Shown here piece by piece: positions 1 through 64,000 of a stretch of 64,000 bases of DNA. The position numbers and the translations under genes were made by a program. Source of the DNA: a bacterium (lineage in GTDB: Bacteria; Krumholzibacteriota; Krumholzibacteriia; LZORAL124-64-63); contig JAAEQC010000157.1 of assembly GCA_024231905.1 (NCBI GenBank), forward strand, positions 27,930 to 91,929, given 5' to 3'. How positions within the stretch are numbered: position 1 is the first letter of the stretch; each line of letters opens with the position of its first letter. The notes under the pieces are model-generated. The model was not told the origin of the DNA and searched no databases. It saw nothing but the letters and a program-made list of their open reading frames with translations.

Positions 1-84
1 AGCATGAGGGGCCCGCACCACGACGGCAGCGAGACCGTCCCAACAGCAGTGTTCTTCTTTCAGTTTCAACACCCAGAGCATCAT
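1..84 (-). CDS. Partial small phage protein, 3' end outside window
   Basis: The first 28 codons of a minus-strand gene that runs off the left edge. Translation begins MMLWVLKLKEEHCCWDGL and continues AAVVVRAPHA. The start is supported by GGAGG six bases upstream of the ATG, inside the end of the preceding gene's region. The pattern W-L-K ... D-x-x-x-x-VVVRAP resembles short phage proteins that continue with an Ala/Glu-rich helix, but that continuation is not visible here. Too short for the ORF track. No function can be assigned. Confidence 0.6.
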   Translation of the reverse strand, partial: MMLWVLKLKEEHCCWDGLAAVVVRAPHA

Positions 85-97
85 CGGTCGCCTCCGT

Positions 98-358
98 CTA
101 CTCTTCGTCCTCGTCCTCGTCCCAAACCAGGAGCATCTTCGCCGCCGCCGTCGCCGCGGCCGTGCTGGCTAAATCGAGGTCCATCTCCAGCCCGGTCTCC
201 GCGGCAGTAAACCCGCCCGGGTCTTGCACGCGGGCGAACCACTTGTAGATTTCTCCGACGCGGCGGATTGTGACATCCACCCAGTTCCCGACTACCTCTC
301 CGGACCCCCACCAAACAAGGGGTTCTATTCCGAGATCGTCTTGGTCGATGCAGCTCAT
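98..358 (-). CDS. Small acidic phage protein
   Basis: 86 residues, beginning MSCIDQDDLGIEPLVWWG and ending in an acidic WDEDEDEE tail. The ATG overlaps the stop of the upstream gene as ATGA, which is why this start is preferred over the longer track ORF. An Ala-rich helix (ASTAAATAAAKM) precedes the acidic tail. No known domain is recognised. It belongs to the large translationally coupled early operon; an acidic host-directed or DNA-mimic role is conceivable but unsupported. Confidence 0.65.
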   Translation of the reverse strand: MSCIDQDDLGIEPLVWWGSGEVVGNWVDVTIRRVGEIYKWFARVQDPGGFTAAETGLEMDLDLASTAAATAAAKMLLVWDEDEDEE

Positions 359-822
359 CCGTCCTCGCTTTTTTTCAGGGTCGCCCCTGGGTTGTTGGTC
401 GGCATGCCGTCGCCAATAATGCGCAGGTGGACATGCCCGTCTTTCTCCGCGCGGGTCCGCGATGGCCCGTTTCGGATCGGGTCGATGATCTCCCGCATCA
501 GCTTGTAGGTCCGACACTCGCCCTCCGGGGGCTCCTTCTCCTCGGCCAAATAGACCGCGGTGAGCTCATCCCACCGGTCGACCAGGGCGGCCCACACGGC
601 GCTGCAGCTGCGCATCTTCCAGAGCTGCCGGCGAAGCTCGGGCTCGACCGCCAGCAGCCGGATACAGCGCCCCAGGTCCGGAGCGTCGTGCGGGTGCGAC
701 TGCGTCCAGCTCCCCAGCGCCGGGAAACCCATGATGTGCTCGACGATGGTGTTGCTCGAGATGCCGCGGTCCGTGCCGCGCAGCCAAGCGTCCAGGGATT
801 CTGAAATTTCGTAGGTTGGCAT
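355..822 (-). CDS. Conserved hypothetical phage protein (TYEISESLDAWL type)
   Basis: 155 residues starting MPTYEISESLDAWLRG. The pattern EIS..L.AWL.GTD.G.SS.TIV.HI, followed by DLGRC.RLL...PE and WAALV.RWDEL, matches a recurrent phage and prophage early-region protein of unknown function that I recall from proteobacterial phages. The start is a TGATG overlap with the upstream gene; a GTG nine bases earlier is possible. The C-terminus contains an A-run (LKKSEDG). Probably cytoplasmic, no catalytic motif visible. Confidence 0.75.
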   Translation of the reverse strand: MPTYEISESLDAWLRGTDRGISSNTIVEHIMGFPALGSWTQSHPHDAPDLGRCIRLLAVEPELRRQLWKMRSCSAVWAALVDRWDELTAVYLAEEKEPPEGECRTYKLMREIIDPIRNGPSRTRAEKDGHVHLRIIGDGMPTNNPGATLKKSEDG

Positions 823-977
823 CAGTTGCACCTCGGGGCCGGCCGGGTTCGGGTTTTTTCCGTCAGCCTTCTGCTATGCTCCGCGTAGAGCTTGCACGAG
901 CAAGCGCGCTCGTAGTGCCAGCGCCCAAGCGGGGTCTTGGTCTTCCGGTATTCCTTGTCGCAGCTGGGGCACTTCAT
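822..977 (-). CDS. 51-aa zinc-ribbon protein
   Basis: MKCPSCDKEYRKTKTPLGRW carries a CxxC at residues 3-6 and a second cysteine pair, ACSCKLY, about 20 residues later, enough for one zinc-binding knuckle. The rest is very basic (RRLTEKTRTRP), compatible with nucleic-acid binding. It is shorter than the ORF-track version because the ATG forms an ATGA overlap with the upstream stop. One of many small CxxC proteins in this operon; the function is unknown. Confidence 0.7.
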   Translation of the reverse strand: MKCPSCDKEYRKTKTPLGRWHYERACSCKLYAEHSRRLTEKTRTRPAPRCN

Positions 978-1387
978 CCGCTTTCCTCCTGGGGGCCCAG
1001 CTCCCGCGCGAACTCTTCGAGTGCAGCCATCGGGGTGGAGCCTGTGCTCCCTCCGCCGCAGGCCGGGCATATGGCCAGGAACTGCGCACCTTGGTCGCCT
1101 CCGGGTCCTTCGTTGAGCAGCTCCACCAGGTCGTCGCACTCTCCGCACGTCGGCCATTTGAAAGGCGGGGCCAGCTCGAGCGCGGGAGGCGCGAGCCGTA
1201 GGTTTCCGTGGTGCTCGGTCGGACGAGTCCAGACCTGGGCCGTGCGCAGGTGCTCATCCGCCTCGTCCTGGGTTTTCGGCACCTCCACCCGCAGCTCGAG
1301 TTTCATCGGGTTCCAGGTGGCCGCCTCGCCGTTGGGCCCGAGATGGCATGGCGAGGGAGCGAGGATTCTTTGTATACGGCACTTCAT
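974..1387 (-). CDS. Zinc-ribbon phage protein
   Basis: 137 residues, MKCRIQRILAPSPCHLGPNG. A central CGEC and a later CPACGGGS pair could form one zinc ribbon spanning about 30 residues. A strong AAGGAG site lies just upstream, at the end of the previous coding region, and the ATG overlaps that gene's stop (ATGA). The middle part (VPKTQDEADEHL) looks helical. No enzymatic motif is visible. Confidence 0.7.
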   Translation of the reverse strand: MKCRIQRILAPSPCHLGPNGEAATWNPMKLELRVEVPKTQDEADEHLRTAQVWTRPTEHHGNLRLAPPALELAPPFKWPTCGECDDLVELLNEGPGGDQGAQFLAICPACGGGSTGSTPMAALEEFARELGPQEESG

Positions 1388-1659
1388 TCTGTTGGCTCCT
1401 TTTTTTTCGGCTCCATGAACGAGAGGTCGTCGTACTCCCGCCACGTGCCTGGCTCGTCGTCCGTCTGGTCGATGAAGTCGGTGAGCTCTTCCGGGGGGCC
1501 ACCGCAGGCCCTGCAGGAAACCGTGAAGTCGGCGCCCGTGACCGGACGCCACCGCGACACAAACTCCCCGTCGTCGCAGGACCGCCCGTTCCGCATGACC
1601 CCCGAGGCCACCTCGGCGACATCCTTCCCGCATTGCTGGCAGCGGATGATGTTGCTCAC
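1384..1659 (-). CDS. Two-knuckle zinc-finger protein
   Basis: 91 residues. CQQCGKDVAEV at the N-terminus and CRACGGPPEEL near residue 50 form a typical split zinc ribbon. Acidic residues dominate the C-terminal half. The last codons read KKK within a run of eight A residues, followed directly by the AAGGAG that serves the next gene. The start is an ATGA overlap. Function unknown; possibly binds nucleic acid or a host protein through the ribbon. Confidence 0.7.
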   Translation of the reverse strand: MSNIIRCQQCGKDVAEVASGVMRNGRSCDDGEFVSRWRPVTGADFTVSCRACGGPPEELTDFIDQTDDEPGTWREYDDLSFMEPKKKEPTE

Positions 1660-1925
1660 TTCGTCGCTCCAATCTTGGCCAGGTTCTTCAGGTCGCCGTT
1701 GTACTCCACCACCGACGACGCCAATTTTATGGCATCCGTCTCCAGCACCGCCACCGCATCCCCGCGCGTCCCGAAGCAGATTTCCTTCGCCTCAGCCTCG
1801 GTGTACCGGCCCGCCGCCTCCAGCGCCGAGTAGTATCCACTCCGGCTCGCGCCCCACCAAAGGGCCGCAGCATCCCAGCCCGGGGAGTGCTTCACGCTCA
1901 GGATGAGGTACTTGCGCTCGCTCAT
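1656..1925 (-). CDS. Hypothetical phage protein
   Basis: 89 residues, MSERKYLILSVKHSPGWDAAALWWG. The sequence K..L.SVKHSP....ALWWG....GY...LE.AG.Y..EEA resembles a short phage fold seen next to HNH or zinc-ribbon genes, in which a beta strand is followed by a helix and an AEAKEIC helix. Coupled by ATGA to both neighbours. No function known. Confidence 0.7.
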   Translation of the reverse strand: MSERKYLILSVKHSPGWDAAALWWGASRSGYYSALEAAGRYTEAEAKEICFGTRGDAVAVLETDAIKLASSVVEYNGDLKNLAKIGATK

Positions 1926-2293
1926 CGGCCCAGCTTCCGGTCGGCCTCATCGAGCCGTTTTCGCGCTGCCTGCAGCAGCTCGAACTGGAAACCCGTCGGA
2001 TTGCGCTCGTATGCCAACACTTCCCGGCGAAGGGCCTCGTAGCTCGCCCGCAGTGAAACGCCGACACTGAGATCGCCGAGCAGCCGCAGGATCAGGTTGT
2101 TGAGCGTCCCGGGAGTGAGGTGGATGTTGCTGCGCCGGATCCGCGCCTCGAGCACACCGCGCTCCGCCCCCGTTGTTCTTGGCTTGGGCAGGTGGTCGAA
2201 GTCGAGATCGAACGCCGTGCAGTACTCCACCGGGAGCTGCGGCTGGCTGCAGGTCTCGCATTTCCGCTCCGCTGTTTTTTCGTCGTTGCTCAT
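1922..2293 (-). CDS. Zinc-finger N-terminus with helical tail
   Basis: 123 residues. CETCSQPQL near the N-terminus is one CxxC knuckle, but no second complete pair follows in this protein. The remainder (LTPGTLNNLILRLLGDLSVGVSLRASYEALRREV) is helical and may dimerise. AAAAAAGGAG precedes the ATG, which overlaps the upstream stop (ATGA). Function unknown. Confidence 0.65.
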   Translation of the reverse strand: MSNDEKTAERKCETCSQPQLPVEYCTAFDLDFDHLPKPRTTGAERGVLEARIRRSNIHLTPGTLNNLILRLLGDLSVGVSLRASYEALRREVLAYERNPTGFQFELLQAARKRLDEADRKLGR

Positions 2294-2589
2294 CCCTGCT
2301 CCTTTTTTCCGGCCTGCTCTTTCAGCCAGGTCATCCGTTGCGACAGCGCAATCCAGGCGGGCCGCGGGATCCAATGCAGGTGCAGCACGCACCCCTCCAC
2401 GCTGCACCGCATGTTGTCGGGCACCGCCCCGTCGAGGTCGTCGTCCGCCGCGCCGCCGCAGTGCGGGCACGGGACATCACCCTTCTTTCGCAGCTCTTTG
2501 CAGCGGTCGCGGTCCCGGCAGCGGTGGTTCCCGGGCCAAACCGGCTCGAGTTCGGCGTGGACTCCGTTCCCGCATTGGATGCACTTCAT
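2290..2589 (-). CDS. Cys-rich zinc-ribbon protein
   Basis: 99 residues with three cysteine pairs: MKCIQCGNG, CRDRDRCKEL and CPHCGGAADDD. The CPHCG core looks like a phage zinc ribbon of the restriction-alleviation (Lar-like) type, although the typical WN motif is absent. Ends GKKEQG, where the A-run doubles as the ribosome site for the next gene. The start was taken from the first methionine that places the cysteine core at the N-terminus. Confidence 0.65.
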   Translation of the reverse strand: MKCIQCGNGVHAELEPVWPGNHRCRDRDRCKELRKKGDVPCPHCGGAADDDLDGAVPDNMRCSVEGCVLHLHWIPRPAWIALSQRMTWLKEQAGKKEQG

Positions 2590-2597
2590 GAAAAACC

Positions 2598-3017
2598 TCA
2601 ACCCTTCGCCTCGGCGAGAATCCCCAGCACTCTCGCGGTCGCCCGGATGTTCTCCATCTCCTCGCCGTAGCCCCAGCGCCCGCCCTCGGCATCCGGGTGA
2701 TTTCTCCAAGGCCCCAAAGCACCGTGCCAGAGCTGCTTCCCGCTGAGCACGTATTCCCGAAGCGCCAACACCAACTCCCTCAGCGTCCCACCGTGAGTAA
2801 AGCCCCGCCGCAAGATGGTCCCGGGCCCGTGCAAATACAGACGCTTGTCGTTCCACCGCTGATTCCACCAGAGCCGACCCCGAGCGTCCATGTCCATGAA
2901 ATCAGTCTCGCGGCCGAACGCGAAAAACCGACGGCCCAGGGCTGAGATCAAGACCACCAGGCAGTTGACATGCCGGAGTCGCTCGCCGCGGACCACCCGC
3001 CAATTCTTAGCCATCAT
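2598..3017 (-). CDS. Hypothetical phage protein
   Basis: 139 residues. The N-terminal third (RHVNCLVVLISALGRRFFAFG) is hydrophobic and then turns into an aromatic, basic stretch (GRLWWNQRWNDKRLYL). The C-terminal helix reads NIRATARVLGILAEAKG. The gene overlaps the end of the frame-disrupted gene upstream by 11 bases. No family recognised; WW-rich proteins of this size are common in early phage operons. Confidence 0.6.
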   Translation of the reverse strand: MMAKNWRVVRGERLRHVNCLVVLISALGRRFFAFGRETDFMDMDARGRLWWNQRWNDKRLYLHGPGTILRRGFTHGGTLRELVLALREYVLSGKQLWHGALGPWRNHPDAEGGRWGYGEEMENIRATARVLGILAEAKG

Positions 3018-3344
3018 CGGCCTCCTTTCCTGTCTTCGCTGCTTCAGCTATCCCGGCCAACAACTCCTCTTTGAGTTCACCGTGAACCGGCGCCACCGAA
3101 ATCCCCCACACCGTCCCGCAGCGCACGCAGTGCTGCGCCGCGTAGATATCCGTCTGGCCCTTCTCAAGGTAGACCCGGATAATTTCCAGCACATGATTGT
3201 CCCCATCGGGCAGCGGTGCCTCGTAGCCCTATCAAGCCGCACCCTCTCCCCGCGCGGTGGGCCACCGGGGACCGTAAGTACTATTTTTCGCCCTGCCTCG
3301 ATGGCCTCGGCGCACTTGGTGGCCAGTTCCTGCAGTTGCATCAC
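3007..3344 (-). pseudogene. Frame-disrupted zinc-knuckle gene (GGG-run indel)
   Basis: Two track ORFs fit one protein broken by a frame change at a CCC/GGG run (3227-3229). The first part reads MQLQELATKCAEAIEAGRKIVLTVPGGPPRGERVRLDR. Adding one G would continue GYEAPLPDGDNHVLEIIRVYLEKGQTDIYAAQHCVRCGTVW and run to a normal stop after KEADDG. GGAGG lies upstream of a GTG/ATG pair. The restored protein of about 112 residues has one CVRC knuckle. It may be a sequencing or assembly error, a true lesion, or a recoding site. Confidence 0.6.
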
Positions 3345-3923
3345 CTATCCCTCCCCTTCGAGTTGGGCGTAGTAGGCCGGGCTCAGCGCCCTGTCCAGGC
3401 GGCCGCACAGTTCCTCCGCTTCATGTTCTCCGGTGCCGGTGATTGCATCGGACCCGCAGAGCGGGCAGACCTCGGACTCGTTGCAGGTCTGCATTATTTC
3501 ACCGGCCATGGCGGCGACCGTCTGCAGTTGCTCAGTCCTCTGCCTCTCCGCCTCGAGCTGCTCCGCCAGGTGGCGCGCCGCGTCCTGGGCCTCACAGGCC
3601 ATCCGCTCCCAGACCTTGGACTCTCGACGGGACTGGGCCCACATGCAGGCTGCTTTCCAGCCCCAGACTTGCGCGGCCAGGCGGCGCTCCTTGATCTGCT
3701 TCGCGAACTGTTCCACGTTGTACTGGTTCACCTCTGCGGCGGTCTTGTAGTTGTCGCGTGCACGACTGACCGCGGCGAGCTCGCCGCGGAGACGAGTGCA
3801 TTCGGCCAAGGCGTGCTGCGCCTCCTCCACGGCCGCCTCGGCGTGTTCCTCGGGGCTGATGTGGTCATAGAGTTCTGTCTCTGCTACCGACCCATCCCAG
3901 AACGGGTCCATCTGCTTATCCAT
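3345..3923 (-). CDS. Coiled-coil protein with terminal zinc knuckle
   Basis: 192 residues. Residues 25-135 are an almost continuous predicted coiled coil (EAAVEEAQHALAECTRLRGELAAVSRARDNYK and AARHLAEQLEAERQRTEQLQ). A single CPLCGSDA knuckle follows near residue 155. The pairing of a long coiled coil with a CxxC tail recurs at 11093-11617 and 15830-16498 in this operon. The ribosome site lies in a 24-base duplicated segment (see repeat entries). Structural or scaffold-like; no enzyme motif. Confidence 0.7.
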   Translation of the reverse strand: MDKQMDPFWDGSVAETELYDHISPEEHAEAAVEEAQHALAECTRLRGELAAVSRARDNYKTAAEVNQYNVEQFAKQIKERRLAAQVWGWKAACMWAQSRRESKVWERMACEAQDAARHLAEQLEAERQRTEQLQTVAAMAGEIMQTCNESEVCPLCGSDAITGTGEHEAEELCGRLDRALSPAYYAQLEGEG

Positions 3924-4146
3924 GTTTCTGCTCCTTATTGGCGGCGAGTTCGTCGCCGAAATGCAGGCGCGCAAGCAGGTGGAGCACCTGGCTCTCATGC
4001 ATCACCACTGGCTCATCCATTCCGCCAGGGGACTCAGCGGCCCGCTTCTCTAACCACTCCGTTGCAGGGCTATCGGCGCCGAACAGGGCCTGGGATCTCA
4101 CGTGGTGGTATCCAATGGTGTCGCGCGGATATGTGGGCTGATTCAT
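3916..4146 (-). CDS. Small phage protein ending ELAANKEQKHG
   Basis: 76 residues, MNQPTYPRDTIGYHHVRSQALFG. No domain is recognised. Its last residues, ELAANKEQK, are encoded by a 24-base segment also found at the end of the upstream gene; in both places it supplies the AAGGAG for the next start. Coupled to the upstream gene by an ATGA overlap and overlapping the downstream start by eight bases. Confidence 0.65.
   Translation of the reverse strand: MNQPTYPRDTIGYHHVRSQALFGADSPATEWLEKRAAESPGGMDEPVVMHESQVLHLLARLHFGDELAANKEQKHG
3925..3948 (-). repeat. 24-bp duplicated RBS segment, copy 1
   Basis: tttctgctccttattggcgg plus cgag is identical to 4149-4172. On the minus strand it encodes ELAANKEQK and contains AAGGAG seven bases from the next ATG. 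Confidence 0.85.
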
Positions 4147-4421
4147 GCTTTCTGCTCCTTATTGGCGGCGAGCTCTTCGAGTGCCGCGGCCTGGCGCTCC
4201 AGGGCTATCCCGTTGCGGCGTATTGCCCGGTACAGACCCTGATTCTGTTCGTCTCGACGGGAGACAGCCTGGAGGGTCTCCATCTGCAAGTGGAGGCGTT
4301 TGGTGGAGGCGTCAGTTAGCTGGTCGAACATTGTTGCCACTCGTGTCTCAGCCGCGATCAACCGCTCGCGCAAATCACGACGCTCGCGCCGCAGTTCCGT
4401 GCACTTCGCACACTCACTCAT
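4143..4421 (-). CDS. Basic coiled-coil protein with CAKC
   Basis: 92 residues, MSECAKCTELRRERRDLRERL. One CxxC sits at residues 4-7, then a continuous basic coiled coil runs to the end. AAAGGAG lies eight bases before the ATG. The C-terminus ELAANKEQKA is the second copy of the duplicated segment. It follows the serine recombinase gene by 18 bases in the same transcript; no function can be assigned. Confidence 0.65.
   Translation of the reverse strand: MSECAKCTELRRERRDLRERLIAAETRVATMFDQLTDASTKRLHLQMETLQAVSRRDEQNQGLYRAIRRNGIALERQAAALEELAANKEQKA
4149..4172 (-). repeat. 24-bp duplicated RBS segment, copy 2
   Basis: Identical to 3925-3948, with AAGGAG eight bases from the ATG at 4146. Encodes the ELAANKEQK end of the upstream coiled-coil gene. 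Confidence 0.85.
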
Positions 4422-4439
4422 CCTTCGTGCTCCTTTACC

Positions 4440-5225
4440 TCAGTCTGCATTGGTGGACCCGTCTGGTCGAAGGCCAGCAGCAGCCTCAGCCACCAGCGCC
4501 GCCTCCTCGTCGATCCACTTCTTCTCGTCGGAGGCCTCATACTCCTCCGCCGCCCGCACGATGCGGGAGATGGTCTTCGCGTTCCACGTCGTCGAGCGAC
4601 GGCGGTTCCGGTGGCCCGCCAACTTGAGCTTCTCGGCGATGGCCCTGAGAGTCCGGCCGTCGCGGCGAAGATCCAGCGCGTAGGCCATGATCGCCAATTC
4701 CTCTCGGTTGGGAGTCAGGGTGGTTCCGTCGCCGGCCAGGCGGAACCCCCATGGCACCGAACCAACGCGCTCGCCCTTGGATTTCTTGTGGGCCAGGGCC
4801 CGCTTGACGCGCTCCACGTCCTCCTCGCGCTGCCATTGGGCGACCGTGGCCAGGACCGAGGCAATCATCCGCCCCGTTGGGGTGCTGGTGTCGATCTGGT
4901 TGTCGATGCAGAGCAGCGAGAACTTGCACCCCGGGCCAAAATGGGTGTCGACGAGGTAGAGGAAATCACGGAGGCTGCGGGAAAGGCGGTCGAGGTGGGT
5001 GACCAAGAGGCCATCAGCGTCGCCGCGCTCAAGGGCCTCCAAGGCGGCCTGAGCACCAAGGCGCGAGAGGTCGCGGCCGGAGAAGCCACGGTCCTCGTAG
5101 ATGGTGATGAGCTCGTGGCCATGGAGCGCGCAGTAGGCGCGGAGCCGTGAAACCTGGTTTTCGAGCGAAACGCCCTCGCGGGCTTGGTCCTCGGTTGAAA
5201 CCCGGATGTAGCCGATGATCCTCAT
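4440..5225 (-). CDS. Serine recombinase (resolvase/integrase family)
   Basis: 261 residues from MRIIGYIRVSTEDQ. The catalytic serine is residue 10 within YIRVST. Further resolvase-domain hallmarks follow: DRGFSGRDLSR, the L.THLDRLSRS helix with its arginines, and GRMIASVLATVAQWQREE. A recombinase domain follows (GSVPWGFRL ... LRAIAEKLKLAGH ... TWNAKTISRIVR). It is much shorter than large serine integrases (about 450-600) and lacks their zinc-ribbon/coiled-coil extension. It might integrate, resolve multimers or invert DNA. Its presence fits a temperate or plasmid-like life cycle, which is an inference. Confidence 0.9.
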   Translation of the reverse strand: MRIIGYIRVSTEDQAREGVSLENQVSRLRAYCALHGHELITIYEDRGFSGRDLSRLGAQAALEALERGDADGLLVTHLDRLSRSLRDFLYLVDTHFGPGCKFSLLCIDNQIDTSTPTGRMIASVLATVAQWQREEDVERVKRALAHKKSKGERVGSVPWGFRLAGDGTTLTPNREELAIMAYALDLRRDGRTLRAIAEKLKLAGHRNRRRSTTWNAKTISRIVRAAEEYEASDEKKWIDEEAALVAEAAAGLRPDGSTNAD

Positions 5226-5567
5226 GCCTTCTTCGCTGCCCTTCTGGCTTTGGTGCCATATATGGTGTGTGTACCGATACCGAGCCCTGCCAGGCATGCA
5301 TTTCTGACAAAGAAGGTCGGAAACACCTGACCCCCGCCCCCGGGCCCAGGCGGCTGGTGACCGCGGTGCAACCCTGCGTTATCGTGCTGTTTTCTCATGT
5401 CGGTCGTCACGCCTCTCGATCTCTCTGTCGGTCTTACCACAGATTCGCGCCGGGCCCAAGAAAAAACGGTGCGCAGGGCTTCGCCGGGGAGACCTTGTTA
5501 CCCACCCACACCTGGGTAACGGAAATTTGCTAAAGGCGGCGCGGTGCTGCGCTGGCGGCGGCGGGAA
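5226..5567. other. Intergenic region upstream of recombinase
   Basis: 342 bases without a convincing gene. It holds a CCATATATGG palindrome (5256-5265) 30 bases before the recombinase start, a run of six A at 5461-5466 that could end a minus-strand transcript after a weak GC hairpin, and the inverted repeat at 5497-5520. A phage attachment site for the recombinase would be expected near here, but no core can be recognised without a bacterial junction. Confidence 0.5.
5497..5520. promoter_or_regulatory. Inverted repeat GTTACCCA-N8-TGGGTAAC
   Basis: Perfect 8-bp arms around an 8-base spacer, just downstream of the DNA-binding gene at 5568-6377. The half TGGGTAA is also present next to the palindrome upstream of that gene (6393-6407). 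No U-tract follows directly, so a protein-binding site is more likely than a terminator. Confidence 0.6.
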
Positions 5568-6377
5568 TCAAGTGGGCTCGAAGGAGCCAGGAGGGAAGCT
5601 CACGTCGGGCTCCTCGGAAGCCTCCGAGGTGGCCGGCGGTTCTGGGGTAGCCTCTGCGCCATTGCCAGGTTTGGGGGGGGGGACAGAGGCCGGGGAGTCC
5701 ATCCAGCTTGGATAGACCGGATCGTCACCTGCCTCGATGGAGTCAACATACGCAGCAATTTCGTGGGGTTCCCAGGATTCGATGTCCACCGGCGGGGGAG
5801 CAATCGCGGGGTGGACCCCTTCTTCGACTCGCGCTGTGGTCTCCACCTCGGTGCGCCGGATGATCTCCAGCCGGTCCCAGAATTGCCGCTTCATGGCGTC
5901 GAGCTGCTGGAGGGCAAAGGCGAGGTTCTTGATGTCGTAGACGTTGAAGGCCCTGGGCTTCTTTATTTTGTCCTGCATGTCGGCAGGCATCTTGTTGGCC
6001 GCCGCCTCCTCCAGCTTCACGAAGTAGGCTTGCTCCCGAGTCATCCGGGCCCGGGCCAAACGAAGGCCGTCATGAACAAGGCCCTCGAACTCGAAGAGCA
6101 TGTCCTGCATCGCCCCGATGTCCTTCTCCTCGACCTGGACGCGGACCTGTTTTGTGACCTCGGTGAGCCGAACAAGTTTGTCGCCCGTCCGAAGGATCCG
6201 CCTGGCCTCGCTGGCAAACGGGCCGACCCCCAGGAGAGGAGCTCCCTCTTGGATGTATTTTTTCGCGGTCTGCCAGGAGACGTTGCACTCTTTGGCGACG
6301 AAGGTCGGGTTCGGATCCTTCAAATAGGCGAAGAGCATGCGTTGGACGGTTTCCTTGTCAATTCGGGCAGCTGGCAC
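5568..6377 (-). CDS. HTH DNA-binding protein, terminase-small-subunit-like
   Basis: 269 residues. The N-terminus (DKETVQRMLFAYLKDPNPTFVAKECNVSWQTAKKYIQEG) is a clear helix-turn-helix of the type found in phage terminase small subunits and phiC31-like regulators. A long helical region follows (REQAYFVKLEEAAANKMPADMQDKIKKP and FALQQLDAMKRQFWDRLE), then a Pro/Glu-rich disordered tail ending GSFEPT. It is isolated, with non-coding repeats on both sides: tandem 11-bp repeats upstream and an inverted repeat downstream. Packaging function is not proven, since the large subunit lies outside the window; a regulator or replication factor is an alternative. Confidence 0.7.
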   Translation of the reverse strand: MPAARIDKETVQRMLFAYLKDPNPTFVAKECNVSWQTAKKYIQEGAPLLGVGPFASEARRILRTGDKLVRLTEVTKQVRVQVEEKDIGAMQDMLFEFEGLVHDGLRLARARMTREQAYFVKLEEAAANKMPADMQDKIKKPRAFNVYDIKNLAFALQQLDAMKRQFWDRLEIIRRTEVETTARVEEGVHPAIAPPPVDIESWEPHEIAAYVDSIEAGDDPVYPSWMDSPASVPPPKPGNGAEATPEPPATSEASEEPDVSFPPGSFEPT

Positions 6378-6392
6378 AGCAGACCCCTCTCT

Positions 6393-6404
6393 CCCACATG
6401 TGGG
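6393..6404. promoter_or_regulatory. Palindrome CCCACATGTGGG
   Basis: Perfect 12-bp palindrome 16 bases upstream of the start of the HTH gene (6377). Followed by TAA, giving TGTGGGTAA, similar to the arm of the repeat at 5497-5520. Candidate operator for that gene's own product. Confidence 0.55.
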
Positions 6405-6409
6405 TAATT

Positions 6410-6442
6410 CGAAGCTGTTTCGAAGCTGTTTCGAAGCTGTTT
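6410..6442. repeat. Three tandem 11-bp repeats CGAAGCTGTTT
   Basis: Three perfect head-to-tail copies of CGAAGCTGTTT, a spacing of about one helical turn, immediately followed by TGGCGCGGTTT. The end of the last copy plus its flank (GCTGTTTTGGCGCGGTTT) matches 17 of 18 bases with 33111-33128 inside the replication gene. They look like iteron-type protein-binding sites. Confidence 0.75.
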
Positions 6443-6592
6443 TGGCGCGGTTTGGAGCCGATGTAGGTGCGGATTTCTGTTTGGGTTTCTCGCGGGTGTG
6501 TGCGCGCGCGCGAAGAGTACTGCGAGGAGCCTACGCCCAGAAGGGTGTTCCAACGAATCACGCTGCTAGTCGCGCGCTGGCAGGCTAGCCAA

Positions 6593-6686
6593 GATCTTCC
6601 TCCCGAAGATCGAGATCCGTCAGAGACTACGGCGCCGCAAGGCGACGTTCCCCCTCCTGATCCGGAGCAATCTCTCCTAAGAGATC
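6593..6686. promoter_or_regulatory. GATC cluster with two short hairpins
   Basis: Five GATC sites occur in 94 bases (6593, 6608, 6614, 6659, 6683). Two lie in GATCTTC-CTCCC-GAAGATC (6593-6611), and one overlaps ATCTCT-CCTA-AGAGAT (6670-6685). The window also encodes a Dam-like adenine methyltransferase. Confidence 0.6.
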
Positions 6687-6871
6687 TAATACTACGCGCG
6701 CGCGCGCAGGAAAGGCGCGTTCGTTTTGTGAGAGCTGTGATTATCGTGAGAGTGGGTGTGGTTTCCATCGGCCATCTGCCCCTCAGAGGCCCTCATTCGC
6801 GCTGTGCGGGTTCGGGCAGGCCGGCAGGGCCAGGGACGCCGCCGGGGTCGAGTTCTGGCGGTGGCGGCCCA

Positions 6872-7189
6872 TCAGCGGTCGCCCTCGCCGCCCTCAGTGG
6901 TCTTCGCCGCCTCTGCTTCAGCCAAGGCCAGCCCGAGCAACCCATAGCCAGCGATGTCCCTCCAGGGGCTTTCGCCCAGGGCGTCCCGGTCGGTGGCGAC
7001 CCGAAAGAGCTTGTCGACCACCCGGGTCACCGCGAGGAGGTCGCCGTACTTCTCAGGCGGCACGCCGTGTGGGTAGAGGATCTCCAGCACCTGGCCAGCC
7101 CGGCTGAAGCTGTCGCCGTAGGCCGCCTGCTTCGCGTCGACCATTTTACCGAGCCGGTGGCCCAGCTCCTCGAATTTGAAAGCAGTCAT
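6872..7189 (-). CDS. Hypothetical protein, Nmad/DUF1599-like pattern
   Basis: 105 residues. The pattern KQAAYGDSFSRAGQVLEIL ... RVVDKLFRVATDRDALGESPWRDIAGYGLLGLALAEAE recalls small all-alpha phage proteins of the nucleotide-modification-associated/DUF1599 type, in which YGDSF, RxxDKL and E.P..D.AGYG.L are shared; these are often placed near MazG-like folds. The resemblance is by eye only. ATGA-coupled to the upstream gene. Substrate unknown; nucleotide metabolism is a guess. Confidence 0.65.
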   Translation of the reverse strand: MTAFKFEELGHRLGKMVDAKQAAYGDSFSRAGQVLEILYPHGVPPEKYGDLLAVTRVVDKLFRVATDRDALGESPWRDIAGYGLLGLALAEAEAAKTTEGGEGDR

Positions 7190-7575
7190 GATTTCTCCTG
7201 GTGTCCTTCCTCGTTGGTACAGAGCAGCAGCAGCGCCACTCGGACGGTACCGTTGCCCGCGGTTGGCGGGGCGATACTCTTGGAGCCGAGCTTCAGCGGT
7301 TCCCGGCAGATGGGGCAACGAAGGTCGGCGGTGGTCGGTGATGGCAGAGGGGCAACCTTCACCGGCTCAGCGTTGGCCACCCTCGTCTCGCGCTGCAGGG
7401 CCCGCAGCTCTCGAGCGCAGACCGTGCAGTCTGGCAGATGGTCCGACTCCTGGATGTCGGCACCGAGCGGCACCTTGCGCCCACAAAGAGTGCCGCACCC
7501 CGACGGGGGGTTGGTAACAGTGGATTCGTCCACGATGTGGGACCGGCCGCGGTGGGAACTCCGATACGAGAGCAT
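7186..7575 (-). CDS. Double zinc-ribbon protein
   Basis: 129 residues with three cysteine groups: SGCGTLCGRK, PDCTVCARELRAL and LRCPICREPL followed by LLCTNEEGH. The first two likely form one ribbon, the third pair plus the C-terminal Cys/His a second. A Pro-rich linker separates them. The end of the upstream gene lies six bases away. Function unknown; part of the CxxC array. Confidence 0.65.
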   Translation of the reverse strand: MLSYRSSHRGRSHIVDESTVTNPPSGCGTLCGRKVPLGADIQESDHLPDCTVCARELRALQRETRVANAEPVKVAPLPSPTTADLRCPICREPLKLGSKSIAPPTAGNGTVRVALLLLCTNEEGHQEKS

Positions 7576-7581
7576 CCTGCC

Positions 7582-7803
7582 TCACCCCCACTCTTTCCGG
7601 AGGTGGTCCCATCGCCGAAGCACGTCGGTGCCCAGGCCGGTGAGTCTGCCTGAAAGAGGGCAGCGCACCCGCTCGTCGTCTGGGAGGGCGACTGCGACCG
7701 TGCCGAGCACCAGCTGCTCGGACGAGTGCGGACCTCTTCGAGCGAGCAAGCCCATGAGCTCGGTGTCAATCGTGGCGTCGATGCACTCTTGTTGGTCGGT
7801 CAT
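7582..7803 (-). CDS. Small hypothetical phage protein
   Basis: 73 residues, MTDQQECIDATIDTELMGLLARRG. No motif is recognised. The start overlaps the upstream stop as ATGA. Mostly helical and soluble. Included because coupling and spacing fit the surrounding operon. Confidence 0.6.
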   Translation of the reverse strand: MTDQQECIDATIDTELMGLLARRGPHSSEQLVLGTVAVALPDDERVRCPLSGRLTGLGTDVLRRWDHLRKEWG

Positions 7804-8084
7804 CGCTGTTGTCTCCTGTGGATGCGCAGGGCTCGTGGTGAGCTGAACCTGGTGCTGCGCTGTGCTTTTCTCTGTCGTCCCCTGTGGGGTTTGGTGCGGA
7901 GCCGGGGCGGCAGTGGGTCGCGTTGTTCTTTCGGCGGCGGCTCCATCTGCGCGCGGAGCTCATCCCGCAGGCGGCGCAGCTCTCTCATGTCTGGGCCAGT
8001 GGATTCGAGGCACGCGGTCTGCCTTCCGCAGTGTGGACACGGCGTGCATCTGGTGCCGACTAATACGAGGCGGGTTGCTCTCAT
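7800..8084 (-). CDS. Zinc-knuckle protein with basic tail
   Basis: 94 residues. TRCTPCPHCGRQTACLE gives a compact cysteine cluster at residues 13-24. The C-terminal half is strongly basic and Pro/Arg-rich (RLRTKPHRGRQRKAQRSTRFSS), which suggests nucleic-acid or ribosome contact. ATGA-coupled on both sides. Confidence 0.65.
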   Translation of the reverse strand: MRATRLVLVGTRCTPCPHCGRQTACLESTGPDMRELRRLRDELRAQMEPPPKEQRDPLPPRLRTKPHRGRQRKAQRSTRFSSPRALRIHRRQQR

Positions 8085-8299
8085 TTGGCCTGGCGCTCTT
8101 CTTCCTGCTGGGCCGCCCACTTTTTGGGAGCGGCGTAGAGTTTGCAGCTCGAGCATAGCAGACCGGTGGCGTCTCCGCGGCGGCCCTTCCCACAATACCC
8201 ACATGGAGTGCCCGAGTGGTGCTGCTCCTTCGGGGGGCGGTGGGTGATTCGGTATCGCCCAGGGGCGAGCCTCTTCACGGTGCCGAACAAGGTCGTCAT
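8081..8299 (-). CDS. Zinc-ribbon protein (CGYC/CSSC)
   Basis: 72 residues, MTTLFGTVKRLAPGRYRITHRP. CGYCGKGRRGDATGLLCSSCKLY is a complete four-cysteine ribbon with short loops. A lysine-rich C-terminus follows. Coupled by ATGA to neighbours. The N-terminal beta strand pattern F.TVK.L..GRYRI is unusual for the group; function unknown. Confidence 0.7.
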   Translation of the reverse strand: MTTLFGTVKRLAPGRYRITHRPPKEQHHSGTPCGYCGKGRRGDATGLLCSSCKLYAAPKKWAAQQEEERQAK

Positions 8300-8529
8300 G
8301 GTTCGCTCCTTGTGGGAACAACAAACGCTGATGAAACCCCGTGGCCACAACACGCGCTGGTGGTGCCCGGGATGGTCCCGAGGCAGGCGTCGTGGCCTTC
8401 GGGAGTCGGGGGCTGGCCGCAGCGAACGCACGGCGGGTCTTCGCACCCCATTGGGGAACCGTCGAGATAGACCCACCGGTGGCCGTCCCATTTTACGGGG
8501 TGACCTCTTGTGGAGCTGCGGGCGGTCAT
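8296..8529 (-). CDS. Conserved phage zinc protein (HDACLG..SACCGHG)
   Basis: 77 residues. WDGHRWVYLDGSPMGCEDPPCVRCGQPPTPEGHDACLGTIPG and then SACCGHG form a signature I recognise from other phage and prophage early regions: CxxC followed by P.PEGHDACLG and a CCGHG end. The cysteines and histidines probably bind zinc. Biological role undescribed as far as I know. ATGA coupling on both sides fixes the start. Confidence 0.8.
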   Translation of the reverse strand: MTARSSTRGHPVKWDGHRWVYLDGSPMGCEDPPCVRCGQPPTPEGHDACLGTIPGTTSACCGHGVSSAFVVPTRSEP

Positions 8530-8618
8530 TGCTGCCACCAGTCCCAGAAGAGCCAGCCGACGGCGACGGCGTTGAGGGCTGCGACGGCAGCGACCACGAT
8601 CCACCAGGTGATAGTCAT
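8526..8618 (-). CDS. 30-aa single-pass membrane peptide
   Basis: MTITWWIVVAAVAALNAVAVG plus a WLFWDWWQQ end. One transmembrane helix fills residues 4-24, flanked by Trp at both interfaces. Too short for the ORF track; found because its ATG forms an ATGA overlap with the upstream stop and its stop overlaps the next start the same way. Membrane peptides of this sort may tune superinfection immunity or lysis, which is speculation. Confidence 0.6.
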   Translation of the reverse strand: MTITWWIVVAAVAALNAVAVGWLFWDWWQQ

Positions 8619-8800
8619 TTGCATCCGTCCTCTGATTTCTCTCGGCAGCGTGGACAGAGGTCCTTGCCGAGGTCGGAATACCATCCGTCCTTGCGGAGTG
8701 CCTCGCGCATGGATTCGGCGCCGATTGCCGTGATGGTCCGGCGTTCGTCTCCGGTCCGTTTGCAGGAGTCGCAAACAATCCTGGTGAGGGATACTTTCAT
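8615..8800 (-). CDS. 61-aa zinc-ribbon protein
   Basis: MKVSLTRIVCDSCKRTGDER begins the protein and LCPRCREKSEDGC closes it, giving a split zinc ribbon across about 40 residues. Between the pairs lies a helix (AESMREALRKDGWYSD) that resembles the knuckle-helix-knuckle layout of phage DUF-type ribbons. Coupled to neighbours. Function unknown. Confidence 0.7.
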   Translation of the reverse strand: MKVSLTRIVCDSCKRTGDERRTITAIGAESMREALRKDGWYSDLGKDLCPRCREKSEDGCK

Positions 8801-9186
8801 CGCTTCGCGCCCACGGTCCAGCTCTCCGGGTCTCGACTGCGCTGGCACTCCTCACACTTCTCTGCCTCCGGGTAGACGCGGGTGATGGTGGTCCCCTCTG
8901 GGAGGTTGAGCTCGAGCAAGGGCGAGTACTTATTGTCGGCCGTGCCCCAGCGCATTTCCCAGTCAGGCATGAGGTCGTCGTCGTCCGCCACCTGGAGCCC
9001 GAGCATCCACATCCCAGAGTCGTGCTGGCCGTAGGACGCGACGAGGTTGATGCGTTGGCCGGCAGGGTCTTTGATCTGGAAAACGCCCGGCTCGCCCTCG
9101 TCGGAAACGGCGCCCTCTATCTCGAAGCAGTCGTCGCTGTGTCCGTAGAATTGGACCTTGTGGGTGATGAGAGTGGTTGTGTTCAT
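8797..9186 (-). CDS. Hypothetical protein with terminal CEEC
   Basis: 129 residues. The N-terminal 100 residues are strand-rich (THKVQFYGHSDDCFEIEG ... GMWMLGLQVADDDDLMPDW), with an acidic patch. Near the C-terminus EKCEECQRSRDPESW supplies a lone CxxC. No domain named. Translationally coupled to its neighbours. Confidence 0.65.
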   Translation of the reverse strand: MNTTTLITHKVQFYGHSDDCFEIEGAVSDEGEPGVFQIKDPAGQRINLVASYGQHDSGMWMLGLQVADDDDLMPDWEMRWGTADNKYSPLLELNLPEGTTITRVYPEAEKCEECQRSRDPESWTVGAKR

Positions 9187-9410
9187 GTTGTTCCTTTTGT
9201 CTTGGCGCGGAGCCTCTCGTAGAGGTCTGCCAGCTCGCTGTTGTTCATGCGGGTTAGCTCGTCGATGGACTTGAGGTGCTGCTCAAAGCTGAGTCCCTCC
9301 AAAACCAACCGCTGCATCTCGGTGGCGACCGCAGTCATTAGGCGGTGCCTTGTTTTTCCCTGGCGGCGTGGTGCGAACCGCAGCGCCATCGTGGTGAACC
9401 TCCCCATCAT
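9183..9410 (-). CDS. Small basic helical protein
   Basis: 75 residues from MMGRFTTMALRFAPRRQGK. A very basic N-terminus precedes a helix (EMQRLVLEGLSFEQHLKSIDEL). The ATG overlaps the stop of the XRE-type regulator (ATGATG), so the two are co-translated. Possible partner of that regulator, judged from position only. Confidence 0.55.
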   Translation of the reverse strand: MMGRFTTMALRFAPRRQGKTRHRLMTAVATEMQRLVLEGLSFEQHLKSIDELTRMNNSELADLYERLRAKTKGTT

Positions 9411-9793
9411 CCTTCCCCCGGTGGCAGGTCGGGGTCGACTCCAGCTCGCCGGAGAGCCTCCCGACATATTCGCTCGAGGTCTACGAGGTCAGCCGGGCTG
9501 AAGTCGAGCCACGCGAGCGCAAGGAGCGCGCCGACCTTCATGCCGAGCGGGTGGTGGAGCGGAGTGGCCAGGAAGAAGAACCCGTCGCCGGAGGCCTTGG
9601 CTTTGGTGGCGGCAAGTAAAGTCATCCCGAGCCGGCGCGCAGCAATGTGGAGTCGCTTGGTATTGAGCGGCCTCCTGCGGCCATGCTCGACGTCGGAGAG
9701 GTACCCGGACGACACTCCGATGAGCTGTGCGAGCTCGCGCTGGGACACTCCCGCAGCTAGACGGGCGCGGCGAAGTAGGTAACCGAAAGTCAT
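9407..9793 (-). CDS. XRE-family HTH regulator
   Basis: 128 residues. Residues 4-60 are a Cro/C1-type helix-turn-helix: LLRRARLAAGVSQRELAQLIGVSSGYLSDVEHGRRRPL. The C-terminal half (FSPADLVDLERICREALRRAGVD) is helical and may dimerise or sense a partner. It sits inside the early operon, not divergent from a lytic promoter as a typical repressor would. It may act as a late modulator or an antitoxin-like factor. Confidence 0.85.
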   Translation of the reverse strand: MTFGYLLRRARLAAGVSQRELAQLIGVSSGYLSDVEHGRRRPLNTKRLHIAARRLGMTLLAATKAKASGDGFFFLATPLHHPLGMKVGALLALAWLDFSPADLVDLERICREALRRAGVDPDLPPGEG

Positions 9794-9897
9794 CTGGACC
9801 TCCATTTCTCGTCGATGAATTCTGCGAGGACGAGCACAAGACACGCCGACCCAAACAAAAGATGGGCCGCCGACTCAACAGCGAGGTACGTGCTCAT
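9790..9897 (-). CDS. 35-aa membrane peptide
   Basis: MSTYLAVESAAHLLFGSACL and then VLVLAEFIDEKWRSR. One transmembrane span covers residues 9-26, with a charged C-terminus. ATGA overlaps at both ends place it firmly in the operon even though it is below the ORF-track length. Function unknown. Confidence 0.6.
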   Translation of the reverse strand: MSTYLAVESAAHLLFGSACLVLVLAEFIDEKWRSR

Positions 9898-10079
9898 TTG
9901 GCCTCGCAGTTCTTGGCGGCGTCCGCCAGTGTTTTTTGGTCTCCACCCTCGACCCCGCAGGTACCGCAGTACCACCAGAAAACCATCCGGCCACCAGAGT
10001 TTTTCAGCCGGCGGTGGAGGATGCGAAGCGCACGGGAGCTGCACTCGGGGCAGCGGTGGGTCGGCTCGGAGGTGCTCAT
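9894..10079 (-). CDS. 61-aa zinc-ribbon protein
   Basis: CPECSSRALRILHRRLKNSG followed by WYCGTCGVEGG is a classic four-cysteine ribbon with a basic strand between. It resembles transcription-factor-type or Lar-like ribbons and ends with a short helix (KTLADAAKNCEAK). ATGA coupled on both sides. Confidence 0.75.
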   Translation of the reverse strand: MSTSEPTHRCPECSSRALRILHRRLKNSGGRMVFWWYCGTCGVEGGDQKTLADAAKNCEAK

Positions 10080-10309
10080 GGGGTCTCCTTGTTTTTTCGC
10101 TGGATCTTGGTCAGCTCCGCGAGCGCGCACGAGAGGCTGTGAATGATCTTTGCATCCTCTGGACGCTCAAAAAGCCAAAGCTTTCTGGTGGCCCTCGCTA
10201 GCTCGGCGTCGATGCGCTCGATGTTCCTGGCGACCGGGTCCAACGCCGCGAGACGCTTCTCCTCTTCGGCGTCATGGATGGCCGCTGATATTTCACGGTC
10301 GCCTTTCAT
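10076..10309 (-). CDS. Small helical protein
   Basis: 77 residues, almost entirely charged helix (AAIHDAEEEKRLAALDPVARNIERIDAELARATRKL). No cysteines. ATGA-linked to both neighbours. Probably a dimerising or adaptor protein; unknown. Confidence 0.65.
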   Translation of the reverse strand: MKGDREISAAIHDAEEEKRLAALDPVARNIERIDAELARATRKLWLFERPEDAKIIHSLSCALAELTKIQRKNKETP

Positions 10310-11100
10310 GAGGACACCTCTTTGGCCTCCAGGTCAGCCACCCGTTTCTCGAGCCTGGTCATCGCCTTGACCAGGAACTCCGCGGCCACGTCGCCCTCGA
10401 TGTCCCGAACCGACTCGAGCACGGCGACCAGATAATCGCGGGCGCTGGCGCCCGAGTCGCAGTCGGCCATGAAACAATCGAGGATGTCTGGTGGGCGCTG
10501 CGCGTGCGCCCTCTCAACGCAGGCCTTCTCGTTGGCGCAAAACCAACCGCCCAGTCGAAGCACCGCGGTGCCCTTGGAGGCCGGGCGCCCACACCGAGGA
10601 CAGTTTTCACCGATCTCTAGTGGCCCACAGTCGCGTTGGTCCTCGCCGGAGCAAAGCTGCGATTCCTTCTCCATGGCCTCGACGGAGTGAGGCGGGGGCT
10701 GGCCCGTGGCCTCTCTTGTCGCCTCGATCACCCGCTGGTACTCGGCCTTGTCCAACGCGCCGCAGACGGCGGCCATGAAGACCCCATACCACCGGCAGGC
10801 GGGGCAGAACTCCTCGGCAGGCGAAACCCGGCACGGCTCCCCTTGCTTTGCGCCGCACTCACAAACAGCGTCGTCCGTGCTCATCTTCTCGCGGATGAAC
10901 CCCTCCGCAATCCACCCGGCGGTCGTCATGCCGTTGGCGTGCTGGAAAAGAACCTGCTCGCCATCCCTCCAGATGGAAACGCTGAGGCCGATGTAGTCGG
11001 CGATGAATTTCACCCTGTACCCCTGCCACTCTCCAACGACCTCGCGGTGTTGTTGGCGGCGCTCTTTGGGGAAGGCTGGCCAGGTCGGTCTCTCAATCAT
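10306..11100 (-). CDS. Multi-zinc-site phage protein
   Basis: 264 residues. The N-terminal 80 residues (EWQGYRVKFIADYIGLSVSIWRDGEQVLFQHANGM) form a strand-rich domain. Then come CECGAKQGEPC, CPACRWYG, CPRCGRPASKG with WFCANEKAC, and MADCDSG. Several zinc sites are likely; CECGA...GEPC looks like the zinc-finger end found on phage and actinobacterial DNA-binding proteins. The tail is a helix (AAEFLVKAMTRLEKRVADLEAK). Largest member of the zinc array apart from 11614-12735. Confidence 0.7.
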   Translation of the reverse strand: MIERPTWPAFPKERRQQHREVVGEWQGYRVKFIADYIGLSVSIWRDGEQVLFQHANGMTTAGWIAEGFIREKMSTDDAVCECGAKQGEPCRVSPAEEFCPACRWYGVFMAAVCGALDKAEYQRVIEATREATGQPPPHSVEAMEKESQLCSGEDQRDCGPLEIGENCPRCGRPASKGTAVLRLGGWFCANEKACVERAHAQRPPDILDCFMADCDSGASARDYLVAVLESVRDIEGDVAAEFLVKAMTRLEKRVADLEAKEVSS

Positions 11101-11617
11101 CGTCGCTCTCCTTTCGGGCGTCGACCACCTCGGGCGGCATCGCCCCGCTGTCTCCGCATTGGTTCGAGGTGCAAACCCACCGACCCTCCTCGACGTCGCA
11201 CGGTGCCTCGCAGTTCGGGCATCGCCAGACCAGCACGATCTGCTTCCGGAGTTTATCCTGCAGCTCGGCGTTCTGCTTCTCGAGTGAAGCGATGCGCTCG
11301 CTGCGGGCCTCAAGAGCAACTGCCGCTCGGTTGGCGGCGTGGTGGACGCTCTCCATCCCGCCGACGGAGCCGAGCTCATCCATGATGGCCTGGATGGCCT
11401 GGCGGGCCCGCTCACGGAGAGCGGCGTGCTGCTTGTTGCGCGCCTCGTACTGGCCCTGCCAATACCCGACGTCGACCTGGAGCTTGTTTGTTTGCTTCTC
11501 AAGGTTGGCCACCCGTGTGTTGGCCGCGGCCAGTTGCGTGCGCGCCTCCGCACCTTCGTCCGCTAGGAGAAGGCAGGTGCCCGGGCAAGGGTTGCCGTCG
11601 AATGTCTCGTAACTCAT
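11093..11617 (-). CDS. Coiled-coil protein with C-terminal zinc ribbon
   Basis: 174 residues. Residues 20-125 are coiled coil (QLAAANTRVANLEKQTNKLQVDVG ... RIASLEKQNAELQDKL). The C-terminus WRCPNCEAPCDVEEGRWVCTSNQCG is a four-cysteine ribbon. Same architecture as 3345-3923. The start chosen gives an ATGA overlap with the upstream gene. Confidence 0.75.
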   Translation of the reverse strand: MSYETFDGNPCPGTCLLLADEGAEARTQLAAANTRVANLEKQTNKLQVDVGYWQGQYEARNKQHAALRERARQAIQAIMDELGSVGGMESVHHAANRAAVALEARSERIASLEKQNAELQDKLRKQIVLVWRCPNCEAPCDVEEGRWVCTSNQCGDSGAMPPEVVDARKESDDD

Positions 11618-12735
11618 CTGTTTTTCCTTTGCCACTCGTCGTGGGCTTGGATCGCTGGGTAGTTTTCTGGGAAGTCGAGGTAGTCACCAAGCTCCGCGAT
11701 GTACTCGAGCTTGATTTGGAGCAGCAGCGCCTGCCCCTCGTTGAGCTTCTGCACCTCCGCCTTCAGCTCGCCGATGATTTCCATCGACTCGTCCCGGGTG
11801 GTAGAAAGCAGGTCGCGCTCCTCGCGGAGTTCATCCCGCTCATCCAGGGCCCGCTTCGCCGTGCGCTGAGCGATGCTCGACATCCCCTGCGCCTCTTCCA
11901 GCTCATGGATTGTCCGCGCGACGAAACTCTCACCCGTCCGCTCGCAGTCAAAGACACGGATCTGCCCCTCGATGTCAGACGAGATTCTGCGGAGCAGCTC
12001 TCGCACCGCCGGGGTGCAGCTCTTCATCCCAGCCCACTCGCGGTAGCGGCGGACAAGCTCGGCAAAGCCGAACTGCAGCTCGATGGCGGAGTCGACGAGG
12101 GCGGGCCAGCGGTTGCGGGCCCGGGCCATGAAGACGGCGTCGGACTCACGGAGCACGCAGTCGGTGTCGTCCTGCTCGGCGGCGATGATGAGCCCCTGGC
12201 CAGCGACGAAGGTGCCTGGGTCGCTCTGCTCGTACCCGGAGCCAACCTCCCAAGGCCCGGACGACGCAGCGCCGATCACCTCGTGGTCCACCTGCAGGTC
12301 GGTCTTGGAGCCGGCCTCGAAGAACCGAGCAACTTGGTCGGGAGTCAGCGCGGGCTCGAACACCACCCTTCCGGAGAGCAACCCCTTCTCGCCGCAGTGG
12401 CTGCAAAGCCCATCGGACAGCGGAGACCGGCAGGTCGGGCAGTCGATGCTCACCTCGAATGGTTGCTCCGGAGCCGGCCCGGGCTCACAAACGTACCCGC
12501 CGCCGGGGACGACCTCTTTGGTCAGTTGGACGCTGGTCACCTGCAAATCCCGCAGCTCGTGGGTGGCTTTGGGCGCAGGCAAATCCTCAACCCCCAGCGC
12601 CCGCACCTCGTCCATGGTCATCGGTGGCGGCTCGAGCACGCTGCGGTTCTTTTGCGGCAGAAGTTTCGGTGGCGGCGGCAGGGCCTTTTTCCCCTTTGCT
12701 TTCGTGCCCTTCGCCTTTTTCTTTTCAGTCGCCAT
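11614..12735 (-). CDS. Large zinc-ribbon/coiled-coil protein
   Basis: 373 residues. A Lys/Ala-rich N-terminus (KKKAKGTKAKGKKALPPPPK) resembles a nucleic-acid-binding tail. CPTCRSPLSDGLCSHCGEKG is a zinc ribbon near residue 100. A central region (GQGLIIAAEQDDTDCVLRESDAVFMARARNRWPALVDSAIE) is followed by a long coiled coil (RDELREERDLLSTTRDESMEIIGELKAEVQ). AGGAG lies six bases before the ATG. Function unknown; size and ribbon suggest a DNA- or RNA-associated role. Confidence 0.75.
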   Translation of the reverse strand: MATEKKKAKGTKAKGKKALPPPPKLLPQKNRSVLEPPPMTMDEVRALGVEDLPAPKATHELRDLQVTSVQLTKEVVPGGGYVCEPGPAPEQPFEVSIDCPTCRSPLSDGLCSHCGEKGLLSGRVVFEPALTPDQVARFFEAGSKTDLQVDHEVIGAASSGPWEVGSGYEQSDPGTFVAGQGLIIAAEQDDTDCVLRESDAVFMARARNRWPALVDSAIELQFGFAELVRRYREWAGMKSCTPAVRELLRRISSDIEGQIRVFDCERTGESFVARTIHELEEAQGMSSIAQRTAKRALDERDELREERDLLSTTRDESMEIIGELKAEVQKLNEGQALLLQIKLEYIAELGDYLDFPENYPAIQAHDEWQRKNR

Positions 12736-13441
12736 CGGTCACTCCTCTTGGCAGTTGGTCCCAGTTGTTGTTTGCTCCCTCGTCGTCTTGTGCCCATGCG
12801 CCCGAGACCCCGCAGGCGCACACCATCCGGATGCGACCGCCGACGAGCTCGAGCGAGCGATGGATATCGAGGCAGGCGGGGTTCGGGCATGGCTGGTCGC
12901 TGTCGTGTTCTCCGGCGCGAACCTTGTCCGGCATGGGAGAGGCTTGGGCGACGGGGATCGCCCGGGGCTCCCACACCATGGGGTCGCTCTTCATCTCGTC
13001 GGCGGTCACCATGTCCTCGACGTAATCCGCGCGCGACCGCCAGACCCGGGTGGCGTTGTGGAACGGTCCCACCCAGACGTGGCGCGGTCCCATCGCTGCG
13101 AATGCGTCGCCGCAGGTGGTGAGGTGGCTAGCAGCTGCGTCGCGGCAGCCGGCCCAGGTTTTGATCGGCTGGCTCTCCCAGTCGCACCAGGGGCAGAAGG
13201 CTCGGTACGGATGCTCGCGGTCGAGGATGCTGTACCGCGGGCCGAACAACATGTTCAGCCTCTTGATTTGGGCCGGCAACAGCTCTTTAATGCTCAGATC
13301 CTCGTCGGGGGTCAGCATCGCCCTCAGCTGGTCGGGCTCCAGCTCGAGCGCCAGAACCCGGCCAGTCCACTCTGGGTCGAGCGCGCGGAGGTCCGCCTCC
13401 ATTTTCTTGAGGAGTTCCATGCGCTTCTTGGAGTTGGTCAT
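12725..13441 (-). CDS. Zinc-ribbon protein with Lar-like C-terminus
   Basis: 238 residues. CPWCDWESQPIKTWAGC and CPNPACLDIHRSLELVGGRIRMVCACGVSGAWAQDDEGANNNWDQLP are two cysteine regions. The second has the strand-CxC-GAWA-WN arrangement of Lar-type restriction-alleviation ribbons. The N-terminal part (PDQLRAMLTPDEDLSIKELLPAQIKRL) is helical. Restriction alleviation is a weak analogy, not a finding. ATGA-coupled upstream. Confidence 0.65.
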   Translation of the reverse strand: MTNSKKRMELLKKMEADLRALDPEWTGRVLALELEPDQLRAMLTPDEDLSIKELLPAQIKRLNMLFGPRYSILDREHPYRAFCPWCDWESQPIKTWAGCRDAAASHLTTCGDAFAAMGPRHVWVGPFHNATRVWRSRADYVEDMVTADEMKSDPMVWEPRAIPVAQASPMPDKVRAGEHDSDQPCPNPACLDIHRSLELVGGRIRMVCACGVSGAWAQDDEGANNNWDQLPRGVTDGD

Positions 13442-13731
13442 GGCGTTCCTTTCCGGCGGCAGCCGAAGCAGTAGACCTCGGTCGCCTCCTCTCCGCACTC
13501 GGCGCAGATGGCTGTGCCCGCAGCCACACACCGCGGGCACGGGTTTTCATCCCCGCAGTCCTCTGGGCAGTCGGCGGGGATCACCAGAGCCTTGAGCTTG
13601 TTGGCCCAGCGGGTCACTCGGACGGGCTGGATGAGGATCTGGTCTGGCTCGGCCAGCTCCACCTCGCGCTCCATGTCGGCGACGACTCGCCGCGCAATAT
13701 CAAAGACGGATTCAAGGTCGGCGTTGCTCAT
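13438..13731 (-). CDS. Triple-CxxC zinc protein
   Basis: 97 residues. CPEDCGDENPCPRCVAAGTAICAECGEEATEVYCFGCRRKG contains four closely spaced cysteine pairs, enough for two zinc ions in a treble-clef or double ribbon. The N-terminal 60 residues are helix plus strand. ATGA on both sides. Confidence 0.75.
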   Translation of the reverse strand: MSNADLESVFDIARRVVADMEREVELAEPDQILIQPVRVTRWANKLKALVIPADCPEDCGDENPCPRCVAAGTAICAECGEEATEVYCFGCRRKGTP

Positions 13732-13919
13732 TTCATCTCCTGAATTTCAAATGAGATTCTGTATCCACCAGCTTGCATCCACCCGGCCAATTGGCGGACG
13801 GTCGCTGCTATGAACCACCGGGGCACCGGACGGCCGCGAGCAGCACACAGCCACAGGCGCCGGCGATGCCTGCGGGTGCCTGTGCTGCTCTTCTTCCGGT
13901 GGCGCTTCCGGCCCCTCAT
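13728..13919 (-). CDS. Basic MRxRxRxKK family small protein (paralogue A)
   Basis: 63 residues, MRGRKRHRKKSSTGTRRHRR then an amphipathic region (PRWFIAATVRQLAGWMQAGG). The N-terminus matches 15654-15833 (MRKRQRKKNLLGTRRSRRGW), so the two are probably paralogues. The ATG overlaps the upstream stop as ATGA. A ribosomal-protein-like or RNA-binding basic arm is plausible; function unknown. Confidence 0.65.
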   Translation of the reverse strand: MRGRKRHRKKSSTGTRRHRRRLWLCAARGRPVPRWFIAATVRQLAGWMQAGGYRISFEIQEMK

Positions 13920-14185
13920 TCGTTTCCTCCTGGGATGACATCCATCGCCTCGCCCTCGTGGACGATGAGCCGGCGGTCTCCGGCCTGGCACTCGCCGAGC
14001 TCGTTGGCGCCGATGATCTCGAGCGCGACTTCCTGCGCGGGGTTGGGGCCCGCGGGCACGCTCACAATGAAACCGCAGCGGCAGCGGACGGTGGCGTAGC
14101 CCTTGGGCCACGAGGACAGCTCCAGCACCTCGGGCTCGAGGCAGGCCGGGCAGTTGCATTTGATGCGGCCGTCGGGAAGGCTCAT
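13916..14185 (-). CDS. Zinc-ribbon protein
   Basis: 89 residues. MSLPDGRIKCNCPACLEPEV and YATVRCRCGFIVSVPAG form a ribbon with CxCxxC and CxC halves. The rest (ALEIIGANELGECQAGDRRLIVHEGEAMDV) is strand-rich. Starts one base inside the upstream stop (TGATG). Confidence 0.7.
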   Translation of the reverse strand: MSLPDGRIKCNCPACLEPEVLELSSWPKGYATVRCRCGFIVSVPAGPNPAQEVALEIIGANELGECQAGDRRLIVHEGEAMDVIPGGNE

Positions 14186-14583
14186 CAATCGACCCCTCTC
14201 ATGATTCGGAGCGCCGCCTCGGGCGGCGGGGCGGTGCGGCGAGTGCAGCCTTCTCGGGTGCAGGCGCCGCCATCGTTGTACGCCGGATACTCTGTGCACA
14301 TCCTTGGGCGTGGTTTGGAGTGGATGAGACACCGCCTGGCTGATCGGTCGAAGTGGCGGCAGCTATACTCGTGGCAACCGCTCTCTTTCCATCCGCCCTT
14401 GCTCGGCGGTCGCCAACCGAGATACACGAGCATCCCAGGGAGCATCTCATCGGCGGGGTAAAACATCTTGAGACACTCCAACCGGCGGAGGTGACCAGGG
14501 CCGAACGGCAATTCCACCGGGTCACAGCAATGTCCGGTGCAGCGGTTGGTCTCGACGCGGGCTGGCCAAAGTGGCAGGCTCAT
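14185..14583 (-). CDS. YkgJ-like Cys-rich metal-binding protein
   Basis: 132 residues. TNRCTGHCCDPVELPFGPGH, then CLKMFYPADE, CHEYSCRHFDRSARRCLIHSKPRPRMCTEYPAYNDGG. The order CxxxCC ... C ... R.C.I...RP..C..YP is the signature of the YkgJ/CxxCxxCC (UPF0153) family of putative iron- or zinc-chelating proteins. Substrate and role in phages are not known. Co-translated with neighbours. Confidence 0.8.
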   Translation of the reverse strand: MSLPLWPARVETNRCTGHCCDPVELPFGPGHLRRLECLKMFYPADEMLPGMLVYLGWRPPSKGGWKESGCHEYSCRHFDRSARRCLIHSKPRPRMCTEYPAYNDGGACTREGCTRRTAPPPEAALRIMRGVD

Positions 14584-14798
14584 AGATCAGGCCTCATCCA
14601 TTCGCCACGGACATGGATGGCGCCGCAGTCCCTGCACCAGATGACCCGCGGGATGACGCCGGGGTCGAGGGTGCTACGGTGGGCACAGTCTTCCAGCGCG
14701 GCGAGCCGGTCGGCGTCGGCCACCAGGCACGCCAGGATAGAACCACGTGGGCCGTCTCCGCGCACATGGTCGCGGTCGGCTTTCGTCGTTTCAGCCAT
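14580..14798 (-). CDS. Small zinc-knuckle protein
   Basis: 72 residues. A helix (LACLVADADRLAALEDCAHRS) is followed by VIWCRDCGAIHVRGEW, a single ribbon half with a possible Cys/His partner in EDCAH. The start overlaps the sulfotransferase-like gene by eight bases. This short form recurs as a stand-alone ribbon in phage early regions. Confidence 0.7.
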   Translation of the reverse strand: MAETTKADRDHVRGDGPRGSILACLVADADRLAALEDCAHRSTLDPGVIPRVIWCRDCGAIHVRGEWMRPDL

Positions 14799-15375
14799 CG
14801 GCCATCTCCAGCTCCAGCAGTCCGTCGTAGCACTTCGGCGACCGCGCCACGACCACCTCCGCCATCTTGGTCGGGTCGACGTGGATCCCATGCTCGCCCA
14901 GGAAGCAAGCGATATCCTGCGACGCGAAGAGCGGGCGCGAAAGCACGCGCTCGAACTTCACCGAGAAGACCGGCCCGCGGCGGGCGAGGATCTTTTGGAC
15001 CGTACCCATGTCCCCTCGGATGGATGCCTGCATGGCCTGGCGGTGCTTGCGCTTGACGATCTGCCCTCCGAGGATCCGGAGGAACTTCGCCATCGACCTG
15101 GACTGCTCCTTGGGGTCGCGGTGCAGCAGGATGAAGACGTACTCCCAGCCCTCGCGCGGCGGCACAAAGCGATTTGAATCCAACAGCTTGACGGCCTTAC
15201 CCTCGGCCTCCCTGAGCCAACCGGTCTTCTCTGGCAGGTCCGTCATCCGACGATCCTCGTAGCTCGAGTGATTGTCGGCGAGGACATCCATTCCTCCGTG
15301 GTGGAGCATGCGCATCATCATCGATGAACCGCAGCGGGTGAGTCCGGTGACCGCGAGGATTTTCTTGTTCGACAT
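14791..15375 (-). CDS. Sulfotransferase-like P-loop protein
   Basis: 194 residues. The N-terminus KKILAVTGLTRCGSSMMMRMLHHGGMDVLADN matches the PAPS-binding loop of sulfotransferases (G.PRSGTSMV..ML..GG). Downstream, VFILLHRDPKEQSRSMAKFLR resembles the 3'-phosphate-binding RDP..S helix. A C-terminal helix-strand region follows. It is shorter than full cellular enzymes (250-300) but complete in its core motifs. A sulfotransferase could modify a host glycan, a tail component or a small molecule. A hairpin at 15402-15435 separates it from the upstream gene. Confidence 0.75.
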   Translation of the reverse strand: MSNKKILAVTGLTRCGSSMMMRMLHHGGMDVLADNHSSYEDRRMTDLPEKTGWLREAEGKAVKLLDSNRFVPPREGWEYVFILLHRDPKEQSRSMAKFLRILGGQIVKRKHRQAMQASIRGDMGTVQKILARRGPVFSVKFERVLSRPLFASQDIACFLGEHGIHVDPTKMAEVVVARSPKCYDGLLELEMADG

Positions 15376-15401
15376 CTGCCTTCCTTGTTCGTGGTGGAAA
15401 C

Positions 15402-15435
15402 AGCTCCCGGCCCATCCTTCTCCGGGCCGGGAGCT
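15402..15435 (-). terminator. Strong intercistronic hairpin
   Basis: AGCTCCCGGCCC and GGGCCGGGAGCT form a perfect 12-bp stem with a 10-base loop, seven bases after the stop of 15442-15654. Only GTTTCC follows, so it may attenuate or stabilise mRNA ends instead of acting as a full intrinsic terminator. Confidence 0.55.
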
Positions 15436-15441
15436 CGGAGT

Positions 15442-15654
15442 TCATATCGTCAGGCCGGTTGCCACCCGGCCCTCCCGCGCGCTCCGCGCTGCGATCTGGC
15501 ACAGAGCCAAGCGCCAGAGTTGGCAGTGATGAAGGAGCCCAGCCGGAGACACCGGTGTCACTTCTCCGGCCCGGGCGCGGGGCTTCGGCCACGGTATACA
15601 GCTGGCTGGGCTGCAGATTGGGCCGAGGAAAAAACTGAGGAATACCCAGATCAT
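15442..15654 (-). CDS. Small protein with hydrophobic N-terminus
   Basis: 70 residues, MIWVFLSFFLGPICSPASCI. A short hydrophobic N-terminus resembles a signal or anchor segment; cysteines follow at about positions 14 and 19. The ATG is in a TGATG overlap with the upstream gene, which is the main reason to accept it. The remainder is not distinctive. Ends just before a strong hairpin. Confidence 0.5.
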   Translation of the reverse strand: MIWVFLSFFLGPICSPASCIPWPKPRARAGEVTPVSPAGLLHHCQLWRLALCQIAARSAREGRVATGLTI

Positions 15655-15833
15655 CAGGTGGTGGGCTCCACCGAGAGATTCATCTCCACCCACTCGAGCG
15701 GGTGGTGGAACACCCGCACCCCGCGGTAGCGCCGACCGTGGATCGCTTTGACGGCCCGGGCCAGGCCCAGCTCCCAGCCGCGGCGACTGCGGCGGGTTCC
15801 CAGGAGGTTCTTTTTGCGTTGGCGCTTTCTCAT
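15654..15833 (-). CDS. Basic MRxRxRxKK family small protein (paralogue B)
   Basis: 59 residues, MRKRQRKKNLLGTRRSRRGW, ending WVEMNLSVEPTT. The N-terminus parallels 13728-13919; both then show a central aromatic segment and a short strand. ATGA overlap with the upstream gene sets the start. RNA- or ribosome-binding is conceivable given the charge. Confidence 0.65.
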   Translation of the reverse strand: MRKRQRKKNLLGTRRSRRGWELGLARAVKAIHGRRYRGVRVFHHPLEWVEMNLSVEPTT

Positions 15834-16498
15834 CCGGCATCCTCCCATTCGATCCCGAGTACCCGGATGGAAGCGGCGGCCCCTTCGTCCCCCTCGGCGG
15901 CCTCGACGATGTGCTCGATGATTACTCCGAGGTTCAGCACGGCCCGCTCATCGATGTCGATGTGCTGCAGGAGCTGGGCGCGCTCTTTGATGAGCCCGAA
16001 GGCCCTCGAGACCATCGTCAGCTGGCGCTCGAGCCGGGCGACCTCTTCCTCGGCGATGTCGGCGCGGGCGGTCTCGGCCTGCTCCGCCGCCGCGAGGCGG
16101 CCACACTCGGCGCACGTTGGCTCGGGTCTGTCCCACCCGGTGAGTGCCCCAGGGGCCACACCCTCGATCACGTCGGCGAAGCTGGAGGCCTCAACGGTGG
16201 TGATGGGCGCGGGGTGGAGCTGGGTACAGGCACGCCGCTGCTCGTCGGGCAGGTCCACCACGAGGTCGTCGACCCCGCGGTAGATATGAGGCAGCGCGAT
16301 CTCCGTCTCTTCGACGTTGAACTCCCTGGCCACCCGGGTCCGGACCGCCTGGGCCACCCGTTTGAGCTTGGCCACGAGCAGGTCGTCGACGCTGGGGCGC
16401 TCGATGGAGCTGCCCAGCTCCGCCTCGATGCCAGCGTTGAGTTCGCCGACGAAGATGGCGAGCATGGCCATGCGGTTCGTGTCGCCAGCCTGGGGCAT
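15830..16498 (-). CDS. Coiled-coil protein with CAEC
   Basis: 222 residues. The N-terminal 90 residues look globular (MLAIFVGELNAGIEAELGSSIERPSVDDLL). CAECGRLAAAEQAETARADIAEEEVARLERQL combines a zinc knuckle and a coiled coil near the middle. The C-terminus (LNLGVIIEHIVEAAEGDEGAAAS) is helical and acidic. Function unknown; the knuckle plus coil layout recurs in the array. Confidence 0.7.
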   Translation of the reverse strand: MPQAGDTNRMAMLAIFVGELNAGIEAELGSSIERPSVDDLLVAKLKRVAQAVRTRVAREFNVEETEIALPHIYRGVDDLVVDLPDEQRRACTQLHPAPITTVEASSFADVIEGVAPGALTGWDRPEPTCAECGRLAAAEQAETARADIAEEEVARLERQLTMVSRAFGLIKERAQLLQHIDIDERAVLNLGVIIEHIVEAAEGDEGAAASIRVLGIEWEDAG

Positions 16499-17208
16499 CA
16501 GCCTCCCTCCATTTTCTTGAGCGCTTTCAAGATGTTGAAGGTGTCCCCTTCGGTTGCGTCCTGGCGCTTGGCCAGGGACTGGACCACCTCGAGGATAGCC
16601 TGGGCGAAGTTATACTCGACGATGCTGCTATTCTCGATGGCGGCGTACGCTTGCTGCGCCCGGGCGAGGGCCTCCTCGGTGGGTCCGACCGCGGCGGCGG
16701 GGACCACCAGGGTCTGGCTCGACCGCTCCCGAATGGACTGGATGAGCAGGGCGACATGCTCAGGCTCCTGCTCGTAGATAGTGATCAGCGCCGCGAGGTC
16801 GGCACGCACCCGCTCCAGCCTGGCACTCAGTCGAGCCGCCTCCATCGCCGAGCGGCGGGACTCCTCTACCCGGCTTTCGTAATGCCGCTTGTAGGTGTCC
16901 CTCTCTTGGATAGTGGCGGCGGCGGCCGACACGGTGGGCCGACGCTCCAGCTCCTGGATCCGCATCCGCATCCGTCGGCACCGGCCATCGGCTTTGTTGG
17001 CACGAAGGGACTCGGACACGTGGGCCTCGTCCTGCTCGCGCCCGTCGGTCTCGCGCTGGGTCTCGCGCGCGTCGGCCCGGGCGGCGTAATCCACGAGCGT
17101 CTTGTGGATCGCCGCCCACGGAACCCAACCGGCATCCATCCCTGCGGGGGTTACTGCAACCGTGGTTACTGCGGAAACCATCTCCTCAAACAGTCTGTCT
17201 TTGCTCAC
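16498..17208 (-). CDS. Coiled-coil phage protein
   Basis: 236 residues, no cysteine pairs. N-terminal globular part (VPWAAIHKTLVDYAARADARETQRETDGREQDEAH), then long heptad stretches (RCRRMRMRIQELERRPTVSAAAATIQERDTYKRHYESRVEESRRSAMEAARLSARLERVRADL). TGATG-type or adjacent coupling to 15830-16498. A structural, filament-like role is possible; unknown. Confidence 0.7.
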   Translation of the reverse strand: MSKDRLFEEMVSAVTTVAVTPAGMDAGWVPWAAIHKTLVDYAARADARETQRETDGREQDEAHVSESLRANKADGRCRRMRMRIQELERRPTVSAAAATIQERDTYKRHYESRVEESRRSAMEAARLSARLERVRADLAALITIYEQEPEHVALLIQSIRERSSQTLVVPAAAVGPTEEALARAQQAYAAIENSSIVEYNFAQAILEVVQSLAKRQDATEGDTFNILKALKKMEGG

Positions 17209-17363
17209 TTTTTTCTCCCTTTAAGTCGCACCACCAGCCGGTGGCACCAGGTGCATTCTAGCCGGCGACCCTTGCGGACGATCCCGGCACCGACGTGGAA
17301 GCAGGCCGGGCACACGAGGAGTGGCTCGGCGGGCGTGCTGGGCTTGCCGAAGTTGAATGTCAC
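17205..17363 (-). CDS. 52-aa zinc-ribbon protein (GTG start)
   Basis: MTFNFGKPSTPAEPLLVCPACFHVGAGIVRKGRRLECTWCHRL: a complete four-cysteine ribbon with a basic end (VRLKGRKK). The track start at 17402 would overlap the previous gene by 43 bases; the GTG at 17363 gives the GTGA overlap used throughout this operon and has GAGG upstream, so it is preferred. Confidence 0.7.
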   Translation of the reverse strand: MTFNFGKPSTPAEPLLVCPACFHVGAGIVRKGRRLECTWCHRLVVRLKGRKK

Positions 17364-17551
17364 TCGGCCTCGCTCTCCCGGCCTGCTTCCTTCTCTAGCC
17401 ATGCGAGCACATCCCCGATCTCAGACACGAGCCGGACCGCCGTCGCGAGTCTGCGACCGGACTCGATGTCGGTGACCATCCAGGTGCCGTGCTCGCCGGC
17501 GTTCTCGACCAGCTTGATCTGGCCGTTGACGATGAACTCCCGCTGGCTCAT
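17360..17551 (-). CDS. Small hypothetical phage protein
   Basis: 63 residues, MSQREFIVNGQIKLVENAGE. A strand-rich N-terminus and a helix (AVRLVSEIGDVLAWLEKEAG). ATGA overlap with the upstream gene. No family known. Confidence 0.65.
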   Translation of the reverse strand: MSQREFIVNGQIKLVENAGEHGTWMVTDIESGRRLATAVRLVSEIGDVLAWLEKEAGRESEAE

Positions 17552-17850
17552 TTGCTCTCCGCCGGGAAGTCGAAGCTCTTGAAGGTGGCACCGGGCACGA
17601 AGGTCAGCGCCTCCGCGACAGCGTAGCTCCCGTCGGCGTTGCGCTGCTGGGTGGTGACCTGGACCAGGCATCCGCCCTCATCGAGACCGCTTCCAACCTC
17701 CATCACCTTGGTGGACTTCATCCACCCCTCTTCTTCCGAGCTGGCTTTGCAGAGCAGTTTGAACAGGTCGCCATTGCCGTAAACGACCAGGTCGGACACG
17801 TTCTTCTTGGCGCCGTTGACGTTGCTGTTGTGCAGGGATTTGTCTTTCAT
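17548..17850 (-). CDS. Nested in-frame product (internal start)
   Basis: 100 residues starting MKDKSLHNSNVNGAKKNVSD, with ACAGGAGGCTGAA directly upstream of the ATG. The strand-rich, GWMKSTKVMEV-containing domain is similar in style to stand-alone phage proteins placed beside SSB and recombination genes. Whether it is a separate gene fused in this lineage or an alternative start is open. Confidence 0.5.
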   Translation of the reverse strand: MKDKSLHNSNVNGAKKNVSDLVVYGNGDLFKLLCKASSEEEGWMKSTKVMEVGSGLDEGGCLVQVTTQQRNADGSYAVAEALTFVPGATFKSFDFPAESK

Positions 17851-18576
17851 TTCAGCCTCCTGTTGGTCCGGCTCGAGGCCGGTGAGTGTCGTCAGCACCG
17901 CGGCAAGTGGGTCGCCGCGGCGGATCTCGTCGTGCTCTTGAAGCAGGACGCCCGCCGAGTGATGCCGGCGGAATTCATCTTGCTGGGCCCACTTGAGCAT
18001 GGCCGCCATGAACATCTCGACGCTCGAGATCCAGAGATCCCTGTCGCTGTTCTTCGTAAGCGCCCAGGCCTTCTCCGAGTCGACTCCGAGAATCGCGCAG
18101 TCGAGTTCCTCATGGGCTGTGGCCAGGGGGTCGTCGATGTCCGAGCTGTAGTCTTCGAGCGTCCGGACCGGCTCGCCGACCTCAATGCTGCCGGCGGACA
18201 CTGCCTCGTGCCGACCCCAGGCGAGCTCGCCGCCGGGCTCGCGCCAGGAGGCAAGACCGGTGGCCCGGGTGATGGCGGTGCCTGCATCCCCGATGCTCGC
18301 ACCGTCCGGGATGAGAACTTTGTGATCACACCCCGCAGGGCAGGTGAACAAAATCCAGTTCTGCTCGACGGTCTGCTCTGGGCCGACCGCAAGGTCGAAG
18401 CCCATCGACTTGAAATTATACGGGCTCACCGCTTCGATCTTCGCGCGGGTCTCCGCGTGGGCCTTGCGCTCCGCCACCAACAACCCTTCGGTCCGCCGGA
18501 CGCGGTCGATCTGGTCCTCAAGCGCGGGGCACCCGTCGCACTCCTTCTGGAAGCGGGCTCTCTCTTCTGGTGTCAT
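17548..18576 (-). CDS. Two-part phage protein with possible internal start
   Basis: 342 residues. The N-terminal part has CDGCPALEDQIDRVRRTEGLLVAERKAHAETRAK (knuckle plus coil), CPAGCDHKVLIPDGAS, and a helical region (WISSVEMFMAAMLKWAQQDEFRRHHSAGVLLQEHDEI) typical of the phage DUF that ends near GDPLAAV. The final 100 residues (MKDKSLHNSNVNGAKKNVSDLVVYGNGDLFKLLCKASSEEEGWMKSTKVMEV) look like an independent single-domain phage protein. A perfect AGGAGG lies before that internal ATG, so both long and short products may be made. Confidence 0.7.
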   Translation of the reverse strand: MTPEERARFQKECDGCPALEDQIDRVRRTEGLLVAERKAHAETRAKIEAVSPYNFKSMGFDLAVGPEQTVEQNWILFTCPAGCDHKVLIPDGASIGDAGTAITRATGLASWREPGGELAWGRHEAVSAGSIEVGEPVRTLEDYSSDIDDPLATAHEELDCAILGVDSEKAWALTKNSDRDLWISSVEMFMAAMLKWAQQDEFRRHHSAGVLLQEHDEIRRGDPLAAVLTTLTGLEPDQQEAEMKDKSLHNSNVNGAKKNVSDLVVYGNGDLFKLLCKASSEEEGWMKSTKVMEVGSGLDEGGCLVQVTTQQRNADGSYAVAEALTFVPGATFKSFDFPAESK

Positions 18577-18785
18577 TGGGCTGGATCCTCTCCGGCGGTG
18601 GTGATAATGATGGGCGTCGATGGCCTCATCCAGGAGTAGATCCGGTCGGATCCAGCTCCAATCAGGAGCCCTGCGATCACACCCAGGAGGACCACCAGCT
18701 GCCAGAAGTTCCGCTCGAGCCGGACGGCTTGTTCCACCGCGTGCTTCTCGTGGGCCAGGGCCCGGATCTCATCCGTAGTCCTCAT
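18573..18785 (-). CDS. Single-pass membrane protein, 70 aa
   Basis: N-terminal charged helix (TDEIRALAHEKHAVEQAVRLERN) followed by one transmembrane span (FWQLVVLLGVIAGLLIGAGS) and a short polar tail. ATGA overlaps with both neighbours. Layout resembles small i-spanin- or membrane-adaptor-like proteins, but position far from the lysins argues against spanin. Confidence 0.65.
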   Translation of the reverse strand: MRTTDEIRALAHEKHAVEQAVRLERNFWQLVVLLGVIAGLLIGAGSDRIYSWMRPSTPIIITTAGEDPAQ

Positions 18786-18913
18786 GACCCAGGCCTCCGG
18801 CGCGTGAGCTGCTGCGCGACCCCGGCCCGCCGCGCGATGCGATACCCGATTGCCAGGCCGCCCGCGAGGGCGATCCCAACACCGAGGACCGTTATAAACC
18901 AGTAGGATTCCAT
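18782..18913 (-). CDS. 43-aa membrane peptide
   Basis: MESYWFITVLGVGIALAGGL then AIGYRIARRAGVAQQLTRRRPGS. One transmembrane helix with a very basic cytoplasmic tail (N-out/C-in by the positive-inside rule). AGGAGA precedes the ATG; the stop overlaps the next start (ATGA). Below the ORF-track length. Confidence 0.65.
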   Translation of the reverse strand: MESYWFITVLGVGIALAGGLAIGYRIARRAGVAQQLTRRRPGS

Positions 18914-18922
18914 GCGCTTCTC

Positions 18923-19315
18923 CTAGAAGGGGATGTCGTTGTCGTCCGCACCTGGGGCCGCCTCGGAGTCACGGGTGCCCGCGCCCTGGGCCCCTGCGTC
19001 GGGCCGGCCGAGGAACAGAATCTGGAACGCGACGACCTCGACCTTCTTCCTTTTGTTCCCGTCGCGGTCCTCCCACTCTCTGGTTTGCCAGCGCCCTTCG
19101 GCGTAGACAGGCGAGCCGGCGTCGAGATACTCGGCGCAGCTCTCTGCATTTTTCTCCCAGACGACTACTGTAATCCACTCTGTTTTCTGCTCGTCGCGGC
19201 GGCCGGTGTTGACCGCGACAGAGAGGTTGGCCACGGCCTTGCCGTTTGCGGTGTACCGGAGCTCAGGCTTTTGCCCGAGGTTTCCTACCACGGTGACTTT
19301 TGCTACCCCTTGCAT
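18923..19315 (-). CDS. ssb: Single-stranded DNA-binding protein
   Basis: 130 residues. MQGVAKVTVVGNLGQKPELRYTANGKAVANLSVAVNT and the following TEWITVVVWEKNAESCAEYLDAGSPVYAEGRWQTREWEDRDGNKRKKVEVVA form the canonical SSB OB-fold. A short linker (GAQGAGTRDSEAAPG) leads to the acidic DDNDIPF tip that recruits replication partners. Length is typical of phage SSBs. It overlaps the phosphatase-like gene by 13 bases and would serve replication and RecT-type recombination encoded at 33-35 kb. Confidence 0.95.
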   Translation of the reverse strand: MQGVAKVTVVGNLGQKPELRYTANGKAVANLSVAVNTGRRDEQKTEWITVVVWEKNAESCAEYLDAGSPVYAEGRWQTREWEDRDGNKRKKVEVVAFQILFLGRPDAGAQGAGTRDSEAAPGADDNDIPF

Positions 19316-19737
19316 GATGCCTCCTTCAGGAGTTTGTAGACGTGCCTGTTGTGAGTCCGGGTCGCAGGACCGAGCGGCGGGAGCCCCAACTCCTCAGCGA
19401 TCCATTTCGCCACCGCTGGCGAGCGGTTGAGCCCGGCCTCGCAGTGGACAAGGAATCCGCCGCAGCCCTCATGGATCATCCGCCGCACGAACCGGACGAC
19501 GTCCGCCGCCTGTTCTGGACTCATCGGCTTGTAGCTCGCGAGGATGCTGGTGCGCAACCGCGCGTTGATTGGCTTGCACATGTCGATGTCGTTGCATCGG
19601 ACATGTAGGATATTGAACCACCCCGCCTGGAGCCGGACATCCGCCGACCCCGGATCTTGGATGGACACCACCGCGGTGTATTTGTCGGGGCGAGTATCCT
19701 CGGCGCCCTCGCGGGAGGTGAAGCGCAGGTGGATCAT
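19303..19737 (-). CDS. Tyrosine/dual-specificity phosphatase-like protein
   Basis: 144 residues. FLVHCEAGLNRSPAVAKWIAE contains the HCxxGxxRS phosphatase loop, with Cys99 as nucleophile and Arg105. KYTAVVSIQDPG and FNILHVRCNDID match the earlier strands of the fold, and D52 region could supply the general acid. Substrate may be a phosphoprotein, RNA cap-like end or inositide. Phage homologues (DSP-like) are known in many tailed phages, role unclear. ATGA-coupled to a 39-aa membrane peptide upstream. Confidence 0.85.
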   Translation of the reverse strand: MIHLRFTSREGAEDTRPDKYTAVVSIQDPGSADVRLQAGWFNILHVRCNDIDMCKPINARLRTSILASYKPMSPEQAADVVRFVRRMIHEGCGGFLVHCEAGLNRSPAVAKWIAEELGLPPLGPATRTHNRHVYKLLKEASCKG

Positions 19738-19853
19738 CCGTACCTCACTATCAGCATGGCGGCCAAGGCCCAGACCGTCACCACCAGGGTGGTGACCAGC
19801 TTCGATGGCCGCGGGCCCGGGCGCTCAAGCTCGGGCTGGTTGTTGGTGTTCAT
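19734..19853 (-). CDS. 39-aa membrane peptide
   Basis: MNTNNQPELERPGPRPSKLV then TTLVVTVWALAAMLIVRYG. One C-terminal transmembrane span with a polar N-terminus. ATGA overlaps at both ends. Too short for the track. Could anchor or inhibit a host membrane protein; unknown. Confidence 0.6.
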   Translation of the reverse strand: MNTNNQPELERPGPRPSKLVTTLVVTVWALAAMLIVRYG

Positions 19854-20053
19854 CGCCCGGCCTCGGCCTGCAGCTGCCAGACCAGATCCCTCGCGCGCGC
19901 GCGTTCATCTTTGCCTAGCCCAACACATGCCTCGCGGACAGAGCACTCGCCAGCGAGCACCGCCACCGCCTCGTGGGCGCCTACCAGCAGCGCCAGTTGC
20001 TTCCGCCGACGCTTTACTCGAGCTGCCCGCCGGCGTTTGGATCCCTGTCTCAT
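19850..20053 (-). CDS. Basic helical small protein
   Basis: 67 residues, MRQGSKRRRAARVKRRRKQL followed by a helix (LLVGAHEAVAVLAGECSVREACVGLGKDERARARDLVWQL). A basic N-terminal arm suggests nucleic-acid contact. ATGA-coupled both sides. Unknown. Confidence 0.6.
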   Translation of the reverse strand: MRQGSKRRRAARVKRRRKQLALLVGAHEAVAVLAGECSVREACVGLGKDERARARDLVWQLQAEAGR

Positions 20054-20301
20054 CTGCCCCTCCGGTGGTGTGTCTCTGGTTGATGGGTCTCCCAGATGGC
20101 TTCGCCAAGGTCGGTGATGATGTGCTCGCTGTTCTGTCGACCCGCGAACTCGGCGAGGCCCAGCTCGATCAGAGTCGGGCCGGCGCTCGCGTGGATCGCT
20201 GCGGCCAATGGGTGCCGGCGATGGAGCCTTCCGAGTTCCGTCCAGGCGATCTTGGTCATGCCAGCGTAGATCTGCTGCAGCTGCTCGTTGGTGATTCTCA
20301 T
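20050..20301 (-). CDS. Hypothetical small phage protein
   Basis: 83 residues, MRITNEQLQQIYAGMTKIAW. Two helices and a central AAIHASAGPTLIELGLAEFAGRQN region followed by strand. No cysteine pairs. ATGA linked. Function unknown. Confidence 0.6.
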   Translation of the reverse strand: MRITNEQLQQIYAGMTKIAWTELGRLHRRHPLAAAIHASAGPTLIELGLAEFAGRQNSEHIITDLGEAIWETHQPETHHRRGR

Positions 20302-20831
20302 TCCCCGTCGTCCTCCAGGGCGGCCGTGACCTTGGCCCGGTCTTCGTCGGTGACGTTGAGCAGGGCCCGGGCGGTTTCATTGAGCCTCAAGTGCAGGGAA
20401 TAAAAGAGGTTCGCACCCGGGAACTTCCCGAGGAACGGAGACCCCGGCACTGGCTTGGTGATGACGTCTCGCTCGACCAGCGCGTCGACCATCTCCCACT
20501 CACCGTCGAGCTGTGTTTCGAGGAGCCCAAGCAGCCAGCGGCGCAATTCTTCCGGGGGCCGACCGGGGCGCTCGGGGAGGTTGGCTGCCGCCCTCGGTCT
20601 CGGCGGCGCCTCGACCACCATCAAACACTCACCGGCGGCTCCATACGTCGCTCGAAAAACGTCACCGCCACAACTCATTTCCTCGTCATATCGTTCCGGA
20701 CTGCAGAGGCAGGCGGCCAGGGCCCGGGCCTGGGCGATGGGTTCCGTGGGCTCGTGGAACACTCCTTCGACGACTGGATCGGTGTTCGGTTTGCGGTGCA
20801 TGAGAACGTAGTGCTTCATCGCCGTGGCCAT
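20298..20831 (-). CDS. Hypothetical phage protein, first gene after a terminator
   Basis: 177 residues. MATAMKHYVLMHRKPNTDPVVEGVFHEPTEP; a central RPGRPPEELRRWLLGLLETQLDGEWEMVDALVERDVI looks like a helical adaptor, and LRLNETARALLNVTDEDRAKVTAALEDDG ends the protein. Either of two nearby ATGs could be the start; neither has a strong ribosome site. It is the leading gene of the downstream block, preceded by a hairpin terminator and 170 bases of possible promoter. Confidence 0.6.
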   Translation of the reverse strand: MATAMKHYVLMHRKPNTDPVVEGVFHEPTEPIAQARALAACLCSPERYDEEMSCGGDVFRATYGAAGECLMVVEAPPRPRAAANLPERPGRPPEELRRWLLGLLETQLDGEWEMVDALVERDVITKPVPGSPFLGKFPGANLFYSLHLRLNETARALLNVTDEDRAKVTAALEDDGE

Positions 20832-21044
20832 TCTGGCGAACGTGAGTCCGCCGTGCGTTGGTCGTTGCTTTCAGCGGTGCCCGAATCCGACGCGGGTGAA
20901 AAAGGTCTGTTACCGTGGGTGTGCGTTGGGTACTCCGCGCTGCGTCCGAGTTTGCTTTTCTGTTGGATCAATAACAGATCTGTGGCGGCAGCGCAAGAAA
21001 AAAGGTGAGAGACCGCGGGGGACTTGTTGGGTGACCCGGTGGAG
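20832..21044. other. Intergenic region, promoter candidate zone
   Basis: 213 bases between the end of 21045-21365 and the start of 20298-20831. It contains the terminator hairpin described below, an ACAGATCTGT palindrome (20974-20983) and, further on, GTTACCGTGGGTGTGCGTTGGGTAC (imperfect relative of the 5497 repeat). A minus-strand promoter is expected; no clean -35/-10 pair stands out. Confidence 0.45.
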
Positions 21045-21058
21045 TCAGTCCCCCGCGG
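20998..21058 (-). terminator. Intrinsic-type terminator after 21045-21365
   Basis: CCGCGGGGGACT and AGTCCCCCGCGG form a 12-bp stem around a 22-base loop, overlapping the stop codon region of the upstream gene. A run of six U in the transcript (20998-21003) follows nine bases after the stem. Good candidate for ending the lysis-region transcript on the minus strand. Confidence 0.65.
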
Positions 21059-21365
21059 GTCGATTGGATTGGAGCTGCAGGAAGGAGATCAGCACCTGTG
21101 CAACTGGCGCCAGGACGATCAGCGACTGGGTCGACTGAGCGGTCGCCAGGGCGGCGGCGCTGGAGTGGATGTAGATGTCGAGGGCCTCGCCCGGGCTCGG
21201 GACTGGAACCGATGCAAACCACTCATCGATGGCGGCCTTGACACTCGGCGCGGCCGGGGCGGTGACCGCCGAGCAGCCTTCCGTGCACCGGAGGAAGACG
21301 CCAGCGTCATCCTGGACCGGCTCGACTGGAGCCCCGCACGGACAGAAGATGTCATCGATCTTCAT
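21045..21365 (-). CDS. Lar-type zinc-ribbon protein
   Basis: 106 residues, MKIDDIFCPCGAPVEPVQDDAGVFLRCTEGCSAV. CPCG ... CTEGC is a restriction-alleviation-type ribbon, here without the WN motif. A helical hydrophobic C-terminal part follows (TQSLIVLAPVAQVLISFLQLQ) and may bury in a membrane or partner. Overlaps the upstream gene by 14 bases. Last gene before a terminator. Confidence 0.65.
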   Translation of the reverse strand: MKIDDIFCPCGAPVEPVQDDAGVFLRCTEGCSAVTAPAAPSVKAAIDEWFASVPVPSPGEALDIYIHSSAAALATAQSTQSLIVLAPVAQVLISFLQLQSNRPAGD

Positions 21366-21687
21366 GGTCACTCTTTGGCGGGGGCCACACGAAGCGCCCC
21401 TCGACCCACCCGACAATCAGGGCCTCGAGCACCCCGCGCATCTGCCGGTGCTGGCCGGCGGCGCGGAGCGCATCGCGGAGCAACCTGTATGCGCGCGGCG
21501 GGACATAGATGGTCTCCGGGCTGGAGGCATCCGGGCTCGGCACCTGGTAGACGCCAAGCAGCCAACCATCGATGAGGCCGATCAGAACGTCGGCCATCGA
21601 GTGCCCCAGCTCTGAGCAGCGGGCCTTGAAGGATCTCTTCAGGTTCGACCGCACAGATAGGCTCGGGCTTTTGATCTCAGCTGGCAT
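21352..21687 (-). CDS. Ribbon-helix-helix-like regulator
   Basis: 111 residues. SLSVRSNLKRSFKARCSELGHSMADVLIGLIDGWLLG matches the strand-helix-helix of MetJ/Arc regulators (V...LK..F...C.ELG.SM..VL..LI). The C-terminal half (YVPPRAYRLLRDALRAAGQHRQMRGVLEALIVGWVEG) may dimerise or bind a second site. It sits between the lysis and early blocks. Target unknown. Confidence 0.65.
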   Translation of the reverse strand: MPAEIKSPSLSVRSNLKRSFKARCSELGHSMADVLIGLIDGWLLGVYQVPSPDASSPETIYVPPRAYRLLRDALRAAGQHRQMRGVLEALIVGWVEGRFVWPPPKSDHEDR

Positions 21688-21761
21688 GCTGTTCTCTCTA
21701 CCACAGACCAGATTGTTTTGCAACGGAAGAACGCGGGGGTGCCGCGAGGCGGGGCTGTTGT

Positions 21762-21962
21762 TCAGCCAGTAGATTCCGGCGGGAGTGCATTGTACCCACG
21801 GCGGAAAGACCGGCAGCGGTATGCCAGCTGCCGCGCGAGCATGTGGCGCTCCTCGGCGGAGAGGTCGGGGCGGCACTCCGCGAGCTCCTCGGCGCGCTCG
21901 TCGATGCGGACGTCGGCGGCGACCGGGATGGGGGTGAGCATCGGTGGGCGGGGGCGATCCAT
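21762..21962 (-). CDS. Small protein after lytic transglycosylase
   Basis: 66 residues, MDRPRPPMLTPIPVAADVRI, then RIDERAEELAECRPDLSAEERHMLARQLAYRCRSFRRGYNALPP. The ATG lies three bases after the stop of the SLT-domain gene. Probably a soluble accessory; no motif known. Confidence 0.55.
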   Translation of the reverse strand: MDRPRPPMLTPIPVAADVRIDERAEELAECRPDLSAEERHMLARQLAYRCRSFRRGYNALPPESTG

Positions 21963-21964
21963 GG

Positions 21965-22579
21965 CTACTCGATGTCGGCGTCGACTGCACGGCGAACATT
22001 GGCTGCTCGGCGCCCAAGGGCCCGGGCATACCCCCACCTGATTTGTGGGCCGCCAGAGTTGTATCTGGCGTAGCACCTGGCCGTGGTTGGATAGTCGCAT
22101 CGGCCCTTGTGCCATGCCATGAGGAAGGCCGCCATGTAGGTGGCAAGGACTGGATCCCGCAGCGCCCTGGTCTGATCTTCTCTGCTCAGCCCATCCCAGT
22201 CTGCATCTGGAAAATCTGGAAGGCCATACATAGCTTGGACCAGGTCGTTCCAAGCGCCGGACATGAGTCCGACCATTCGCATGATCTGCCAGGGCCCGCG
22301 CTCCCCAGAGCTGCCCGGGGCTTCGAGCTGGAAGTAGGACTCGTTCCAGCAGATGGCGGCCAGCAGGTTGGGATCCACCTGGTAGCGATGGCTGGCGTCC
22401 AAAATGGCTCCGGCCAAACGGTCAGCGTAGTCTTCGGCCTTCGGGTTGATTTTGACGATGTAGGTAGCCAGGCGCCCGGCGCGTCCGCGCGGATGCTTGG
22501 CGACGAAGCCCTGCGCCGCCGGCGGCGCAGGGGCGGTGATGTTTCCGGCCATCATGATGACCACGAGCAGATAAGTCAT
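21965..22579 (-). CDS. SLT-domain lytic transglycosylase
   Basis: 204 residues. The N-terminus (MTYLLVVIMMAGNITAPAPP) is a signal/anchor sequence, so export to the periplasm is likely. Residues 60-150 carry the SLT fold: LLAAICWNESYFQLEAPGSSGERGPWQIM has Glu80 as probable catalytic acid and the GERGPWQIM loop of family members. YNSGGPQIRWGYAR near the C-terminus fits the late Y/G motif. AAGGAG precedes the ATG. It follows the amidase and holin candidate and should cut glycan strands during lysis or DNA entry. Confidence 0.85.
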   Translation of the reverse strand: MTYLLVVIMMAGNITAPAPPAAQGFVAKHPRGRAGRLATYIVKINPKAEDYADRLAGAILDASHRYQVDPNLLAAICWNESYFQLEAPGSSGERGPWQIMRMVGLMSGAWNDLVQAMYGLPDFPDADWDGLSREDQTRALRDPVLATYMAAFLMAWHKGRCDYPTTARCYARYNSGGPQIRWGYARALGRRAANVRRAVDADIE

Positions 22580-22629
22580 GGTTAACTCCTTGTATGTTAT
22601 CGGGAAAACCGCTGCCAGAAGGCGCGGGT

Positions 22630-23499
22630 CTATCGCTCGCGGAATCCCTTGGTGGGACTGGTCGGATCCCACGACTGTGGGATCTGGAATCCGGTGCCGT
22701 AGGTGTCACCCTGGCGGCCGGCATCTCCCGGCAGCGCGCCTGTGCGTTCCATCCACGGGACGGCGATCTTCTGCCACGCCTGCCACCCTGGATCACACTC
22801 GCGGTTCTCACTGCCCTGCCGGTGTGCCCAGACCCGATCAAAGGGCCGGCCGTTGACCTTGAACTCCTCGAGCAGCAGGTCGAGCAGCACGTCGCAGGCC
22901 TTGACCTGCGCGTCGGTGACATCGTCTGGGCCCCCGCCTGGCTTCCAGTGGTAGCCAGGGAACCCCTCAGGGTTGCCGTCGATCTCGATGCCAAGGCCCC
23001 ACAGCGACATCTTGTGGCCGTGCCAGATGTGCATGTCCCATGGGTGGCACAGGATGATCCGCCCGCCAAGGGTCACATGCATGTGGGCGTTGACCCGGAA
23101 GTATCGAGCCGGATTTTCTCCGAGGCGGCAGGCGGTCCGATGCAGGACCACACCCCGGAACTTTGGCCACCGGTTTCCCCACTCTGGCTTGCCGTTCTTC
23201 GGCGCCGCCAGCTGCCCGCGGTAGTCGTACACCTCGACCCCGTTGATGATGCGCATTACGCTGTTCGGGGTGGCGTCTCCGACAGCCTTGTGGAGTGCTG
23301 CCATGGTCGCCGGGCCAACAACGCCGTCAGCGTCGAGGCCAGCTCGGCGCTGAAACGAGAGAACACCATCGAGAGTCTCGCTCCCGAAGTCGCCGTCGGC
23401 CCCCCATGCCGGGAGGTGAATGCCGGCGGACAACAGGAGCTCCTGCACGCGCCGAACGCCTGACCCACGGTCGCCTTGCTGAATCCATTGGTTGCTCAT
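22630..23499 (-). CDS. N-acetylmuramoyl-L-alanine amidase endolysin
   Basis: 289 residues. Residues 7-72 form a peptidoglycan-binding domain (GSGVRRVQELLLSAGIHLPAWGADGDFGSETLDGVLSFQRRAGLDADGVVGPAT). Residues 112-240 are amidase_2-like: VVLHRTA gives His120, MHVTLGGRIILCHPWDMHIWHG a central strand set, GIEIDGNPEG the E/D region and VWAHRQGSENRECDPG His226 with the C/D ligand. No N-terminal signal, so release needs the adjacent holin candidate. The start forms an ATGA overlap with that gene. Confidence 0.9.
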   Translation of the reverse strand: MSNQWIQQGDRGSGVRRVQELLLSAGIHLPAWGADGDFGSETLDGVLSFQRRAGLDADGVVGPATMAALHKAVGDATPNSVMRIINGVEVYDYRGQLAAPKNGKPEWGNRWPKFRGVVLHRTACRLGENPARYFRVNAHMHVTLGGRIILCHPWDMHIWHGHKMSLWGLGIEIDGNPEGFPGYHWKPGGGPDDVTDAQVKACDVLLDLLLEEFKVNGRPFDRVWAHRQGSENRECDPGWQAWQKIAVPWMERTGALPGDAGRQGDTYGTGFQIPQSWDPTSPTKGFRER

Positions 23500-23765
23500 G
23501 GTGTCTTCCACGGGAGCGACAGGCCGCCCTTGATGCTGGCCCCGGCGAGCCCGAGCATCCCGAGGATCCCGGTGAGCACCTGGTTCACGGTTGGCGATCC
23601 CTGCGTCAGGATGGGAATGAAAATCCCCGCCGTCGGACTGATGATGGCCACGGCCCAGACAAGCCACCTCAGGGTCGGCCGGACCCGTGGCGGGATCGGC
23701 GGCGCCTCGATGTTCGGTCCGGCGGTGCCGCCGGGCACAGTGGGGGTGTTGTTTTCGTCAGGCAT
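23496..23765 (-). CDS. Holin candidate
   Basis: 89 residues. A Pro-rich N-terminus is followed by two hydrophobic segments, LRWLVWAVAIISPTAGIFIPIL and VNQVLTGILGMLGLAGASIKGGL, and a short charged tail: the size and two-helix layout of class II holins. Placed directly upstream of the amidase, with an eight-base overlap with DUF5131. Holin function is inferred from topology and neighbours. Confidence 0.7.
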   Translation of the reverse strand: MPDENNTPTVPGGTAGPNIEAPPIPPRVRPTLRWLVWAVAIISPTAGIFIPILTQGSPTVNQVLTGILGMLGLAGASIKGGLSLPWKTP

Positions 23766-24507
23766 GTCGTCCTCCAGGTAGTTCGCGCGACGTGAAGCCG
23801 CGGGCTTCCAGTGAGTCCTTGTGAAACACTGGAATTTTATGACGCCGAGCATCGGCTGTCAATGCGGAGACCCACTCGTCCTTGGCCTTGCCGAGCGGTC
23901 GGCCGCTACGGGTGAGGTCTCCGATGATGACCCAGTCCGGTTTCCACCCCGGGCGACCAGAGCCGGGCGGGGTGGCCCGATGGAGATCGTAGAGCCGTCC
24001 GAGCATCGGCTCCACCGAAACGAACCTGACCGCCGCCTCCACCTCGGCCAGCGCATCCGCGGCGCGGGAGTACTCCTGTTGGGTTCGCGTTGTCGCTCCG
24101 ATCCAGACGTTGTGAGGGAACGGTCCGAACCCGATATACCGCTTGGGGTTCTTCGTCAGAAAGATGAAGGTGTGCCGCTCGCACTCGAGGGCGACCTTCA
24201 GCACGGCGCGGATCCATTTCGCCGGCACCCAGTCGCCCCAGAGGTCGGCCATCGAGCAGGTGAAAATCGCGGTGGGCTTGCGGCGCCTGGCTGGCTCCGT
24301 GAGGCGCCCTTCGTGGAACTCGGGCATGAACCCCCGGGCCAGGTCGGTCTTGCCCCACCGCGCCTGGATGCTTGCGGCGTAGCAGCCCTGGCATCGCTTC
24401 GGTGAGTCGACCGTTCCGCCGGGCCCGAGACATCCAGTGCTCGGATTCCATGTGAACCCAGGCGACCCATCCTTGGAAACGCACCATTCGATTGTTGTGC
24501 TCTGCAT
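23758..24507 (-). CDS. DUF5131 (phage Gp37/Gp68 family) protein
   Basis: 249 residues. MQSTTIEWCVSKDGSPGFTWNPSTGCLGPGGTVDSPKRCQGCYAASIQARWG, then IFTCSMADLWGDWVPAKWIRAVLKVALECERHTFIFLTKNPKRY, FVSVEPMLGRL and DWVIIGDLTRSGRPLGKAKDEWV are the hallmarks of the Gp37/Gp68 family, widespread in phages and mobile elements. The C..C..C cluster may bind an Fe-S or zinc centre as in radical-SAM-like folds; the true activity is not established. AAGGAG lies seven bases before the ATG. Sits between the SNF2-like helicase and the lysis genes. Confidence 0.85.
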   Translation of the reverse strand: MQSTTIEWCVSKDGSPGFTWNPSTGCLGPGGTVDSPKRCQGCYAASIQARWGKTDLARGFMPEFHEGRLTEPARRRKPTAIFTCSMADLWGDWVPAKWIRAVLKVALECERHTFIFLTKNPKRYIGFGPFPHNVWIGATTRTQQEYSRAADALAEVEAAVRFVSVEPMLGRLYDLHRATPPGSGRPGWKPDWVIIGDLTRSGRPLGKAKDEWVSALTADARRHKIPVFHKDSLEARGFTSRELPGGRHA

Positions 24508-24524
24508 TCGTAGCTCCTTTTTGC

Positions 24525-26231
24525 TCAGCCAGCACCCTCGAGCAGCTGCAGCTGGTTGCTGCGCGGCTCGAGGGCGGTCGCTTTCTTTCGTTGCTCCAGC
24601 CACCCGCGGGCCAGCTTCTTGATGCTGTCGCCGGCCACGTCGTAGTTGGCGAGGACTGCTCCTTCGGGATCTTTGATTCCCTCGACCTGGGCTCGCTTGA
24701 TCCCGAGGACTTTGGACATGAATGGGTCGACCCCCACTTCCGCCATCAGGTAGTAGGCGGTCACCTCGTCGAGCTGCCCGTCGCGGTGGACGCGGCCGAT
24801 GCATTGCTCGTGCACGCCGGGAGACCAGTCGAGCTCGCCGAAGACCACGGTGTGGCAGTGGTGCTGCAGCCCGTCCACCCCGGCGCCAGAGCGCAGGGAG
24901 ATGAGGAGCACCCGCGACTCGCGGTCCATGAACCGCTGGATCGCCGCGTCCTTTTGCTTTGGGGATTCGCTGCCGGTGTACATCGCCGGGTGGTGTTCCT
25001 GTAGTCGGTCAAGCCAGATCCCGTAGACCTCGCGGTGCCACCCGTAGAGGACCACCTGCTCGCCGCGGTCGCAAAGCATCCGAACGAACTCCGCCACGTA
25101 GGGAGCTTTGGCAATGCCCGTGGCCTGCCGCAGCAGCGCGTTGAACTCTCGCTCGACCGCAAACTGGTCTGTCCGTTTGAGCTGGGTCTTGTCCACGATG
25201 GTCAGCGCGAGCTCGTCGGCGGAGCTTGCCACCTTGTCCATCGCGTCGAAGTCCGCGGTGATCCAATGCGGCACCTTCGTGAGCGGGAGCAGCTCGCGTT
25301 GGACGTCTTCCCTGGTGCGGCGCAGCATCAGCCCGGCGTCGCGGAGATACGTTCCGAAAGCCTTGGGCTCTTTGACCCTGCCGTAGTTGTTCATCCACTC
25401 GTTTCGGAACTCGTGCTCGGGCCCAAGTGCGCCCGGGCGGACGCACTCCATGACGTTGAACATCTCCGCACCGTGGTTGTAGATGGGGGTCGCGCTCAGC
25501 CCGATCCGGAAGGCGGCGCTCTTTGCGATGTGCCACGCGGCCTTTCCCTTCTCGCTCATCCTTCCACGCCGCAGCTCTTGAATCTCGTCGAACACCACGG
25601 ACCGCATCTGCTCCGCGAGGACGTCGCCCCAGCCGGCGAGCTTGTGGTAGTTCATGATCAGGACGTCCGGCCACCCGCCGGGTGGATCGTATGGCGTCCC
25701 TTTGGTCACAACGTGGGTCGACAGCGCGGGCGCGAACCTCTGCAGCTCCCGCTGCCACTGCGCCGGGAGATGGGTGAGCGTCACGACGAGCGCGGGGAGG
25801 GTGCGCTTGTCGGTGAAGGCGCCGATGGCCGTGGCTGTCTTGCCCAGGCCGACGTCGTCTGCCACGAGGACCCCGCCGGTTTTGAGGGCAAGGTCGGTGG
25901 CGATGCGTTGGTACTCGCGGAGGGGGATCTGAAGGTCGAAGTCGGCGGGGGGGATGTGGCCGCTGACCACCTGCCAAACCATCTTCTCTTCGCGCTTGTG
26001 CTGGGCGGCCTGCTTCCGCATGTACTTCTGCTGCGAGATCTCCATTGGATACCGCTGGCAGAACCAGAGCAGATCGCGGCAGGTCGACGGGCTGTCAGCC
26101 AGGCGGACGTCGCCGTAGACGCTCCGGTGGACTCCAGCGAACATCCGCTTCAACCGGATGCGGGTGTGAGACTCGCAGCGGACGACCCAGAACTTTCCGT
26201 CGCGCTCGATGGTTCCGTAGGACGCTTTCAT
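24525..26231 (-). CDS. SNF2-type DEAD/DEAH helicase
   Basis: 568 residues. Walker A VADDVGLGKTATAIG (residues 124-138), then VVTLTHLPAQWQRELQR, DEIQ at 215-218 and LSATP at 245-249 define the first RecA-like domain. GSESPKQKDAAIQRF, LRSGAGVDGLQHHCHTVVFGELDWSP and QCIGRVHRDGQ give the second domain with an arginine-finger motif. Typical of phage SNF2/Rad54-like ATPases that translocate on dsDNA. It is ATGA-coupled to a PDDEXK gene, suggesting a joint role in DNA remodelling, recombination or anti-restriction. Confidence 0.9.
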   Translation of the reverse strand: MKASYGTIERDGKFWVVRCESHTRIRLKRMFAGVHRSVYGDVRLADSPSTCRDLLWFCQRYPMEISQQKYMRKQAAQHKREEKMVWQVVSGHIPPADFDLQIPLREYQRIATDLALKTGGVLVADDVGLGKTATAIGAFTDKRTLPALVVTLTHLPAQWQRELQRFAPALSTHVVTKGTPYDPPGGWPDVLIMNYHKLAGWGDVLAEQMRSVVFDEIQELRRGRMSEKGKAAWHIAKSAAFRIGLSATPIYNHGAEMFNVMECVRPGALGPEHEFRNEWMNNYGRVKEPKAFGTYLRDAGLMLRRTREDVQRELLPLTKVPHWITADFDAMDKVASSADELALTIVDKTQLKRTDQFAVEREFNALLRQATGIAKAPYVAEFVRMLCDRGEQVVLYGWHREVYGIWLDRLQEHHPAMYTGSESPKQKDAAIQRFMDRESRVLLISLRSGAGVDGLQHHCHTVVFGELDWSPGVHEQCIGRVHRDGQLDEVTAYYLMAEVGVDPFMSKVLGIKRAQVEGIKDPEGAVLANYDVAGDSIKKLARGWLEQRKKATALEPRSNQLQLLEGAG

Positions 26232-26590
26232 ATCAGGCACGCTGTCAGGACAAGAGAGTGAACCGGGACGCCAGCAATCTCATCCGGGATCCGGGCGAGC
26301 GGCGGCGAGGTGGTGATGAGAAGGAGGGCCTCAACCTCTTCCGACTTCGCATACCGATGGAGCTGCCGGAGCAGCGCCGAGCGGCTGCCCTTGGTCTTCA
26401 CCTCCGCCCCGAGCTTGCCGATCATGAAGTCGATGCGGTCGGTCGGGGTGAGCTGTACCTCGCGGCGGTGATGGACCCCCGCTGCTTGGAGGCGGCGGGA
26501 GATCCCGATTTGCAGCTCGGTCTCTGTGTCGAAGGTGTAGTAGTCGTGGATCAGCCTGCACAGCTCCGCGACCGTGAGTGCCATCGCCAT
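26228..26590 (-). CDS. PDDEXK-like nuclease, 120 aa
   Basis: 120 residues. TETELQIGISRRLQAAGVHHRREVQLTPTDRIDFMIGKLGAEVKTKGSRSALLRQLHRYAKSEEVEALLLITTSP has the order E ... D-x-x-DFMI ... E-V-K with Q..RY of small phage PDDEXK (VRR/endonuclease-like) domains; D/E/K would ligand the metal. TGATG overlap upstream, ATGA overlap downstream with the SNF2-type gene. Structure-specific nuclease action with the helicase is inferred. Confidence 0.75.
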   Translation of the reverse strand: MAMALTVAELCRLIHDYYTFDTETELQIGISRRLQAAGVHHRREVQLTPTDRIDFMIGKLGAEVKTKGSRSALLRQLHRYAKSEEVEALLLITTSPPLARIPDEIAGVPVHSLVLTACLI

Positions 26591-26877
26591 CAATCCACCC
26601 CTCCTATCACCCGGCGACCAGCCTCGGAGTACTTCCCATCCTTCGGGCGAAGCCACTCCTTGGGCAGATCCCAGTCCGGCGCAACGCTCTCCGCTCGAGG
26701 CTTTCCGAAATCCAGCATGGCAATATGGGGGGCCACCCCCACGCCAAACACCCCGCACTCCACACAGAAGACGACGTGCATCTTGAACTCCATCCTGGTC
26801 GTAGTGTCCTCGGCATCGAGCTTCCGCTGCTCGATGCTGTCCTGGGCGCCGCAGTAACCGCAATGCATCTCAGCCAT
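26590..26877 (-). CDS. Cys-rich zinc protein
   Basis: 95 residues. MHCGYCGAQDSIEQRKLDAED then HVVFCVECGVFGVG is a zinc-ribbon pair. Next APHIAMLDFGKPRAESVAPDWDLPKEWLRPKDGKYSEAGRRV; the latter W-rich tail is atypical. Placed between the methyltransferase and the PDDEXK gene, with an eight-base overlap on the former. Function unknown. Confidence 0.65.
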   Translation of the reverse strand: MAEMHCGYCGAQDSIEQRKLDAEDTTTRMEFKMHVVFCVECGVFGVGVAPHIAMLDFGKPRAESVAPDWDLPKEWLRPKDGKYSEAGRRVIGGVD

Positions 26878-27358
26878 CCTCTTTTCTTGGCCGGGCCATG
26901 CTGACCATCCGCGGGCCGTGGTCGAGGCTGAATATCAACAACGCGCAGTCGCCAGGGTAGCTGGATTCTGCTCCCTTGAAAGTGATGCGCCCACGAATGA
27001 ATCTCACCTCGGCGCGGATCGCATAGTCGTGCCACCAGCTCTGGTCGGACTTCACCGGCACCAGCATCACGACGACGGTGCCCAGCGCGCGGCTCTCCTC
27101 CCACGCCTTCGCGGTCCAGGCCTTCAAAGACTTGTGGTCCCAGGGCGGGTTGACGTAGACGTGCTGGCGGTACCAATCCTGGGCGAGCCCGTCGGTCTCC
27201 TTGGTCCAGTACTTCTCGAGCAGGTGGTTCGCGTCCGACGCGGCGGCGTCGACGGTGAACCCGAACTCCATCATCAGGTGGAGGAAGAAAACGGTCGGAG
27301 TCCCCCAGTCATCGCGCGCGGCCCTCGGCATATACGGGGCGGCGGTGGGCTCGCTCAT
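26870..27358 (-). CDS. Dam-like phage DNA N6-adenine methyltransferase
   Basis: 162 residues. DDWGTPTVFFLHLMMEFGFTVDAAASDANHLLEKYW, then VYVNPPWDHKSLKAWTAKAWEESRALGTVVVMLVPVKSDQSWWHDYAIRAEVRFIRGRITFKG. The NPPW catalytic motif (residues 70-73) and DAA signature define the phage DNA adenine methylase family. It likely protects phage DNA from host restriction, or marks origins. Target sequence cannot be read from the gene, though the family includes GATC-specific enzymes. ATGA overlap sets the start. Confidence 0.9.
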   Translation of the reverse strand: MSEPTAAPYMPRAARDDWGTPTVFFLHLMMEFGFTVDAAASDANHLLEKYWTKETDGLAQDWYRQHVYVNPPWDHKSLKAWTAKAWEESRALGTVVVMLVPVKSDQSWWHDYAIRAEVRFIRGRITFKGAESSYPGDCALLIFSLDHGPRMVSMARPRKEDG

Positions 27359-27984
27359 TTCAGGCACCTCGAGATCCGCGGGTCGCCCCACGGGAAGTTG
27401 ACGCCGGTCACCAGTCGGGCGAGCTCGGCCTTGTAAAGAAGGAGGTCGGGGGCGGTTACCACCGCGGGCGGCTGCCCGGGCTGAACCACCGCCCGCATAT
27501 TGCAGACGCACGGGCAGTCCTTCGTGGGCAACCGCAGGCCGCAGCACTTCGCCGGGAGCGGCAGCCCCTTCTGGTCGATGCACAGCCGGCAGCTGGGCGT
27601 TGATGGAACCAGCTGCTGACCCGAGCAAGCCGAGATATACCAGTCGGGCGGCACCAGAACGACGAACCAGTCGCGGCGCACCTGCCACCCGGCGCCCGCT
27701 TGCGCGAGGCATTTCTCGAGGGCCGATGTCTTTGCGTCCAGCTGCGCCCTGAGTGCGGCGGTGTCGTCTTTCGCGGGGGCGATGAACCGGACACCCCCAG
27801 GGGTCTTCTTCGCCATGGACATCGCAACACGGTATGCCGTGACCGGTTGAAAGTTTTGGGCGTAGCCAGGCGTACAACCGCTCGCCATCACCACGGCCGT
27901 GGCGGCAAGAAGCAGCCCGATGAGCAGGAGGAACACGGCGAGGAAAAGGATCTGCGCCTGTTGGTCTTCTTCCGGTGGAATCAT
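27355..27984 (-). CDS. Cys-rich membrane-anchored protein
   Basis: 209 residues. Polar N-terminus, then ILFLAVFLLLIGLLLAATAVVMASG as one signal-anchor or membrane span, and a periplasmic-type domain with about ten cysteines (CRLCIDQKGLPLPAKCCGLRLPTKDCPCVCNMR). Disulphides are likely if exported. Co-translated with a second secreted cysteine-rich protein (27981-28388). Possible receptor-masking or superinfection-exclusion factor; unproven. Confidence 0.65.
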   Translation of the reverse strand: MIPPEEDQQAQILFLAVFLLLIGLLLAATAVVMASGCTPGYAQNFQPVTAYRVAMSMAKKTPGGVRFIAPAKDDTAALRAQLDAKTSALEKCLAQAGAGWQVRRDWFVVLVPPDWYISACSGQQLVPSTPSCRLCIDQKGLPLPAKCCGLRLPTKDCPCVCNMRAVVQPGQPPAVVTAPDLLLYKAELARLVTGVNFPWGDPRISRCLK

Positions 27985-28388
27985 CGCCACACCGTGATAC
28001 AGACAGTGCTCACCTCGGTGAACTCGTCAAAGTCATCGTTGAAGCAGATCGTCGACTCGACGGTGCTGTTCGGGCAGACGACCACATCCTCGATGGAGTT
28101 GTCTCCAGCGTGCCAGTCGTCCAGGTGGAACTCGCAGTCGGTGCTGGCGCGGGCCGTGTTGTCGGTGGGGTTGTGCAGCATCACGTGAGCGCAAACCGAA
28201 TCGAGGTTGGCACCAAACTGAAAAGTCAGTGTCTCCTCATCCTCGTAGACCGCGAGCGCAGAGGCGTCGCCGGAGTAGTCGAGGCACTTGGACGCCTCGG
28301 TGTTTTCGCAGGCGTTGCATTGGCCTTCGGCGCCGAGGCCGAGGGTGGCCAGGAGCAGGATTGCGAGCAGCTGTGCGTTGCGTTTCAT
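27981..28388 (-). CDS. Secreted Cys-rich protein
   Basis: 135 residues with a clear signal peptide (MKRNAQLLAILLLATLGLGA) and probable cleavage after AEG. The mature part has about nine cysteines spread over strand-rich sequence (CNACENTEASKCLDY, VCAHVMLHN, DCEFHLDDW, VVCPNST, TICFNDDFDEF). Likely a disulphide-bonded periplasmic or surface protein. ATGA overlaps with the ASCH gene upstream and the anchored protein downstream. Confidence 0.65.
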   Translation of the reverse strand: MKRNAQLLAILLLATLGLGAEGQCNACENTEASKCLDYSGDASALAVYEDEETLTFQFGANLDSVCAHVMLHNPTDNTARASTDCEFHLDDWHAGDNSIEDVVVCPNSTVESTICFNDDFDEFTEVSTVCITVWR

Positions 28389-29107
28389 GGTCGGTCTCCT
28401 TCTTGTTTTTCCCACTCGTAGATCCAAAGCGGGGGGTTGTCTTTCCAGGCGAGGCCCGGGCGCTCGGCGTTGATGGACTCCCAGAGATTCCTGAAGTCCT
28501 CCAGCGATTCCTCCGAGGCGACGATCCCCTCGGCCACCGCATCCTCCCAGTCGATGTCGCCCAGGCGCTCCGCCCCGACCCGGACCACCGGGAGAACGAG
28601 GCGGGTCGCCCAGCGCGGCATGTGGAGCGGGGACTTCCATGCGTCGGAGTGTCGCGCCTTCTTGGCGCCCGGGAACCGCAGCGAAATCTTCTTTAGCTCG
28701 GCGGCCTTGTCGCGGTCGGCGTCTCGCGGCGGCCCCCCGGCGCGATACTCCACGTAGGTCCGATATGCTTCCATCGCCACCCGCCACGTCTCTTTAACCC
28801 AGAGCGCGTCGCCAACAGTGACGCGGGGGTAGATGCGGTGCCACACCTCGAGATCTTTCTCTGGTCCGAGGTGGCTACACGGAACCTTCCAGTATGGGCC
28901 AGGGTTGCCGGCGGGGCTCGGGCCTGGGTCGATGACTGCCCTGCTCCAATCCAGGTATTTCCAGTGGGATCGGATCCCTTGTCCGGTGCCGTCGATCAGG
29001 CTGTTGTTCTGCGTGACCGCGCGGCGGGTCATCCATTTTCTGGCCTCGCGGATTGCCTGGACCATCGCCGCCTTGAACAACTGCGGGTGCGCTTTGTTCT
29101 CAGACAT
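28385..29107 (-). CDS. ASCH-domain-like phage protein
   Basis: 240 residues. KWMTRRAVTQNNSL ... YPRVTVGDALWVKETWRVAMEAYRT ... WKSPLHMPRWATRLVLPVVRVGAERLGDIDWEDAVAEGI is the ASCH-type fold of phage proteins: an MTRR start, GD.LWVKE and the final R/W...W.DA..EG. Members are thought to bind RNA or nucleotides; exact substrate unknown. The upstream extension of the ORF track overlaps the HD gene and lacks support. Confidence 0.75.
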   Translation of the reverse strand: MSENKAHPQLFKAAMVQAIREARKWMTRRAVTQNNSLIDGTGQGIRSHWKYLDWSRAVIDPGPSPAGNPGPYWKVPCSHLGPEKDLEVWHRIYPRVTVGDALWVKETWRVAMEAYRTYVEYRAGGPPRDADRDKAAELKKISLRFPGAKKARHSDAWKSPLHMPRWATRLVLPVVRVGAERLGDIDWEDAVAEGIVASEESLEDFRNLWESINAERPGLAWKDNPPLWIYEWEKQEGDRP

Positions 29108-29648
29108 CGATTCCCTCCGCGCGCGCGAGCATGGAGAACCTCGCCGCAGCCTGCGACGGTCGCCAGCACCGGAGGAGCCAAGGCAAGGCGTCTGGAAGGC
29201 GGCCCCAGTCCCTTGGCGCGGCGTGCATGATCTGCTCCTTTTCGGTGGCGAGCATCTCGAGGTCGGCCTGTTTGATCCGGGGATCCTCGTAGTCCGCCGG
29301 CCAGCGCCTGGCCACAATCTGCTCGGCGTGCGTCATCTCGTCGGAGATATCAGCGAACTCCGGCAGCCGTTTGAGCGGGGCAGGGATGTCGCAGATGATG
29401 ATTTCGGCGGCGTCGTGAAGCAGGGCTCCAATGCGGACATCGCGGGGAGCTCCAAGCTCGGCCACCCGGCGGTGGACCAGCACCGAGTGCTCGGCGACAG
29501 AATAGAACCGGAGGCAGTGCCCGTTGAACCGACACTGCATCGATAAACTATGGGCGACTGAATCGATCCCCAGGCCGGTCAGGCTTGGCGAGTCGTAGTC
29601 GTAGGCGAACCCTCCATGGAGTTGGATCCATCGGCTGCTATTTTTCAT
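29100..29648 (-). CDS. HD-domain phosphohydrolase (YfbR-like)
   Basis: 182 residues. RFYSVAEHSVLVHRRVAE and IGALLHDAAEIIICDIPAPLKRL give the H...HD metal site of HD phosphohydrolases, with the short LLHDAAE motif of 5'-deoxynucleotidases such as YfbR. EMTHAEQIVARRW and KQADLEMLATEKE extend the helical fold. Likely trims deoxynucleoside monophosphates, feeding phage DNA precursors. Overlaps the TSCPD gene by 11 bases. Confidence 0.8.
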   Translation of the reverse strand: MKNSSRWIQLHGGFAYDYDSPSLTGLGIDSVAHSLSMQCRFNGHCLRFYSVAEHSVLVHRRVAELGAPRDVRIGALLHDAAEIIICDIPAPLKRLPEFADISDEMTHAEQIVARRWPADYEDPRIKQADLEMLATEKEQIMHAAPRDWGRLPDALPWLLRCWRPSQAAARFSMLARAEGIDV

Positions 29649-30012
29649 CGGTTGCTCCAATCTTCTGGTGCTTCCCCACCCACTTCGCAATCATATCGAG
29701 GGGCGATGAAACGGTTGATACCCACCGACCTTGATCGCATGCCTTGCCCGCGGGTCCGCCGGCCTGAAACTCGAGGTGCTTCCGGAAGGAGTCGAAGGTC
29801 GCACCGTGCTGTAGGCCGATGGAGATAGCCATCGCCATCGCATCATAGACCGCGGCGGCCGGGTCTCTGGTGCGAACAAACAGTTCGCCGATGCGACCAT
29901 CGTCGTAGTACCCAGCGGTGAGATCGTAGTCGTAGTCTTGGCTGCCATCGACGATGGTCAGTCGAGCATTGATCGCTCTGCGCTCCGCGGGGAGCCTTTC
30001 TCTTTCAGGCAT
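29638..30012 (-). CDS. TSCPD-domain protein
   Basis: 124 residues. RLPAERRAINARLTIVDGSQDYDYDLTAGYYDDGRIGELFVRTRDP ... MAMAISIGLQHGATFDSFRKHLEFQAGGPAG matches the TSCPD domain that ends B12-dependent ribonucleotide reductases and also exists alone in phages. Role of the stand-alone version is not settled; nucleotide metabolism or modification is plausible. Overlaps neighbours by 8 and 11 bases. Confidence 0.85.
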   Translation of the reverse strand: MPERERLPAERRAINARLTIVDGSQDYDYDLTAGYYDDGRIGELFVRTRDPAAAVYDAMAMAISIGLQHGATFDSFRKHLEFQAGGPAGKACDQGRWVSTVSSPLDMIAKWVGKHQKIGATDEK

Positions 30013-30367
30013 GTGGATCGGTCTCCTTGGCGCGGGCAGCTTGCCTCAGCGTCGGCTCGATTGAAATACATTGCAGTGGGCAGCGGCTGCAGGCGGAGGC
30101 GGTGCCCGGGGTGGATGTCCTTGAGGAGGGGCAGTGCTGTCGGCAGTAACGTCCGACCAGGCCGCGAAGCTCCGTGGTGTCGACCTGGGACTCGTCGGAC
30201 GCATACCCGCGGAAGTCCAGCGCCTTCATCAGGTGTTCCTTGAGGACTGTCATTCCGACGCGCTGAGCCTGCACGGTGGCGCTCGGTGAGCCGTCAAGCT
30301 CGGCAATCAGCGCATCGCTTGTGGTCTCAATAGCCTCGAGCAACCGCTCTGCTTCAGCGCGGGTCAT
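30005..30367 (-). CDS. Cys-cluster phage protein
   Basis: 120 residues, MTRAEAERLLEAIETTSDAL, helical in the first 75 residues (VQAQRVGMTVLKEHLMKALDFRG). The C-terminus CRQHCPSSRTSTPGTASACSRCPLQC has five cysteines suited to zinc or a cluster. Coupled to the resolvase gene by ATGA. Function unknown. Confidence 0.65.
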   Translation of the reverse strand: MTRAEAERLLEAIETTSDALIAELDGSPSATVQAQRVGMTVLKEHLMKALDFRGYASDESQVDTTELRGLVGRYCRQHCPSSRTSTPGTASACSRCPLQCISIEPTLRQAARAKETDPHA

Positions 30368-31035
30368 TGGATGGCCCGGGTCATTCTGCGGGTCTGCTGT
30401 TGCTCGACCCAGCCGTACTCGGCGATGAACCTCGCCTCGGCGCCGTGGTCCTGGGAACGCTTGATCCCAAGCCCCCAGATGCTGTTGGCAGCCAAAACCG
30501 CCTGAGCCTTGGCCTTCTCGCGTGGCGCGCTCCCCCACCCTTTTCCGAGCTGCGTCCGGCGCCAAGTGGACGGCATTACCTGGTGGGTGCTGAACCCGAA
30601 CGTTTCAGCGATAGCCATCCACCTCCCCTTCGACGTCGCCACCCCGAGGGCGTCCCGCTGCTTCGCCAGCCGCTCGGGCTTGGCTACTTTCTGGTCGTCG
30701 ATGACGAACTGGTCCTCCACATAGAAGTACATCTCTGGGAATGCCAGCCACTCGCCGCGCTCGGTGGTGCCCCGCAGCACCAACTTCGGTTCGCCAGAGG
30801 ACTCATCTCCGTTGGTCCAGTCAGCCGCATAGAAGGCGGCGACCATATCGAGGATGGAGCTGATCTCCGCCTGGATCATGGCGCCGTCGACCCCACTGCA
30901 TTGACCCCAATGCCAGTCATGAGGGACCGTGTATCCGCGCGCGAAGTCCCGGTGGAGATCCTCGCAGTGGATCCCCCAGCCGGATGTTTTCCCGGGGTCG
31001 ACCCCGGCCACAATCATTGGCCTCTTGATTTTCAT
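30364..31035 (-). CDS. RuvC-like Holliday-junction resolvase
   Basis: 223 residues. MIVAGVDPGKTSGWGIHC has the first catalytic Asp (13) in the RuvC IAG.DPG.. pattern. FYVEDQFVIDDQ gives Glu108, and DHGAEARFIAEYG near 196-208 supplies the last Asp/His helix. RTQLGKGWGSAPREKAKAQAV is the helix of phage RuvC-like/poxvirus-type resolvases. It should resolve recombination or replication branches before packaging. The start forms ATGA with the zinc gene. Confidence 0.85.
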   Translation of the reverse strand: MKIKRPMIVAGVDPGKTSGWGIHCEDLHRDFARGYTVPHDWHWGQCSGVDGAMIQAEISSILDMVAAFYAADWTNGDESSGEPKLVLRGTTERGEWLAFPEMYFYVEDQFVIDDQKVAKPERLAKQRDALGVATSKGRWMAIAETFGFSTHQVMPSTWRRTQLGKGWGSAPREKAKAQAVLAANSIWGLGIKRSQDHGAEARFIAEYGWVEQQQTRRMTRAIQ

Positions 31036-31301
31036 GTTCGGCACCAACCCCCTCCAGGCCGCTGGGCCATGCGATTGCCGGCGGCGTCGTAGGAGTACTT
31101 CCCAGTGCCGATGCAGGTCGGGCAGCGACGGCGGCCGAGTCGGCCGCGGCCGTCGCACTCCCCGCAGACCTTCAGTCCTTCCCGCAGACCCTGGCTCCAA
31201 TTCGAATCGATTGGATCGAGGACTATATCCGGGCATCGTATCTCCTGCCCAGGGCGAAGGGTCTCGTGAAGTGGGCGGCGTTGTTTCTCACTCCGGTCCA
31301 T
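31032..31301 (-). CDS. DnaJ-type zinc-finger protein
   Basis: 89 residues. CGECDGRGRLGRRRCPTCIGTGKYS repeats the CxxCxGxG ... CxxCxGxG of DnaJ cysteine-rich regions, without J or other domains. AAAGGAG lies eight bases before the ATG, inside the helicase 3' end. Placed between helicase and resolvase, so a replication adaptor or chaperone for these enzymes is plausible. Confidence 0.75.
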   Translation of the reverse strand: MDRSEKQRRPLHETLRPGQEIRCPDIVLDPIDSNWSQGLREGLKVCGECDGRGRLGRRRCPTCIGTGKYSYDAAGNRMAQRPGGGWCRT

Positions 31302-32595
31302 CGTTGAAGCTCCTTTCGAGCACCCCGCGGACCTGCCCGCGGGTGTTGTCCCAGCTCATCCCGAACCAACCCTGGGGGCCGTCCTTTGCTTTGGCGACGT
31401 TGATCCACATCTCGCCTGGGTCGGCTTTCGCATAGCGCGCGACCTGCTCCCGGTAGTAGTGCGGGCGGAAGACGAACGAGATCACATCCGATGTCTGCTC
31501 GATGGACCCGGACTCCTTGAGGTCCGAGAGCCGAGGCTTGCGGTTGTCCCGCTTGTCGATCCCGCGGGTGAACTGCGAAAGCGCGACCAACGAGAGCTTC
31601 GGCTCCTCGCGGCACACCGACTTCATCGTGGAGATGAGCTGGTTCATTTCCTTGCGGGGCTCCTCGTTCTCAATACACTCCTGCAGGTGGTCGACGATAA
31701 CAATGGTGATCCCGTCCTGCTGCCTGCGCTTCCGGATCTCCTGGGCCATCGCTGCGGAGCGGTCGTTCTCGTCGTCGACCCATATAGCTTTCTCGTGGAT
31801 CTTGCTGGCACCGCGGGCCATCGCCTTCCAGGTCTCGGTCGAGTCATTTCCATAGCCAAACTCGCGGCTGTTTAGTCCGCCGGCCTTCGCCAGGAATCGC
31901 CTGGCGACCTTCCTGGTTTGGGTCTCAGTGGAGAACAGTAAAATCCGTTCGCCTTGCTCGGCCCAGTTCTCTGCGAGGTGCTGCATGAAGGCCGACTTCC
32001 CCATTGAGGTGGCGCCAGCGATAGTCAACATGCCTCCTCGTGGAAGCAGCTGGTGAGCATCGAGGGCTGGGATCCCGGTCAGCACCTGCGACGACCCCTC
32101 CCCCTTCTCCCTGCGCTCCGCCTCGTTGAGCAGCTCGCCGACCGCATCGGTGAGTCGAACCGCTCCGCCTTGGCTCTTCCCTGCCACCCCGTTGAACGCT
32201 GTCATGGCCTCGGCGAGAAGCTGCGGGCCGCGCTTCCCAGACTTCATGAGGCCTTCGGCTATCAGCCGGCACTTGCGGTCCATCGCCGCGTTCTGGACGA
32301 TTTCAACGGATCGCGGTACCTCCCAGGCGAACGAGGAGAAACGAGACAGCTCCTCGATCTCCATCATATCCAGGGCCCGGCCCTTGTTGGCCTCAGTCCA
32401 GTCGGCGATGGATAGAACGTCCGGGGTGATGCCCTCGTCCCAAAGATCAGTGATGGCCTCGAGCACCCGGCGAGGAACCGGGAGGGTGAGTTCATCCAGG
32501 CCAAGCTTCAGCGAGTGGAACTCTTGTGGCCTCAAAAGCAGGGCGCCGATGACAGCCTTCTGGGCTTGCTCGTGAGCGGGCTCGCGGTCGCTCAT
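31288..32595 (-). CDS. dnaB: DnaB-like replicative helicase
   Basis: 435 residues. The N-terminal helical domain (EQAQKAVIGALLLRPQEF) is followed by the RecA-type core: LTGIPALDAHQL, Walker A GATSMGKSAFMQHLAENWA (194-201), RILLFSTE, Walker B IVIVDHLQE (near 300), SLVALSQF, RGIDKRDNRKPRLSDLKESGSIEQTSDVISFVFR and the closing INVAKAKDGPQGWFGMSWD. It should unwind DNA at the fork and be loaded by the O-like protein encoded just upstream (ATGA overlap). Confidence 0.95.
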   Translation of the reverse strand: MSDREPAHEQAQKAVIGALLLRPQEFHSLKLGLDELTLPVPRRVLEAITDLWDEGITPDVLSIADWTEANKGRALDMMEIEELSRFSSFAWEVPRSVEIVQNAAMDRKCRLIAEGLMKSGKRGPQLLAEAMTAFNGVAGKSQGGAVRLTDAVGELLNEAERREKGEGSSQVLTGIPALDAHQLLPRGGMLTIAGATSMGKSAFMQHLAENWAEQGERILLFSTETQTRKVARRFLAKAGGLNSREFGYGNDSTETWKAMARGASKIHEKAIWVDDENDRSAAMAQEIRKRRQQDGITIVIVDHLQECIENEEPRKEMNQLISTMKSVCREEPKLSLVALSQFTRGIDKRDNRKPRLSDLKESGSIEQTSDVISFVFRPHYYREQVARYAKADPGEMWINVAKAKDGPQGWFGMSWDNTRGQVRGVLERSFNDGPE

Positions 32596-33266
32596 GGGGC
32601 CCCCGACAAGAGATCATCGGCCGACGGTCGCCATGGCTCGTCCGGCTCCACCCGCTCGGTCCCGCGCGCGACCCCCAGGTGCTCTCCAAATTTCTCTCCG
32701 TAAAGCCTCGACGGGACCAGCATGGTCGCCCTCCAATCCTTCTCCCCTGGAGCGGCGCGGGGCCAATTCCGATCCGCCCACCGGTTGACGGTTTTGATGT
32801 CCTCGATGGTGTATCCGTCGACGAGCAGCTGGGCCACCAGCTTCCGGACCGCCTTCGAGAAGGTTGGAAAACCCGTGCCGCATTCCTCGTTGAGATGGGT
32901 GATCACCTCTCGGACAAACGGCTCTGAAACCGGCGGGGGCTCGGTGCCCATCAGCTCCGCCTGGCCTCTCGCGCGATTCTTACTCTCTCTCTTGTTCTTC
33001 CTCTTCTCTTCTCCGGAAGAAGAACTCTTACGCGCGCGTTCGTATGTGCGGCGTCGTTCAGTCGGAGCTGAATCAGCTCTGTTTTCAAGCTGTTCCAGCG
33101 CTGAAACAGCGCTGTTTTGGCGCCGTTTTAGCTTCGAAATACCTACACGTAGGCCTTCCCTGAATATCACCCTGAGCATGGCCGCCATCTTCCTGTCGGT
33201 GTCCTTCGCCAGGAGGCGGACCTGGTCGCGCTCTTCCTCGCTCATGTCGATTCCGTATCGGGGCAT
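32592..33266 (-). CDS. O-like replication initiator (Phg_2220_C-type C-terminus)
   Basis: 224 residues. An N-terminal DNA-binding-like helical part (GIDMSEEERDQVRLLAKDTDRKMAAMLRVIFREGLRVGISKLKRR), a polar linker (SSSGEEKRKNKRESKNRARG), and a C-terminal domain (VITHLNEECGTGFPTFSKAVRKLVAQLLVDGYTIEDIKTVNRWADRNWPR ... RLYGEKFGEHL) matching the conserved phage replisome-organiser C-terminus. Followed immediately by DnaB, as in lambda O-P-like order. The linker-coding DNA contains repeats that could be the origin. No strong ribosome site; the ATG at 33266 is the best guess. Confidence 0.8.
   Translation of the reverse strand: MPRYGIDMSEEERDQVRLLAKDTDRKMAAMLRVIFREGLRVGISKLKRRQNSAVSALEQLENRADSAPTERRRTYERARKSSSSGEEKRKNKRESKNRARGQAELMGTEPPPVSEPFVREVITHLNEECGTGFPTFSKAVRKLVAQLLVDGYTIEDIKTVNRWADRNWPRAAPGEKDWRATMLVPSRLYGEKFGEHLGVARGTERVEPDEPWRPSADDLLSGAP
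32960..33153. other. Candidate origin of replication inside the O-like gene
   Basis: The middle of the O-like gene has a purine/pyrimidine-biased, comparatively AT-rich tract (about 32972-33030, poly-pyrimidine on plus) next to repeat motifs: GAGCTGAATCAGCTC (33065-33079), AGCGCTGAAACAGCGCT (33097-33113), CCTACACGTAGG (33142-33153) and several AGCTGTT/GCTGTTTT words. Repeats beside a strand-biased AT-rich tract mirror the layout of lambda ori in gene O. This is inference from pattern. Confidence 0.5.
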
Positions 33267-33430
33267 CTGCGCTAACCCTGATCCGTCCGTGCCCGGGCCC
33301 GGCCCCAGAGGCGTGACACTCGGCGGGTCGCCGGGGCACCGGGGCACGGACAGATCAAGCTTTGAATTTGAGGGTTTCGAGTGTCACGCTTCGGACCATA
33401 CCCACCCGTCGGACGGGTGTCAACTTCTTC
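33267..33430. promoter_or_regulatory. Nested inverted repeats between recT and the replication gene
   Basis: 164 bases with three symmetric elements: GATCCGTCCGTGCCC... (33281-33298) against its near-complement at 33340-33357; GCGTGACACTCG (33311-33322) against CGAGTGTCACGC (33378-33389), a perfect 12-bp pair; and CACCCGTC-G-GACGGGTG (33403-33419). No U-tract follows them on the minus strand. Probably operators and a promoter for the replication genes. Confidence 0.6.
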
Positions 33431-34927
33431 TCAGTCGCCCGGCTCCTCTTCCTGGGTCGGCTCGGCGGCATCCTGAACCGGGGGCGGTTCCTCGGCTGTC
33501 AGCGTCGCCTTCATCGCGGCGATGATCTGCAGGCATTGCTCGGCCTCCCATTTTGAGGACTGCCCGGCGGTGACTCCGAGCTCGACCGCCAGCTCCCGAA
33601 CCTCGTCCCAGCTCATGTCCATCCCCTTCCGCAGATCCTTGAGCTGCTTGAGGGCGTCGGCCTGGGTGACCGACGGAGCCTCTTCCTGCTCTTCGGGCGG
33701 CGGCTCCTCTGGTTGGTCGGCAGGCGGTTCTGGATCTTTGGTGGTTGCCGGAGGGGTGGCCGGCGCCCCGTCGCGGAGCTCGTCGAGGCCCTTGCCGATG
33801 ATCTTGCAGTCGGCCGTCGTCCACAGCGACGAGTCCTGAGCCTTCTCTTCCCCGATCCGATGGGCGACGAACCCGCGAAAAGAGTCCTTGTCCACGTCGG
33901 CGGGGGCCTTCGGGTCGCAGTCGGTTATCTTCGCCCAGCGATTCCACAGGCGGCCTGTCTGCGCCTTGGTGGCCTTGCGTGGCTTTGTGGTCGCGGCGGT
34001 CGAGGCCTGAGGCTTCTTGGGCTCCCTGGCCGCTGTGGGCGGCGAGGCAGGGGAACCAGCGGGCAGGGCGGGGGCGGAGGTGGTAGATGGGACATCGATC
34101 ACGCCGGCGGCCTGATCTCGAAACCCGTCCGACCGAGTAGCCGACACCTGCCGGAGCTCATCGAATGGCGGGGAGTCAGCGTCGTGCTGCAGCGCCTCGA
34201 CGAGGTCGGTGGACTTCGGCACCTCGGCCGCCGAGCAGAGTGCCCGGATGGCAGTCTTGCGCGCCATCTCTGGGAACCAGTCGTCCCACGGGGTTCTCGA
34301 GTTGTACCGCTTGGCCTGCTGGACGGCCTGGGAATTGTCGCGCCGCTTCTCGATCTGGTCGAGGCGCAGCATGCGCTGGACCCGGTCGCCGTTCTTCAGG
34401 ATGACCAGCGCGTATGCGGCGACCAGGTGCTTGTCAGCATAGTCCTCTTTGCTCGCCAGGATGTTGGGGCGGTGGACAATGTCCGGGGGCTCATCCGTGA
34501 TCGTGAAGAGGCCGTGCTCTACCTCGTGGCGATAGACCACCCCGGAGTTCATCCGCGCAATCTCCCCCGAGTTCCGGACGAGCTGCGCCAGCCCATTCTT
34601 CCCGAACATCACCTTGCACTCCATCACGCCCTGCTTGCGGTTGTTGAACGGGATCAACCAAGCAAAGCCCTGCGGGGTGTTGGGCGGCAGCCCGAGCTGG
34701 CTGCAGAGCATCATGCTCGTGAGCAGGCTCGATTCGGTGCACTTGAGCAGCTTCTCGTTTTGGCTGCCGAAGGTCTGGACGACTCGGATAATCGTTTCGG
34801 CCTTGATGTGCGTCGGCAGGACCGTGTCGAGTCGAGGCGCGACGGCCTCGAGGAAGTGGCCGAAGTTGGCGGGCGGGCGAGCGGACTGCTCGATCCGCGC
34901 GATGGCGGTTTCGTCGACGGTTGTCAT
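33431..34927 (-). CDS. recT: RecT-family ssDNA-annealing protein with long tail
   Basis: 498 residues. The RecT core is residues 1-280: ESSLLTSMMLCSQLGLPPNTPQGFAWLIPFNNRKQGVMECKVMFGKNGLAQLVRNSGEI and MARKTAIRALCSAAEVPKSTDLV. A Pro/Thr/Lys-rich linker follows, then a helical module (GRLWNRWAKITDCDPKAPADVDKDSFRGFVAHRIGEEKAQDSSLWTTADCKIIGKGLDEL), an acidic stretch and a final helix set (SWDEVRELAVELGVTAGQSSKW). Typical RecT is about 270-330, so this is an extended form. AGGAG and an ATGA overlap with the exonuclease fix the start. Confidence 0.9.
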   Translation of the reverse strand: MTTVDETAIARIEQSARPPANFGHFLEAVAPRLDTVLPTHIKAETIIRVVQTFGSQNEKLLKCTESSLLTSMMLCSQLGLPPNTPQGFAWLIPFNNRKQGVMECKVMFGKNGLAQLVRNSGEIARMNSGVVYRHEVEHGLFTITDEPPDIVHRPNILASKEDYADKHLVAAYALVILKNGDRVQRMLRLDQIEKRRDNSQAVQQAKRYNSRTPWDDWFPEMARKTAIRALCSAAEVPKSTDLVEALQHDADSPPFDELRQVSATRSDGFRDQAAGVIDVPSTTSAPALPAGSPASPPTAAREPKKPQASTAATTKPRKATKAQTGRLWNRWAKITDCDPKAPADVDKDSFRGFVAHRIGEEKAQDSSLWTTADCKIIGKGLDELRDGAPATPPATTKDPEPPADQPEEPPPEEQEEAPSVTQADALKQLKDLRKGMDMSWDEVRELAVELGVTAGQSSKWEAEQCLQIIAAMKATLTAEEPPPVQDAAEPTQEEEPGD

Positions 34928-35730
34928 CGGGAACTCCTGTTGAGTGAGATGGTTTGCCTGGTGCCGCTGTTCGCTGGCCAGGCGTTGTTGTCGTTGCAGA
35001 CCTTGAAGGTCTCGAGGTGTTCGGCGATCATGATCCACGCCTCCACCAAGTCGTTCTGCTTGAGATCATAGATTTGGACGCCGTGCGCGGGCTGGTCCCG
35101 GGCGGTGATCCAGCCCCACTGGTCGTGTACTTCGCCGGTGAGATACGTGAGGGCCTCGCAGTAAAGCCCGGCCTGCCAGTCCTGGTTCAAGCGGAAAACC
35201 TGGCGGCGCCATCCCCGCGGGGTGATGTCTCCTGTCACCTTCAAATCCCAAATACACGGAGGATCCCAGAGGTCGAGACGACCCTTCAGGAGCAGCTTGG
35301 TCTTCGGCTCTTCCCAGAGGAACGACACTTGGGATCGGCTGCGCGCGAGGATCTCCGCAACCTCCGGGGCGGACTGTACAGCGTCGGCGATGGCAAACAC
35401 CCGGTCCCACATCTTCACCGGCAGAGCGATCTTGTCGCCGTTCCGGAGTAGCTCGATGGTGAATTTCATCGTTCCGGGGCTGCGTTTCACCCCCACCGGG
35501 AGACGGAAGAACTGTGAATGGAACTCTGCAAGGCCATCGAAGATGAGAACGTCTACCGCCGACCCAACGATCATTGGATCCGTCGGAATGAAGTCGTCAC
35601 GAACTGAAAGCCAGTGACGGTACTGAGCAGGGGATTCTGCGAGGTGTCCGAGCCCCGACTTCGATAGGGCGTCCCACTTCAGGTAGTCGACAAATGGAAC
35701 GTTGAAGTAGATGCCGGGGGCTGGAGTCAC
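34924..35730 (-). CDS. RecE-like/PDDEXK exonuclease partner of RecT
   Basis: 268 residues with a GTG start. Core: SGLGHLAESPAQYRHWL ... MIVGSAVDVLIFDG ... VSFLWEEPKTKLLLKGRLDLWDPPCIWDLKVTGDITPRGWRRQVFRLNQDWQAGLYCEALTYLTGE. H/S, E, GRLD and DLK are the PDDEXK metal ligands in the order of RecE/Cas4-like nucleases. It should resect dsDNA ends to give ssDNA for RecT. The GTG overlaps the regulator stop (GTGA), with GGAG upstream; the track start lies 24 bases earlier. Confidence 0.85.
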   Translation of the reverse strand: MTPAPGIYFNVPFVDYLKWDALSKSGLGHLAESPAQYRHWLSVRDDFIPTDPMIVGSAVDVLIFDGLAEFHSQFFRLPVGVKRSPGTMKFTIELLRNGDKIALPVKMWDRVFAIADAVQSAPEVAEILARSRSQVSFLWEEPKTKLLLKGRLDLWDPPCIWDLKVTGDITPRGWRRQVFRLNQDWQAGLYCEALTYLTGEVHDQWGWITARDQPAHGVQIYDLKQNDLVEAWIMIAEHLETFKVCNDNNAWPANSGTRQTISLNRSSR

Positions 35731-35954
35731 TGCGTGAGCTCCGCGGTGGTGCACCCGAGGGCCTTGGCGATCCGGATCAACTCACGGGTCTTTGCTCCAC
35801 CCTGATTCTTGAACATCAGGGAGTAGGAGCTTGGGGCCATTCCGAGTGCAGCGTAGAGGATCTTCGGTGTCCACCCGCGGTCCGCGAGCAGGCGGTCGAT
35901 ATTGCGGCGGAGAATTTTGCCGACTTCGGAGTCAGGGGTGCGCTCCGTCGTCAT
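35727..35954 (-). CDS. Small XRE-type HTH regulator
   Basis: 75 residues, MTTERTPDSEVGKILRRNIDRLLADRGWTPKILYAALGMAPSSYSLMFKNQGGAKTRELIRIAKALGCTTAELTQ. A single Cro/C1 helix-turn-helix, nothing more. Located within the early operon, directly before the recE-like gene and after a SAP-tailed protein. It could be a Cro-like repressor of the operator at 37392-37405 or of the repeats at 33267-33430. Confidence 0.85.
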   Translation of the reverse strand: MTTERTPDSEVGKILRRNIDRLLADRGWTPKILYAALGMAPSSYSLMFKNQGGAKTRELIRIAKALGCTTAELTQ

Positions 35955-37072
35955 CCTTCGTCCTCGCTCGCGGCGGTGATGGCGTCAACCAGGGCTTGCT
36001 TGGTTGTGGGCAACGGGGAGATCTCCAGCTCTCGGGCCCGAACCTTTAGCTCGGGCACCGACATCCTGCTGATGGAGTCGTCGGCCGGGGGTGATGGCCG
36101 GCTCGGGCGACGCGGGGGAGCCGGGTCCGTCTCCGGCTCTGGCGCCGCCTCGTCCTCTGGCGCGTCATGGTCCGCGACCGCCGCTGGCTTTTCCTTGCGG
36201 GCAGGTGGATCGAGCAGCTTGTTGACGCCTGCCGCGAGTCCCGCGAGCTCGTCGAGAAGGTCATCGGACTCGAGGCGCATCTCCTTGGTGATGTGGTCGA
36301 TCTCACCGCGGAGCTTGTCGTAGGCTTTGAGGCGGGCCTTGAGGGTCGTCGGGCGCGGGGCTCGCTCGCCAGCCACCCAGCGATCCACCTCGGTGCGCAG
36401 CTCCTTCAGCTCCTGGGCAAATCGCTCGTGGGCATGGTGAGCGATGCTGGATGTCGAGTCCATCAGGTCCGGGATCGGGATGAGCCAAAACCGCGTGCCA
36501 ACCTGCTGCAGCGCGCGCTGCATGCGCTGGGCGTTCTCCACCTGACTTCGCCCGAGGAAGTGCATCCGAGCATGGATCCGGATGGCTCCCCAGGCCCGCA
36601 GGGTCGCGCCGAGGGCGTTCCGAACATCGTCGTTTCCGAGATAGTTCAGCTGGTAGTCGAAGCGATCCGACACGGCACTCGCCACCTCGTCGTCGATCTC
36701 GAAAATGAAAGGTGGCTTCCCCTTCAACTCCACCCGCCGCCAGGCCACACGATTGACCATCTTGCCCACCTCGTCGCCAACCCTCTCGTCGCCCTCGAGC
36801 GAGGTATCGACGATGGCCCACACCAGGACTCCGTCGTCCTCTTTGATGAGCCGGCTGATGAGCGGTTTGCGGATCGTCCGGACGGAGGAGATGATTTTCC
36901 GGAACACTCCCTCGGGGCGTGGATCCTCAATCTCCAGGGGCACGCCGTGCTCATCTGCGGCTTCGCGGAGAGCGGCGCGAGTGAGCAGGGCCCCGCTGGT
37001 ATGGAGATCCCAGGTGACCAGCACCCCGAGCAATTTGGCGTCGGCCATCGACTTTTGGAGATCCTCAAACAT
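35951..37072 (-). CDS. Hypothetical phage protein with SAP/Rho-N-like tail
   Basis: 373 residues. The N-terminal 190 residues (LLGVLVTWDLHTSGALLTRAALREAADEHGVPLEIEDPRPEGVFRKIISSVRTIRKPLISRLIKEDDGVLVWAIVDTSLEGDERV) resemble a phage family of unknown function placed by recET. A coiled coil (AQELKELRTEVDRWVAG ... LKAYDKLRGEIDHITKEMRLESDDLLDEL) and a Pro/Glu linker lead to VPELKVRARELEISPLPTTKQALVDAI, a SAP or Rho-N helix pair that binds nucleic acid. The upstream extension is rejected as it overlaps 37065-37361. Confidence 0.7.
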   Translation of the reverse strand: MFEDLQKSMADAKLLGVLVTWDLHTSGALLTRAALREAADEHGVPLEIEDPRPEGVFRKIISSVRTIRKPLISRLIKEDDGVLVWAIVDTSLEGDERVGDEVGKMVNRVAWRRVELKGKPPFIFEIDDEVASAVSDRFDYQLNYLGNDDVRNALGATLRAWGAIRIHARMHFLGRSQVENAQRMQRALQQVGTRFWLIPIPDLMDSTSSIAHHAHERFAQELKELRTEVDRWVAGERAPRPTTLKARLKAYDKLRGEIDHITKEMRLESDDLLDELAGLAAGVNKLLDPPARKEKPAAVADHDAPEDEAAPEPETDPAPPRRPSRPSPPADDSISRMSVPELKVRARELEISPLPTTKQALVDAITAASEDEG

Positions 37073-37361
37073 CGTCACCCTCCTGCTTTTTGCTGTGCTC
37101 GCGGTGAAGCCGCAGCACAGTCCTTCCGGCCACGACGACGCGGAGCAGCTCCTCGTCTGGCATGGCATCGGCCCCCTCGCTCTCAACCCCCAAAGCACGC
37201 AGGACACCACGGAGGAGATCGGCAGGGGAGGTGGAGGGGTCTTCACCCAGGATGCGGTCGACTGCAGATTTGTAGTTTTCGCGCGGAATCGTTTCCGGTT
37301 TCGCTGCCGCCGCCTGGGCCGTCGCAACGAAGTCGTCAAACGCAGAATTCGGTTCATTCAT
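37065..37361 (-). CDS. First gene of the early operon
   Basis: 98 residues, MNEPNSAFDDFVATAQAAAA, helical and acidic with ENYKSAVDRILGEDPSTSPADLLRGVLRALGVE. AAGGAGG lies six bases before the ATG, and the operator-bearing promoter at 37386-37414 starts just upstream. No domain known; first position implies early, strong expression. Confidence 0.75.
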   Translation of the reverse strand: MNEPNSAFDDFVATAQAAAAKPETIPRENYKSAVDRILGEDPSTSPADLLRGVLRALGVESEGADAMPDEELLRVVVAGRTVLRLHREHSKKQEGDDV

Positions 37362-37385
37362 ACTTGCCTCCTTACAGGTTTCAGG

Positions 37386-37414
37386 ATGCTAACCAGGAAC
37401 CTGGTATGAGTCAA
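37386..37414 (-). promoter_or_regulatory. Sigma-70-type promoter with embedded operator
   Basis: On the minus strand TTGACT (37409-37414), a 17-base spacer and TAGCAT (37386-37391). The spacer carries the perfect inverted repeat ACCAGG-TT-CCTGGT (37392-37405), so a dimer bound there would block RNA polymerase. AAGGAGG and the ATG of 37065-37361 follow 25-30 bases on. Confidence 0.75.
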
Positions 37415-37453
37415 GCATAAAACGGGGTTGGTGGTCGAATCTGATCTGGGATT

Positions 37454-37681
37454 CTAGTCTTGGTTGGGGTCGAGCATTTCGTCTTCGACGGCGCGCTGAA
37501 CCTTTACGGCCTCGCCCTCACCGCCCCCGAACGAGATGCTGAATTTGACGGGTTCGTCACGGAGCTTCTGGGCGTCGGCACCTCCGTCGAGCTCCTTTTT
37601 GATGAACTCGTAGACGGGCGGAAACGCCTTCATGAGAATGTCGATCACGATGCCTGCGACTGCAGCGGCTGCCATCGGCAT
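37454..37681 (-). CDS. Small membrane-associated protein
   Basis: 75 residues, MPMAAAAVAGIVIDILMKAF, then PPVYEFIKKELDGGADAQKLRDEPVKFSISFGGGEGEAVKVQ. One short hydrophobic N-terminal helix and a polar strand-rich tail. GGAGGTGA lies seven bases upstream. Shares a transcript with the lipoprotein-like gene at 37685-38239. Function unknown; a holin-type role is possible but not supported by a second span. Confidence 0.6.
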   Translation of the reverse strand: MPMAAAAVAGIVIDILMKAFPPVYEFIKKELDGGADAQKLRDEPVKFSISFGGGEGEAVKVQRAVEDEMLDPNQD

Positions 37682-37684
37682 GGG

Positions 37685-38239
37685 TCACCTCCCGCAGGCG
37701 AACGCATCCACGGATGCGGCCACCAGTTTGTAGGTTGGGTCATCGGTGGTTTTGAAGGCGCCGATTTTGACGCCGAGATCCACCACGGTCCAGGCCGCGC
37801 AGATCCCTGGCTTGATCAACACCTTCCAGTCGCCGTGGCAGTCCTTCGGCGGCGCCTCCCCGGAACATGCTTTCTCGTGGGTCTTCACGTAATCGAAGGC
37901 CGCGTCGAGAGCGAGCTTGGTTGTCCTCTGTCCGGCCTGCAAAATACCGAGGCCGCCCTTGCCGGTTTTCTTTCCGGCCTTCTCGCCTGTCCATGCGCGT
38001 GAGAGTCGAACCGCTGGCAGGACGCACTTGTCGTACTCGGCTGTTTTGATGGCGTGGGCGGCCTTGCACTCGGCGCGCTTCACCTCGAGAAACTTCTTGA
38101 CAGAGGAGTCGAACTTCTCACCGAGGGTCTTGGTGAGGCTCACAAAATTGTACCCGGTGGCGAGCCTTTTCCACGGGGTTACACTGCAGGACATGCAGAG
38201 GGCGGCGGCCAAAACGACCGCCAATCGAAGTTTAAGCAT
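37685..38239 (-). CDS. Lipoprotein-like protein, minus-strand partner
   Basis: 184 residues. The signal MLKLRLAVVLAAALCMSC has a lipobox-like ALCMSC with the lipidation Cys at 18. The mature part has four to five cysteines and Lys-rich helices (FDSSVKKFLEVKRAECKAAH, DAAFDYVKTHEKACSG). AAAGGAG precedes the ATG. It faces a plus-strand lipoprotein across 130 bases. Probably an outer-membrane-facing periplasmic protein, perhaps for superinfection exclusion or lysogenic conversion. Confidence 0.65.
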   Translation of the reverse strand: MLKLRLAVVLAAALCMSCSVTPWKRLATGYNFVSLTKTLGEKFDSSVKKFLEVKRAECKAAHAIKTAEYDKCVLPAVRLSRAWTGEKAGKKTGKGGLGILQAGQRTTKLALDAAFDYVKTHEKACSGEAPPKDCHGDWKVLIKPGICAAWTVVDLGVKIGAFKTTDDPTYKLVAASVDAFACGR

Positions 38240-38369
38240 CGGTGTTTCTCCTTTGGTTGCTTTCTAAGAACCGAGGGCCCAAGCGTAGCACGGGCGCGGG
38301 GATTTGAACAGGGCGACTTGACTTCCCCCAACAGAGGAGCAATCGTGAATCATCACCAAGGAGATCAAC
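38240..38369. promoter_or_regulatory. Divergent promoter region between two lipoprotein genes
   Basis: 130 bases with no gene. On the plus strand TTGACT occurs 17 bases before a weak AATCGT, then AGGAG and the ATG at 38370. On the minus strand TGCTACGCT resembles an extended -10. Both directions are probable from the gene layout; exact elements uncertain. Confidence 0.45.
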
Positions 38370-38798
38370 ATGCTGAAACGAATGATTCTCGCTGCTCTAC
38401 TTCTGGCCCTCGGCGGGTGCCCGGGTCAGGCGCCAGAGATGGAGGGCCGCATCCTGCTGCCCGCCGACTATGACGCCCTCGCCCAATACGACATCGACCG
38501 GACGGACATTCACACCGGGGCGGTGGTGCTGCCAGACCGCGTGGCCCATCTCGTCCCGGATGGAGACCGCTGGAGGGTGTCCTACGAGTGGCCACCCGCG
38601 GCGGGTGGGTGTGTCTTCGATGGCAACACATCCGCGACGGACCGAACCTGGGAGCGTATCCGCCTGGGCGGAGAGCTCGACTACGACAGGGAGGCGATGG
38701 CTTGGACGGACGGAGAGAAGTGGTACCGGTTGGATGGGGACATCTTCGGCAACGCCGGGTACTGCCGGCTCTACCTCGTCGAGATCTCGCCCTACTAA
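38370..38798 (+). CDS. Lone plus-strand lipoprotein
   Basis: 142 residues. MLKRMILAALLLALGGCPGQ is a signal peptide with lipobox LGGC (Cys17) for signal peptidase II. The mature part, DYDALAQYDIDRTDIHTGAVVLPDRVAHLVPDGDRWRVSYEWPP, and WYRLDGDIFGNAGYCRLYLVEIS, is strand-rich and unlike known spanins. AAGGAG lies six bases before the ATG. The only gene on this strand, overlapping the end of the fibre gene by four bases. Typical of phage-encoded surface lipoproteins that block reinfection; unproven. Confidence 0.8.
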   Translation: MLKRMILAALLLALGGCPGQAPEMEGRILLPADYDALAQYDIDRTDIHTGAVVLPDRVAHLVPDGDRWRVSYEWPPAAGGCVFDGNTSATDRTWERIRLGGELDYDREAMAWTDGEKWYRLDGDIFGNAGYCRLYLVEISPY

Positions 38799-40075
38799 GA
38801 CGCAGCCACACCAAGGTCCGACAGGGTGTATGTCATCGATGCGGCGACGACGTTCATGGGGCTCGCCGCGGTCGGCCCAATGATCTCCATGTAATACTCG
38901 TAGGTTTCAAGGTCAATCACCTCGGGCGACGTCGGGTTGATGGCCTGGTCGTCGTCCCACGCGTTCGCCGTGGTCTTGGTCGCAGCCGCCCCGATGGCGG
39001 TGGCAACCCCTTGGTAGTCCTTCTTCCAGAGGCGCGCGCTCGAGGTGTTGGTGGTGTCCTCGTACCAGGTGATGTAGCAGTTGGTGAGGGTTGCTCCATT
39101 TGGCAGGCCGACGAGCGGGAGATGGGCGACAACATTGCCACCTGCGCCATTGAAGATGTAACCCTTGACGAGCCTGGTGCCATAGGTCCCGGAGTTACCC
39201 CAGCTCCAGTCGGTCGCGTGCCTTACCAGACTGAACGGAATCTTTTTCTTGGTGACTGTCTTCGCCGCGCTCATAGCGTATGCGCCAGCGATCCCAGTTT
39301 TGTACGACACAAAAGTGGTGCCGCGCATGTCGGCGGCTGGTTTTGTGGCCGTGCCGACGTCGGTGCCGGCGGCGAAGGTGAGGTCCGCATCCAGGTCACC
39401 GGACCCGTCGCGCGAAAGCAGCTCGGTGTCCGCTGAGTCGAGCGCGGTTTGGACGTTGAGCACCGCGCTATCGAGCTTGGTCCAAGCCCCCGCCGAAACC
39501 GAGATCCCCGTTGCGGCAGCGAGGACAAAGTCATCCCTGCGGGCGGTGGATATGTTCGCGTTCAGAATGGACACCTGCCCCGTAATCAGCTCGATATCAC
39601 AGATGAGAATCGCATCCGCTGGTTTGGCTGGCTTTGTATGCGTCGGCGTCGCGGCGGCGGTGCCAGAGACCACCCGCCACTCGTAGGACTCCTTCCAAGT
39701 GAGATACTCGGTGTTCCCGTCGATCACCTTTGAGTCCTGAAGGGTGTAGGTGAAGCGGCCGTGAATAGAGATCCACCGGCCTTCACCTGGCACCGTCGGC
39801 ACGGTCGCGTTCGCCAGGTAGTCGACGCTGCAGTCGATGACATCCGCCGTCGAGCGGTAGATGCGCTCACCGTCCTGGTCGTAGCCGATGAAGGCCCCGG
39901 TCATGTCCACTGACATACTCGGGACGCCTTGCTCGGATACCACGCCCCCGGAGATGATTCCGAAGATCCCGATGTCGGACATCAGGTTACCGATGGCGTT
40001 GTAGGTGTTCGTGACCGCGGCGTTCAGGTCCGCGGGCTCAACCAGCTGCTTGTCGAAATACTTACGTCTGTCCAT
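38795..40075 (-). CDS. Tail fibre-like protein
   Basis: 426 residues, MDRRKYFDKQLVEPADLNAAVTNTYNAIGNLMSD: this N-terminus is typical of fibre proteins docking on gpI or wedge proteins. Strand-rich middle (DSKVIDGNTEYLTWKESYEWRVVSGTAAATPTHTKPAKPADAILICDIELITGQV) and a C-terminal jelly-roll-like region (YIFNGAGGNVVAHLPLVGLPNGATLTNCYITWYEDTTNTSSARLWKKDY). Last gene of the structural operon. Its C-terminus likely contacts the receptor. Confidence 0.75.
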   Translation of the reverse strand: MDRRKYFDKQLVEPADLNAAVTNTYNAIGNLMSDIGIFGIISGGVVSEQGVPSMSVDMTGAFIGYDQDGERIYRSTADVIDCSVDYLANATVPTVPGEGRWISIHGRFTYTLQDSKVIDGNTEYLTWKESYEWRVVSGTAAATPTHTKPAKPADAILICDIELITGQVSILNANISTARRDDFVLAAATGISVSAGAWTKLDSAVLNVQTALDSADTELLSRDGSGDLDADLTFAAGTDVGTATKPAADMRGTTFVSYKTGIAGAYAMSAAKTVTKKKIPFSLVRHATDWSWGNSGTYGTRLVKGYIFNGAGGNVVAHLPLVGLPNGATLTNCYITWYEDTTNTSSARLWKKDYQGVATAIGAAATKTTANAWDDDQAINPTSPEVIDLETYEYYMEIIGPTAASPMNVVAASMTYTLSDLGVAAS

Positions 40076-40084
40076 CGCCAGCTC

Positions 40085-41869
40085 CTAATGCAGAATTGTC
40101 TCCAGGCCAAGGCGACTGTAGCCAAGCTCCCAGTGGTCGAACGTGACCGCGTCAGTCGGATCCTGAATCAGGTAGTGCTCGTGCGCCACCTTGGCGGCCT
40201 CAGCGATCAGGCCAATCCACCTCCGCTGCTCAGCCGTGAGATCCGTCAGAGACTGTATCACAAACGTGTAGAGCGCGGGGTCGCCGTCGCCCGGGCCCAG
40301 ATAGGTCCCCTGGCCGAGAGTGTCCTCTCCGAGCACCCACCGATACTCGAAGGAGTTGTAGGCAAGAATGGTGACCGTGATCCCCAGGAAGAACCGAACG
40401 AGGTTAATTATCGCCGGCTCGGTTCCGTGCTGCCGATAGCTCGGCACGAGCACGTCGAGCAGCTTGCGCTTCTGGCTCTCGGTCAGGTCGAACGAGTGGG
40501 GGTTCCCGAGGTCCTGCAGGCGGGCTTCGACGAAGATTTCCGGCGCCCGGTCCACATCCCAGATCTGCTCGATCCTGTCGGCGTCCCAGAGCAGCAACCA
40601 CACCACATCCTGCCAGCAGTCGACCAGGCGCTCCAGGTCGCCCGTGACATCGTCGTCTCGGTTCTGCTGGGCCAGCATGTCCCAGATCCTGAAGCGGCGG
40701 CTGTCGGGCCACTCAGGCGGCGTCCAAGAGGCAAACCCGGCGGTGCGATAGTCTGCGTCGAGCGCGTTGGCGTTGCTCGAGTCATCCGCTATCGCGCCGC
40801 AGGTGAGCAGGTAGTTCCGCCAGAAGGTCAACTCGATGTCCGTAGTCAGGTCGAAGACAGTCGAGCTGATCTCCGTGACCGCTGTCACTGTCGCCGAGAC
40901 CGCGGCTTGTCGGTCGTTGGCCGCGACATACGAGAGGTTGTAGTTTGCTGGGTTGAGTGCATCGGCGGCGCCCATGGCAGAGGCCGCGAGCATCCCCTCG
41001 TCGAATGTGGCGCGGATCGTCGTCGCATACGTGGCCAAGGCCGAGAGGACTCTTGGGGCTACGATGTCCTCGATGGTGAATGAGTACGATTCATCGATGG
41101 TATACGCACCGCCGACCGTCTCTGAAACCACTCGGACTGTAACGACCTCTTCGCTGTCAAACGCAGTCGTCGGGTCGATGGTTATTCTGAAATCGTGAAG
41201 AACCTCTACCGTGATGTCATCGAACTCGCAGTATCCCGCTCCCGCGGTATTGGCGACGAGGTTTAAGCTCGTTCCAGTCGGAACATATGTGACATCGAAA
41301 GCCTGCCACGAGGTGGAGCTGCTGCCGGTCCAAACAGCAACCCCTTTGTTATGAACTTCTGGAGGGGCGCTTCCGTCGCTTCGGGCCCATCCTCGAACAC
41401 GAACAGCAAGACCAACAGTGAGGATGGATTGCGTGGCGCCTGGATCTGGGGTTGCGCCAAACGCCACACGAAGACATCGAGCGCCGCCATGCGGTGTAGT
41501 CGTTTGCTTCGAGAGGACCGCGCCGTTGTCTGGCGACCAGCTTCCCGTTCCCGCGGCTTCCATATCGCCATCAACGACAAGGTCACCTGGAGGCAAAACG
41601 AGCGCTGCAGCAGAAGAAGCCGGGCCATTAAAACCAGGAGTGAAAAGCCCCAGCCCGCCAACGTATGCGAGCAGGCCGTTGATCCAAACAGCTGTTTGGG
41701 TGTTGTCGACCGCCGCCGCCGCGGTCGACAACACGTCCAGCGTGATGGTCGGCGTTGAGGAGACGTCGACATCGCTGTCCTCTGGGTACTGGTTTGCAAG
41801 GAAGAGGCCGACAGATGTCTCTTCTGTGAAGTCGTCAAACCATAGCGCCGGCAGGTTGATTTGCGTCAT
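40085..41869 (-). CDS. gpI-like baseplate wedge/fibre connector with inserted CBM-like module
   Basis: 594 residues. N-terminal docking part (TQINLPALWFDDFTEETSV), a CBM4/9-like module at about 97-222 (DGDMEAAGTGSWSP ... TSWQAFDVTYVPTG ... YCEFDDITVEV), an Ig-like middle (PRVLSALATYATTIRATFDEGMLAASAM) and a C-terminal tail-protein-I domain from about 390 (EQIWDVDRAPEIFVEARLQDLGN ... QKRKLLDVLVPSYRQHGTEPAIINLVRFFLG). In P2-like phages gpI joins the wedge and holds the fibre. The inserted module is also found in proteins at 59-63 kb. Confidence 0.85.
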   Translation of the reverse strand: MTQINLPALWFDDFTEETSVGLFLANQYPEDSDVDVSSTPTITLDVLSTAAAAVDNTQTAVWINGLLAYVGGLGLFTPGFNGPASSAAALVLPPGDLVVDGDMEAAGTGSWSPDNGAVLSKQTTTPHGGARCLRVAFGATPDPGATQSILTVGLAVRVRGWARSDGSAPPEVHNKGVAVWTGSSSTSWQAFDVTYVPTGTSLNLVANTAGAGYCEFDDITVEVLHDFRITIDPTTAFDSEEVVTVRVVSETVGGAYTIDESYSFTIEDIVAPRVLSALATYATTIRATFDEGMLAASAMGAADALNPANYNLSYVAANDRQAAVSATVTAVTEISSTVFDLTTDIELTFWRNYLLTCGAIADDSSNANALDADYRTAGFASWTPPEWPDSRRFRIWDMLAQQNRDDDVTGDLERLVDCWQDVVWLLLWDADRIEQIWDVDRAPEIFVEARLQDLGNPHSFDLTESQKRKLLDVLVPSYRQHGTEPAIINLVRFFLGITVTILAYNSFEYRWVLGEDTLGQGTYLGPGDGDPALYTFVIQSLTDLTAEQRRWIGLIAEAAKVAHEHYLIQDPTDAVTFDHWELGYSRLGLETILH

Positions 41870-42261
41870 GGAGCCACCGCCTCGAGAGTAAGCGCCACCG
41901 TTTGTGATCCAGTCAGGTGAAACACATTCACAGAGCGCTTGGCGTAGTCTCGGATCGCACTGGCCGCAATTTGCTCTGACCAGTACTCGACCCCGCCAAC
42001 CGTCAGCGAGGCCTTGAAGTCGATGGTTGCCGCGTCAGATGTATTCCGCATCTTCATCGCCCACGACAGGATGTTTGTCGAGGTGAGATCGATTGACAGC
42101 TCGAGACCATCCTTGTCTCCGATCTCGATATCATCTTCTTTGGATTCGTCTTCGCTCCCAACAAGGAAAACCCAAAGCCCGTCTGGAGCGGTCCACCCGG
42201 TTGGCTGGACCCTCCCCGCTCGCTGCGAGAAGATCAGCGGGCCTCTGTCTCCTGCGGCCAC
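41866..42261 (-). CDS. Small strand-rich virion protein
   Basis: 131 residues from a GTG start. The sequence is all-beta (WVFLVGSEDESKEDDIEIGDKDGLELSIDLTSTNILSWAMKMRNTSDAATIDFKASLTV) and resembles short baseplate or fibre-joining proteins. Start is one base inside the upstream stop (TAGTG). Probably part of the tail tip or fibre base. Confidence 0.65.
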   Translation of the reverse strand: MAAGDRGPLIFSQRAGRVQPTGWTAPDGLWVFLVGSEDESKEDDIEIGDKDGLELSIDLTSTNILSWAMKMRNTSDAATIDFKASLTVGGVEYWSEQIAASAIRDYAKRSVNVFHLTGSQTVALTLEAVAP

Positions 42262-42944
42262 TAGAGCTGCCTCGCCAGCTCGAAGTAGTCATGGAACGCA
42301 TATCGGCCGGTCGACTTGGTGTAGTACCCCAGGCCAGCATATCCACCGAGATACGGTTGCGAACCCGTGTTAATCCCAAGGTTGTCATCGGTGAATGACT
42401 CCATTCCCGGAACCAAGACAAACGTCGGAGATGCGACCGTGTAGCTACCGAGATCATTCTCCCAGACGCTAATCAGCACGTCGTCGGTTGGCTGGCGAAT
42501 AACATCTACCTGGATGTGAACCCAGCTGTTGACTGCGTAGGTGGCCGAGGACTGCATGATGGCGCTAGCCAGCGGAAGGCCACTCGATGGCGGGCCCTTC
42601 ACCACGACCAACCGAGCCGGCGACTCGTCGTGGGCCAATCCGATCAGGTACCCGGAGTCGCCGACGCTATTTCCCTCGAGAGAGAGAAAAAGAAACGGAG
42701 TGGCATCGACCCCTAGAACACGCTGCATCGCGCACGAGATCCGCCCCCCTTTCGCCATCGGGGCAAAGTCACCTGGATTGGTAAGGTAGTAAAGCCCACT
42801 CGCTCCAACGTCCGGTTGCAATGAGTGCCACCCATACAACCACGATCCGCCACCACTAGGGGGAGAGAATCCATTGCTGACGTTGCGATCAACCAGCGAA
42901 GTGGAAAGCGACCCTGTGAGCGCGCCAAAGTCTGATTCAGCCAT
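42261..42944 (-). CDS. Virion protein with lectin-like jelly roll
   Basis: 227 residues. Strand-rich with GGRISCAMQRVLGVDATPFLFLSLEGNSVGDSGYLIGLAHDES ... SWVHIQVDVIRQPTDDVLISVWENDLG ... AGLGYYTKSTGRYAFHDYFELARQL, a LamG/concanavalin-type layout in which the second half holds the W.HIQ..V strand. Likely binds a surface glycan. AGGAG precedes the ATG (42944), preferred over the longer track start. Confidence 0.65.
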   Translation of the reverse strand: MAESDFGALTGSLSTSLVDRNVSNGFSPPSGGGSWLYGWHSLQPDVGASGLYYLTNPGDFAPMAKGGRISCAMQRVLGVDATPFLFLSLEGNSVGDSGYLIGLAHDESPARLVVVKGPPSSGLPLASAIMQSSATYAVNSWVHIQVDVIRQPTDDVLISVWENDLGSYTVASPTFVLVPGMESFTDDNLGINTGSQPYLGGYAGLGYYTKSTGRYAFHDYFELARQL

Positions 42945-42952
42945 GTCGGCTC

Positions 42953-44224
42953 CTATAGCGTTTCTATCGGCCGCCACTTCAGCTTTGCAGCTGGAGTGCC
43001 GGACGTGTAAACAAGCGTCCGAATACGGACCGCAGAATAACCCTCGTCGACATCAATGTCCCCGGGCGCCGTAGCAGTATCCCAGTCCAACCACGTAGTG
43101 CTTCCCGGGCGCCTGACCTGAAGCACCAGAGTTGCAACGAACGTCCCGCTTATCGTAACTCGCACTCCGCTGCCTGGGTTGATATCGAGAGGAGTCCCGT
43201 ACCCGGGGCCCGCGAGAGCCTGGAGTGTTATCTCGGTCTCGAAGCTCTCGTATGTGTTTGCAGCGCCGCCTGTAAAAAAACCCGCGGCGGCGAGATCGGT
43301 TCCGATCCCAGCGAACGCAGTAGTGGACGTTTCATTGCTCTGCCAGTTTGTCTCAAAGCTTTCAGTCGACCCAGCTGGAGCAATCTGAGCTGGTGCGGGC
43401 GCCGCGTAGATGTTCGCGAACGTCACATCATAGGCCGTGAAAAAACCAGGCCCGGCGTTGTCCGCCCATGTAAAATGAAGGTTCATTCCAATCATGAGAT
43501 AGTTCGCGAACTCACCGCAGTCACTGTACGTTGACGGGGTTGTGAACGTTGGTGAACTGAGCGCACCAGCAAAATCAGGGCGGTGCCAAGCCAGTGCGCC
43601 ATCCGTAATATGTGCCCAGCAGTCGACATGCATTTCTCCTACCAGCAGTATCGACGAGGCGAGATCGGTGGCGTCTGGCGATGAAACGATATTTGTCGAG
43701 TCTGCAGCAGAATGAACAGCCGCGTCGGCCCGATGGGCGTTGAAGGTGGCTTTGATTTCGTTCAGCCTCGAGTGGACGTCGCCTGGGGTTGACCCAATGA
43801 ACGATTCCGTGATGAGTCTGCTTGTATCTGCCACCGGGTGTCTGGCCGGCCACTCCGTCTCAAACGAATCGAAGGCGGCGCTGGTCGATCCGAATGTCGC
43901 TGCCGAAATGTCGCCCAATGTAAACGCGGAGATTGCGTCCTCGTTGTCTGGCCACAGCTGCTCAAAGCTGTCGTAAACCGTCTGCTGCAGCCCGGACCCG
44001 AAGCTGGCAGCGGTCAGGTGGGTGGCCGGAACAAATGCCGTGATGGCATCCTCGTTGCCATCCCAGAGCGCCTCAAATGTTTCTGCCCACTCATATGGTG
44101 GACCAAACGTCGCAGTGTCCAGACCTACTGCTGCCGAGCTATCGGTCCAGTCCGCCGGGACAGACTCGATGTCAACGCCGCTCTGCTGCAGCGCCGTCTC
44201 GAAGCTGGGATTAGAAATCGCCAT
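42953..44224 (-). CDS. Repeat-containing virion protein (FE..W..NEDA..AF)
   Basis: 423 residues. At least five repeats of the form SFExxW..NEDAI.AF.........A.FG....YDSFE are seen: near residues 8, 50, 87, 121, and a later pair (TESFETNWQSNETSTTAF ... AAAGFFTGGAANTYESFETE). Between them lies a collagen-free linker region with strand-rich segments, and the C-terminus (VRVTISGTFVATLVLQVRRPGSTTWLDWDTATAPGDIDVDEGYSAVRI) is an Ig-like fold. Follows gpJ directly; probably a baseplate-attached fibre or tip component. Confidence 0.7.
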   Translation of the reverse strand: MAISNPSFETALQQSGVDIESVPADWTDSSAAVGLDTATFGPPYEWAETFEALWDGNEDAITAFVPATHLTAASFGSGLQQTVYDSFEQLWPDNEDAISAFTLGDISAATFGSTSAAFDSFETEWPARHPVADTSRLITESFIGSTPGDVHSRLNEIKATFNAHRADAAVHSAADSTNIVSSPDATDLASSILLVGEMHVDCWAHITDGALAWHRPDFAGALSSPTFTTPSTYSDCGEFANYLMIGMNLHFTWADNAGPGFFTAYDVTFANIYAAPAPAQIAPAGSTESFETNWQSNETSTTAFAGIGTDLAAAGFFTGGAANTYESFETEITLQALAGPGYGTPLDINPGSGVRVTISGTFVATLVLQVRRPGSTTWLDWDTATAPGDIDVDEGYSAVRIRTLVYTSGTPAAKLKWRPIETL

Positions 44225-44225
44225 T

Positions 44226-45776
44226 CTACACCAGCGCCAGCCCGGTCCGGTCGTTGAGCAGGGTGACGGTACCGAGCACCGGGATTGAGTTGTACGGAAT
44301 GGTCGTGTTCCCGATTGGCACGAAGGTCGTTTTATCGACTTCGTCGACACCCGTGGTGTTGTCGACGATATTGACCAGCTTCGACCACGCGATGATGTTG
44401 CGGACGCCGCCCAGCTCGTCTTTCATTTCCCAGCCGAACTTGAAGTCGGCGTTGGCGACGACGAGAGATGAGTCGTCCGGGTCGACGAGTTCAACAGCGA
44501 AGAAGTCTGCCAGGTTTGACCGTATCGCCGCATCGACGGTCGCCGGTGCTGCGCCCTGGGCCAGGCGAACTTTGGCGGTGATATTGATCGTGGTGAGCAC
44601 CGGGTCGACCACCGAGTACTCGAAGGTGATGGTTGGCTTGTATGTCCCCTCGATCAGCGCCCGGACCTCATCCTTCTGTGCCGTGGTTGCTGTGGTCGGG
44701 GCATACCCACCGGAAGCAAGGGCCGCGCCGCGCGCCACCAGATAGAGAAAGCCGTTGTTCTCTGGAATCCCTGCGAGCTGGTCGGAGGTGAGAATCAGCG
44801 CCTTGGAAACTCCGGAAACCCGCTGGGCGTTGATCCCGTAGTCTGGCTGGGCGACGGACCGCGAGTTGACTGTCATTTGTCCCGGCAACTCCCGCTGGGC
44901 GTTGGCCAGGGTCTCGCGGGCGGTTCCCGGGCTGGCTACAAGAGGGTTCGTTACAGCGAAGGTGACAGGGGCTCCGAGCGCATCCGTCAGAGAGAACTCC
45001 GGAACGATGAGGGTGCCAGGGTCGACGGAGATGGCTCCACCGCCGGACTTCGAGTTGACCGTCGTGACCCCGCTCGGGATCCGTCCGTTGGTGCCATCGC
45101 CGAAGACTACCAGGGCGCGGTCGTTGTCAGAGAGCAGGACCATATAGTGCGGATCGGTGTTGGTCGAGCTGAGGAAGTTGTCGACCTTGGCCCACGGGTC
45201 CGGCGCCCCGACCGGGGTGATGTCATCCCCGACAGAAACCACCTCGAGAAACGGGGTCTGGTCGAGCAGGAGGCGCTGGTCTGCAAGGTCGGTCGAGGTG
45301 AATGATTTTGTGTGGGACTGTGAGTTCTCCGTCGCCACGCTGAACGCAGAGTTCCCTGCCGGGATCGTGGCGTCCGCCAGGATCTGGAAGCGCGCAGGAT
45401 TCGTCGCGGAGGCCGACCGAATTATCATCCCAGCGGTGAGCGGGATGTCGTCGTATGTTCCGGTGAGCGAAAACTGGATGTCGACCGTCGATGCGGTCTG
45501 GCCCGAGAAGGTGTACCCGAGCGGGCGAGCATGCTTGACGCCGTTGATCCGGCGGGTGCAGACGCTGAAAAACGCCTCGGCAAACTGGGCCGACCGGTAT
45601 TTATCCACGACGTCGCCGACAAAGGCTCCGCTCTCCAAGAGGATGTTCCCGAAGTTGGCGACCGCGGTGTCGCTCCAATCCGGGTGGACGCTCGCAATCG
45701 TGCGCGTGAGCCTCTCCCGAAGCGAGTCGAAATCCCGCGACTGGACGTCAAGATCTGCTGGTAGAATCCTAGCCAA
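44226..45776 (-). CDS. Baseplate wedge gpJ-like protein (TTG start)
   Basis: 516 residues. RDFDSLRERLTRTIASVHPDWSDTAVANFGNILLESGAFVGDVVDKYRSAQFAEAFFSVCTRRINGVKHARPLGY, then TAREtLANAQRELPGQMTVNSRSVAQPDYGINAQRVSGVSKAL and TKVRLAQGA...VDAAIRSNLADFFA correspond to gpJ/baseplate J. A TTG at 45776 has GGAGG six bases upstream and overlaps the gp25 gene by eight bases; the track ATG further up has no such site. Central to wedge assembly around the hub. Confidence 0.85.
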   Translation of the reverse strand: MARILPADLDVQSRDFDSLRERLTRTIASVHPDWSDTAVANFGNILLESGAFVGDVVDKYRSAQFAEAFFSVCTRRINGVKHARPLGYTFSGQTASTVDIQFSLTGTYDDIPLTAGMIIRSASATNPARFQILADATIPAGNSAFSVATENSQSHTKSFTSTDLADQRLLLDQTPFLEVVSVGDDITPVGAPDPWAKVDNFLSSTNTDPHYMVLLSDNDRALVVFGDGTNGRIPSGVTTVNSKSGGGAISVDPGTLIVPEFSLTDALGAPVTFAVTNPLVASPGTARETLANAQRELPGQMTVNSRSVAQPDYGINAQRVSGVSKALILTSDQLAGIPENNGFLYLVARGAALASGGYAPTTATTAQKDEVRALIEGTYKPTITFEYSVVDPVLTTINITAKVRLAQGAAPATVDAAIRSNLADFFAVELVDPDDSSLVVANADFKFGWEMKDELGGVRNIIAWSKLVNIVDNTTGVDEVDKTTFVPIGNTTIPYNSIPVLGTVTLLNDRTGLALV

Positions 45777-46191
45777 CGGTCGCCTCCACTGCCTCTGTGG
45801 ACACATTGCCAAGCTGACCTGTATCAACCTGGAATGTTACAGTCATCTTGGCTCGCCGTCCACCCGCGATATCATCGAGGACTATATCACCTGGAGCGGC
45901 CAGCGCGCGGGGCTCCCAACGGGAGATAGCGTCAACCACCCGGACCCGCATAAGATCTCTGCGGATATCCTCATCGATGTTGGTGTGTCGAGCTCGATCA
46001 ATCTGTGATCCGAAGTCCAACCGCCACGGGTACTCGCCTCGATAAACTCCGTCGCTCGACGACGCACGGACGCCGAGTACGCATCGGATGTTTGACTTGA
46101 TGAGGGTGGCCCCAGTTGCCGTGGCATAGTCGCCGTGCTCCCTGGTGAGCGGGTAGGAGATGCCTTTTCCGGTCGTGACTTCATCGGACAT
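45769..46191 (-). CDS. gpW/gp25-like baseplate wedge protein
   Basis: 140 residues. GISYPLTREHGDYATATGATLIKSNIRCVLGVRASSSDGVYRGEYPWRLDFGSQIDRARHTNIDEDIRRDLMRVRVVDAISRWEPRA matches the gp25/gpW family, including the EYPW..DFG.. motif with its acidic centre. Forms the wedge core with gpJ; family members share the sheath-initiator fold with the contractile sheath. Confidence 0.9.
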   Translation of the reverse strand: MSDEVTTGKGISYPLTREHGDYATATGATLIKSNIRCVLGVRASSSDGVYRGEYPWRLDFGSQIDRARHTNIDEDIRRDLMRVRVVDAISRWEPRALAAPGDIVLDDIAGGRRAKMTVTFQVDTGQLGNVSTEAVEATVG

Positions 46192-46200
46192 CGCCTTCTC

Positions 46201-46896
46201 CTAAATCTGAATCGCCTCGAGCACCGCGATGATTGGCTCAAGCGCATCTATCATTTCCTGGGCGCCCATGTCCGCGGGGTCCGGCATGCTCGGGAGGTCC
46301 ACCGGGGCCGGCAGAAAGCTGATGAGCGACGAGATGGATCCAAGGATCCCTGTTACCGGCCCGAGGGCCGCCCCGGCGTGGGCCGTCATCGTGGCGGCGT
46401 TGTTGAGCGCGCACTGAGCCTCGGTCTGCAGGGCGGTATCTCCTGCCAAGACTGCCTGATCCATGAGGGCCTGGGCGGAGGCGGTGGCAGTGGCGACCTC
46501 TGTGAGCTGCTCGATCACTGCCGTGAGGTATTTCGCGCAGGCGCTGATCGTGGTGATGACCATCAGCGGCACCGAAAGCTGCGGGATGAGCGTGGCCACC
46601 TTCGCTATCTTCTGTCTCGCCTCGTTCAGGGCCTCTATGAAACCCGCGGGGTCGACCGGAATCTCAGGTGCTCGCTCGAGCACCGTAAATAGCGCGGTCA
46701 CGGCGTCGATCAGAATCAGAGCTGGCTGCAGGGCGGCCAGGGCCGGACCGAGCTGGGACATAATCGACTGAACGGCGCTGAAGTCCGTGCCGACCAACCC
46801 AACCGGGCTCGGGAGCGAGACCAACTGCATCCCCGCTGGGAGGGTCACAGAGACCTCTGCTGGGGGCGAAGGGAGTTGTCCGGTGGTGCAGCTCAT
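46201..46896 (-). CDS. Ala-rich virion protein between gpV and gp25
   Basis: 231 residues, very Ala/Leu/Pro-rich (SQLGPALAALQPALILIDAVTALFTVLERAPEIPVDPAG and TATASAQALMDQAVLAGDTALQTEAQCALNNAATMTAHAG). Predicted long helices with hydrophobic faces. Position in the baseplate cluster and coupling with gpV by ATGA imply virion membership, perhaps at the hub interior or tail tip. No family recognised. Confidence 0.6.
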   Translation of the reverse strand: MSCTTGQLPSPPAEVSVTLPAGMQLVSLPSPVGLVGTDFSAVQSIMSQLGPALAALQPALILIDAVTALFTVLERAPEIPVDPAGFIEALNEARQKIAKVATLIPQLSVPLMVITTISACAKYLTAVIEQLTEVATATASAQALMDQAVLAGDTALQTEAQCALNNAATMTAHAGAALGPVTGILGSISSLISFLPAPVDLPSMPDPADMGAQEMIDALEPIIAVLEAIQI

Positions 46897-47450
46897 ATCG
46901 GCGGCCCCGTCGGCGCCACAGGGCGCCCGTTGAGCGTAAGGGTGGACCCACTCAGGGCCAGGAGGCCTGTGGTAGCGATACGCACGCCCAGCGCCGAGCT
47001 GACGCCCGCTGTGCGCCCAGCAACGTCGACCTCGAGCAGCACCCCGGCGCCATCCGCGGCCTGATCCTTGATTTTGACCCCCGTTGAGTTTGCCCGAGCG
47101 TCAACTTCTATCTGGATCCGGCCGTCCCGCCAGACGATCTTGTCGCCGTCCTCGGTGATCTCGGTGCCCGTTGGCAGCTCGTCGTCGCCAAAATGAGCGC
47201 CGGTCACCCTGCCGGCCTCCCGGTCGCCGCCGATGAACTGAATCACCACCGTCGCGCCGACCGGCGGCACGATGGCGGCGCCGTGGTCCTTCGCTCCGCT
47301 TGCTGGCAGCCCGATCACCGGATACCAGGGAGATTCGTCGAGCTCGCCGTCGATACGCACGCGCACCCATCCATCAGCACGCCGATCAATCACGGTCCCT
47401 TCGTAGGGCCACGGCGCCGGGAATGCATAGTCGAGAGTTCGCTCTGACAT
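46893..47450 (-). CDS. gpV-like baseplate spike
   Basis: 185 residues. The N-terminal OB-fold (GTVIDRRADGWVRVRIDGELDESPWYPVIGLPASGAKDHGAAIVPPVGATVVIQFIGGDREAGRVTG) is the gpV/gp5 spike domain. A strand repeat region follows (DGDKIVWRDGRIQIEV, GVKIKDQAADGAGVLLEV, GVRIATTGLLALSGSTLTLNG), likely a triple beta-helix needle. Ends GRPVAPTGPPI; no metal-binding HxH tip was seen. It pierces the outer membrane during contraction. Confidence 0.9.
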   Translation of the reverse strand: MSERTLDYAFPAPWPYEGTVIDRRADGWVRVRIDGELDESPWYPVIGLPASGAKDHGAAIVPPVGATVVIQFIGGDREAGRVTGAHFGDDELPTGTEITEDGDKIVWRDGRIQIEVDARANSTGVKIKDQAADGAGVLLEVDVAGRTAGVSSALGVRIATTGLLALSGSTLTLNGRPVAPTGPPI

Positions 47451-47457
47451 TGGTATC

Positions 47458-48708
47458 CTATTTGAGGAATTTCATGAGCCTGGACAAGGGCTTGATATTC
47501 GAAGTCGTGCCGAGGAAGTTTCTCAGTGCCGTATCGAGAGCAGCGTCAGATCCAGAGCCCTTCTTCCTGCCGGCCCGACGGATTTGCAGGACAGACTCCT
47601 TTGCTCCGACGCGGTGCGTGGCATTCCGGAGCGAGTAGATCCCGTCGAGCGATGGGTTCAGGCCCCAGACGAGGATATTGGTGAACGTCCGGATCGTCGG
47701 CTCTAGAAAAACGGTGAGGTTCAGCTTCAGCGCGTTGTATTTGTAATCCTTGTAGAGTGAGTCCGCCAGGAGCTGAGCCTCTTGCTCCGTCCGGGATCCG
47801 ATATTGCGCTCGATCTCGAACCCAGTGTCGCCATCATCAAACTGATCGCCCTCGGCAATCGTCTTAATGTCGTCGCTGTCAACGACTTCCACCAGCCCCC
47901 GGGTCGAAGCATCGCTCCCTTCCACCTTATACACCCTCTTGGTGCGAGGGTCACGGCCATACAGCACCACCCTCCCTGCCACCCCGGCGCCGAAGGAGTC
48001 GATGGCGTAGTCCTTGATGAGCCCGACCCCGACAACCCCTCGAACGTACCTGAAGAGGTGCGCGGGAGCCTTGGATCGCTTGGGCTCCTGCCAGTAGATT
48101 CCGCCCTCATCGGACCACAACTCGAAGCCCTCAAGGCGCGCGAGGTACTCAGCAAACTCCCAAGCGTGCTCCTTCGCCTGAGTGATCGACGCCAACCGCT
48201 CCGTTGTCTCTGTGATATGGAGCGCCGATGGGTCGAGGCCGTGACCAGAAAGAACCTCGCGAGCCACCTCCGACCTGGTCTTTTCGTACCAGGTTCTGGA
48301 TTTCGGCTGCCGCGATCTCTTGGCACGCTTGCGCTCGTATGCGGTGACGGTGATGCTCTTGGAATTTCCTTTGTGCTCCTTGGCCACGAACTCCGCTGGT
48401 TCACGCATGCGTCCCGGGTATCCGTACTGAACGAGATACCTCGCGCCCTTGCGCAGGATGGGTTCCTCACGAAGCGCCCAGTCGTCGAAGTTATTGATGG
48501 GCAACTCGACCCGAGAAGTAGCTCCCCCGCCGCCCTTGTCGGTGTGGATGACATCCGTGACCCGGTCCGTGATGTCGGTCCACTCCCCGTTGGCCTGCCG
48601 GACCCGGACGTAGTAGTGCGGCGACAGCAGGTCGACCGGTGGCGAACTCGCGTCGTCGTAGGCCGATGCATCGACCCCTGGCTGGGGCTCTCTGACAACG
48701 CCAATCAC
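47458..48708 (-). CDS. Baseplate hub gpD-like protein
   Basis: 416 residues, GTG start overlapping the LysM gene stop (GTGA). LSPHYYVRVRQANGEWTDITDRVTDVIHTDKGGGGATSRVELPINN, then GLIKDYAIDSFGAGVAGRVVLYGRDPRTKRVYKVEGSD and EAQLLADSLYKDYKYNALKLNLTVFLEP correspond to gpD/late-control D or gp27-like hub rings. It connects the tube to the spike gpV. Confidence 0.85.
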   Translation of the reverse strand: MIGVVREPQPGVDASAYDDASSPPVDLLSPHYYVRVRQANGEWTDITDRVTDVIHTDKGGGGATSRVELPINNFDDWALREEPILRKGARYLVQYGYPGRMREPAEFVAKEHKGNSKSITVTAYERKRAKRSRQPKSRTWYEKTRSEVAREVLSGHGLDPSALHITETTERLASITQAKEHAWEFAEYLARLEGFELWSDEGGIYWQEPKRSKAPAHLFRYVRGVVGVGLIKDYAIDSFGAGVAGRVVLYGRDPRTKRVYKVEGSDASTRGLVEVVDSDDIKTIAEGDQFDDGDTGFEIERNIGSRTEQEAQLLADSLYKDYKYNALKLNLTVFLEPTIRTFTNILVWGLNPSLDGIYSLRNATHRVGAKESVLQIRRAGRKKGSGSDAALDTALRNFLGTTSNIKPLSRLMKFLK

Positions 48709-49046
48709 ACAAACACCTCGGCCTTGAGCCCGAGGATCTCACTCCGTACCGTCGCCGCGCTCGGAAGGAGAATGATCTTCCCTCCAGGGATCGCCAACGT
48801 CGGATCCACAACTGGGACCGGCTGGAAATCACAGGCGATCCACCAGAGCCCACATGCCCTGGTGGAGATCATCCAATAATACATTTGGGCGAGCGTAAAC
48901 CAGGTGTCACCTTCGGTGGCGGTGTGAACGATGTTGTCGTCGCGGTCCGCGTAGCGATACGGCTCATACTCGCCGAGCAAAACCAGCCCGTTCCAGGCGG
49001 TGTAGGTCTCGGATGAGTAATATCTGGATTCAGGGGTAATTTGCAT
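48705..49046 (-). CDS. LysM-type baseplate protein
   Basis: 113 residues. HTATEGDTWFTLAQMYYWMI matches the first half of a LysM fold with the GDT...A..YY pattern, and GGKIILLPSAATV the second. Such small proteins sit between the CIS-tube protein and gpD in contractile tails (gpX or gp53-like). A tail-tip or hub adaptor role is expected. Confidence 0.75.
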   Translation of the reverse strand: MQITPESRYYSSETYTAWNGLVLLGEYEPYRYADRDDNIVHTATEGDTWFTLAQMYYWMISTRACGLWWIACDFQPVPVVDPTLAIPGGKIILLPSAATVRSEILGLKAEVFV

Positions 49047-49047
49047 T

Positions 49048-49611
49048 TCAGCCCTGCTCCGCTGTCATGAATCCCTTCCGGTACGCGTCCGCGGACGTGA
49101 GCCGGTAGATTCTCTTCTCTTGGAAAACGCAGGCCGCATCGAATGCGGTCGGCTTCGAGTTCGTGTCGAACTCTTTGTCGGTGAACTGGAGCGAGTTGAT
49201 CACCACCCGGATCGCCAAGTACCCAGGCCACATCAACATAGCCGTCGGCGGCGAGCGCCGTAGTACATCATTCCAGCGACCGCGAGGATAGCAGAGCGCG
49301 ATCAAGAACCGGCGATGGCGCTCGAACTCATCGCGGATTGCGTCTGCGGTGCCGGCGTCGATCATCTCGCCTGGCTTCCTGGTGCGAGAAATCCATGCCT
49401 TCAGGTTGTGGACCAGCGTCAGGTCGAACTGGGTGTTTGCCGTGTTCTTGTAGCTCAGCCTCTCGAAGCTCGCGCCCAGGCCGGCATCCTTGTCCCAGTT
49501 GACTTGGATGGCCGTGACGAGTTGCTGGGGGTTGAACATGAAGCCCTGGGCCACGCCGGTGTCCTCGTTGATCAGTGCTCCGCGCACCTTTGGTCCGCTG
49601 GCGAAGCTCAT
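49048..49611 (-). CDS. CIS-tube-like baseplate adaptor
   Basis: 187 residues. VAQGFMFNPQQLVTAIQVNWDKDAGLGASFERLSYKNTANTQFDLTLVHNL and RFLIALCYPRGRWNDVLRRSPPTAMLMWPGYLAIRVVINSLQFTDKEFDTNSKPTAFDAACVFQE follow the FNP....... W ........L.F.....L.F..... W....V......F...G.P....v.v.f.E pattern of contractile-injection-system tube/adaptor proteins (gp54/Pvc7-like). Connects tube and hub. ATGA overlap with the tape measure. Confidence 0.75.
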   Translation of the reverse strand: MSFASGPKVRGALINEDTGVAQGFMFNPQQLVTAIQVNWDKDAGLGASFERLSYKNTANTQFDLTLVHNLKAWISRTRKPGEMIDAGTADAIRDEFERHRRFLIALCYPRGRWNDVLRRSPPTAMLMWPGYLAIRVVINSLQFTDKEFDTNSKPTAFDAACVFQEKRIYRLTSADAYRKGFMTAEQG

Positions 49612-52367
49612 TTACCACCTGTGGTTCGGATGGTTGGCTTGAACCTTCCGCCGCCGCGAGCGGACTGCTTGGCCTTTGCTGTGGCCTCGTTGTCGCCCGG
49701 GTTGATGTTGATGTCCAGTTGGACTCGGGCCTCTTTGTAGGCCATCCGGATCTCGTCTCCGAGCTGCGCCTCCTGGTTGCCCGCAAGGCCGGCGGTCCAG
49801 AATTGGAGATACCCACGGATGTTCTCCGCGGGATCAGCGACCGGGGCTGCTGGCTTGGCCCTATAGGACGCGGCGGTGCCTTGCTTCAGGGATGTCTCGT
49901 ACCTTGATCTCTCTCCTGCAGCCACCTGCTTTGACCGACCAAACGCCAGGGCCGCGGCTTCACGGAGTTCTCCAAACGCGCGAGTTCTACCGGGGGTCAT
50001 CCGGCCAACCGCCACCCCTTTCCGTGCCGCGCCAAGTTGCCTGAGGCTGAGCTGAAGCTGCGACCCCATCACTCCGGTCGACCGCATGAGGGGCTTCATT
50101 CTGGCGAAGATCTTGTCGTAGTCCGCTGTCGATACAAACCCCTTCGGGAGCAAGCCAAGGCGCTGGCCCTGTTTTGCAATCCGCATCTGCCCGGATGAGA
50201 CCTGGGCCTGCTGCTTTGCCCACAGTGCGTTGGCCTTTTTGACAGCCTTTTCTCTCTCGATTGGATCATCGATGGCCCGGATCCCAGCAGCCAACGTGGC
50301 CCGCTTTTTTGCGAACCCCATCTCAAGTTCCTGCTGCTTGATGACCCCGGACAGCAGAATCGTCTGTGCCATGTGCTCGCGCTTCGAGCGATCTTTCACG
50401 TGGCGGATGTCGCGGTTGTACTGCCGGGCACGGATATGAACCCTGGCCTGCGCGAGGGTCGCCATCTTTCGCTCAATCTCAAACGCCTGCTTCCGATGGG
50501 CTGTCGCTGACGCGATGTCTTTTTTTCGGATTGCCTTGTACATCCCGACCAGCGCCCGCTGTCGAGCAATGGACAGGCGTCCGACGGTCGCGGTTACCTT
50601 CGACAGCACCTTCTCTGCGGACTTGGAGCTTCTCGAGGCGCTCTTGATGAGCAGCTGTGTCTGAGCGCGAAGTTTTTGATTGAAGGAACTCATGTGGTCG
50701 GACCCACGCTTGATGGTCCGGTTGAAGGCACGGAACGACAGGCGGAACCTGGTGATTTTATCCTGGGCCTTTTGGGCGGCGGATGCGCCGTTGTCCAGCC
50801 GCTTGATCATCCACTTGCTAAGGAACCACCCTGTGGCCACGGCCGCCGCTCCAACCGCAGCCACAGAGCTCGCAGCAGCGGCGGCCTTGCTTGCAAAGGC
50901 TCCTGCCGCCGCGCGAGCTCGGCCCATGCGGGTAGTTGAGACCGCTAGAGCGGTGTTCTGCGCCGTGACCGCGGTGGTGGTCGTTGCGGTGGAGGTAGCC
51001 ATCGCCGCCTGGCCAGCGATATATCGCCCCGCCAAACGGCCGATGGACATCATCATCATCAAGCCACGAAGAACCTTGAAGGCACCCACTACGGTCATGA
51101 TGACCGCCCCCCAGACAATGGTCTGGCCGACGATCTTCTTCGTCACCGGATCCATCGAGTCGATCATGTCGACCAGGTCATTGAGCAGGCTCGTGAGCCT
51201 CTTCAAGACAGGAAGCATTACCTTCGCAAACAGCTCGCCGAACTTGATGACCGTGTTCTTCCAAGATCCAGACAGAAGGCGGTATTGCCCGCCAGTCGTG
51301 TCGAGGGCCTTCTTCACCTTGACCGCGGCGGCGCCGTGCGACTTGCCCAGTCGGTCCATCAATATCTGGTGGCCCTTGGTGTACTCGCCGGAGGTGGCGA
51401 GGCCTTTCTTGAGGTTCTTCTCGTAGGAGTTGATGATAGCCGAGTAGGCTTTCATCCCGCGGACGCCAAAGATGGTCTTTAGCGCGAGATTGCGCTGCTG
51501 GACACCGAGCTTCTGGAGGGCCGGATGGAGTTCTGCGACGATATCCGCCAGGTCTTTCATCTGGCCCTTAGAATCAACCGAGGTCACGCCGAGTTTTTTC
51601 ATCTCCTTCAGCGCGAGCTTGTCACCCGCGAGACGCCGCATGGCTTCGCGGTAGGCGGTCGCCGCGGTCGACGCCTCGTTCCCGGCGTCCCGAAGGAGAC
51701 CAAGAACAGCGAGCATCGACTCGAAGGACTGGTCCGCAGCCTTTGCCTGGGACGCGGCCTGCGAGATGGCGATCTGGAAATCGCGCATCTGGAACGCGCT
51801 GCCGTCGCTGACGACGGTGAGCTTGTCGACCACGTCTGGGAGGTCGTTGACGGTCTTGCCAAACGCATTCAGCGAGGCCATCGCCACCCCGGCGGCCTCG
51901 GCCACACCAAGCTGCCCCATAGACCCCGCCGCAAGGTCGAGCACTGGCCTCAACGCCTTGATGGACTCAGTGGCGGTTAGCCCCTGCGCTCCAAGCTCGC
52001 TCAGCCCTTGGGCTGCCTCCTCTGGGCTGAACTGCGTCAGCTTCCCTGCTTCGAACGCAGCCTTCTTCAGCGCCTCGAGATTTTGCGCACCGTCGATCAT
52101 CTTGGCCGAGGCGGCCGTGATGATGAACTCGAACTCGCCGAAGGCCTTGGTCGCCTTGTTCACAACAGCAAGAACACCAACGCCAGCGGCCACGGCCGCG
52201 GCGCCGCGCTTGGCGGTCCGTTGGGCAGCAGCCTTCTGCTTGCGCTCGAGATCCTTGGCGGCGTCGCCGGTCTTCTGCGTCTCCTTCCGGACCTTCCTCA
52301 TCGTGGCAGTCGCGCCGCGATCCTTGGCCCAGAACTCGAAGCCGAGTCCCATGCTGTTGAGGGCCAT
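49608..52367 (-). CDS. Tail tape-measure protein
   Basis: 919 residues. N-terminal heptads (TMRKVRKETQKTGDAAKDLERKQKAAA) lead into the TP901-type core: QNLEALKKAAFEAGKLTQFSPEEAAQGLSELGAQGLTATESIKALRPVLDLA ... SFESMLAVLGLLRDAGNEASTAATAYREAMRRLAG. Hydrophobic segments follow (KIVGQTIVWGAVIMTVVGAFKVLRGLMMMM; AAAASSVAAVGAAAVATGWFLSKW), then basic coiled coil and tail. It sets tail length and is ejected ahead of the DNA. The position after tube and chaperone is canonical. Confidence 0.95.
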   Translation of the reverse strand: MALNSMGLGFEFWAKDRGATATMRKVRKETQKTGDAAKDLERKQKAAAQRTAKRGAAAVAAGVGVLAVVNKATKAFGEFEFIITAASAKMIDGAQNLEALKKAAFEAGKLTQFSPEEAAQGLSELGAQGLTATESIKALRPVLDLAAGSMGQLGVAEAAGVAMASLNAFGKTVNDLPDVVDKLTVVSDGSAFQMRDFQIAISQAASQAKAADQSFESMLAVLGLLRDAGNEASTAATAYREAMRRLAGDKLALKEMKKLGVTSVDSKGQMKDLADIVAELHPALQKLGVQQRNLALKTIFGVRGMKAYSAIINSYEKNLKKGLATSGEYTKGHQILMDRLGKSHGAAAVKVKKALDTTGGQYRLLSGSWKNTVIKFGELFAKVMLPVLKRLTSLLNDLVDMIDSMDPVTKKIVGQTIVWGAVIMTVVGAFKVLRGLMMMMSIGRLAGRYIAGQAAMATSTATTTTAVTAQNTALAVSTTRMGRARAAAGAFASKAAAAASSVAAVGAAAVATGWFLSKWMIKRLDNGASAAQKAQDKITRFRLSFRAFNRTIKRGSDHMSSFNQKLRAQTQLLIKSASRSSKSAEKVLSKVTATVGRLSIARQRALVGMYKAIRKKDIASATAHRKQAFEIERKMATLAQARVHIRARQYNRDIRHVKDRSKREHMAQTILLSGVIKQQELEMGFAKKRATLAAGIRAIDDPIEREKAVKKANALWAKQQAQVSSGQMRIAKQGQRLGLLPKGFVSTADYDKIFARMKPLMRSTGVMGSQLQLSLRQLGAARKGVAVGRMTPGRTRAFGELREAAALAFGRSKQVAAGERSRYETSLKQGTAASYRAKPAAPVADPAENIRGYLQFWTAGLAGNQEAQLGDEIRMAYKEARVQLDININPGDNEATAKAKQSARGGGRFKPTIRTTGGK

Positions 52368-52496
52368 TTACTTGGCCCCTCCGGATGCCTCTTTGATCAT
52401 CCGGATCTTGTCAGCGAGCAGCTTGTTGAAGGTGCGCAGCGAAAGCTCGTTGATCTCCGTCCATGTCAGAGAATATGTACCGGGCACGCGCTGCAT
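52368..52496 (-). CDS. 42-aa protein between chaperone and tape measure
   Basis: MQRVPGTYSLTWTEINELSL followed by RTFNKLLADKIRMIKEASGGAK. The AAAGGAGGTGCTC just before the ATG is the strongest ribosome site in the region. Stop is adjacent to the tape-measure ATG. Too short for the track. Tail chaperone genes are often accompanied by a second product made by frameshift; this one may fill that role from its own start. Confidence 0.75.
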   Translation of the reverse strand: MQRVPGTYSLTWTEINELSLRTFNKLLADKIRMIKEASGGAK

Positions 52497-52513
52497 GAGC
52501 ACCTCCTTTGCTC

Positions 52514-53362
52514 TCAGGAATTGGTCGTCGCCGATTCCGTCGAGTCCGAAGAATTGCTGCCACCCCGGGAGTCCCTCTTTCGGGCGGCACGTTCCTTCCG
52601 ACGCTTCTGCTTCCGCCGCCTCGAGAAGCTTTCGATGAAAAAACCGGGGGAGATCCCCAGATCATCCGCGAAGATCGTGTCGCACTTGTGGCACTGGACA
52701 TCGAAGGCGGAGTCCAGGCCGCAGTCGGCATCCTCGATTGCGTCGTCGAGCTCGTCAAAGTCATCCGGATGGAGCTTGGCCACGAACCGAACAAAATCCG
52801 GGCGCTCATCACCTTCGATTTTGTGAAGACGGGCGGCGTAGATCACGTGAATATCGTCACCATACTCCTCGACGTACTTCCGCTGCCGCTTGTGAACCCG
52901 CCCATCCAGAAGCTGGAAATAGACGGTCTTGCCACACCTGGTCAAATCGACCCGGCAGGAGTTCTCGTCGCGGCGAAGCATCTCGCGCGACTCCTCACAC
53001 AGCTCCTGGACGTGGAGCTTGTCCAACGGGAGGCGCCACGGGACCATCTCACGGCAGCTGCGGGCAGGGCATTGAACGTCGAAGTCGTAGTTCTTGCCCT
53101 TGGTGAAGACCCGGCACTCGACCAGGAAGAAGAAGAGATCACCGTAGAGAGCCTCTTGGCCCCATGGCGGCTTGCTTGAGGTAAACAGGTAAGGGCCCCG
53201 GTCGAGAACCTTGATGCAGAGTTTGTCGGCCAGGGCTGCTTCCCCTGTGATCACGCTTTGCTTTGCGAGGCGCTTGTCAGTAAATACCTTGAGGTCTTCA
53301 ATTTCGACCTCACGGCCCTCCAGAATCATGCCCGACGGGCATGTAATCTCGGTCGTGTTCAT
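52514..53362 (-). CDS. Tail assembly chaperone/gp26-like protein
   Basis: 282 residues. MNTTEITCPSGMILEGREVEIEDLKVFTDKRLAKQSVITGEAALADKLCIKVLDRGPY has the CPSGM..EGR..KI.DLK.....R.A..G pattern of the T4 gp26-like/chaperone family, found between tube and tape-measure genes. CPARSCREMVPW and VQCHKCDTIFADDLGISPGFFIE add zinc-binding cysteines. The C-terminus is basic then Ser/Thr-rich. AGGAG precedes the ATG. Confidence 0.8.
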   Translation of the reverse strand: MNTTEITCPSGMILEGREVEIEDLKVFTDKRLAKQSVITGEAALADKLCIKVLDRGPYLFTSSKPPWGQEALYGDLFFFLVECRVFTKGKNYDFDVQCPARSCREMVPWRLPLDKLHVQELCEESREMLRRDENSCRVDLTRCGKTVYFQLLDGRVHKRQRKYVEEYGDDIHVIYAARLHKIEGDERPDFVRFVAKLHPDDFDELDDAIEDADCGLDSAFDVQCHKCDTIFADDLGISPGFFIESFSRRRKQKRRKERAARKRDSRGGSNSSDSTESATTNS

Positions 53363-53416
53363 GCGGTTTCTCCTGGCGCATCTGGCGCCTTAAAATTAAG
53401 TTCTGGGCCATCCAGC

Positions 53417-53884
53417 CTATCCGCCGAATACCAGATCCCAGTCGTCCATCTGCAGGGTGGCCACTTGGGCGCGACCCTCGTCGGCTTCGTTGTCCCACTC
53501 GCCGGTGCTGAAGTCGCTGGTCCACACACCGCGAAGCTCCCACTTCTTGACCACCGAATCATTGAGGCCGAGCTGCTCGAGGGTGCCGTTCACCTTGAAC
53601 TCGTCTGCCACCTCGCCGCCATTGTTGGCGACATTCGACGTCAGCTTGAACAGGTTGTACAGCTCCTCGTCCATGCCGGCGATGCGAGTGACCTCGACCG
53701 GCTCGACCGTGGTGCGCCCGGGGGTTTTGATCGGGGTGTTCGACCCGCCTTCCCAGGTTTCCACGACGGCAACCGACTTCTTCAGCTCGCCCATCTTCGA
53801 CCAGCTGGCTCGGGTGAAGTTGTCGAGGCGCAAGCGGAACTTGTGCTTGAGCTCGACGGTTCTGACTGCGCCTTGAACTGCCAT
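53417..53884 (-). CDS. Tail tube protein
   Basis: 155 residues. MAVQGAVRTVELKHKFRLRLDNFTRASWSKMGELKKSVAVVETWEGGSNTPIKTPGRTTVEPVEVTRIAGMDEELYNLFKLTSN corresponds to gp19-like contractile tube proteins: the W.K...L...V...E...G.....K..G......V...R strand order. AAGGAGG precedes the ATG. Follows the sheath gene, as is standard, and forms the inner tube polymer. Confidence 0.9.
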   Translation of the reverse strand: MAVQGAVRTVELKHKFRLRLDNFTRASWSKMGELKKSVAVVETWEGGSNTPIKTPGRTTVEPVEVTRIAGMDEELYNLFKLTSNVANNGGEVADEFKVNGTLEQLGLNDSVVKKWELRGVWTSDFSTGEWDNEADEGRAQVATLQMDDWDLVFGG

Positions 53885-53896
53885 AGAGTGCCCTCC

Positions 53897-56098
53897 TTAT
53901 GCGGCCAGCTCGAGATCCTCGCTGATCTCGATGACGATCCAGTAGGCGGGCTTGGCTTTGGCCACGCCGACCTTGCCCTTGAGCTTGTTGGCCTTGATGA
54001 CGTCCGCGGTGTTCAGCGCGTCGCCGAAGTCGACGAAGAACGCGGTGGCCGGGATCTTCGTTCTGAATGCCCCGACGTCCATCTCGGCCTTCAGGATCCC
54101 GCGCACCGTTCTGGTGAGCTGGTCACGAAGCTCCGGGGTGTTGTCGTCATGGACGTTGTTCCGAACCGTCAGCTTGATCAGCCGCTCGATGTGGCTCATC
54201 CCGCGCCGCTCGCCGACGCTCGCAAACAGCCCGGAAGTCTTGAGGCACTTCGGGCCGTCGATATGCGGCTGCGTCCCGGACCAGGTGGTCAAGGGGTTGA
54301 TGTTGGACGGGAAAACGATGTCCCGCGTTGTCTTGTCGAGTACCGTGTCGGTCTCGAACTTCGAGACCCCGACGAGCTTGCCGCGGACGGTGCCTGCGGG
54401 GGCCTTGTGGACCCCGCCCTCAACATCCCGGTCGGTGCGAACGTAGACCCCGGCGATGGCGCCGCTGGGCGCGATGGTGATGTTGCCATCGACGTCGCTC
54501 GTGAAGACGGTGGGCGACGGGTTCTGGACGTTCACCTGCGGCCAGTAGATGGCGGCGTTCTCGGTGAGGTCGTAGAGGCTCGCCGTGGTGCGAACGTAGG
54601 TCCGCATCTGGAGCGCCGTCTGGGCGGCGGGCGGATCCAGGATGGCAAAGACCTGCTTTGCCCGGGTGGTCTCCGCGTAGGTCACCATCGAGTTGTGCAC
54701 CGCCGAGGTGGCGCGGCCCGGGACCGCCAGGATGGTGAGGTCGTCGACCGTGTCCAGCGCGAAGATCCCGGTCTTGCCGGTGGAATCGCCCTGGTAGTCG
54801 GCGTCGATGATGCCAGCAAGGCCGTCGTTCCCACCAGTGAGCGCGTAGTCGCCGTTGGTGGGTCGGTTCGCTGGCGGCACACCCGTGAGCGAGTCGGCCA
54901 ACGTGATCCGGATCGAACCGGTTTGCAGGTGGTTGACCACGGTCAGCCAATAGTTGGAGTTGGCCACGACGGTGGACAGGGAGTAGAAGGTCTCCTTGAC
55001 CACGCCGCTCTCGAGGATCTGCAGGTTGAACTCGTCCGAGTCCCCGCTGGTGGCGGCGGCGATCCGCACCACCACATTGTTGCCCCACGCACCGTCGCTG
55101 TAGGCGGTGGCGGTGCCGGTTGTTCCGGGCCCCGCGGCGGTGCCGGCGTGCACGGCGTTGTCGAGGTCGAATTTGGCGGCGTCATCCGCCGTGGATGTCG
55201 CATCGACCTGGATGCTTCCGGAGGCCCCGACGGTCGGGGTCTTGATCGAAATCTCGCCGGTCCCCTCGACGGTGACCTGGGCCGTGGTGTCGGCCTCGAT
55301 GATGGTCTTCGCCTCGGCAGCGGTGACGGCATCGATGTCCGCGACGTCGCCGGTGCCCTGATTCACGCCCGTGGCGATGTCGAGGGTGGCCCGACCGGTG
55401 CCGCCGGTGACCTCCACGTAGGACGCGGTGCCGCGCTTGTCGGAGGTGATCCGAACTTCGCCACCATCATCGTCGGCGAACCCGCCAGCGAGCTGCGCGT
55501 TGATCTCAGAGAGCACCACCGCAATGGTGGTCGCGGCGGCGGTGAAGGTGATCGTCTGGATCACTCCGCCGTCGATCTTCACTAGCAGTGTCTCGCCGCC
55601 CGTGAAGCCGGTGGGGAAGGTTCCGGCCGTCCCGGAAACCGTTCCGGCGGCGGCGTCGAACGTCGCTGTCTGGGTCGCTCCTGCGTCGACTTTCACGATC
55701 ACCGTGTCGCCGGGCTCTAGATTGAAGGTCTCCGTGTTCCCGGAGGTCTCCACTCCCTGGGTGGCGGCGCCCGTGGTGGTGATCGCCTTGGAGGCGGACA
55801 CCGAGGTTTTGGTGCTGGCGTCGGCGGGATCGGTGTAGTGGCACGTCCGGGCGACCCACAGGAACCCTCGGCCGCAGTTTTTGAAGAAGAAGTACGCGGC
55901 GACCGTCAGGTCGGCGTTGGCGGTGAACCCGCCAAACTTCTCCAGGTACTCGTCCCAGCTGGTGACGAGGGTGGCTCCGTATGGGCCGCGCTCGGCGACG
56001 CCCACCATCCCCACAACCGCGGTTGCCAGCGACGGGGCAGTGATCGCTGCCGGTGGCTTCTCGTCGATGACTACGTCAGATGCCAGAAAGTCGGTCAT
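53897..56098 (-). CDS. Contractile tail sheath protein with large insert
   Basis: 733 residues; sheath proteins are usually 380-500. N-terminus (VDEKPPAAITAPSLATAVVGMVGVAERGPYGATLVTSWDEYLEKFGGF ... AAYFFFKNCGRGFLWVARTCHYTD) and C-terminus (SKFETDTVLDKTTRDIVFPSNINPLTTWSGTQPHIDGPKCLKTSGLFASVGERRGMSHIERLIKLTVRNNVHDDNTPELRDQLTRTVRGILKAEMDVGAFR) are canonical. Between about 90 and 340 lies a Gly/Thr-rich insert with repeated strand units (GDTVIVKVDAGATQTATFDAA; GETLLVKIDGGVIQTITFTAA). The insert is surface-exposed in other long sheaths. AGGAGG precedes the ATG. Confidence 0.9.
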   Translation of the reverse strand: MTDFLASDVVIDEKPPAAITAPSLATAVVGMVGVAERGPYGATLVTSWDEYLEKFGGFTANADLTVAAYFFFKNCGRGFLWVARTCHYTDPADASTKTSVSASKAITTTGAATQGVETSGNTETFNLEPGDTVIVKVDAGATQTATFDAAAGTVSGTAGTFPTGFTGGETLLVKIDGGVIQTITFTAAATTIAVVLSEINAQLAGGFADDDGGEVRITSDKRGTASYVEVTGGTGRATLDIATGVNQGTGDVADIDAVTAAEAKTIIEADTTAQVTVEGTGEISIKTPTVGASGSIQVDATSTADDAAKFDLDNAVHAGTAAGPGTTGTATAYSDGAWGNNVVVRIAAATSGDSDEFNLQILESGVVKETFYSLSTVVANSNYWLTVVNHLQTGSIRITLADSLTGVPPANRPTNGDYALTGGNDGLAGIIDADYQGDSTGKTGIFALDTVDDLTILAVPGRATSAVHNSMVTYAETTRAKQVFAILDPPAAQTALQMRTYVRTTASLYDLTENAAIYWPQVNVQNPSPTVFTSDVDGNITIAPSGAIAGVYVRTDRDVEGGVHKAPAGTVRGKLVGVSKFETDTVLDKTTRDIVFPSNINPLTTWSGTQPHIDGPKCLKTSGLFASVGERRGMSHIERLIKLTVRNNVHDDNTPELRDQLTRTVRGILKAEMDVGAFRTKIPATAFFVDFGDALNTADVIKANKLKGKVGVAKAKPAYWIVIEISEDLELAA

Positions 56099-56146
56099 GG
56101 TTGCCTCCTCTGAGAGATGTCCGCCGGGGAGGAGCCCCGGAGGGCC

Positions 56147-57094
56147 TCACATTTCCTCGGTGCTCAGTTCGTCGGTCTCGTAAGCGTCAGTATAGAACTG
56201 GTCCGGCGCCGGAAGCCCGTCGTCGGCCAGCCCCGAAGAGTCATCGATCCAGATGCCTTGCAGCCGGATCGTGTTTGAATATGAGTACGTTTGGTCTTGC
56301 TCATTGTCCGTCGGGGTCCAGGGCCCTTCGACCCAGAGCTGGCACTCAATTTCCGTTGGATCTGATGGGCCAGCCTGGAAAACAAAGATCGGCCGTCGGC
56401 GAAAGTAGCGGATGGCCGCTTCCTTTAGGTTTTGGGACTCGATCTTGTTCCGTCCAATGAACATGATATCGTAAAGGACATCCGCTGTATATGGTGCATT
56501 TTTCCGGGTCTTCCCAGAGGGGGAGTCGTCCTCCACTCTGGTCTCGTTGTCTCGCAGAACCTTGTTTTCTCTCACGGTTGGGCCCGAGACTGAGACCGCT
56601 GGCAGGCCGCTCACGAAGGTCACCTGGGTTGCGGGCGCGCTGGAAAAGTCTGGAGAGGCGCTGATGGAGACGTTGTCGACGATGTTCCGCCGGAGCATCC
56701 GAAGGACGCAGCGGGTGATCCACTCCATGTTCGATTGGGTGGTCAAGTCTGGGTGCTTGTAGGTAAACCCTTCCTCGAGCGTGGCCTCCTCAGTGGGGAT
56801 CGGGATCCCGGCAGAGTCCAGGTTCTTCACCACCACGTCGACGGCGGTGCTCATTGTTCCGGGCGGTCCGAGATACTCGGGGATGATGAACTGTATCTCT
56901 GTGGAGCTGAGGACCGCAACAGCATCCGCGGCACGGCCATTTACCAAGACGGCCACGGTCGGCGTCACGTCGTCGCCAACGAACCCATCGGGGGGGTCGG
57001 CAGGGAGGTTGAAGCTCCAGCCCGTGAGCGTCGCTACAGCGCGCCCGCTGGCCAGGCCCTCGGCCGGGGTGATGGTGTAGAGCGATGGAACCAT
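56147..57094 (-). CDS. Neck/tail protein with IPT/TIG-like domain
   Basis: 315 residues from the ATG at 57094 (TGATG overlap). SLYTITPAEGLASGRAVATLTGWSFNLPADPPDGFVGDDVTPTVAVLVNGRAADAVAVLSSTEIQFIIPEYLGPPGTMSTAVDVVVKNLDS is an IPT/TIG immunoglobulin-like fold. The second half (TSLNMEWITRCVLRMLRRNIVDNVSI ... DVLYDIMFIGRNKIESQNLKEAAIRYFRRRPIFVF) looks like a tail terminator/neck domain. Located between tail-completion gene and sheath, matching a neck role. Confidence 0.7.
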   Translation of the reverse strand: MVPSLYTITPAEGLASGRAVATLTGWSFNLPADPPDGFVGDDVTPTVAVLVNGRAADAVAVLSSTEIQFIIPEYLGPPGTMSTAVDVVVKNLDSAGIPIPTEEATLEEGFTYKHPDLTTQSNMEWITRCVLRMLRRNIVDNVSISASPDFSSAPATQVTFVSGLPAVSVSGPTVRENKVLRDNETRVEDDSPSGKTRKNAPYTADVLYDIMFIGRNKIESQNLKEAAIRYFRRRPIFVFQAGPSDPTEIECQLWVEGPWTPTDNEQDQTYSYSNTIRLQGIWIDDSSGLADDGLPAPDQFYTDAYETDELSTEEM

Positions 57095-57714
57095 CAGCGA
57101 ACCCTCCCTGCGCCCACTTTGCCCGTGAGCAGAACGGACTTGAATCGCTCGTTGGCGACCTTGGTGATGTCCTCCACCTCGGCGTCCCACACCGACTGGA
57201 GAAACGACCGTCGGCGAATCACGATGTGGGTCGTTGACGGCTTCAGTGGGGCGGGAATAACCCCCTTGATGAAGAGGTAGAGAAAGTAGTTCCGCATCTT
57301 ATCTGAAACGGGGATGCTGAAAACGTCCTCCTGGCGCTGTGGTTGCTCTTGGACTCTGGCTACATTGAATTTCCCGTGAGTCCGATGTACTCCTACAAAA
57401 TAATGAGCGCGCGCCTCGCGCTGGACGGTGATCGATTTGCGGAGATCGCCGGAGCGGATCAGAGCCTTGGTGCCGCCCGATGCACTTTTTCCGACCGCGG
57501 CGGCGTTCTTTCGAAGGGCCAAGGTGATGACGCCGAGTTCGTCCCATTTCTTGCCGCCGGCACCCTGGGCAACAAACGCCTTGACTACTCGGCGGCGATA
57601 GGACATCGCGGCACCATGGACTGCCATGTCCATCGCCCGAGGAACCCGGCGAGGGAGTTCTTTGGTGATGGCGTCGGCCTTGCCCCACTCACCTTTTAGG
57701 GCGAAGACGAGCAT
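57094..57714 (-). CDS. Tail-completion/HK97-gp10-like protein
   Basis: 206 residues. KADAITKELPRRVPRAMDMAVHGAAMSYRRRVVKAFVAQGAGGKKWDELGVITLALRKN ... GGTKALIRSGDLRKSITVQ ... SIPVSDKMRNYFLYLFIKGVIPAPLKPSTTHIVIRRRSFLQSVWDAE matches phage virion-morphogenesis or gp10-like tail completion proteins (KW..L...T....R..G......L..SG.L..SI). It probably caps the tail or joins the neck. Starts in a TAATG overlap. Confidence 0.8.
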   Translation of the reverse strand: MLVFALKGEWGKADAITKELPRRVPRAMDMAVHGAAMSYRRRVVKAFVAQGAGGKKWDELGVITLALRKNAAAVGKSASGGTKALIRSGDLRKSITVQREARAHYFVGVHRTHGKFNVARVQEQPQRQEDVFSIPVSDKMRNYFLYLFIKGVIPAPLKPSTTHIVIRRRSFLQSVWDAEVEDITKVANERFKSVLLTGKVGAGRVR

Positions 57715-58199
57715 TATTTGACCCCCTTGGGTCGCTCGCCAAAAACCAAAATCGCCATGTTCGCTTGGCGGCCGATATAGGCGTCGAGATGCTTTGCATG
57801 GGTGCAGAACAGCTCGGGATCATCGTACGTCTTCACGACGGCCTTCTTCCGGTTCTTTTGCACCGTCAGTCGATCCCCCTTCTTCACGCCAAGCGGGCGC
57901 GAGGTGGTGATGAGGCCGAGGCGGTTCATGTCTCTGAGGTGCACGACCAGCCCTACAGCCGAGTTTGGCAGGTCGCCGGTCTTGGTCATTCGCTGCATCT
58001 CCTCCATGTCATTCTCCATCTGGGCCTTGAACTCAAACGGGGTACCTTCGACTCGCTTTGTTTCACCCTTTCCGTCGCCGTTGGTGTCGTCGAGGGTGAC
58101 CGTGCGGTAGTCGTCATCGTATCCGGCGGCCGTTTCGGTCGCCTCTGTATCCAGCGGCGCCACGGTGACGAACATAGGAAAAATGAGTCGGCCCCTCAT
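57714..58199 (-). CDS. Head-closure/neck protein candidate
   Basis: 161 residues, MRGRLIFPMFVTVAPLDTEATETAAGYDDDYRTVTLDDTNGDGKGETKRVEGTPFEFKAQMENDMEEMQRMTKTGDLPNSAVGLVVHLRDMNRLGLI. ATGA overlap with the connector gene sets this start; the longer track ORF overlaps that gene. Fits head-closure (gp16-like) proteins by position and beta-rich nature. Unproven. Confidence 0.65.
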   Translation of the reverse strand: MRGRLIFPMFVTVAPLDTEATETAAGYDDDYRTVTLDDTNGDGKGETKRVEGTPFEFKAQMENDMEEMQRMTKTGDLPNSAVGLVVHLRDMNRLGLITTSRPLGVKKGDRLTVQKNRKKAVVKTYDDPELFCTHAKHLDAYIGRQANMAILVFGERPKGVK

Positions 58200-59236
58200 C
58201 AGACCAATCTCCCGGTCGCTGGATGGGTGAACTGCGCCACGATAGAATCGATCAGCGGATCGCCGGTGAACTGCCCGAGGATCCCGCCAGCGGACTTCGG
58301 AGAGAGTAGCTGAATCTCCTGGTCGCGGGTCTTCCATCGCGACACCCGGTGGCGTTGAGTCCAGAAATCCTCCTCGTCAGGGTCACCGGCCTGCGGCAAG
58401 CGCCGGATAGTCAGGCGCATCGCGGCCTCTTTGATGTCCGGGGGTGTATCGCCTCTGGAGATTGGCATCTGGGATCCACTGGATGTCTCGCCTGGGTCCA
58501 CATCGAGCCCGAGCTCAGTGTACCCGAACCACCCCGTGAGCTGGATGTTCTGTTTCCCGGGCGGCCAATACGATCCGGTTTCGAGGATGAGCCTTGGATC
58601 CTCTCGATCATCATCCGACGTGAGGCCCATCGTCAGGTGGCGATTGTAGACCTGGACGGTATCCATGGCCACGGTGTTCGACGGGTCAGTCGGCCAATCC
58701 GAAGAAAGTGTTTCAACCGAATCGACCTGAATAAGCGGGACGTGAAGCGGCAGGATCCGGTGGCCGGTCCCACCAAACCTTAGGCTCATACTCCGTGGGT
58801 AGAAAAAACGCCGGGTGGTACGCTCGAGCCAAGCCTCGGCCTTGCGGATCATTTTTCGGACTCGGTCGTTGTCATGCTCTGTGGCAACGATACCCTCGTC
58901 GCGAATGTCTTGGACGGTAGCATAGCGCCCACCGCCGCTGCCGTACACCAGATCTGCTTTGTCGCCCTCTGTCGGCGCTGCCTCCCACAGAGCGACGGTG
59001 TAGAGCGTTGTCTCTACCCCGGCAACATGATCCGACATGTACTCCGCTGTGCCCGCCACGAGCGCGACAGGGGCCCCCAAGGCAACCCAGGCATCGCCAA
59101 TGACATCCTTGCTGTAGACCTGGACATGAGTCCATGTGGCCATTACGACCGCAAGATTATCGACCCTCCAACGAAGACGCACACCGCTGCCGGCGCCAAG
59201 CCACTCAGAGCGAAGGCCTTGTGCTACTGCTGTCAT
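58199..59236 (-). CDS. Head-tail connector-like protein
   Basis: 345 residues. The N-terminal half is beta-rich (VDNLAVVMATWTHVQVYSKDVIGDAWVALGAPVALVAGTAEYMSDHVAGVETTLYTVALW), then YATVQDIRDEGIVATEHDNDRVRKMIRKAEAWLERTTRRFFYPRSMSLRF ... PPDIKEAAMRLTIRRL is the helical adaptor core of gp6/gp15-like connectors. The extra N-terminal domain is unusual. It bridges portal and tail. ATGA overlap with the adhesin gene upstream. Confidence 0.75.
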   Translation of the reverse strand: MTAVAQGLRSEWLGAGSGVRLRWRVDNLAVVMATWTHVQVYSKDVIGDAWVALGAPVALVAGTAEYMSDHVAGVETTLYTVALWEAAPTEGDKADLVYGSGGGRYATVQDIRDEGIVATEHDNDRVRKMIRKAEAWLERTTRRFFYPRSMSLRFGGTGHRILPLHVPLIQVDSVETLSSDWPTDPSNTVAMDTVQVYNRHLTMGLTSDDDREDPRLILETGSYWPPGKQNIQLTGWFGYTELGLDVDPGETSSGSQMPISRGDTPPDIKEAAMRLTIRRLPQAGDPDEEDFWTQRHRVSRWKTRDQEIQLLSPKSAGGILGQFTGDPLIDSIVAQFTHPATGRLV

Positions 59237-61581
59237 GGTGCTACCGGTCCTCTGTACTGGGTGTCTAGGAAGTGGATGTCGCCAACGTCCAGATCATAGA
59301 CCTCGTAATTTGCCGTGGTAGTGGTGGTGTCGGTCACTGGGTTGCTGCCAGTATTCGCAGTCACCAGCGTCCAGTCCTCGAACCCTCCACCCTTGATGTA
59401 CAGCGTGAACGTGCCCGCGCTGGTGCGTGTGACTCGGAATCGGTAGCGCGTATTGATCGCTACGTAGCTTGTTACCGAGGCCAACTTTGTGGAACTCGCC
59501 CCATTGGACGACTCGGCCAGCAAAACCGCTTCCGAATTGTTTATCGCGATTGCATACCCATACTGCCCCACTGTCGTCCTGTCGCCGATAATGCTGGCCA
59601 TGAACAACACATTGGTGATGTTCGAGGCTCCACCCTTCAAAATCTCGATCTCATCCGTACCCGGAACCAACGGCTTCGGCCTCGAATAAACCCCGGCCGT
59701 CTTGCACACGATGCCCTTGCGGTCAGGCTGTACCTTGTAGACCTGGACGTCGTCATACTCACACCAACCAGCAACAGCACCGTAGTGGTACAACCGAAAC
59801 CACGTATCTACGCTGGCAACGGCCGTAACATCGAAAGCTTGCCACGAAGTAGAGGCAGTTCCGGTCCAAACAGTTACACCGCCCAAGCGTACCAATGGTG
59901 GGCTGGTGCCGTCCCCTCTTGCTAAGCCGATGGCACGATACGTTTTACCGAGTTCTAGAGAGGCTTGAAACGCAAACGTATAGTTGGTGGTGACTCTAGT
60001 GATGCGTAAAACCTGGGTTCCTGTACCTCCGGGGCTTCCAGGTTCTTTTGTTGGGTTGCCGTCACCTGAAATGGTCCAGGCCGTGGTGCCTATAGCCTCC
60101 ATGTCGCCGTCTGTAAGCTCCCCGTCTCTGTCGGCCACCAGCACCTTGCCCGGGGCCGCCACTTCCTCCACGGCGAAGCTGCCCGACTCCACCCGGTAGT
60201 CGGTGCCCGGGATGGTCTGCCCGGGGCCCACGTCCTGTAGGGTGGGAGGAACTTGCTCAGGGTCGAAGTAGTAGAGCACCTGCCGGGCGATGGGCTGGTA
60301 ACGACGGGCAACCTCTTCGGGCGTGATCGCGTAGCCCTCAATTATCGCCCGCTGCATTTCTCCTTCCAGCCAGTGGTTGTTGGTCGCCGAATTGGAGCCG
60401 AACACAAGGGGCTGGGCAAGGAACGAGAGGCCGCCGCTGAACACTGCGCTGTCGATGACCGCGGTCTCGTCAATATAGATCTTGAGAGCGCCGCTGGAAT
60501 AGGTGACGGTTACAAGCTGCCAGGCATCCTCAGCAAATACTCCGGTAGAAGACGCAACGGCGACCCACGCAGTAAGGGCTGTCTTCAGGAACACCTGAAT
60601 GGCCCCGGCACTGGTGACTGTGATCGCCAGATTATTTCCCTCGCTGCTGGAGAACAGCCGATGATTGTGCGCGTTGAACGCCGGGATCCTGACAAGCGTG
60701 CTGAACGTAAATTCACCGGACCCGTTGATCAAGGATTCCCAGCCCGCAGACACGGATACATAGGAGGCAGCGCCATCGAAGCGAAGCGCCCGCCCTACGT
60801 CGGTGTTGACCGGTGCAACCGGGCCCTCAAGCGTTCCGTCGTTCCCGGCTCCACTGCGGTCGGGCAGGGTGCGCTTGGTAACGTCTCTGGCATCCCAGGC
60901 CCCGATGACACCCTCCCCACCGTGAGGAACCATGGAGCCTAGGTCAAAGTATCGCCGGTCAGCGGGAATGACGGGGCTAGTGAGGGACTCGGACCACGCA
61001 TGAAGCCGGGCCCACTCGTCTGCGGTCTTCGTCTCGTTGTAGAACAAAAGAGCACGGGCGCTCTGGACAGAGGACGGAGGGCCTAGTAGCTCCATGGCCA
61101 GGGTTGTGGCCGGGACAGTTACCACGCCGCTTCCAAGTCCCAATGAAGTACCATCACCGAAAAATTCCGGCTTGGCCCCTCCCGCTACATTCGCACCAAT
61201 GGACCGCAGCGGCCTGATGTCGGTTGCGAGTACGGAGGATGTGGTTCCGTCGTACACCGCAACCTGCCCTGTGCCTGTGGTGTAGAAATGAATCCGCCCG
61301 CCAGCACCAGACTTCCTGACGAACACTCCGTTGGCTACGGGCTCAAATACTCCGGACACGAAGCAAGCATACCCGGCGAACCCGGACAGGTCAGCTACAT
61401 GCGGCGTCGAGACCTTGCCCGCCGAACCTGCTGCATGACCGTCCACGCCCCCCATACGGGCCCACTTGCCTGTAACCGTCAACACATGCCCTAGCCCGCT
61501 CTGGTCCAGCAAGGAACGCGTAGCGGGGATGTAGGCCAAGACCAAACCATCACGCACCGGGAGAGTTTCGAGGATACCCAT
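59233..61581 (-). CDS. Multi-domain LamG/CBM adhesin-like virion protein
   Basis: 782 residues. Domain order: small beta domain at the N-terminus (VLAYIPATRSLLDQSGLGHVLTVTG), LamG-like around 270-430 (SGEFTFSTLVRIPAFNAHNHRLFSSSEGNNLAITVTSAGAIQVFLK ... DAWQLVTVTYSSGALKIYID), CBM4/9-like around 480-620 (DGDMEAIGTTAWTI ... STSWQAFDVTAVAS ... WCEYDDVQVYKV) and a final jelly roll (SYVAINTRYRFRVTRTSAGTFTLYIKGGGFEDWTLV). Probably binds host surface glycan from the capsid or neck. Shares the CBM module with 40085-41869. Confidence 0.75.
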   Translation of the reverse strand: MGILETLPVRDGLVLAYIPATRSLLDQSGLGHVLTVTGKWARMGGVDGHAAGSAGKVSTPHVADLSGFAGYACFVSGVFEPVANGVFVRKSGAGGRIHFYTTGTGQVAVYDGTTSSVLATDIRPLRSIGANVAGGAKPEFFGDGTSLGLGSGVVTVPATTLAMELLGPPSSVQSARALLFYNETKTADEWARLHAWSESLTSPVIPADRRYFDLGSMVPHGGEGVIGAWDARDVTKRTLPDRSGAGNDGTLEGPVAPVNTDVGRALRFDGAASYVSVSAGWESLINGSGEFTFSTLVRIPAFNAHNHRLFSSSEGNNLAITVTSAGAIQVFLKTALTAWVAVASSTGVFAEDAWQLVTVTYSSGALKIYIDETAVIDSAVFSGGLSFLAQPLVFGSNSATNNHWLEGEMQRAIIEGYAITPEEVARRYQPIARQVLYYFDPEQVPPTLQDVGPGQTIPGTDYRVESGSFAVEEVAAPGKVLVADRDGELTDGDMEAIGTTAWTISGDGNPTKEPGSPGGTGTQVLRITRVTTNYTFAFQASLELGKTYRAIGLARGDGTSPPLVRLGGVTVWTGTASTSWQAFDVTAVASVDTWFRLYHYGAVAGWCEYDDVQVYKVQPDRKGIVCKTAGVYSRPKPLVPGTDEIEILKGGASNITNVLFMASIIGDRTTVGQYGYAIAINNSEAVLLAESSNGASSTKLASVTSYVAINTRYRFRVTRTSAGTFTLYIKGGGFEDWTLVTANTGSNPVTDTTTTTANYEVYDLDVGDIHFLDTQYRGPVAP

Positions 61582-61582
61582 G

Positions 61583-63664
61583 TTACACGTTCACTCCAAG
61601 GGCGATTGTAAGATCATCGGCCTGCAAGGGGCTCAGTGCCTCCTGCCAAACATAAAATCCATCATACCGACCACCGAACATGGTTACCCCACCAAAACGG
61701 CTTCCAATGAAAACTTCCGTAGGAGACATGGGAGTCCAAGGCGAAGAATCGTTAGTCAAGATCTGGTGACTGTTCAACCAAGCGTTTGTATTCCCGGGCA
61801 CCCCGGATACCACTAGCACGTTCCTGCCATCCACACGCCAGTGCGGCTCATAGGTCGCTTGAGCAATGGAGGCAATTGTAGTGTTACCTGCGATGATCAA
61901 CAGGGTTCCTGTACTCTGCTTTAGGGCATAATAACGAGCCCCACTGGTAGAGTCGTATAGATAGTGATTAACGCCATCGCCGGGAAAAAAATCAGGCCGG
62001 AATGCAGCAGCAGTCGTGAATCCAACTGCGGACCCATAGACACCAGCGGCCTGAATAATTTGCATGTACTGGTTTGCGCCGTCAAACTCGAAACCCGGAT
62101 TCAGGAAGCTGGGCTTGTCCGCAGCCGTCACACCGTCACCCAGTAGGCAGACGTGCCCGTTGGCGCTCTTGTCTAGGGTGCGGGATAGGACGGGGCGCAC
62201 GTGGATCTGGTCGTACTCCCCATAACCAGCCACTGCAATTAGGCAGCGCAACCAAAGGCGTGTGGCGTGTGTGGCCACGAAAGTTACATCCACTGCCTGC
62301 CAGTCGACTGATGTCGTGCCCTCGAAGACCACCAGGCTATCGTTCTGGATCCTTGGCAAGGAAGTGCCATCGCTCCGAATCCAACCCGTGACACGATAGG
62401 TCGCACCGACTACCAGGGTGATGCTCCCAGTGGCGAAGGGGTTGTTTACGCCGTTGTAGGCTACGCGCAAGCACTGCGAGCCTTCATATGGATCAGCGGA
62501 TTCCTTTGTCAGTGTTGCGCTGGCTCCGGCAGTCCAATCCCCCACCCCGGTGGCCTCCATATCGGAATCGTCCAAAAGTTCGTCAGTCTCGACAACGGAA
62601 ACGTCGTCGAAGTTCGCTCCGGTGCCCACCGACCCCACGGTCAAGCGTAGATAGAAACTGATCGACAGCGCCACCCCGGTCACGTCGAAATAAACCCACC
62701 CGGAGGAGGTTGTATCGAACACACTTACCCCGCCGACATACACGTTGGCTGTTACACCGCTGTCGCATCTAATCCAGCCCCTTGCCCTGTACCGCTTCCC
62801 TGCAGTCAGTGTGGTTTGTGTTGCACGCGGGGAAGATGCAGACCCGTACACAATCCTTAGCGACTGCAATCCTCCATGAGGATTGACTGTGTCCTTGGAA
62901 AGTACAGCATCCCCCGATGGCGTCCACGCCGCTGTACCAACCGCTTCCATGTCGCCGTCGACCAGGGCCTCCACTGTCCCCCGCACCGTCCCGGCCTTTG
63001 CTGTCGCCTCTGCCATGTCCAGGGCAACGCTCGCCCTGTTCATGTAGCTCCACAGTCGGCCCTCCTCCATCGCGGTTACGTCGGCCTGGGTGAGCCTCCG
63101 GGCATGGGTTGAGAACGACTTGATCGTACCGGTGAGGTGTGATGTTCCGGAGCGGGTTGCGCCCAGATACAAGGCTTCAGACTGCACTGGATCCCACGCC
63201 GTCGCCCCGCCGGACAGCACAGAAGTGCCACTGAAAAACACGTCGGTGTCGCCGGATGTCGTGGAGATAACCAGGCGATTCACCTCGCCGATGACCCACA
63301 AGCCAGAGATCGTCGGCTCGGAAATCGAAGCAATGATCGTGTCCGAATAGCCTACGTAGAGAGCACCGGCAGCGAGATACACTCGGTATCTGTCCGAAGG
63401 CCCGGAGTCAATCAAGTACATCGTGGCAGAGTCGTGGGCCACGGTCGGGATGAACTCAAGAACAATGGAGTGTTCAGTGGTCCCGAACGCAAACGATTCC
63501 AGAAAAGAGACGTACTGCGTCGCCCCGTCCAGCACCACCCCGTCCTTCACCTCGGGCGAACCCACAAGGGTGCCCCCGTTCCGCACCACATCTGCGGGGT
63601 TTCTGAACTGCTCACGGAAGACCACGCGCTCCGCGGCCCGGCTAGGGTAGACGTTGGCGACCAT
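61583..63664 (-). CDS. LamG-CBM-CBM-LamG adhesin-like virion protein
   Basis: 693 residues. LamG-like N-terminal domain (DGATQYVSFLESFAFGTTEHSIVLEFIPTVAHDSATMYLIDSG ... HLTGTIKSFSTHARRLTQADV), two CBM4/9-like modules (VDGDMEAVGTAAWTPSGDA from about 230; DSDMEATGVGDWTAG from about 370), and a C-terminal LamG-like domain (FDGANQYMQIIQAAGVYGSAVGFTTAAAFRPDFFP ... GGRYDGFYVWQEALSPLQADDL). The two LamG halves resemble each other. Possibly a decoration or whisker protein near the neck. One-base gap to the previous gene. Confidence 0.75.
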   Translation of the reverse strand: MVANVYPSRAAERVVFREQFRNPADVVRNGGTLVGSPEVKDGVVLDGATQYVSFLESFAFGTTEHSIVLEFIPTVAHDSATMYLIDSGPSDRYRVYLAAGALYVGYSDTIIASISEPTISGLWVIGEVNRLVISTTSGDTDVFFSGTSVLSGGATAWDPVQSEALYLGATRSGTSHLTGTIKSFSTHARRLTQADVTAMEEGRLWSYMNRASVALDMAEATAKAGTVRGTVEALVDGDMEAVGTAAWTPSGDAVLSKDTVNPHGGLQSLRIVYGSASSPRATQTTLTAGKRYRARGWIRCDSGVTANVYVGGVSVFDTTSSGWVYFDVTGVALSISFYLRLTVGSVGTGANFDDVSVVETDELLDDSDMEATGVGDWTAGASATLTKESADPYEGSQCLRVAYNGVNNPFATGSITLVVGATYRVTGWIRSDGTSLPRIQNDSLVVFEGTTSVDWQAVDVTFVATHATRLWLRCLIAVAGYGEYDQIHVRPVLSRTLDKSANGHVCLLGDGVTAADKPSFLNPGFEFDGANQYMQIIQAAGVYGSAVGFTTAAAFRPDFFPGDGVNHYLYDSTSGARYYALKQSTGTLLIIAGNTTIASIAQATYEPHWRVDGRNVLVVSGVPGNTNAWLNSHQILTNDSSPWTPMSPTEVFIGSRFGGVTMFGGRYDGFYVWQEALSPLQADDLTIALGVNV

Positions 63665-63673
63665 CGGGGACTC

Positions 63674-64000
63674 CTACTTGGGCTCGGTGACTTCGACCTT
63701 GGCCTCGCCCTTGGCCTCGCCCTTGGGCTCCACGACCGGTTTCTCGGGCTCGGGCTCCACTGGCTTCACGTACTCCTCGATCGCGTGCTTGGTCATCACG
63801 TCTGCCACGACCAGCTTGCAGTCGATGTTCTGCACCACATCCTTTGACGCCTTCGCCGAAAGCTCCCGCACGATCCGCTTCTCCTCGGCCACCGCCAGCT
63901 TGACCGTGGCCCTGGTGGAGTAGCCGCACTGGTGTAGCAGGTTGGTCGAGAGCTTGTTGGCCCTACAGTGCTCGAGGGCGTCCAGGGCTTCCTGTGCCAC
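63674..64000 (-). CDS. Head-side protein, partial at right edge
   Basis: The C-terminal 108 residues of a gene whose start lies outside the window or at its edge. Helical sequence (DALEHCRANKLSTNLLHQCGYSTRATVKLAVAEEKRIVRELSAKASKDVVQ) leads into a Pro/Glu/Lys tail (PEPEKPVVEPKGEAKGEAKVEVTEPK). No domain can be named. Probably a head-assembly or neck component from its place. Confidence 0.6.
   Translation of the reverse strand: MAQEALDALEHCRANKLSTNLLHQCGYSTRATVKLAVAEEKRIVRELSAKASKDVVQNIDCKLVVADVMTKHAIEEYVKPVEPEPEKPVVEPKGEAKGEAKVEVTEPK

Follow-up and report, generated by a model that had tools for sequence, protein, structure and literature searches.

Five very short open reading frames (ORFs), all on the minus strand, lie among the genes of a 64,000-base stretch of DNA (the window), and they raise the question of whether they are genes, whether they form one set of small membrane peptides, as a sequence-only reading of this DNA had proposed, and what such peptides might do there. 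The answer that we favor, at a probability of roughly 75%, is that all five encode genuine single-span inner-membrane proteins, mostly coupled to their neighbors through ATGA stop-start overlaps, of which three are core genes around the SSB gene and two are accessory, rather than parts of one system. The window is part of a contig of 91,929 bases (C157), one of 236 in a draft bacterial genome, and runs from base 27930 to base 91929. The contig carries a direct repeat of 141 bases at both ends (window with L002, L003), which makes it very probable that this is a complete circular phage genome, ~91.8 kb long, inside the draft bacterial assembly. The host of the five ORFs is a little-known tailed phage, with nearly every gene in the window on the minus strand and 34 same-strand joins made by a 4-base ATGA overlap.

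We found one sister phage, IMGVR_UViG_3300005253_000050 (93.6 kb, end repeats of 121 bases), with which most of the gene order is common and whose capsid protein is 82% identical; its coordinates carry the labels L011 and G058 (L011:15058-15357 equals G058 35058-35357). Beyond it, searches of IMG/VR and GTDB contigs with TerL, capsid, sheath, 83-aa neighbor and 43-aa alignments returned no close relative, the TerL query also matching distant sequences. The capsid search across 80 genomes of the host class matched solely the phage's own contig, and neither megablast of the region nor tblastn of the individual peptides (E up to 10) gave a match among phages. Contigs matched by a 342-aa neighbor (17548-18576) were rejected as relatives since they have only its C-terminal domain in common: its last ~90 residues form a protein of their own (~90 aa) in contigs from other phages (L005:9995-10288; L006:10037-10297), one of them with 44% GC.

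Inspection of the ORFs bore out their positions and the single span claimed for each: 39 aa at 19734-19853, 43 aa at 18782-18913, 70 aa at 18573-18785, 35 aa at 9790-9897 and 30 aa at 8526-8618, with a 17-residue Kyte-Doolittle mean of 2.10-2.46 in the hydrophobic stretch. All five are thus of the size and form of small phage membrane proteins (30-70 aa, under 100 codons, one predicted span each). Exact ATGA coupling, which had been ascribed to every one of them, holds for the 30-, 35-, 39- and 70-aa ORFs, which overlap a real neighbor's frame on either side, but not for the 43-aa ORF, which starts with ATGG 9 nt past the SSB stop, has a ribosome site of its own (AGGAG) and is joined in this way only at its 3′ end, to the 70-aa gene. 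The 39-aa protein has a basic, proline-rich N-terminal tail and, toward its C-terminal end, a span at about residues 19-36; the positive-inside rule suggests an N-in/C-out topology for it. In the 70-aa protein a charged N-terminal helix precedes a span at about residues 29-45 and a short C-terminal tail.

Comparison with the sister phage divides the five. Broken frames in relatives whose flanking genes are intact had been named as the observation that would speak against these genes; in the one relative at hand, the 39-, 43- and 70-aa frames are open, hydrophobic and syntenic, whereas nothing corresponding to the 30- and 35-aa ORFs is present there. The homologues lie at L011:2922-3056 (39 aa, 56% identity), L011:3616-3747 (43 aa, 49% identity) and L011:4211-4636, the last a 141-aa protein to which the N-terminal 43 residues of the 70-aa protein are 46.5% identical; E values of the syntenic matches are about 1e-9 to 1e-10. 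The junctions recur in part, the 43-aa homologue likewise starting 9 nt past SSB and ending in ATGA, and the 39-aa homologue having ATGA at its start and being followed by tRNA-Met. The sister 141-aa form carries an extra Cys-containing C-terminal domain (its predicted structure, mean pLDDT 58, was too poor for a fold search), and as both forms end in EDPA(Q/P), ~71 internal codons, which hold that domain, were either lost in the window lineage or gained in the sister.

These three genes differ at 35-42% of nucleotide positions. When the same substitutions were placed randomly, the frame stayed open and kept a span at least as good in 24 (43-aa), 108 (39-aa) and 13 (70-aa) of 5000 trials, and the observed amino-acid identity was reached in 3 (39-aa), 64 (43-aa) and 21 (70-aa) of 2000. 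Their dN/dS values of 0.83, 0.67 and 0.43, against 0.26 for SSB and 0.18-0.38 for neighbors, point to weak purifying selection in this comparison with one relative, and a helix-face conservation test was significant for none of the three (p = 0.08 for the 43-aa protein, 0.14 and 0.46). Because their frames are open, hydrophobic and syntenic in the sister phage, the 39-, 43- and 70-aa ORFs are not chance ORFs, and we regard them, from sequence, as certain or near-certain genes. The same comparison dissolves the proposed set: since the sister phage is without the 30- and 35-aa ORFs, the five are better described as three core genes plus two phage-specific ones.

The description of the locus as lying between early genes was not confirmed either. 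The core three surround the SSB gene (18923-19315, minus strand; PF00436, 7.8e-32; ~60% identical in the sister), 2-4 kb downstream of lysis genes on the same strand. This block (21965-23765), identified by PF01464, PF01510 and PF01471, comprises an SLT transglycosylase (21965-22579), an amidase (22630-23499) and a membrane protein (23496-23765), all on the minus strand; the last may act as a holin, judging from its hydrophobicity and neighbors. Between the 39-aa gene and SSB lies a dual-specificity-phosphatase-like gene (19303-19737, minus strand; phrog_5614, 9.7e-16; weak PF00782) whose product has an HCEAGLNRS loop (CX5R); it is missing from the sister phage, where a tRNA-Met (CAT) at L011:3062-3134 occupies its place. 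The position of the core three is compatible with a part in lysis timing, in exclusion or in anchoring SSB at the membrane.

The 39-, 43- and 70-aa proteins could be accessory lysis proteins (a second holin, an antiholin or lysis-timing factors) co-transcribed with the amidase and transglycosylase, as their conserved order downstream on the same strand might suggest. A candidate sigma-70-like promoter, TTGACA-17-TAAAAT (11/12; 23862-23834, minus strand), sits in the terminal part of gene 23758-24507 and immediately precedes the holin-like gene; it is unchanged in the sister phage (G058 about 19202), and its codons TTG and ACA look unusual for a GC-rich genome. We nevertheless consider a lysis role unlikely. 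A holin-like protein is already encoded in the lysis block, which is set apart from the core three by gaps of 74 and 213 bp; SSB stands among the core three, and no holin family was matched in PHROG, Pfam or NCBIfam. Endolysin adjacency, examined as a test for holins, likewise fails to single out the core three, which lie 2-4 kb off while the amidase adjoins another membrane gene. The 213-base gap (20832-21044) contains no called gene and has a 206-base counterpart at the matching place in the sister phage.

Superinfection exclusion or a modulation of the host membrane that keeps out other phages, the 30- and 35-aa ORFs being fast-changing versions, seems doubtful to a similar degree. The sequence-only reading had likewise named the exclusion of other phages, along with host membrane machinery as a target, as what the peptides may do. 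Such a role would suit a phage with genes for a serine recombinase and an XRE-type regulator, two of the five ORFs are phage-specific as expected for accessory genes of this sort, and exclusion proteins that are known often reside in membranes, P22 SieA being one (PMC10883804). Yet the core three have been kept vertically, not exchanged, and no likeness to a defence or exclusion family appeared in PADLOC, PHROGs, Pfam or NCBIfam. Indeed, these collections gave no convincing match for any of the five window ORFs; the sister 43-aa protein alone gave a weak partial PADLOC match (2TM effector, E 0.004, 21 residues). Phage holins and P22 SieA (PMC10883804) resemble the five as small or membrane-bound phage proteins at the inner membrane, but the five have no family match and a holin-like gene already stands beside the amidase.

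For the two phage-specific ORFs, a further alternative is that they are chance open frames within GC-rich spacer. They have no homologue in the sister phage or, by short-peptide search, in IMG/VR. The 30-aa ORF, which is Trp-rich and offers an alternative in-frame start at ATG 8624, is flanked upstream by a Cys-rich 61-aa gene (8615-8800, minus strand; phrog_17873, E=2.2e-6) and downstream by a 77-aa gene (8296-8529, minus strand) whose own ATG overlaps the 30-aa stop and which is present in the sister phage (~51% identical to L011:15058-15357, G058 35058-35357); the 35-aa ORF is flanked by a gene of 61 aa on one side and an XRE-type HTH gene on the other. Random sequence filling these gaps would be open with P = 0.73 (30-aa gap) and 0.45 (35-aa gap), and genes without coupling read ATGA at 9/29 ends and 12/29 starts, rates that are probably inflated by missed small genes. 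The expected count of open gaps running from ATGA to ATGA is consequently not negligible, and ATGA alone is weaker evidence for these two ORFs. The sequence-only argument that ATGA coupling plus a span makes chance ORFs unlikely thus stands for the 39-, 43- and 70-aa genes, whose sister frames are open, and was overstated in its ATGA part for the 30- and 35-aa ORFs.

Other features argue against chance. When trained on the long genes of this phage, a gene caller based on codon usage picks out all five ORFs, and in each the sense frame outscores the two other sense frames. The 30-aa ORF scores +10.4 (versus -11.0 and -7.8), while the +3.0 of the 35-aa ORF is low (versus -11.6 and -15.5 in its other sense frames). 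Among 198 ATG ORFs of 28-75 codons, collected as an off-frame control from five wrong frames of 38 kb of long genes, ATGA occurred at both ends in 5 and a span in 8, but the two features never coincided (0/198). Dropping the 30- and 35-aa ORFs would moreover leave ~85-105-bp gaps among densely packed genes. Chance is therefore an improbable source of the pair, and the combination of ATGA coupling, span and codon usage indicates that both are probably real genes.

The adjacency of the 43-aa gene and SSB suggests that its product might tether DNA coated with SSB to the membrane and so hold replication there, with its Arg-rich tail bound to ssDNA or the acidic SSB tip. In both phages the gene follows SSB directly at a 9-nt gap and SSB ends with an acidic ..IPF tip. 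The 43-aa tail has six Arg, five of them invariant (Arg28, 29, 38, 39 and 40), as are Gly11, Ala15, Gly19 and Gly23 of the span, a type of spacing known for helix packing. The positive-inside rule would place this protein N-out/C-in with the tail in the cytoplasm, but the same rule by itself also yields Arg-rich tails. No spanning ORF starts <=60 nt past the SSB stop in 14 other phages' SSB genes (0/14), a count on which we also rejected the pair as a general phage arrangement, and a match to the NCBIfam replication family 'podovir_small' was far under cut-off. Membrane anchors are known in phage replication, namely phi29 p16.7 and p1, of which p16.7 binds to two components used in phi29 replication, the terminal protein and ssDNA (PMC4974454). 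These too are membrane proteins tied to replication genes, but no terminal protein was seen in the window phage and no homology or family match was found for the 43-aa protein. On balance, an SSB anchor is a long shot, and its strongest form, in which the 43-aa protein is a dedicated SSB tether and the core three make up a membrane-attached replication or host-takeover complex unique to this lineage, is very unlikely.

Under our preferred reading of three core and two accessory membrane proteins, translation would proceed mostly through stop-start (ATGA) coupling inside long same-strand gene runs. The likeliest mechanism would be that each peptide inserts in the host inner membrane as a single helix and, in the course of infection, acts on a membrane complex of host or phage origin via helix-helix packing or a short cytoplasmic tail.

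Fremin et al. (2022; cited in PMC11364881) reportedly catalogued small phage proteins (<100 aa) in bulk. Tiny phage membrane genes are common and nearly all uncharacterised, and here the conserved three, at a constant position around SSB, can be parted from the probable two. The claim that automated annotation would miss such genes is doubtful, because a simple caller finds all five and public phage records list similar CDSs, even hydrophobic ones of 29 and 37 aa near SSB. Phage genomes hold over two million small (<100 aa) protein genes (PMC11323111), which the five resemble in being tiny, unannotated and packed among other phage genes, and from which they differ in lying outside any named family, with three of them conserved in one sister phage only. 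YohP (27 aa), a small single-span bacterial membrane protein consisting of little more than its transmembrane helix (PMC7549839), offers a likeness in form, the five products also amounting to roughly one helix each, with the difference that they are phage-encoded; a relation in sequence is not expected. The five ORFs would accordingly represent new families of predicted membrane proteins belonging to a very common phage kind. They are small, testable peptides, and if it is true that one of them tethers replication or sets lysis timing, a class mostly listed without a function would gain one.

Several further ORFs with hydrophobic stretches were seen in the same phage. At 27355-27984 (minus strand) the window encodes a 209-aa protein without a family match whose N-terminal stretch is highly hydrophobic (3.19), and at 15442-15654 (minus strand) a 70-codon ORF has ATGA at both ends, a weakly hydrophobic stretch (1.76) and a poor codon score (-3.0). 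Outside the window, two more small one-span ORFs lie on the minus strand at L003:4151-4339 (62 aa) and 4506-4715 (69 aa).
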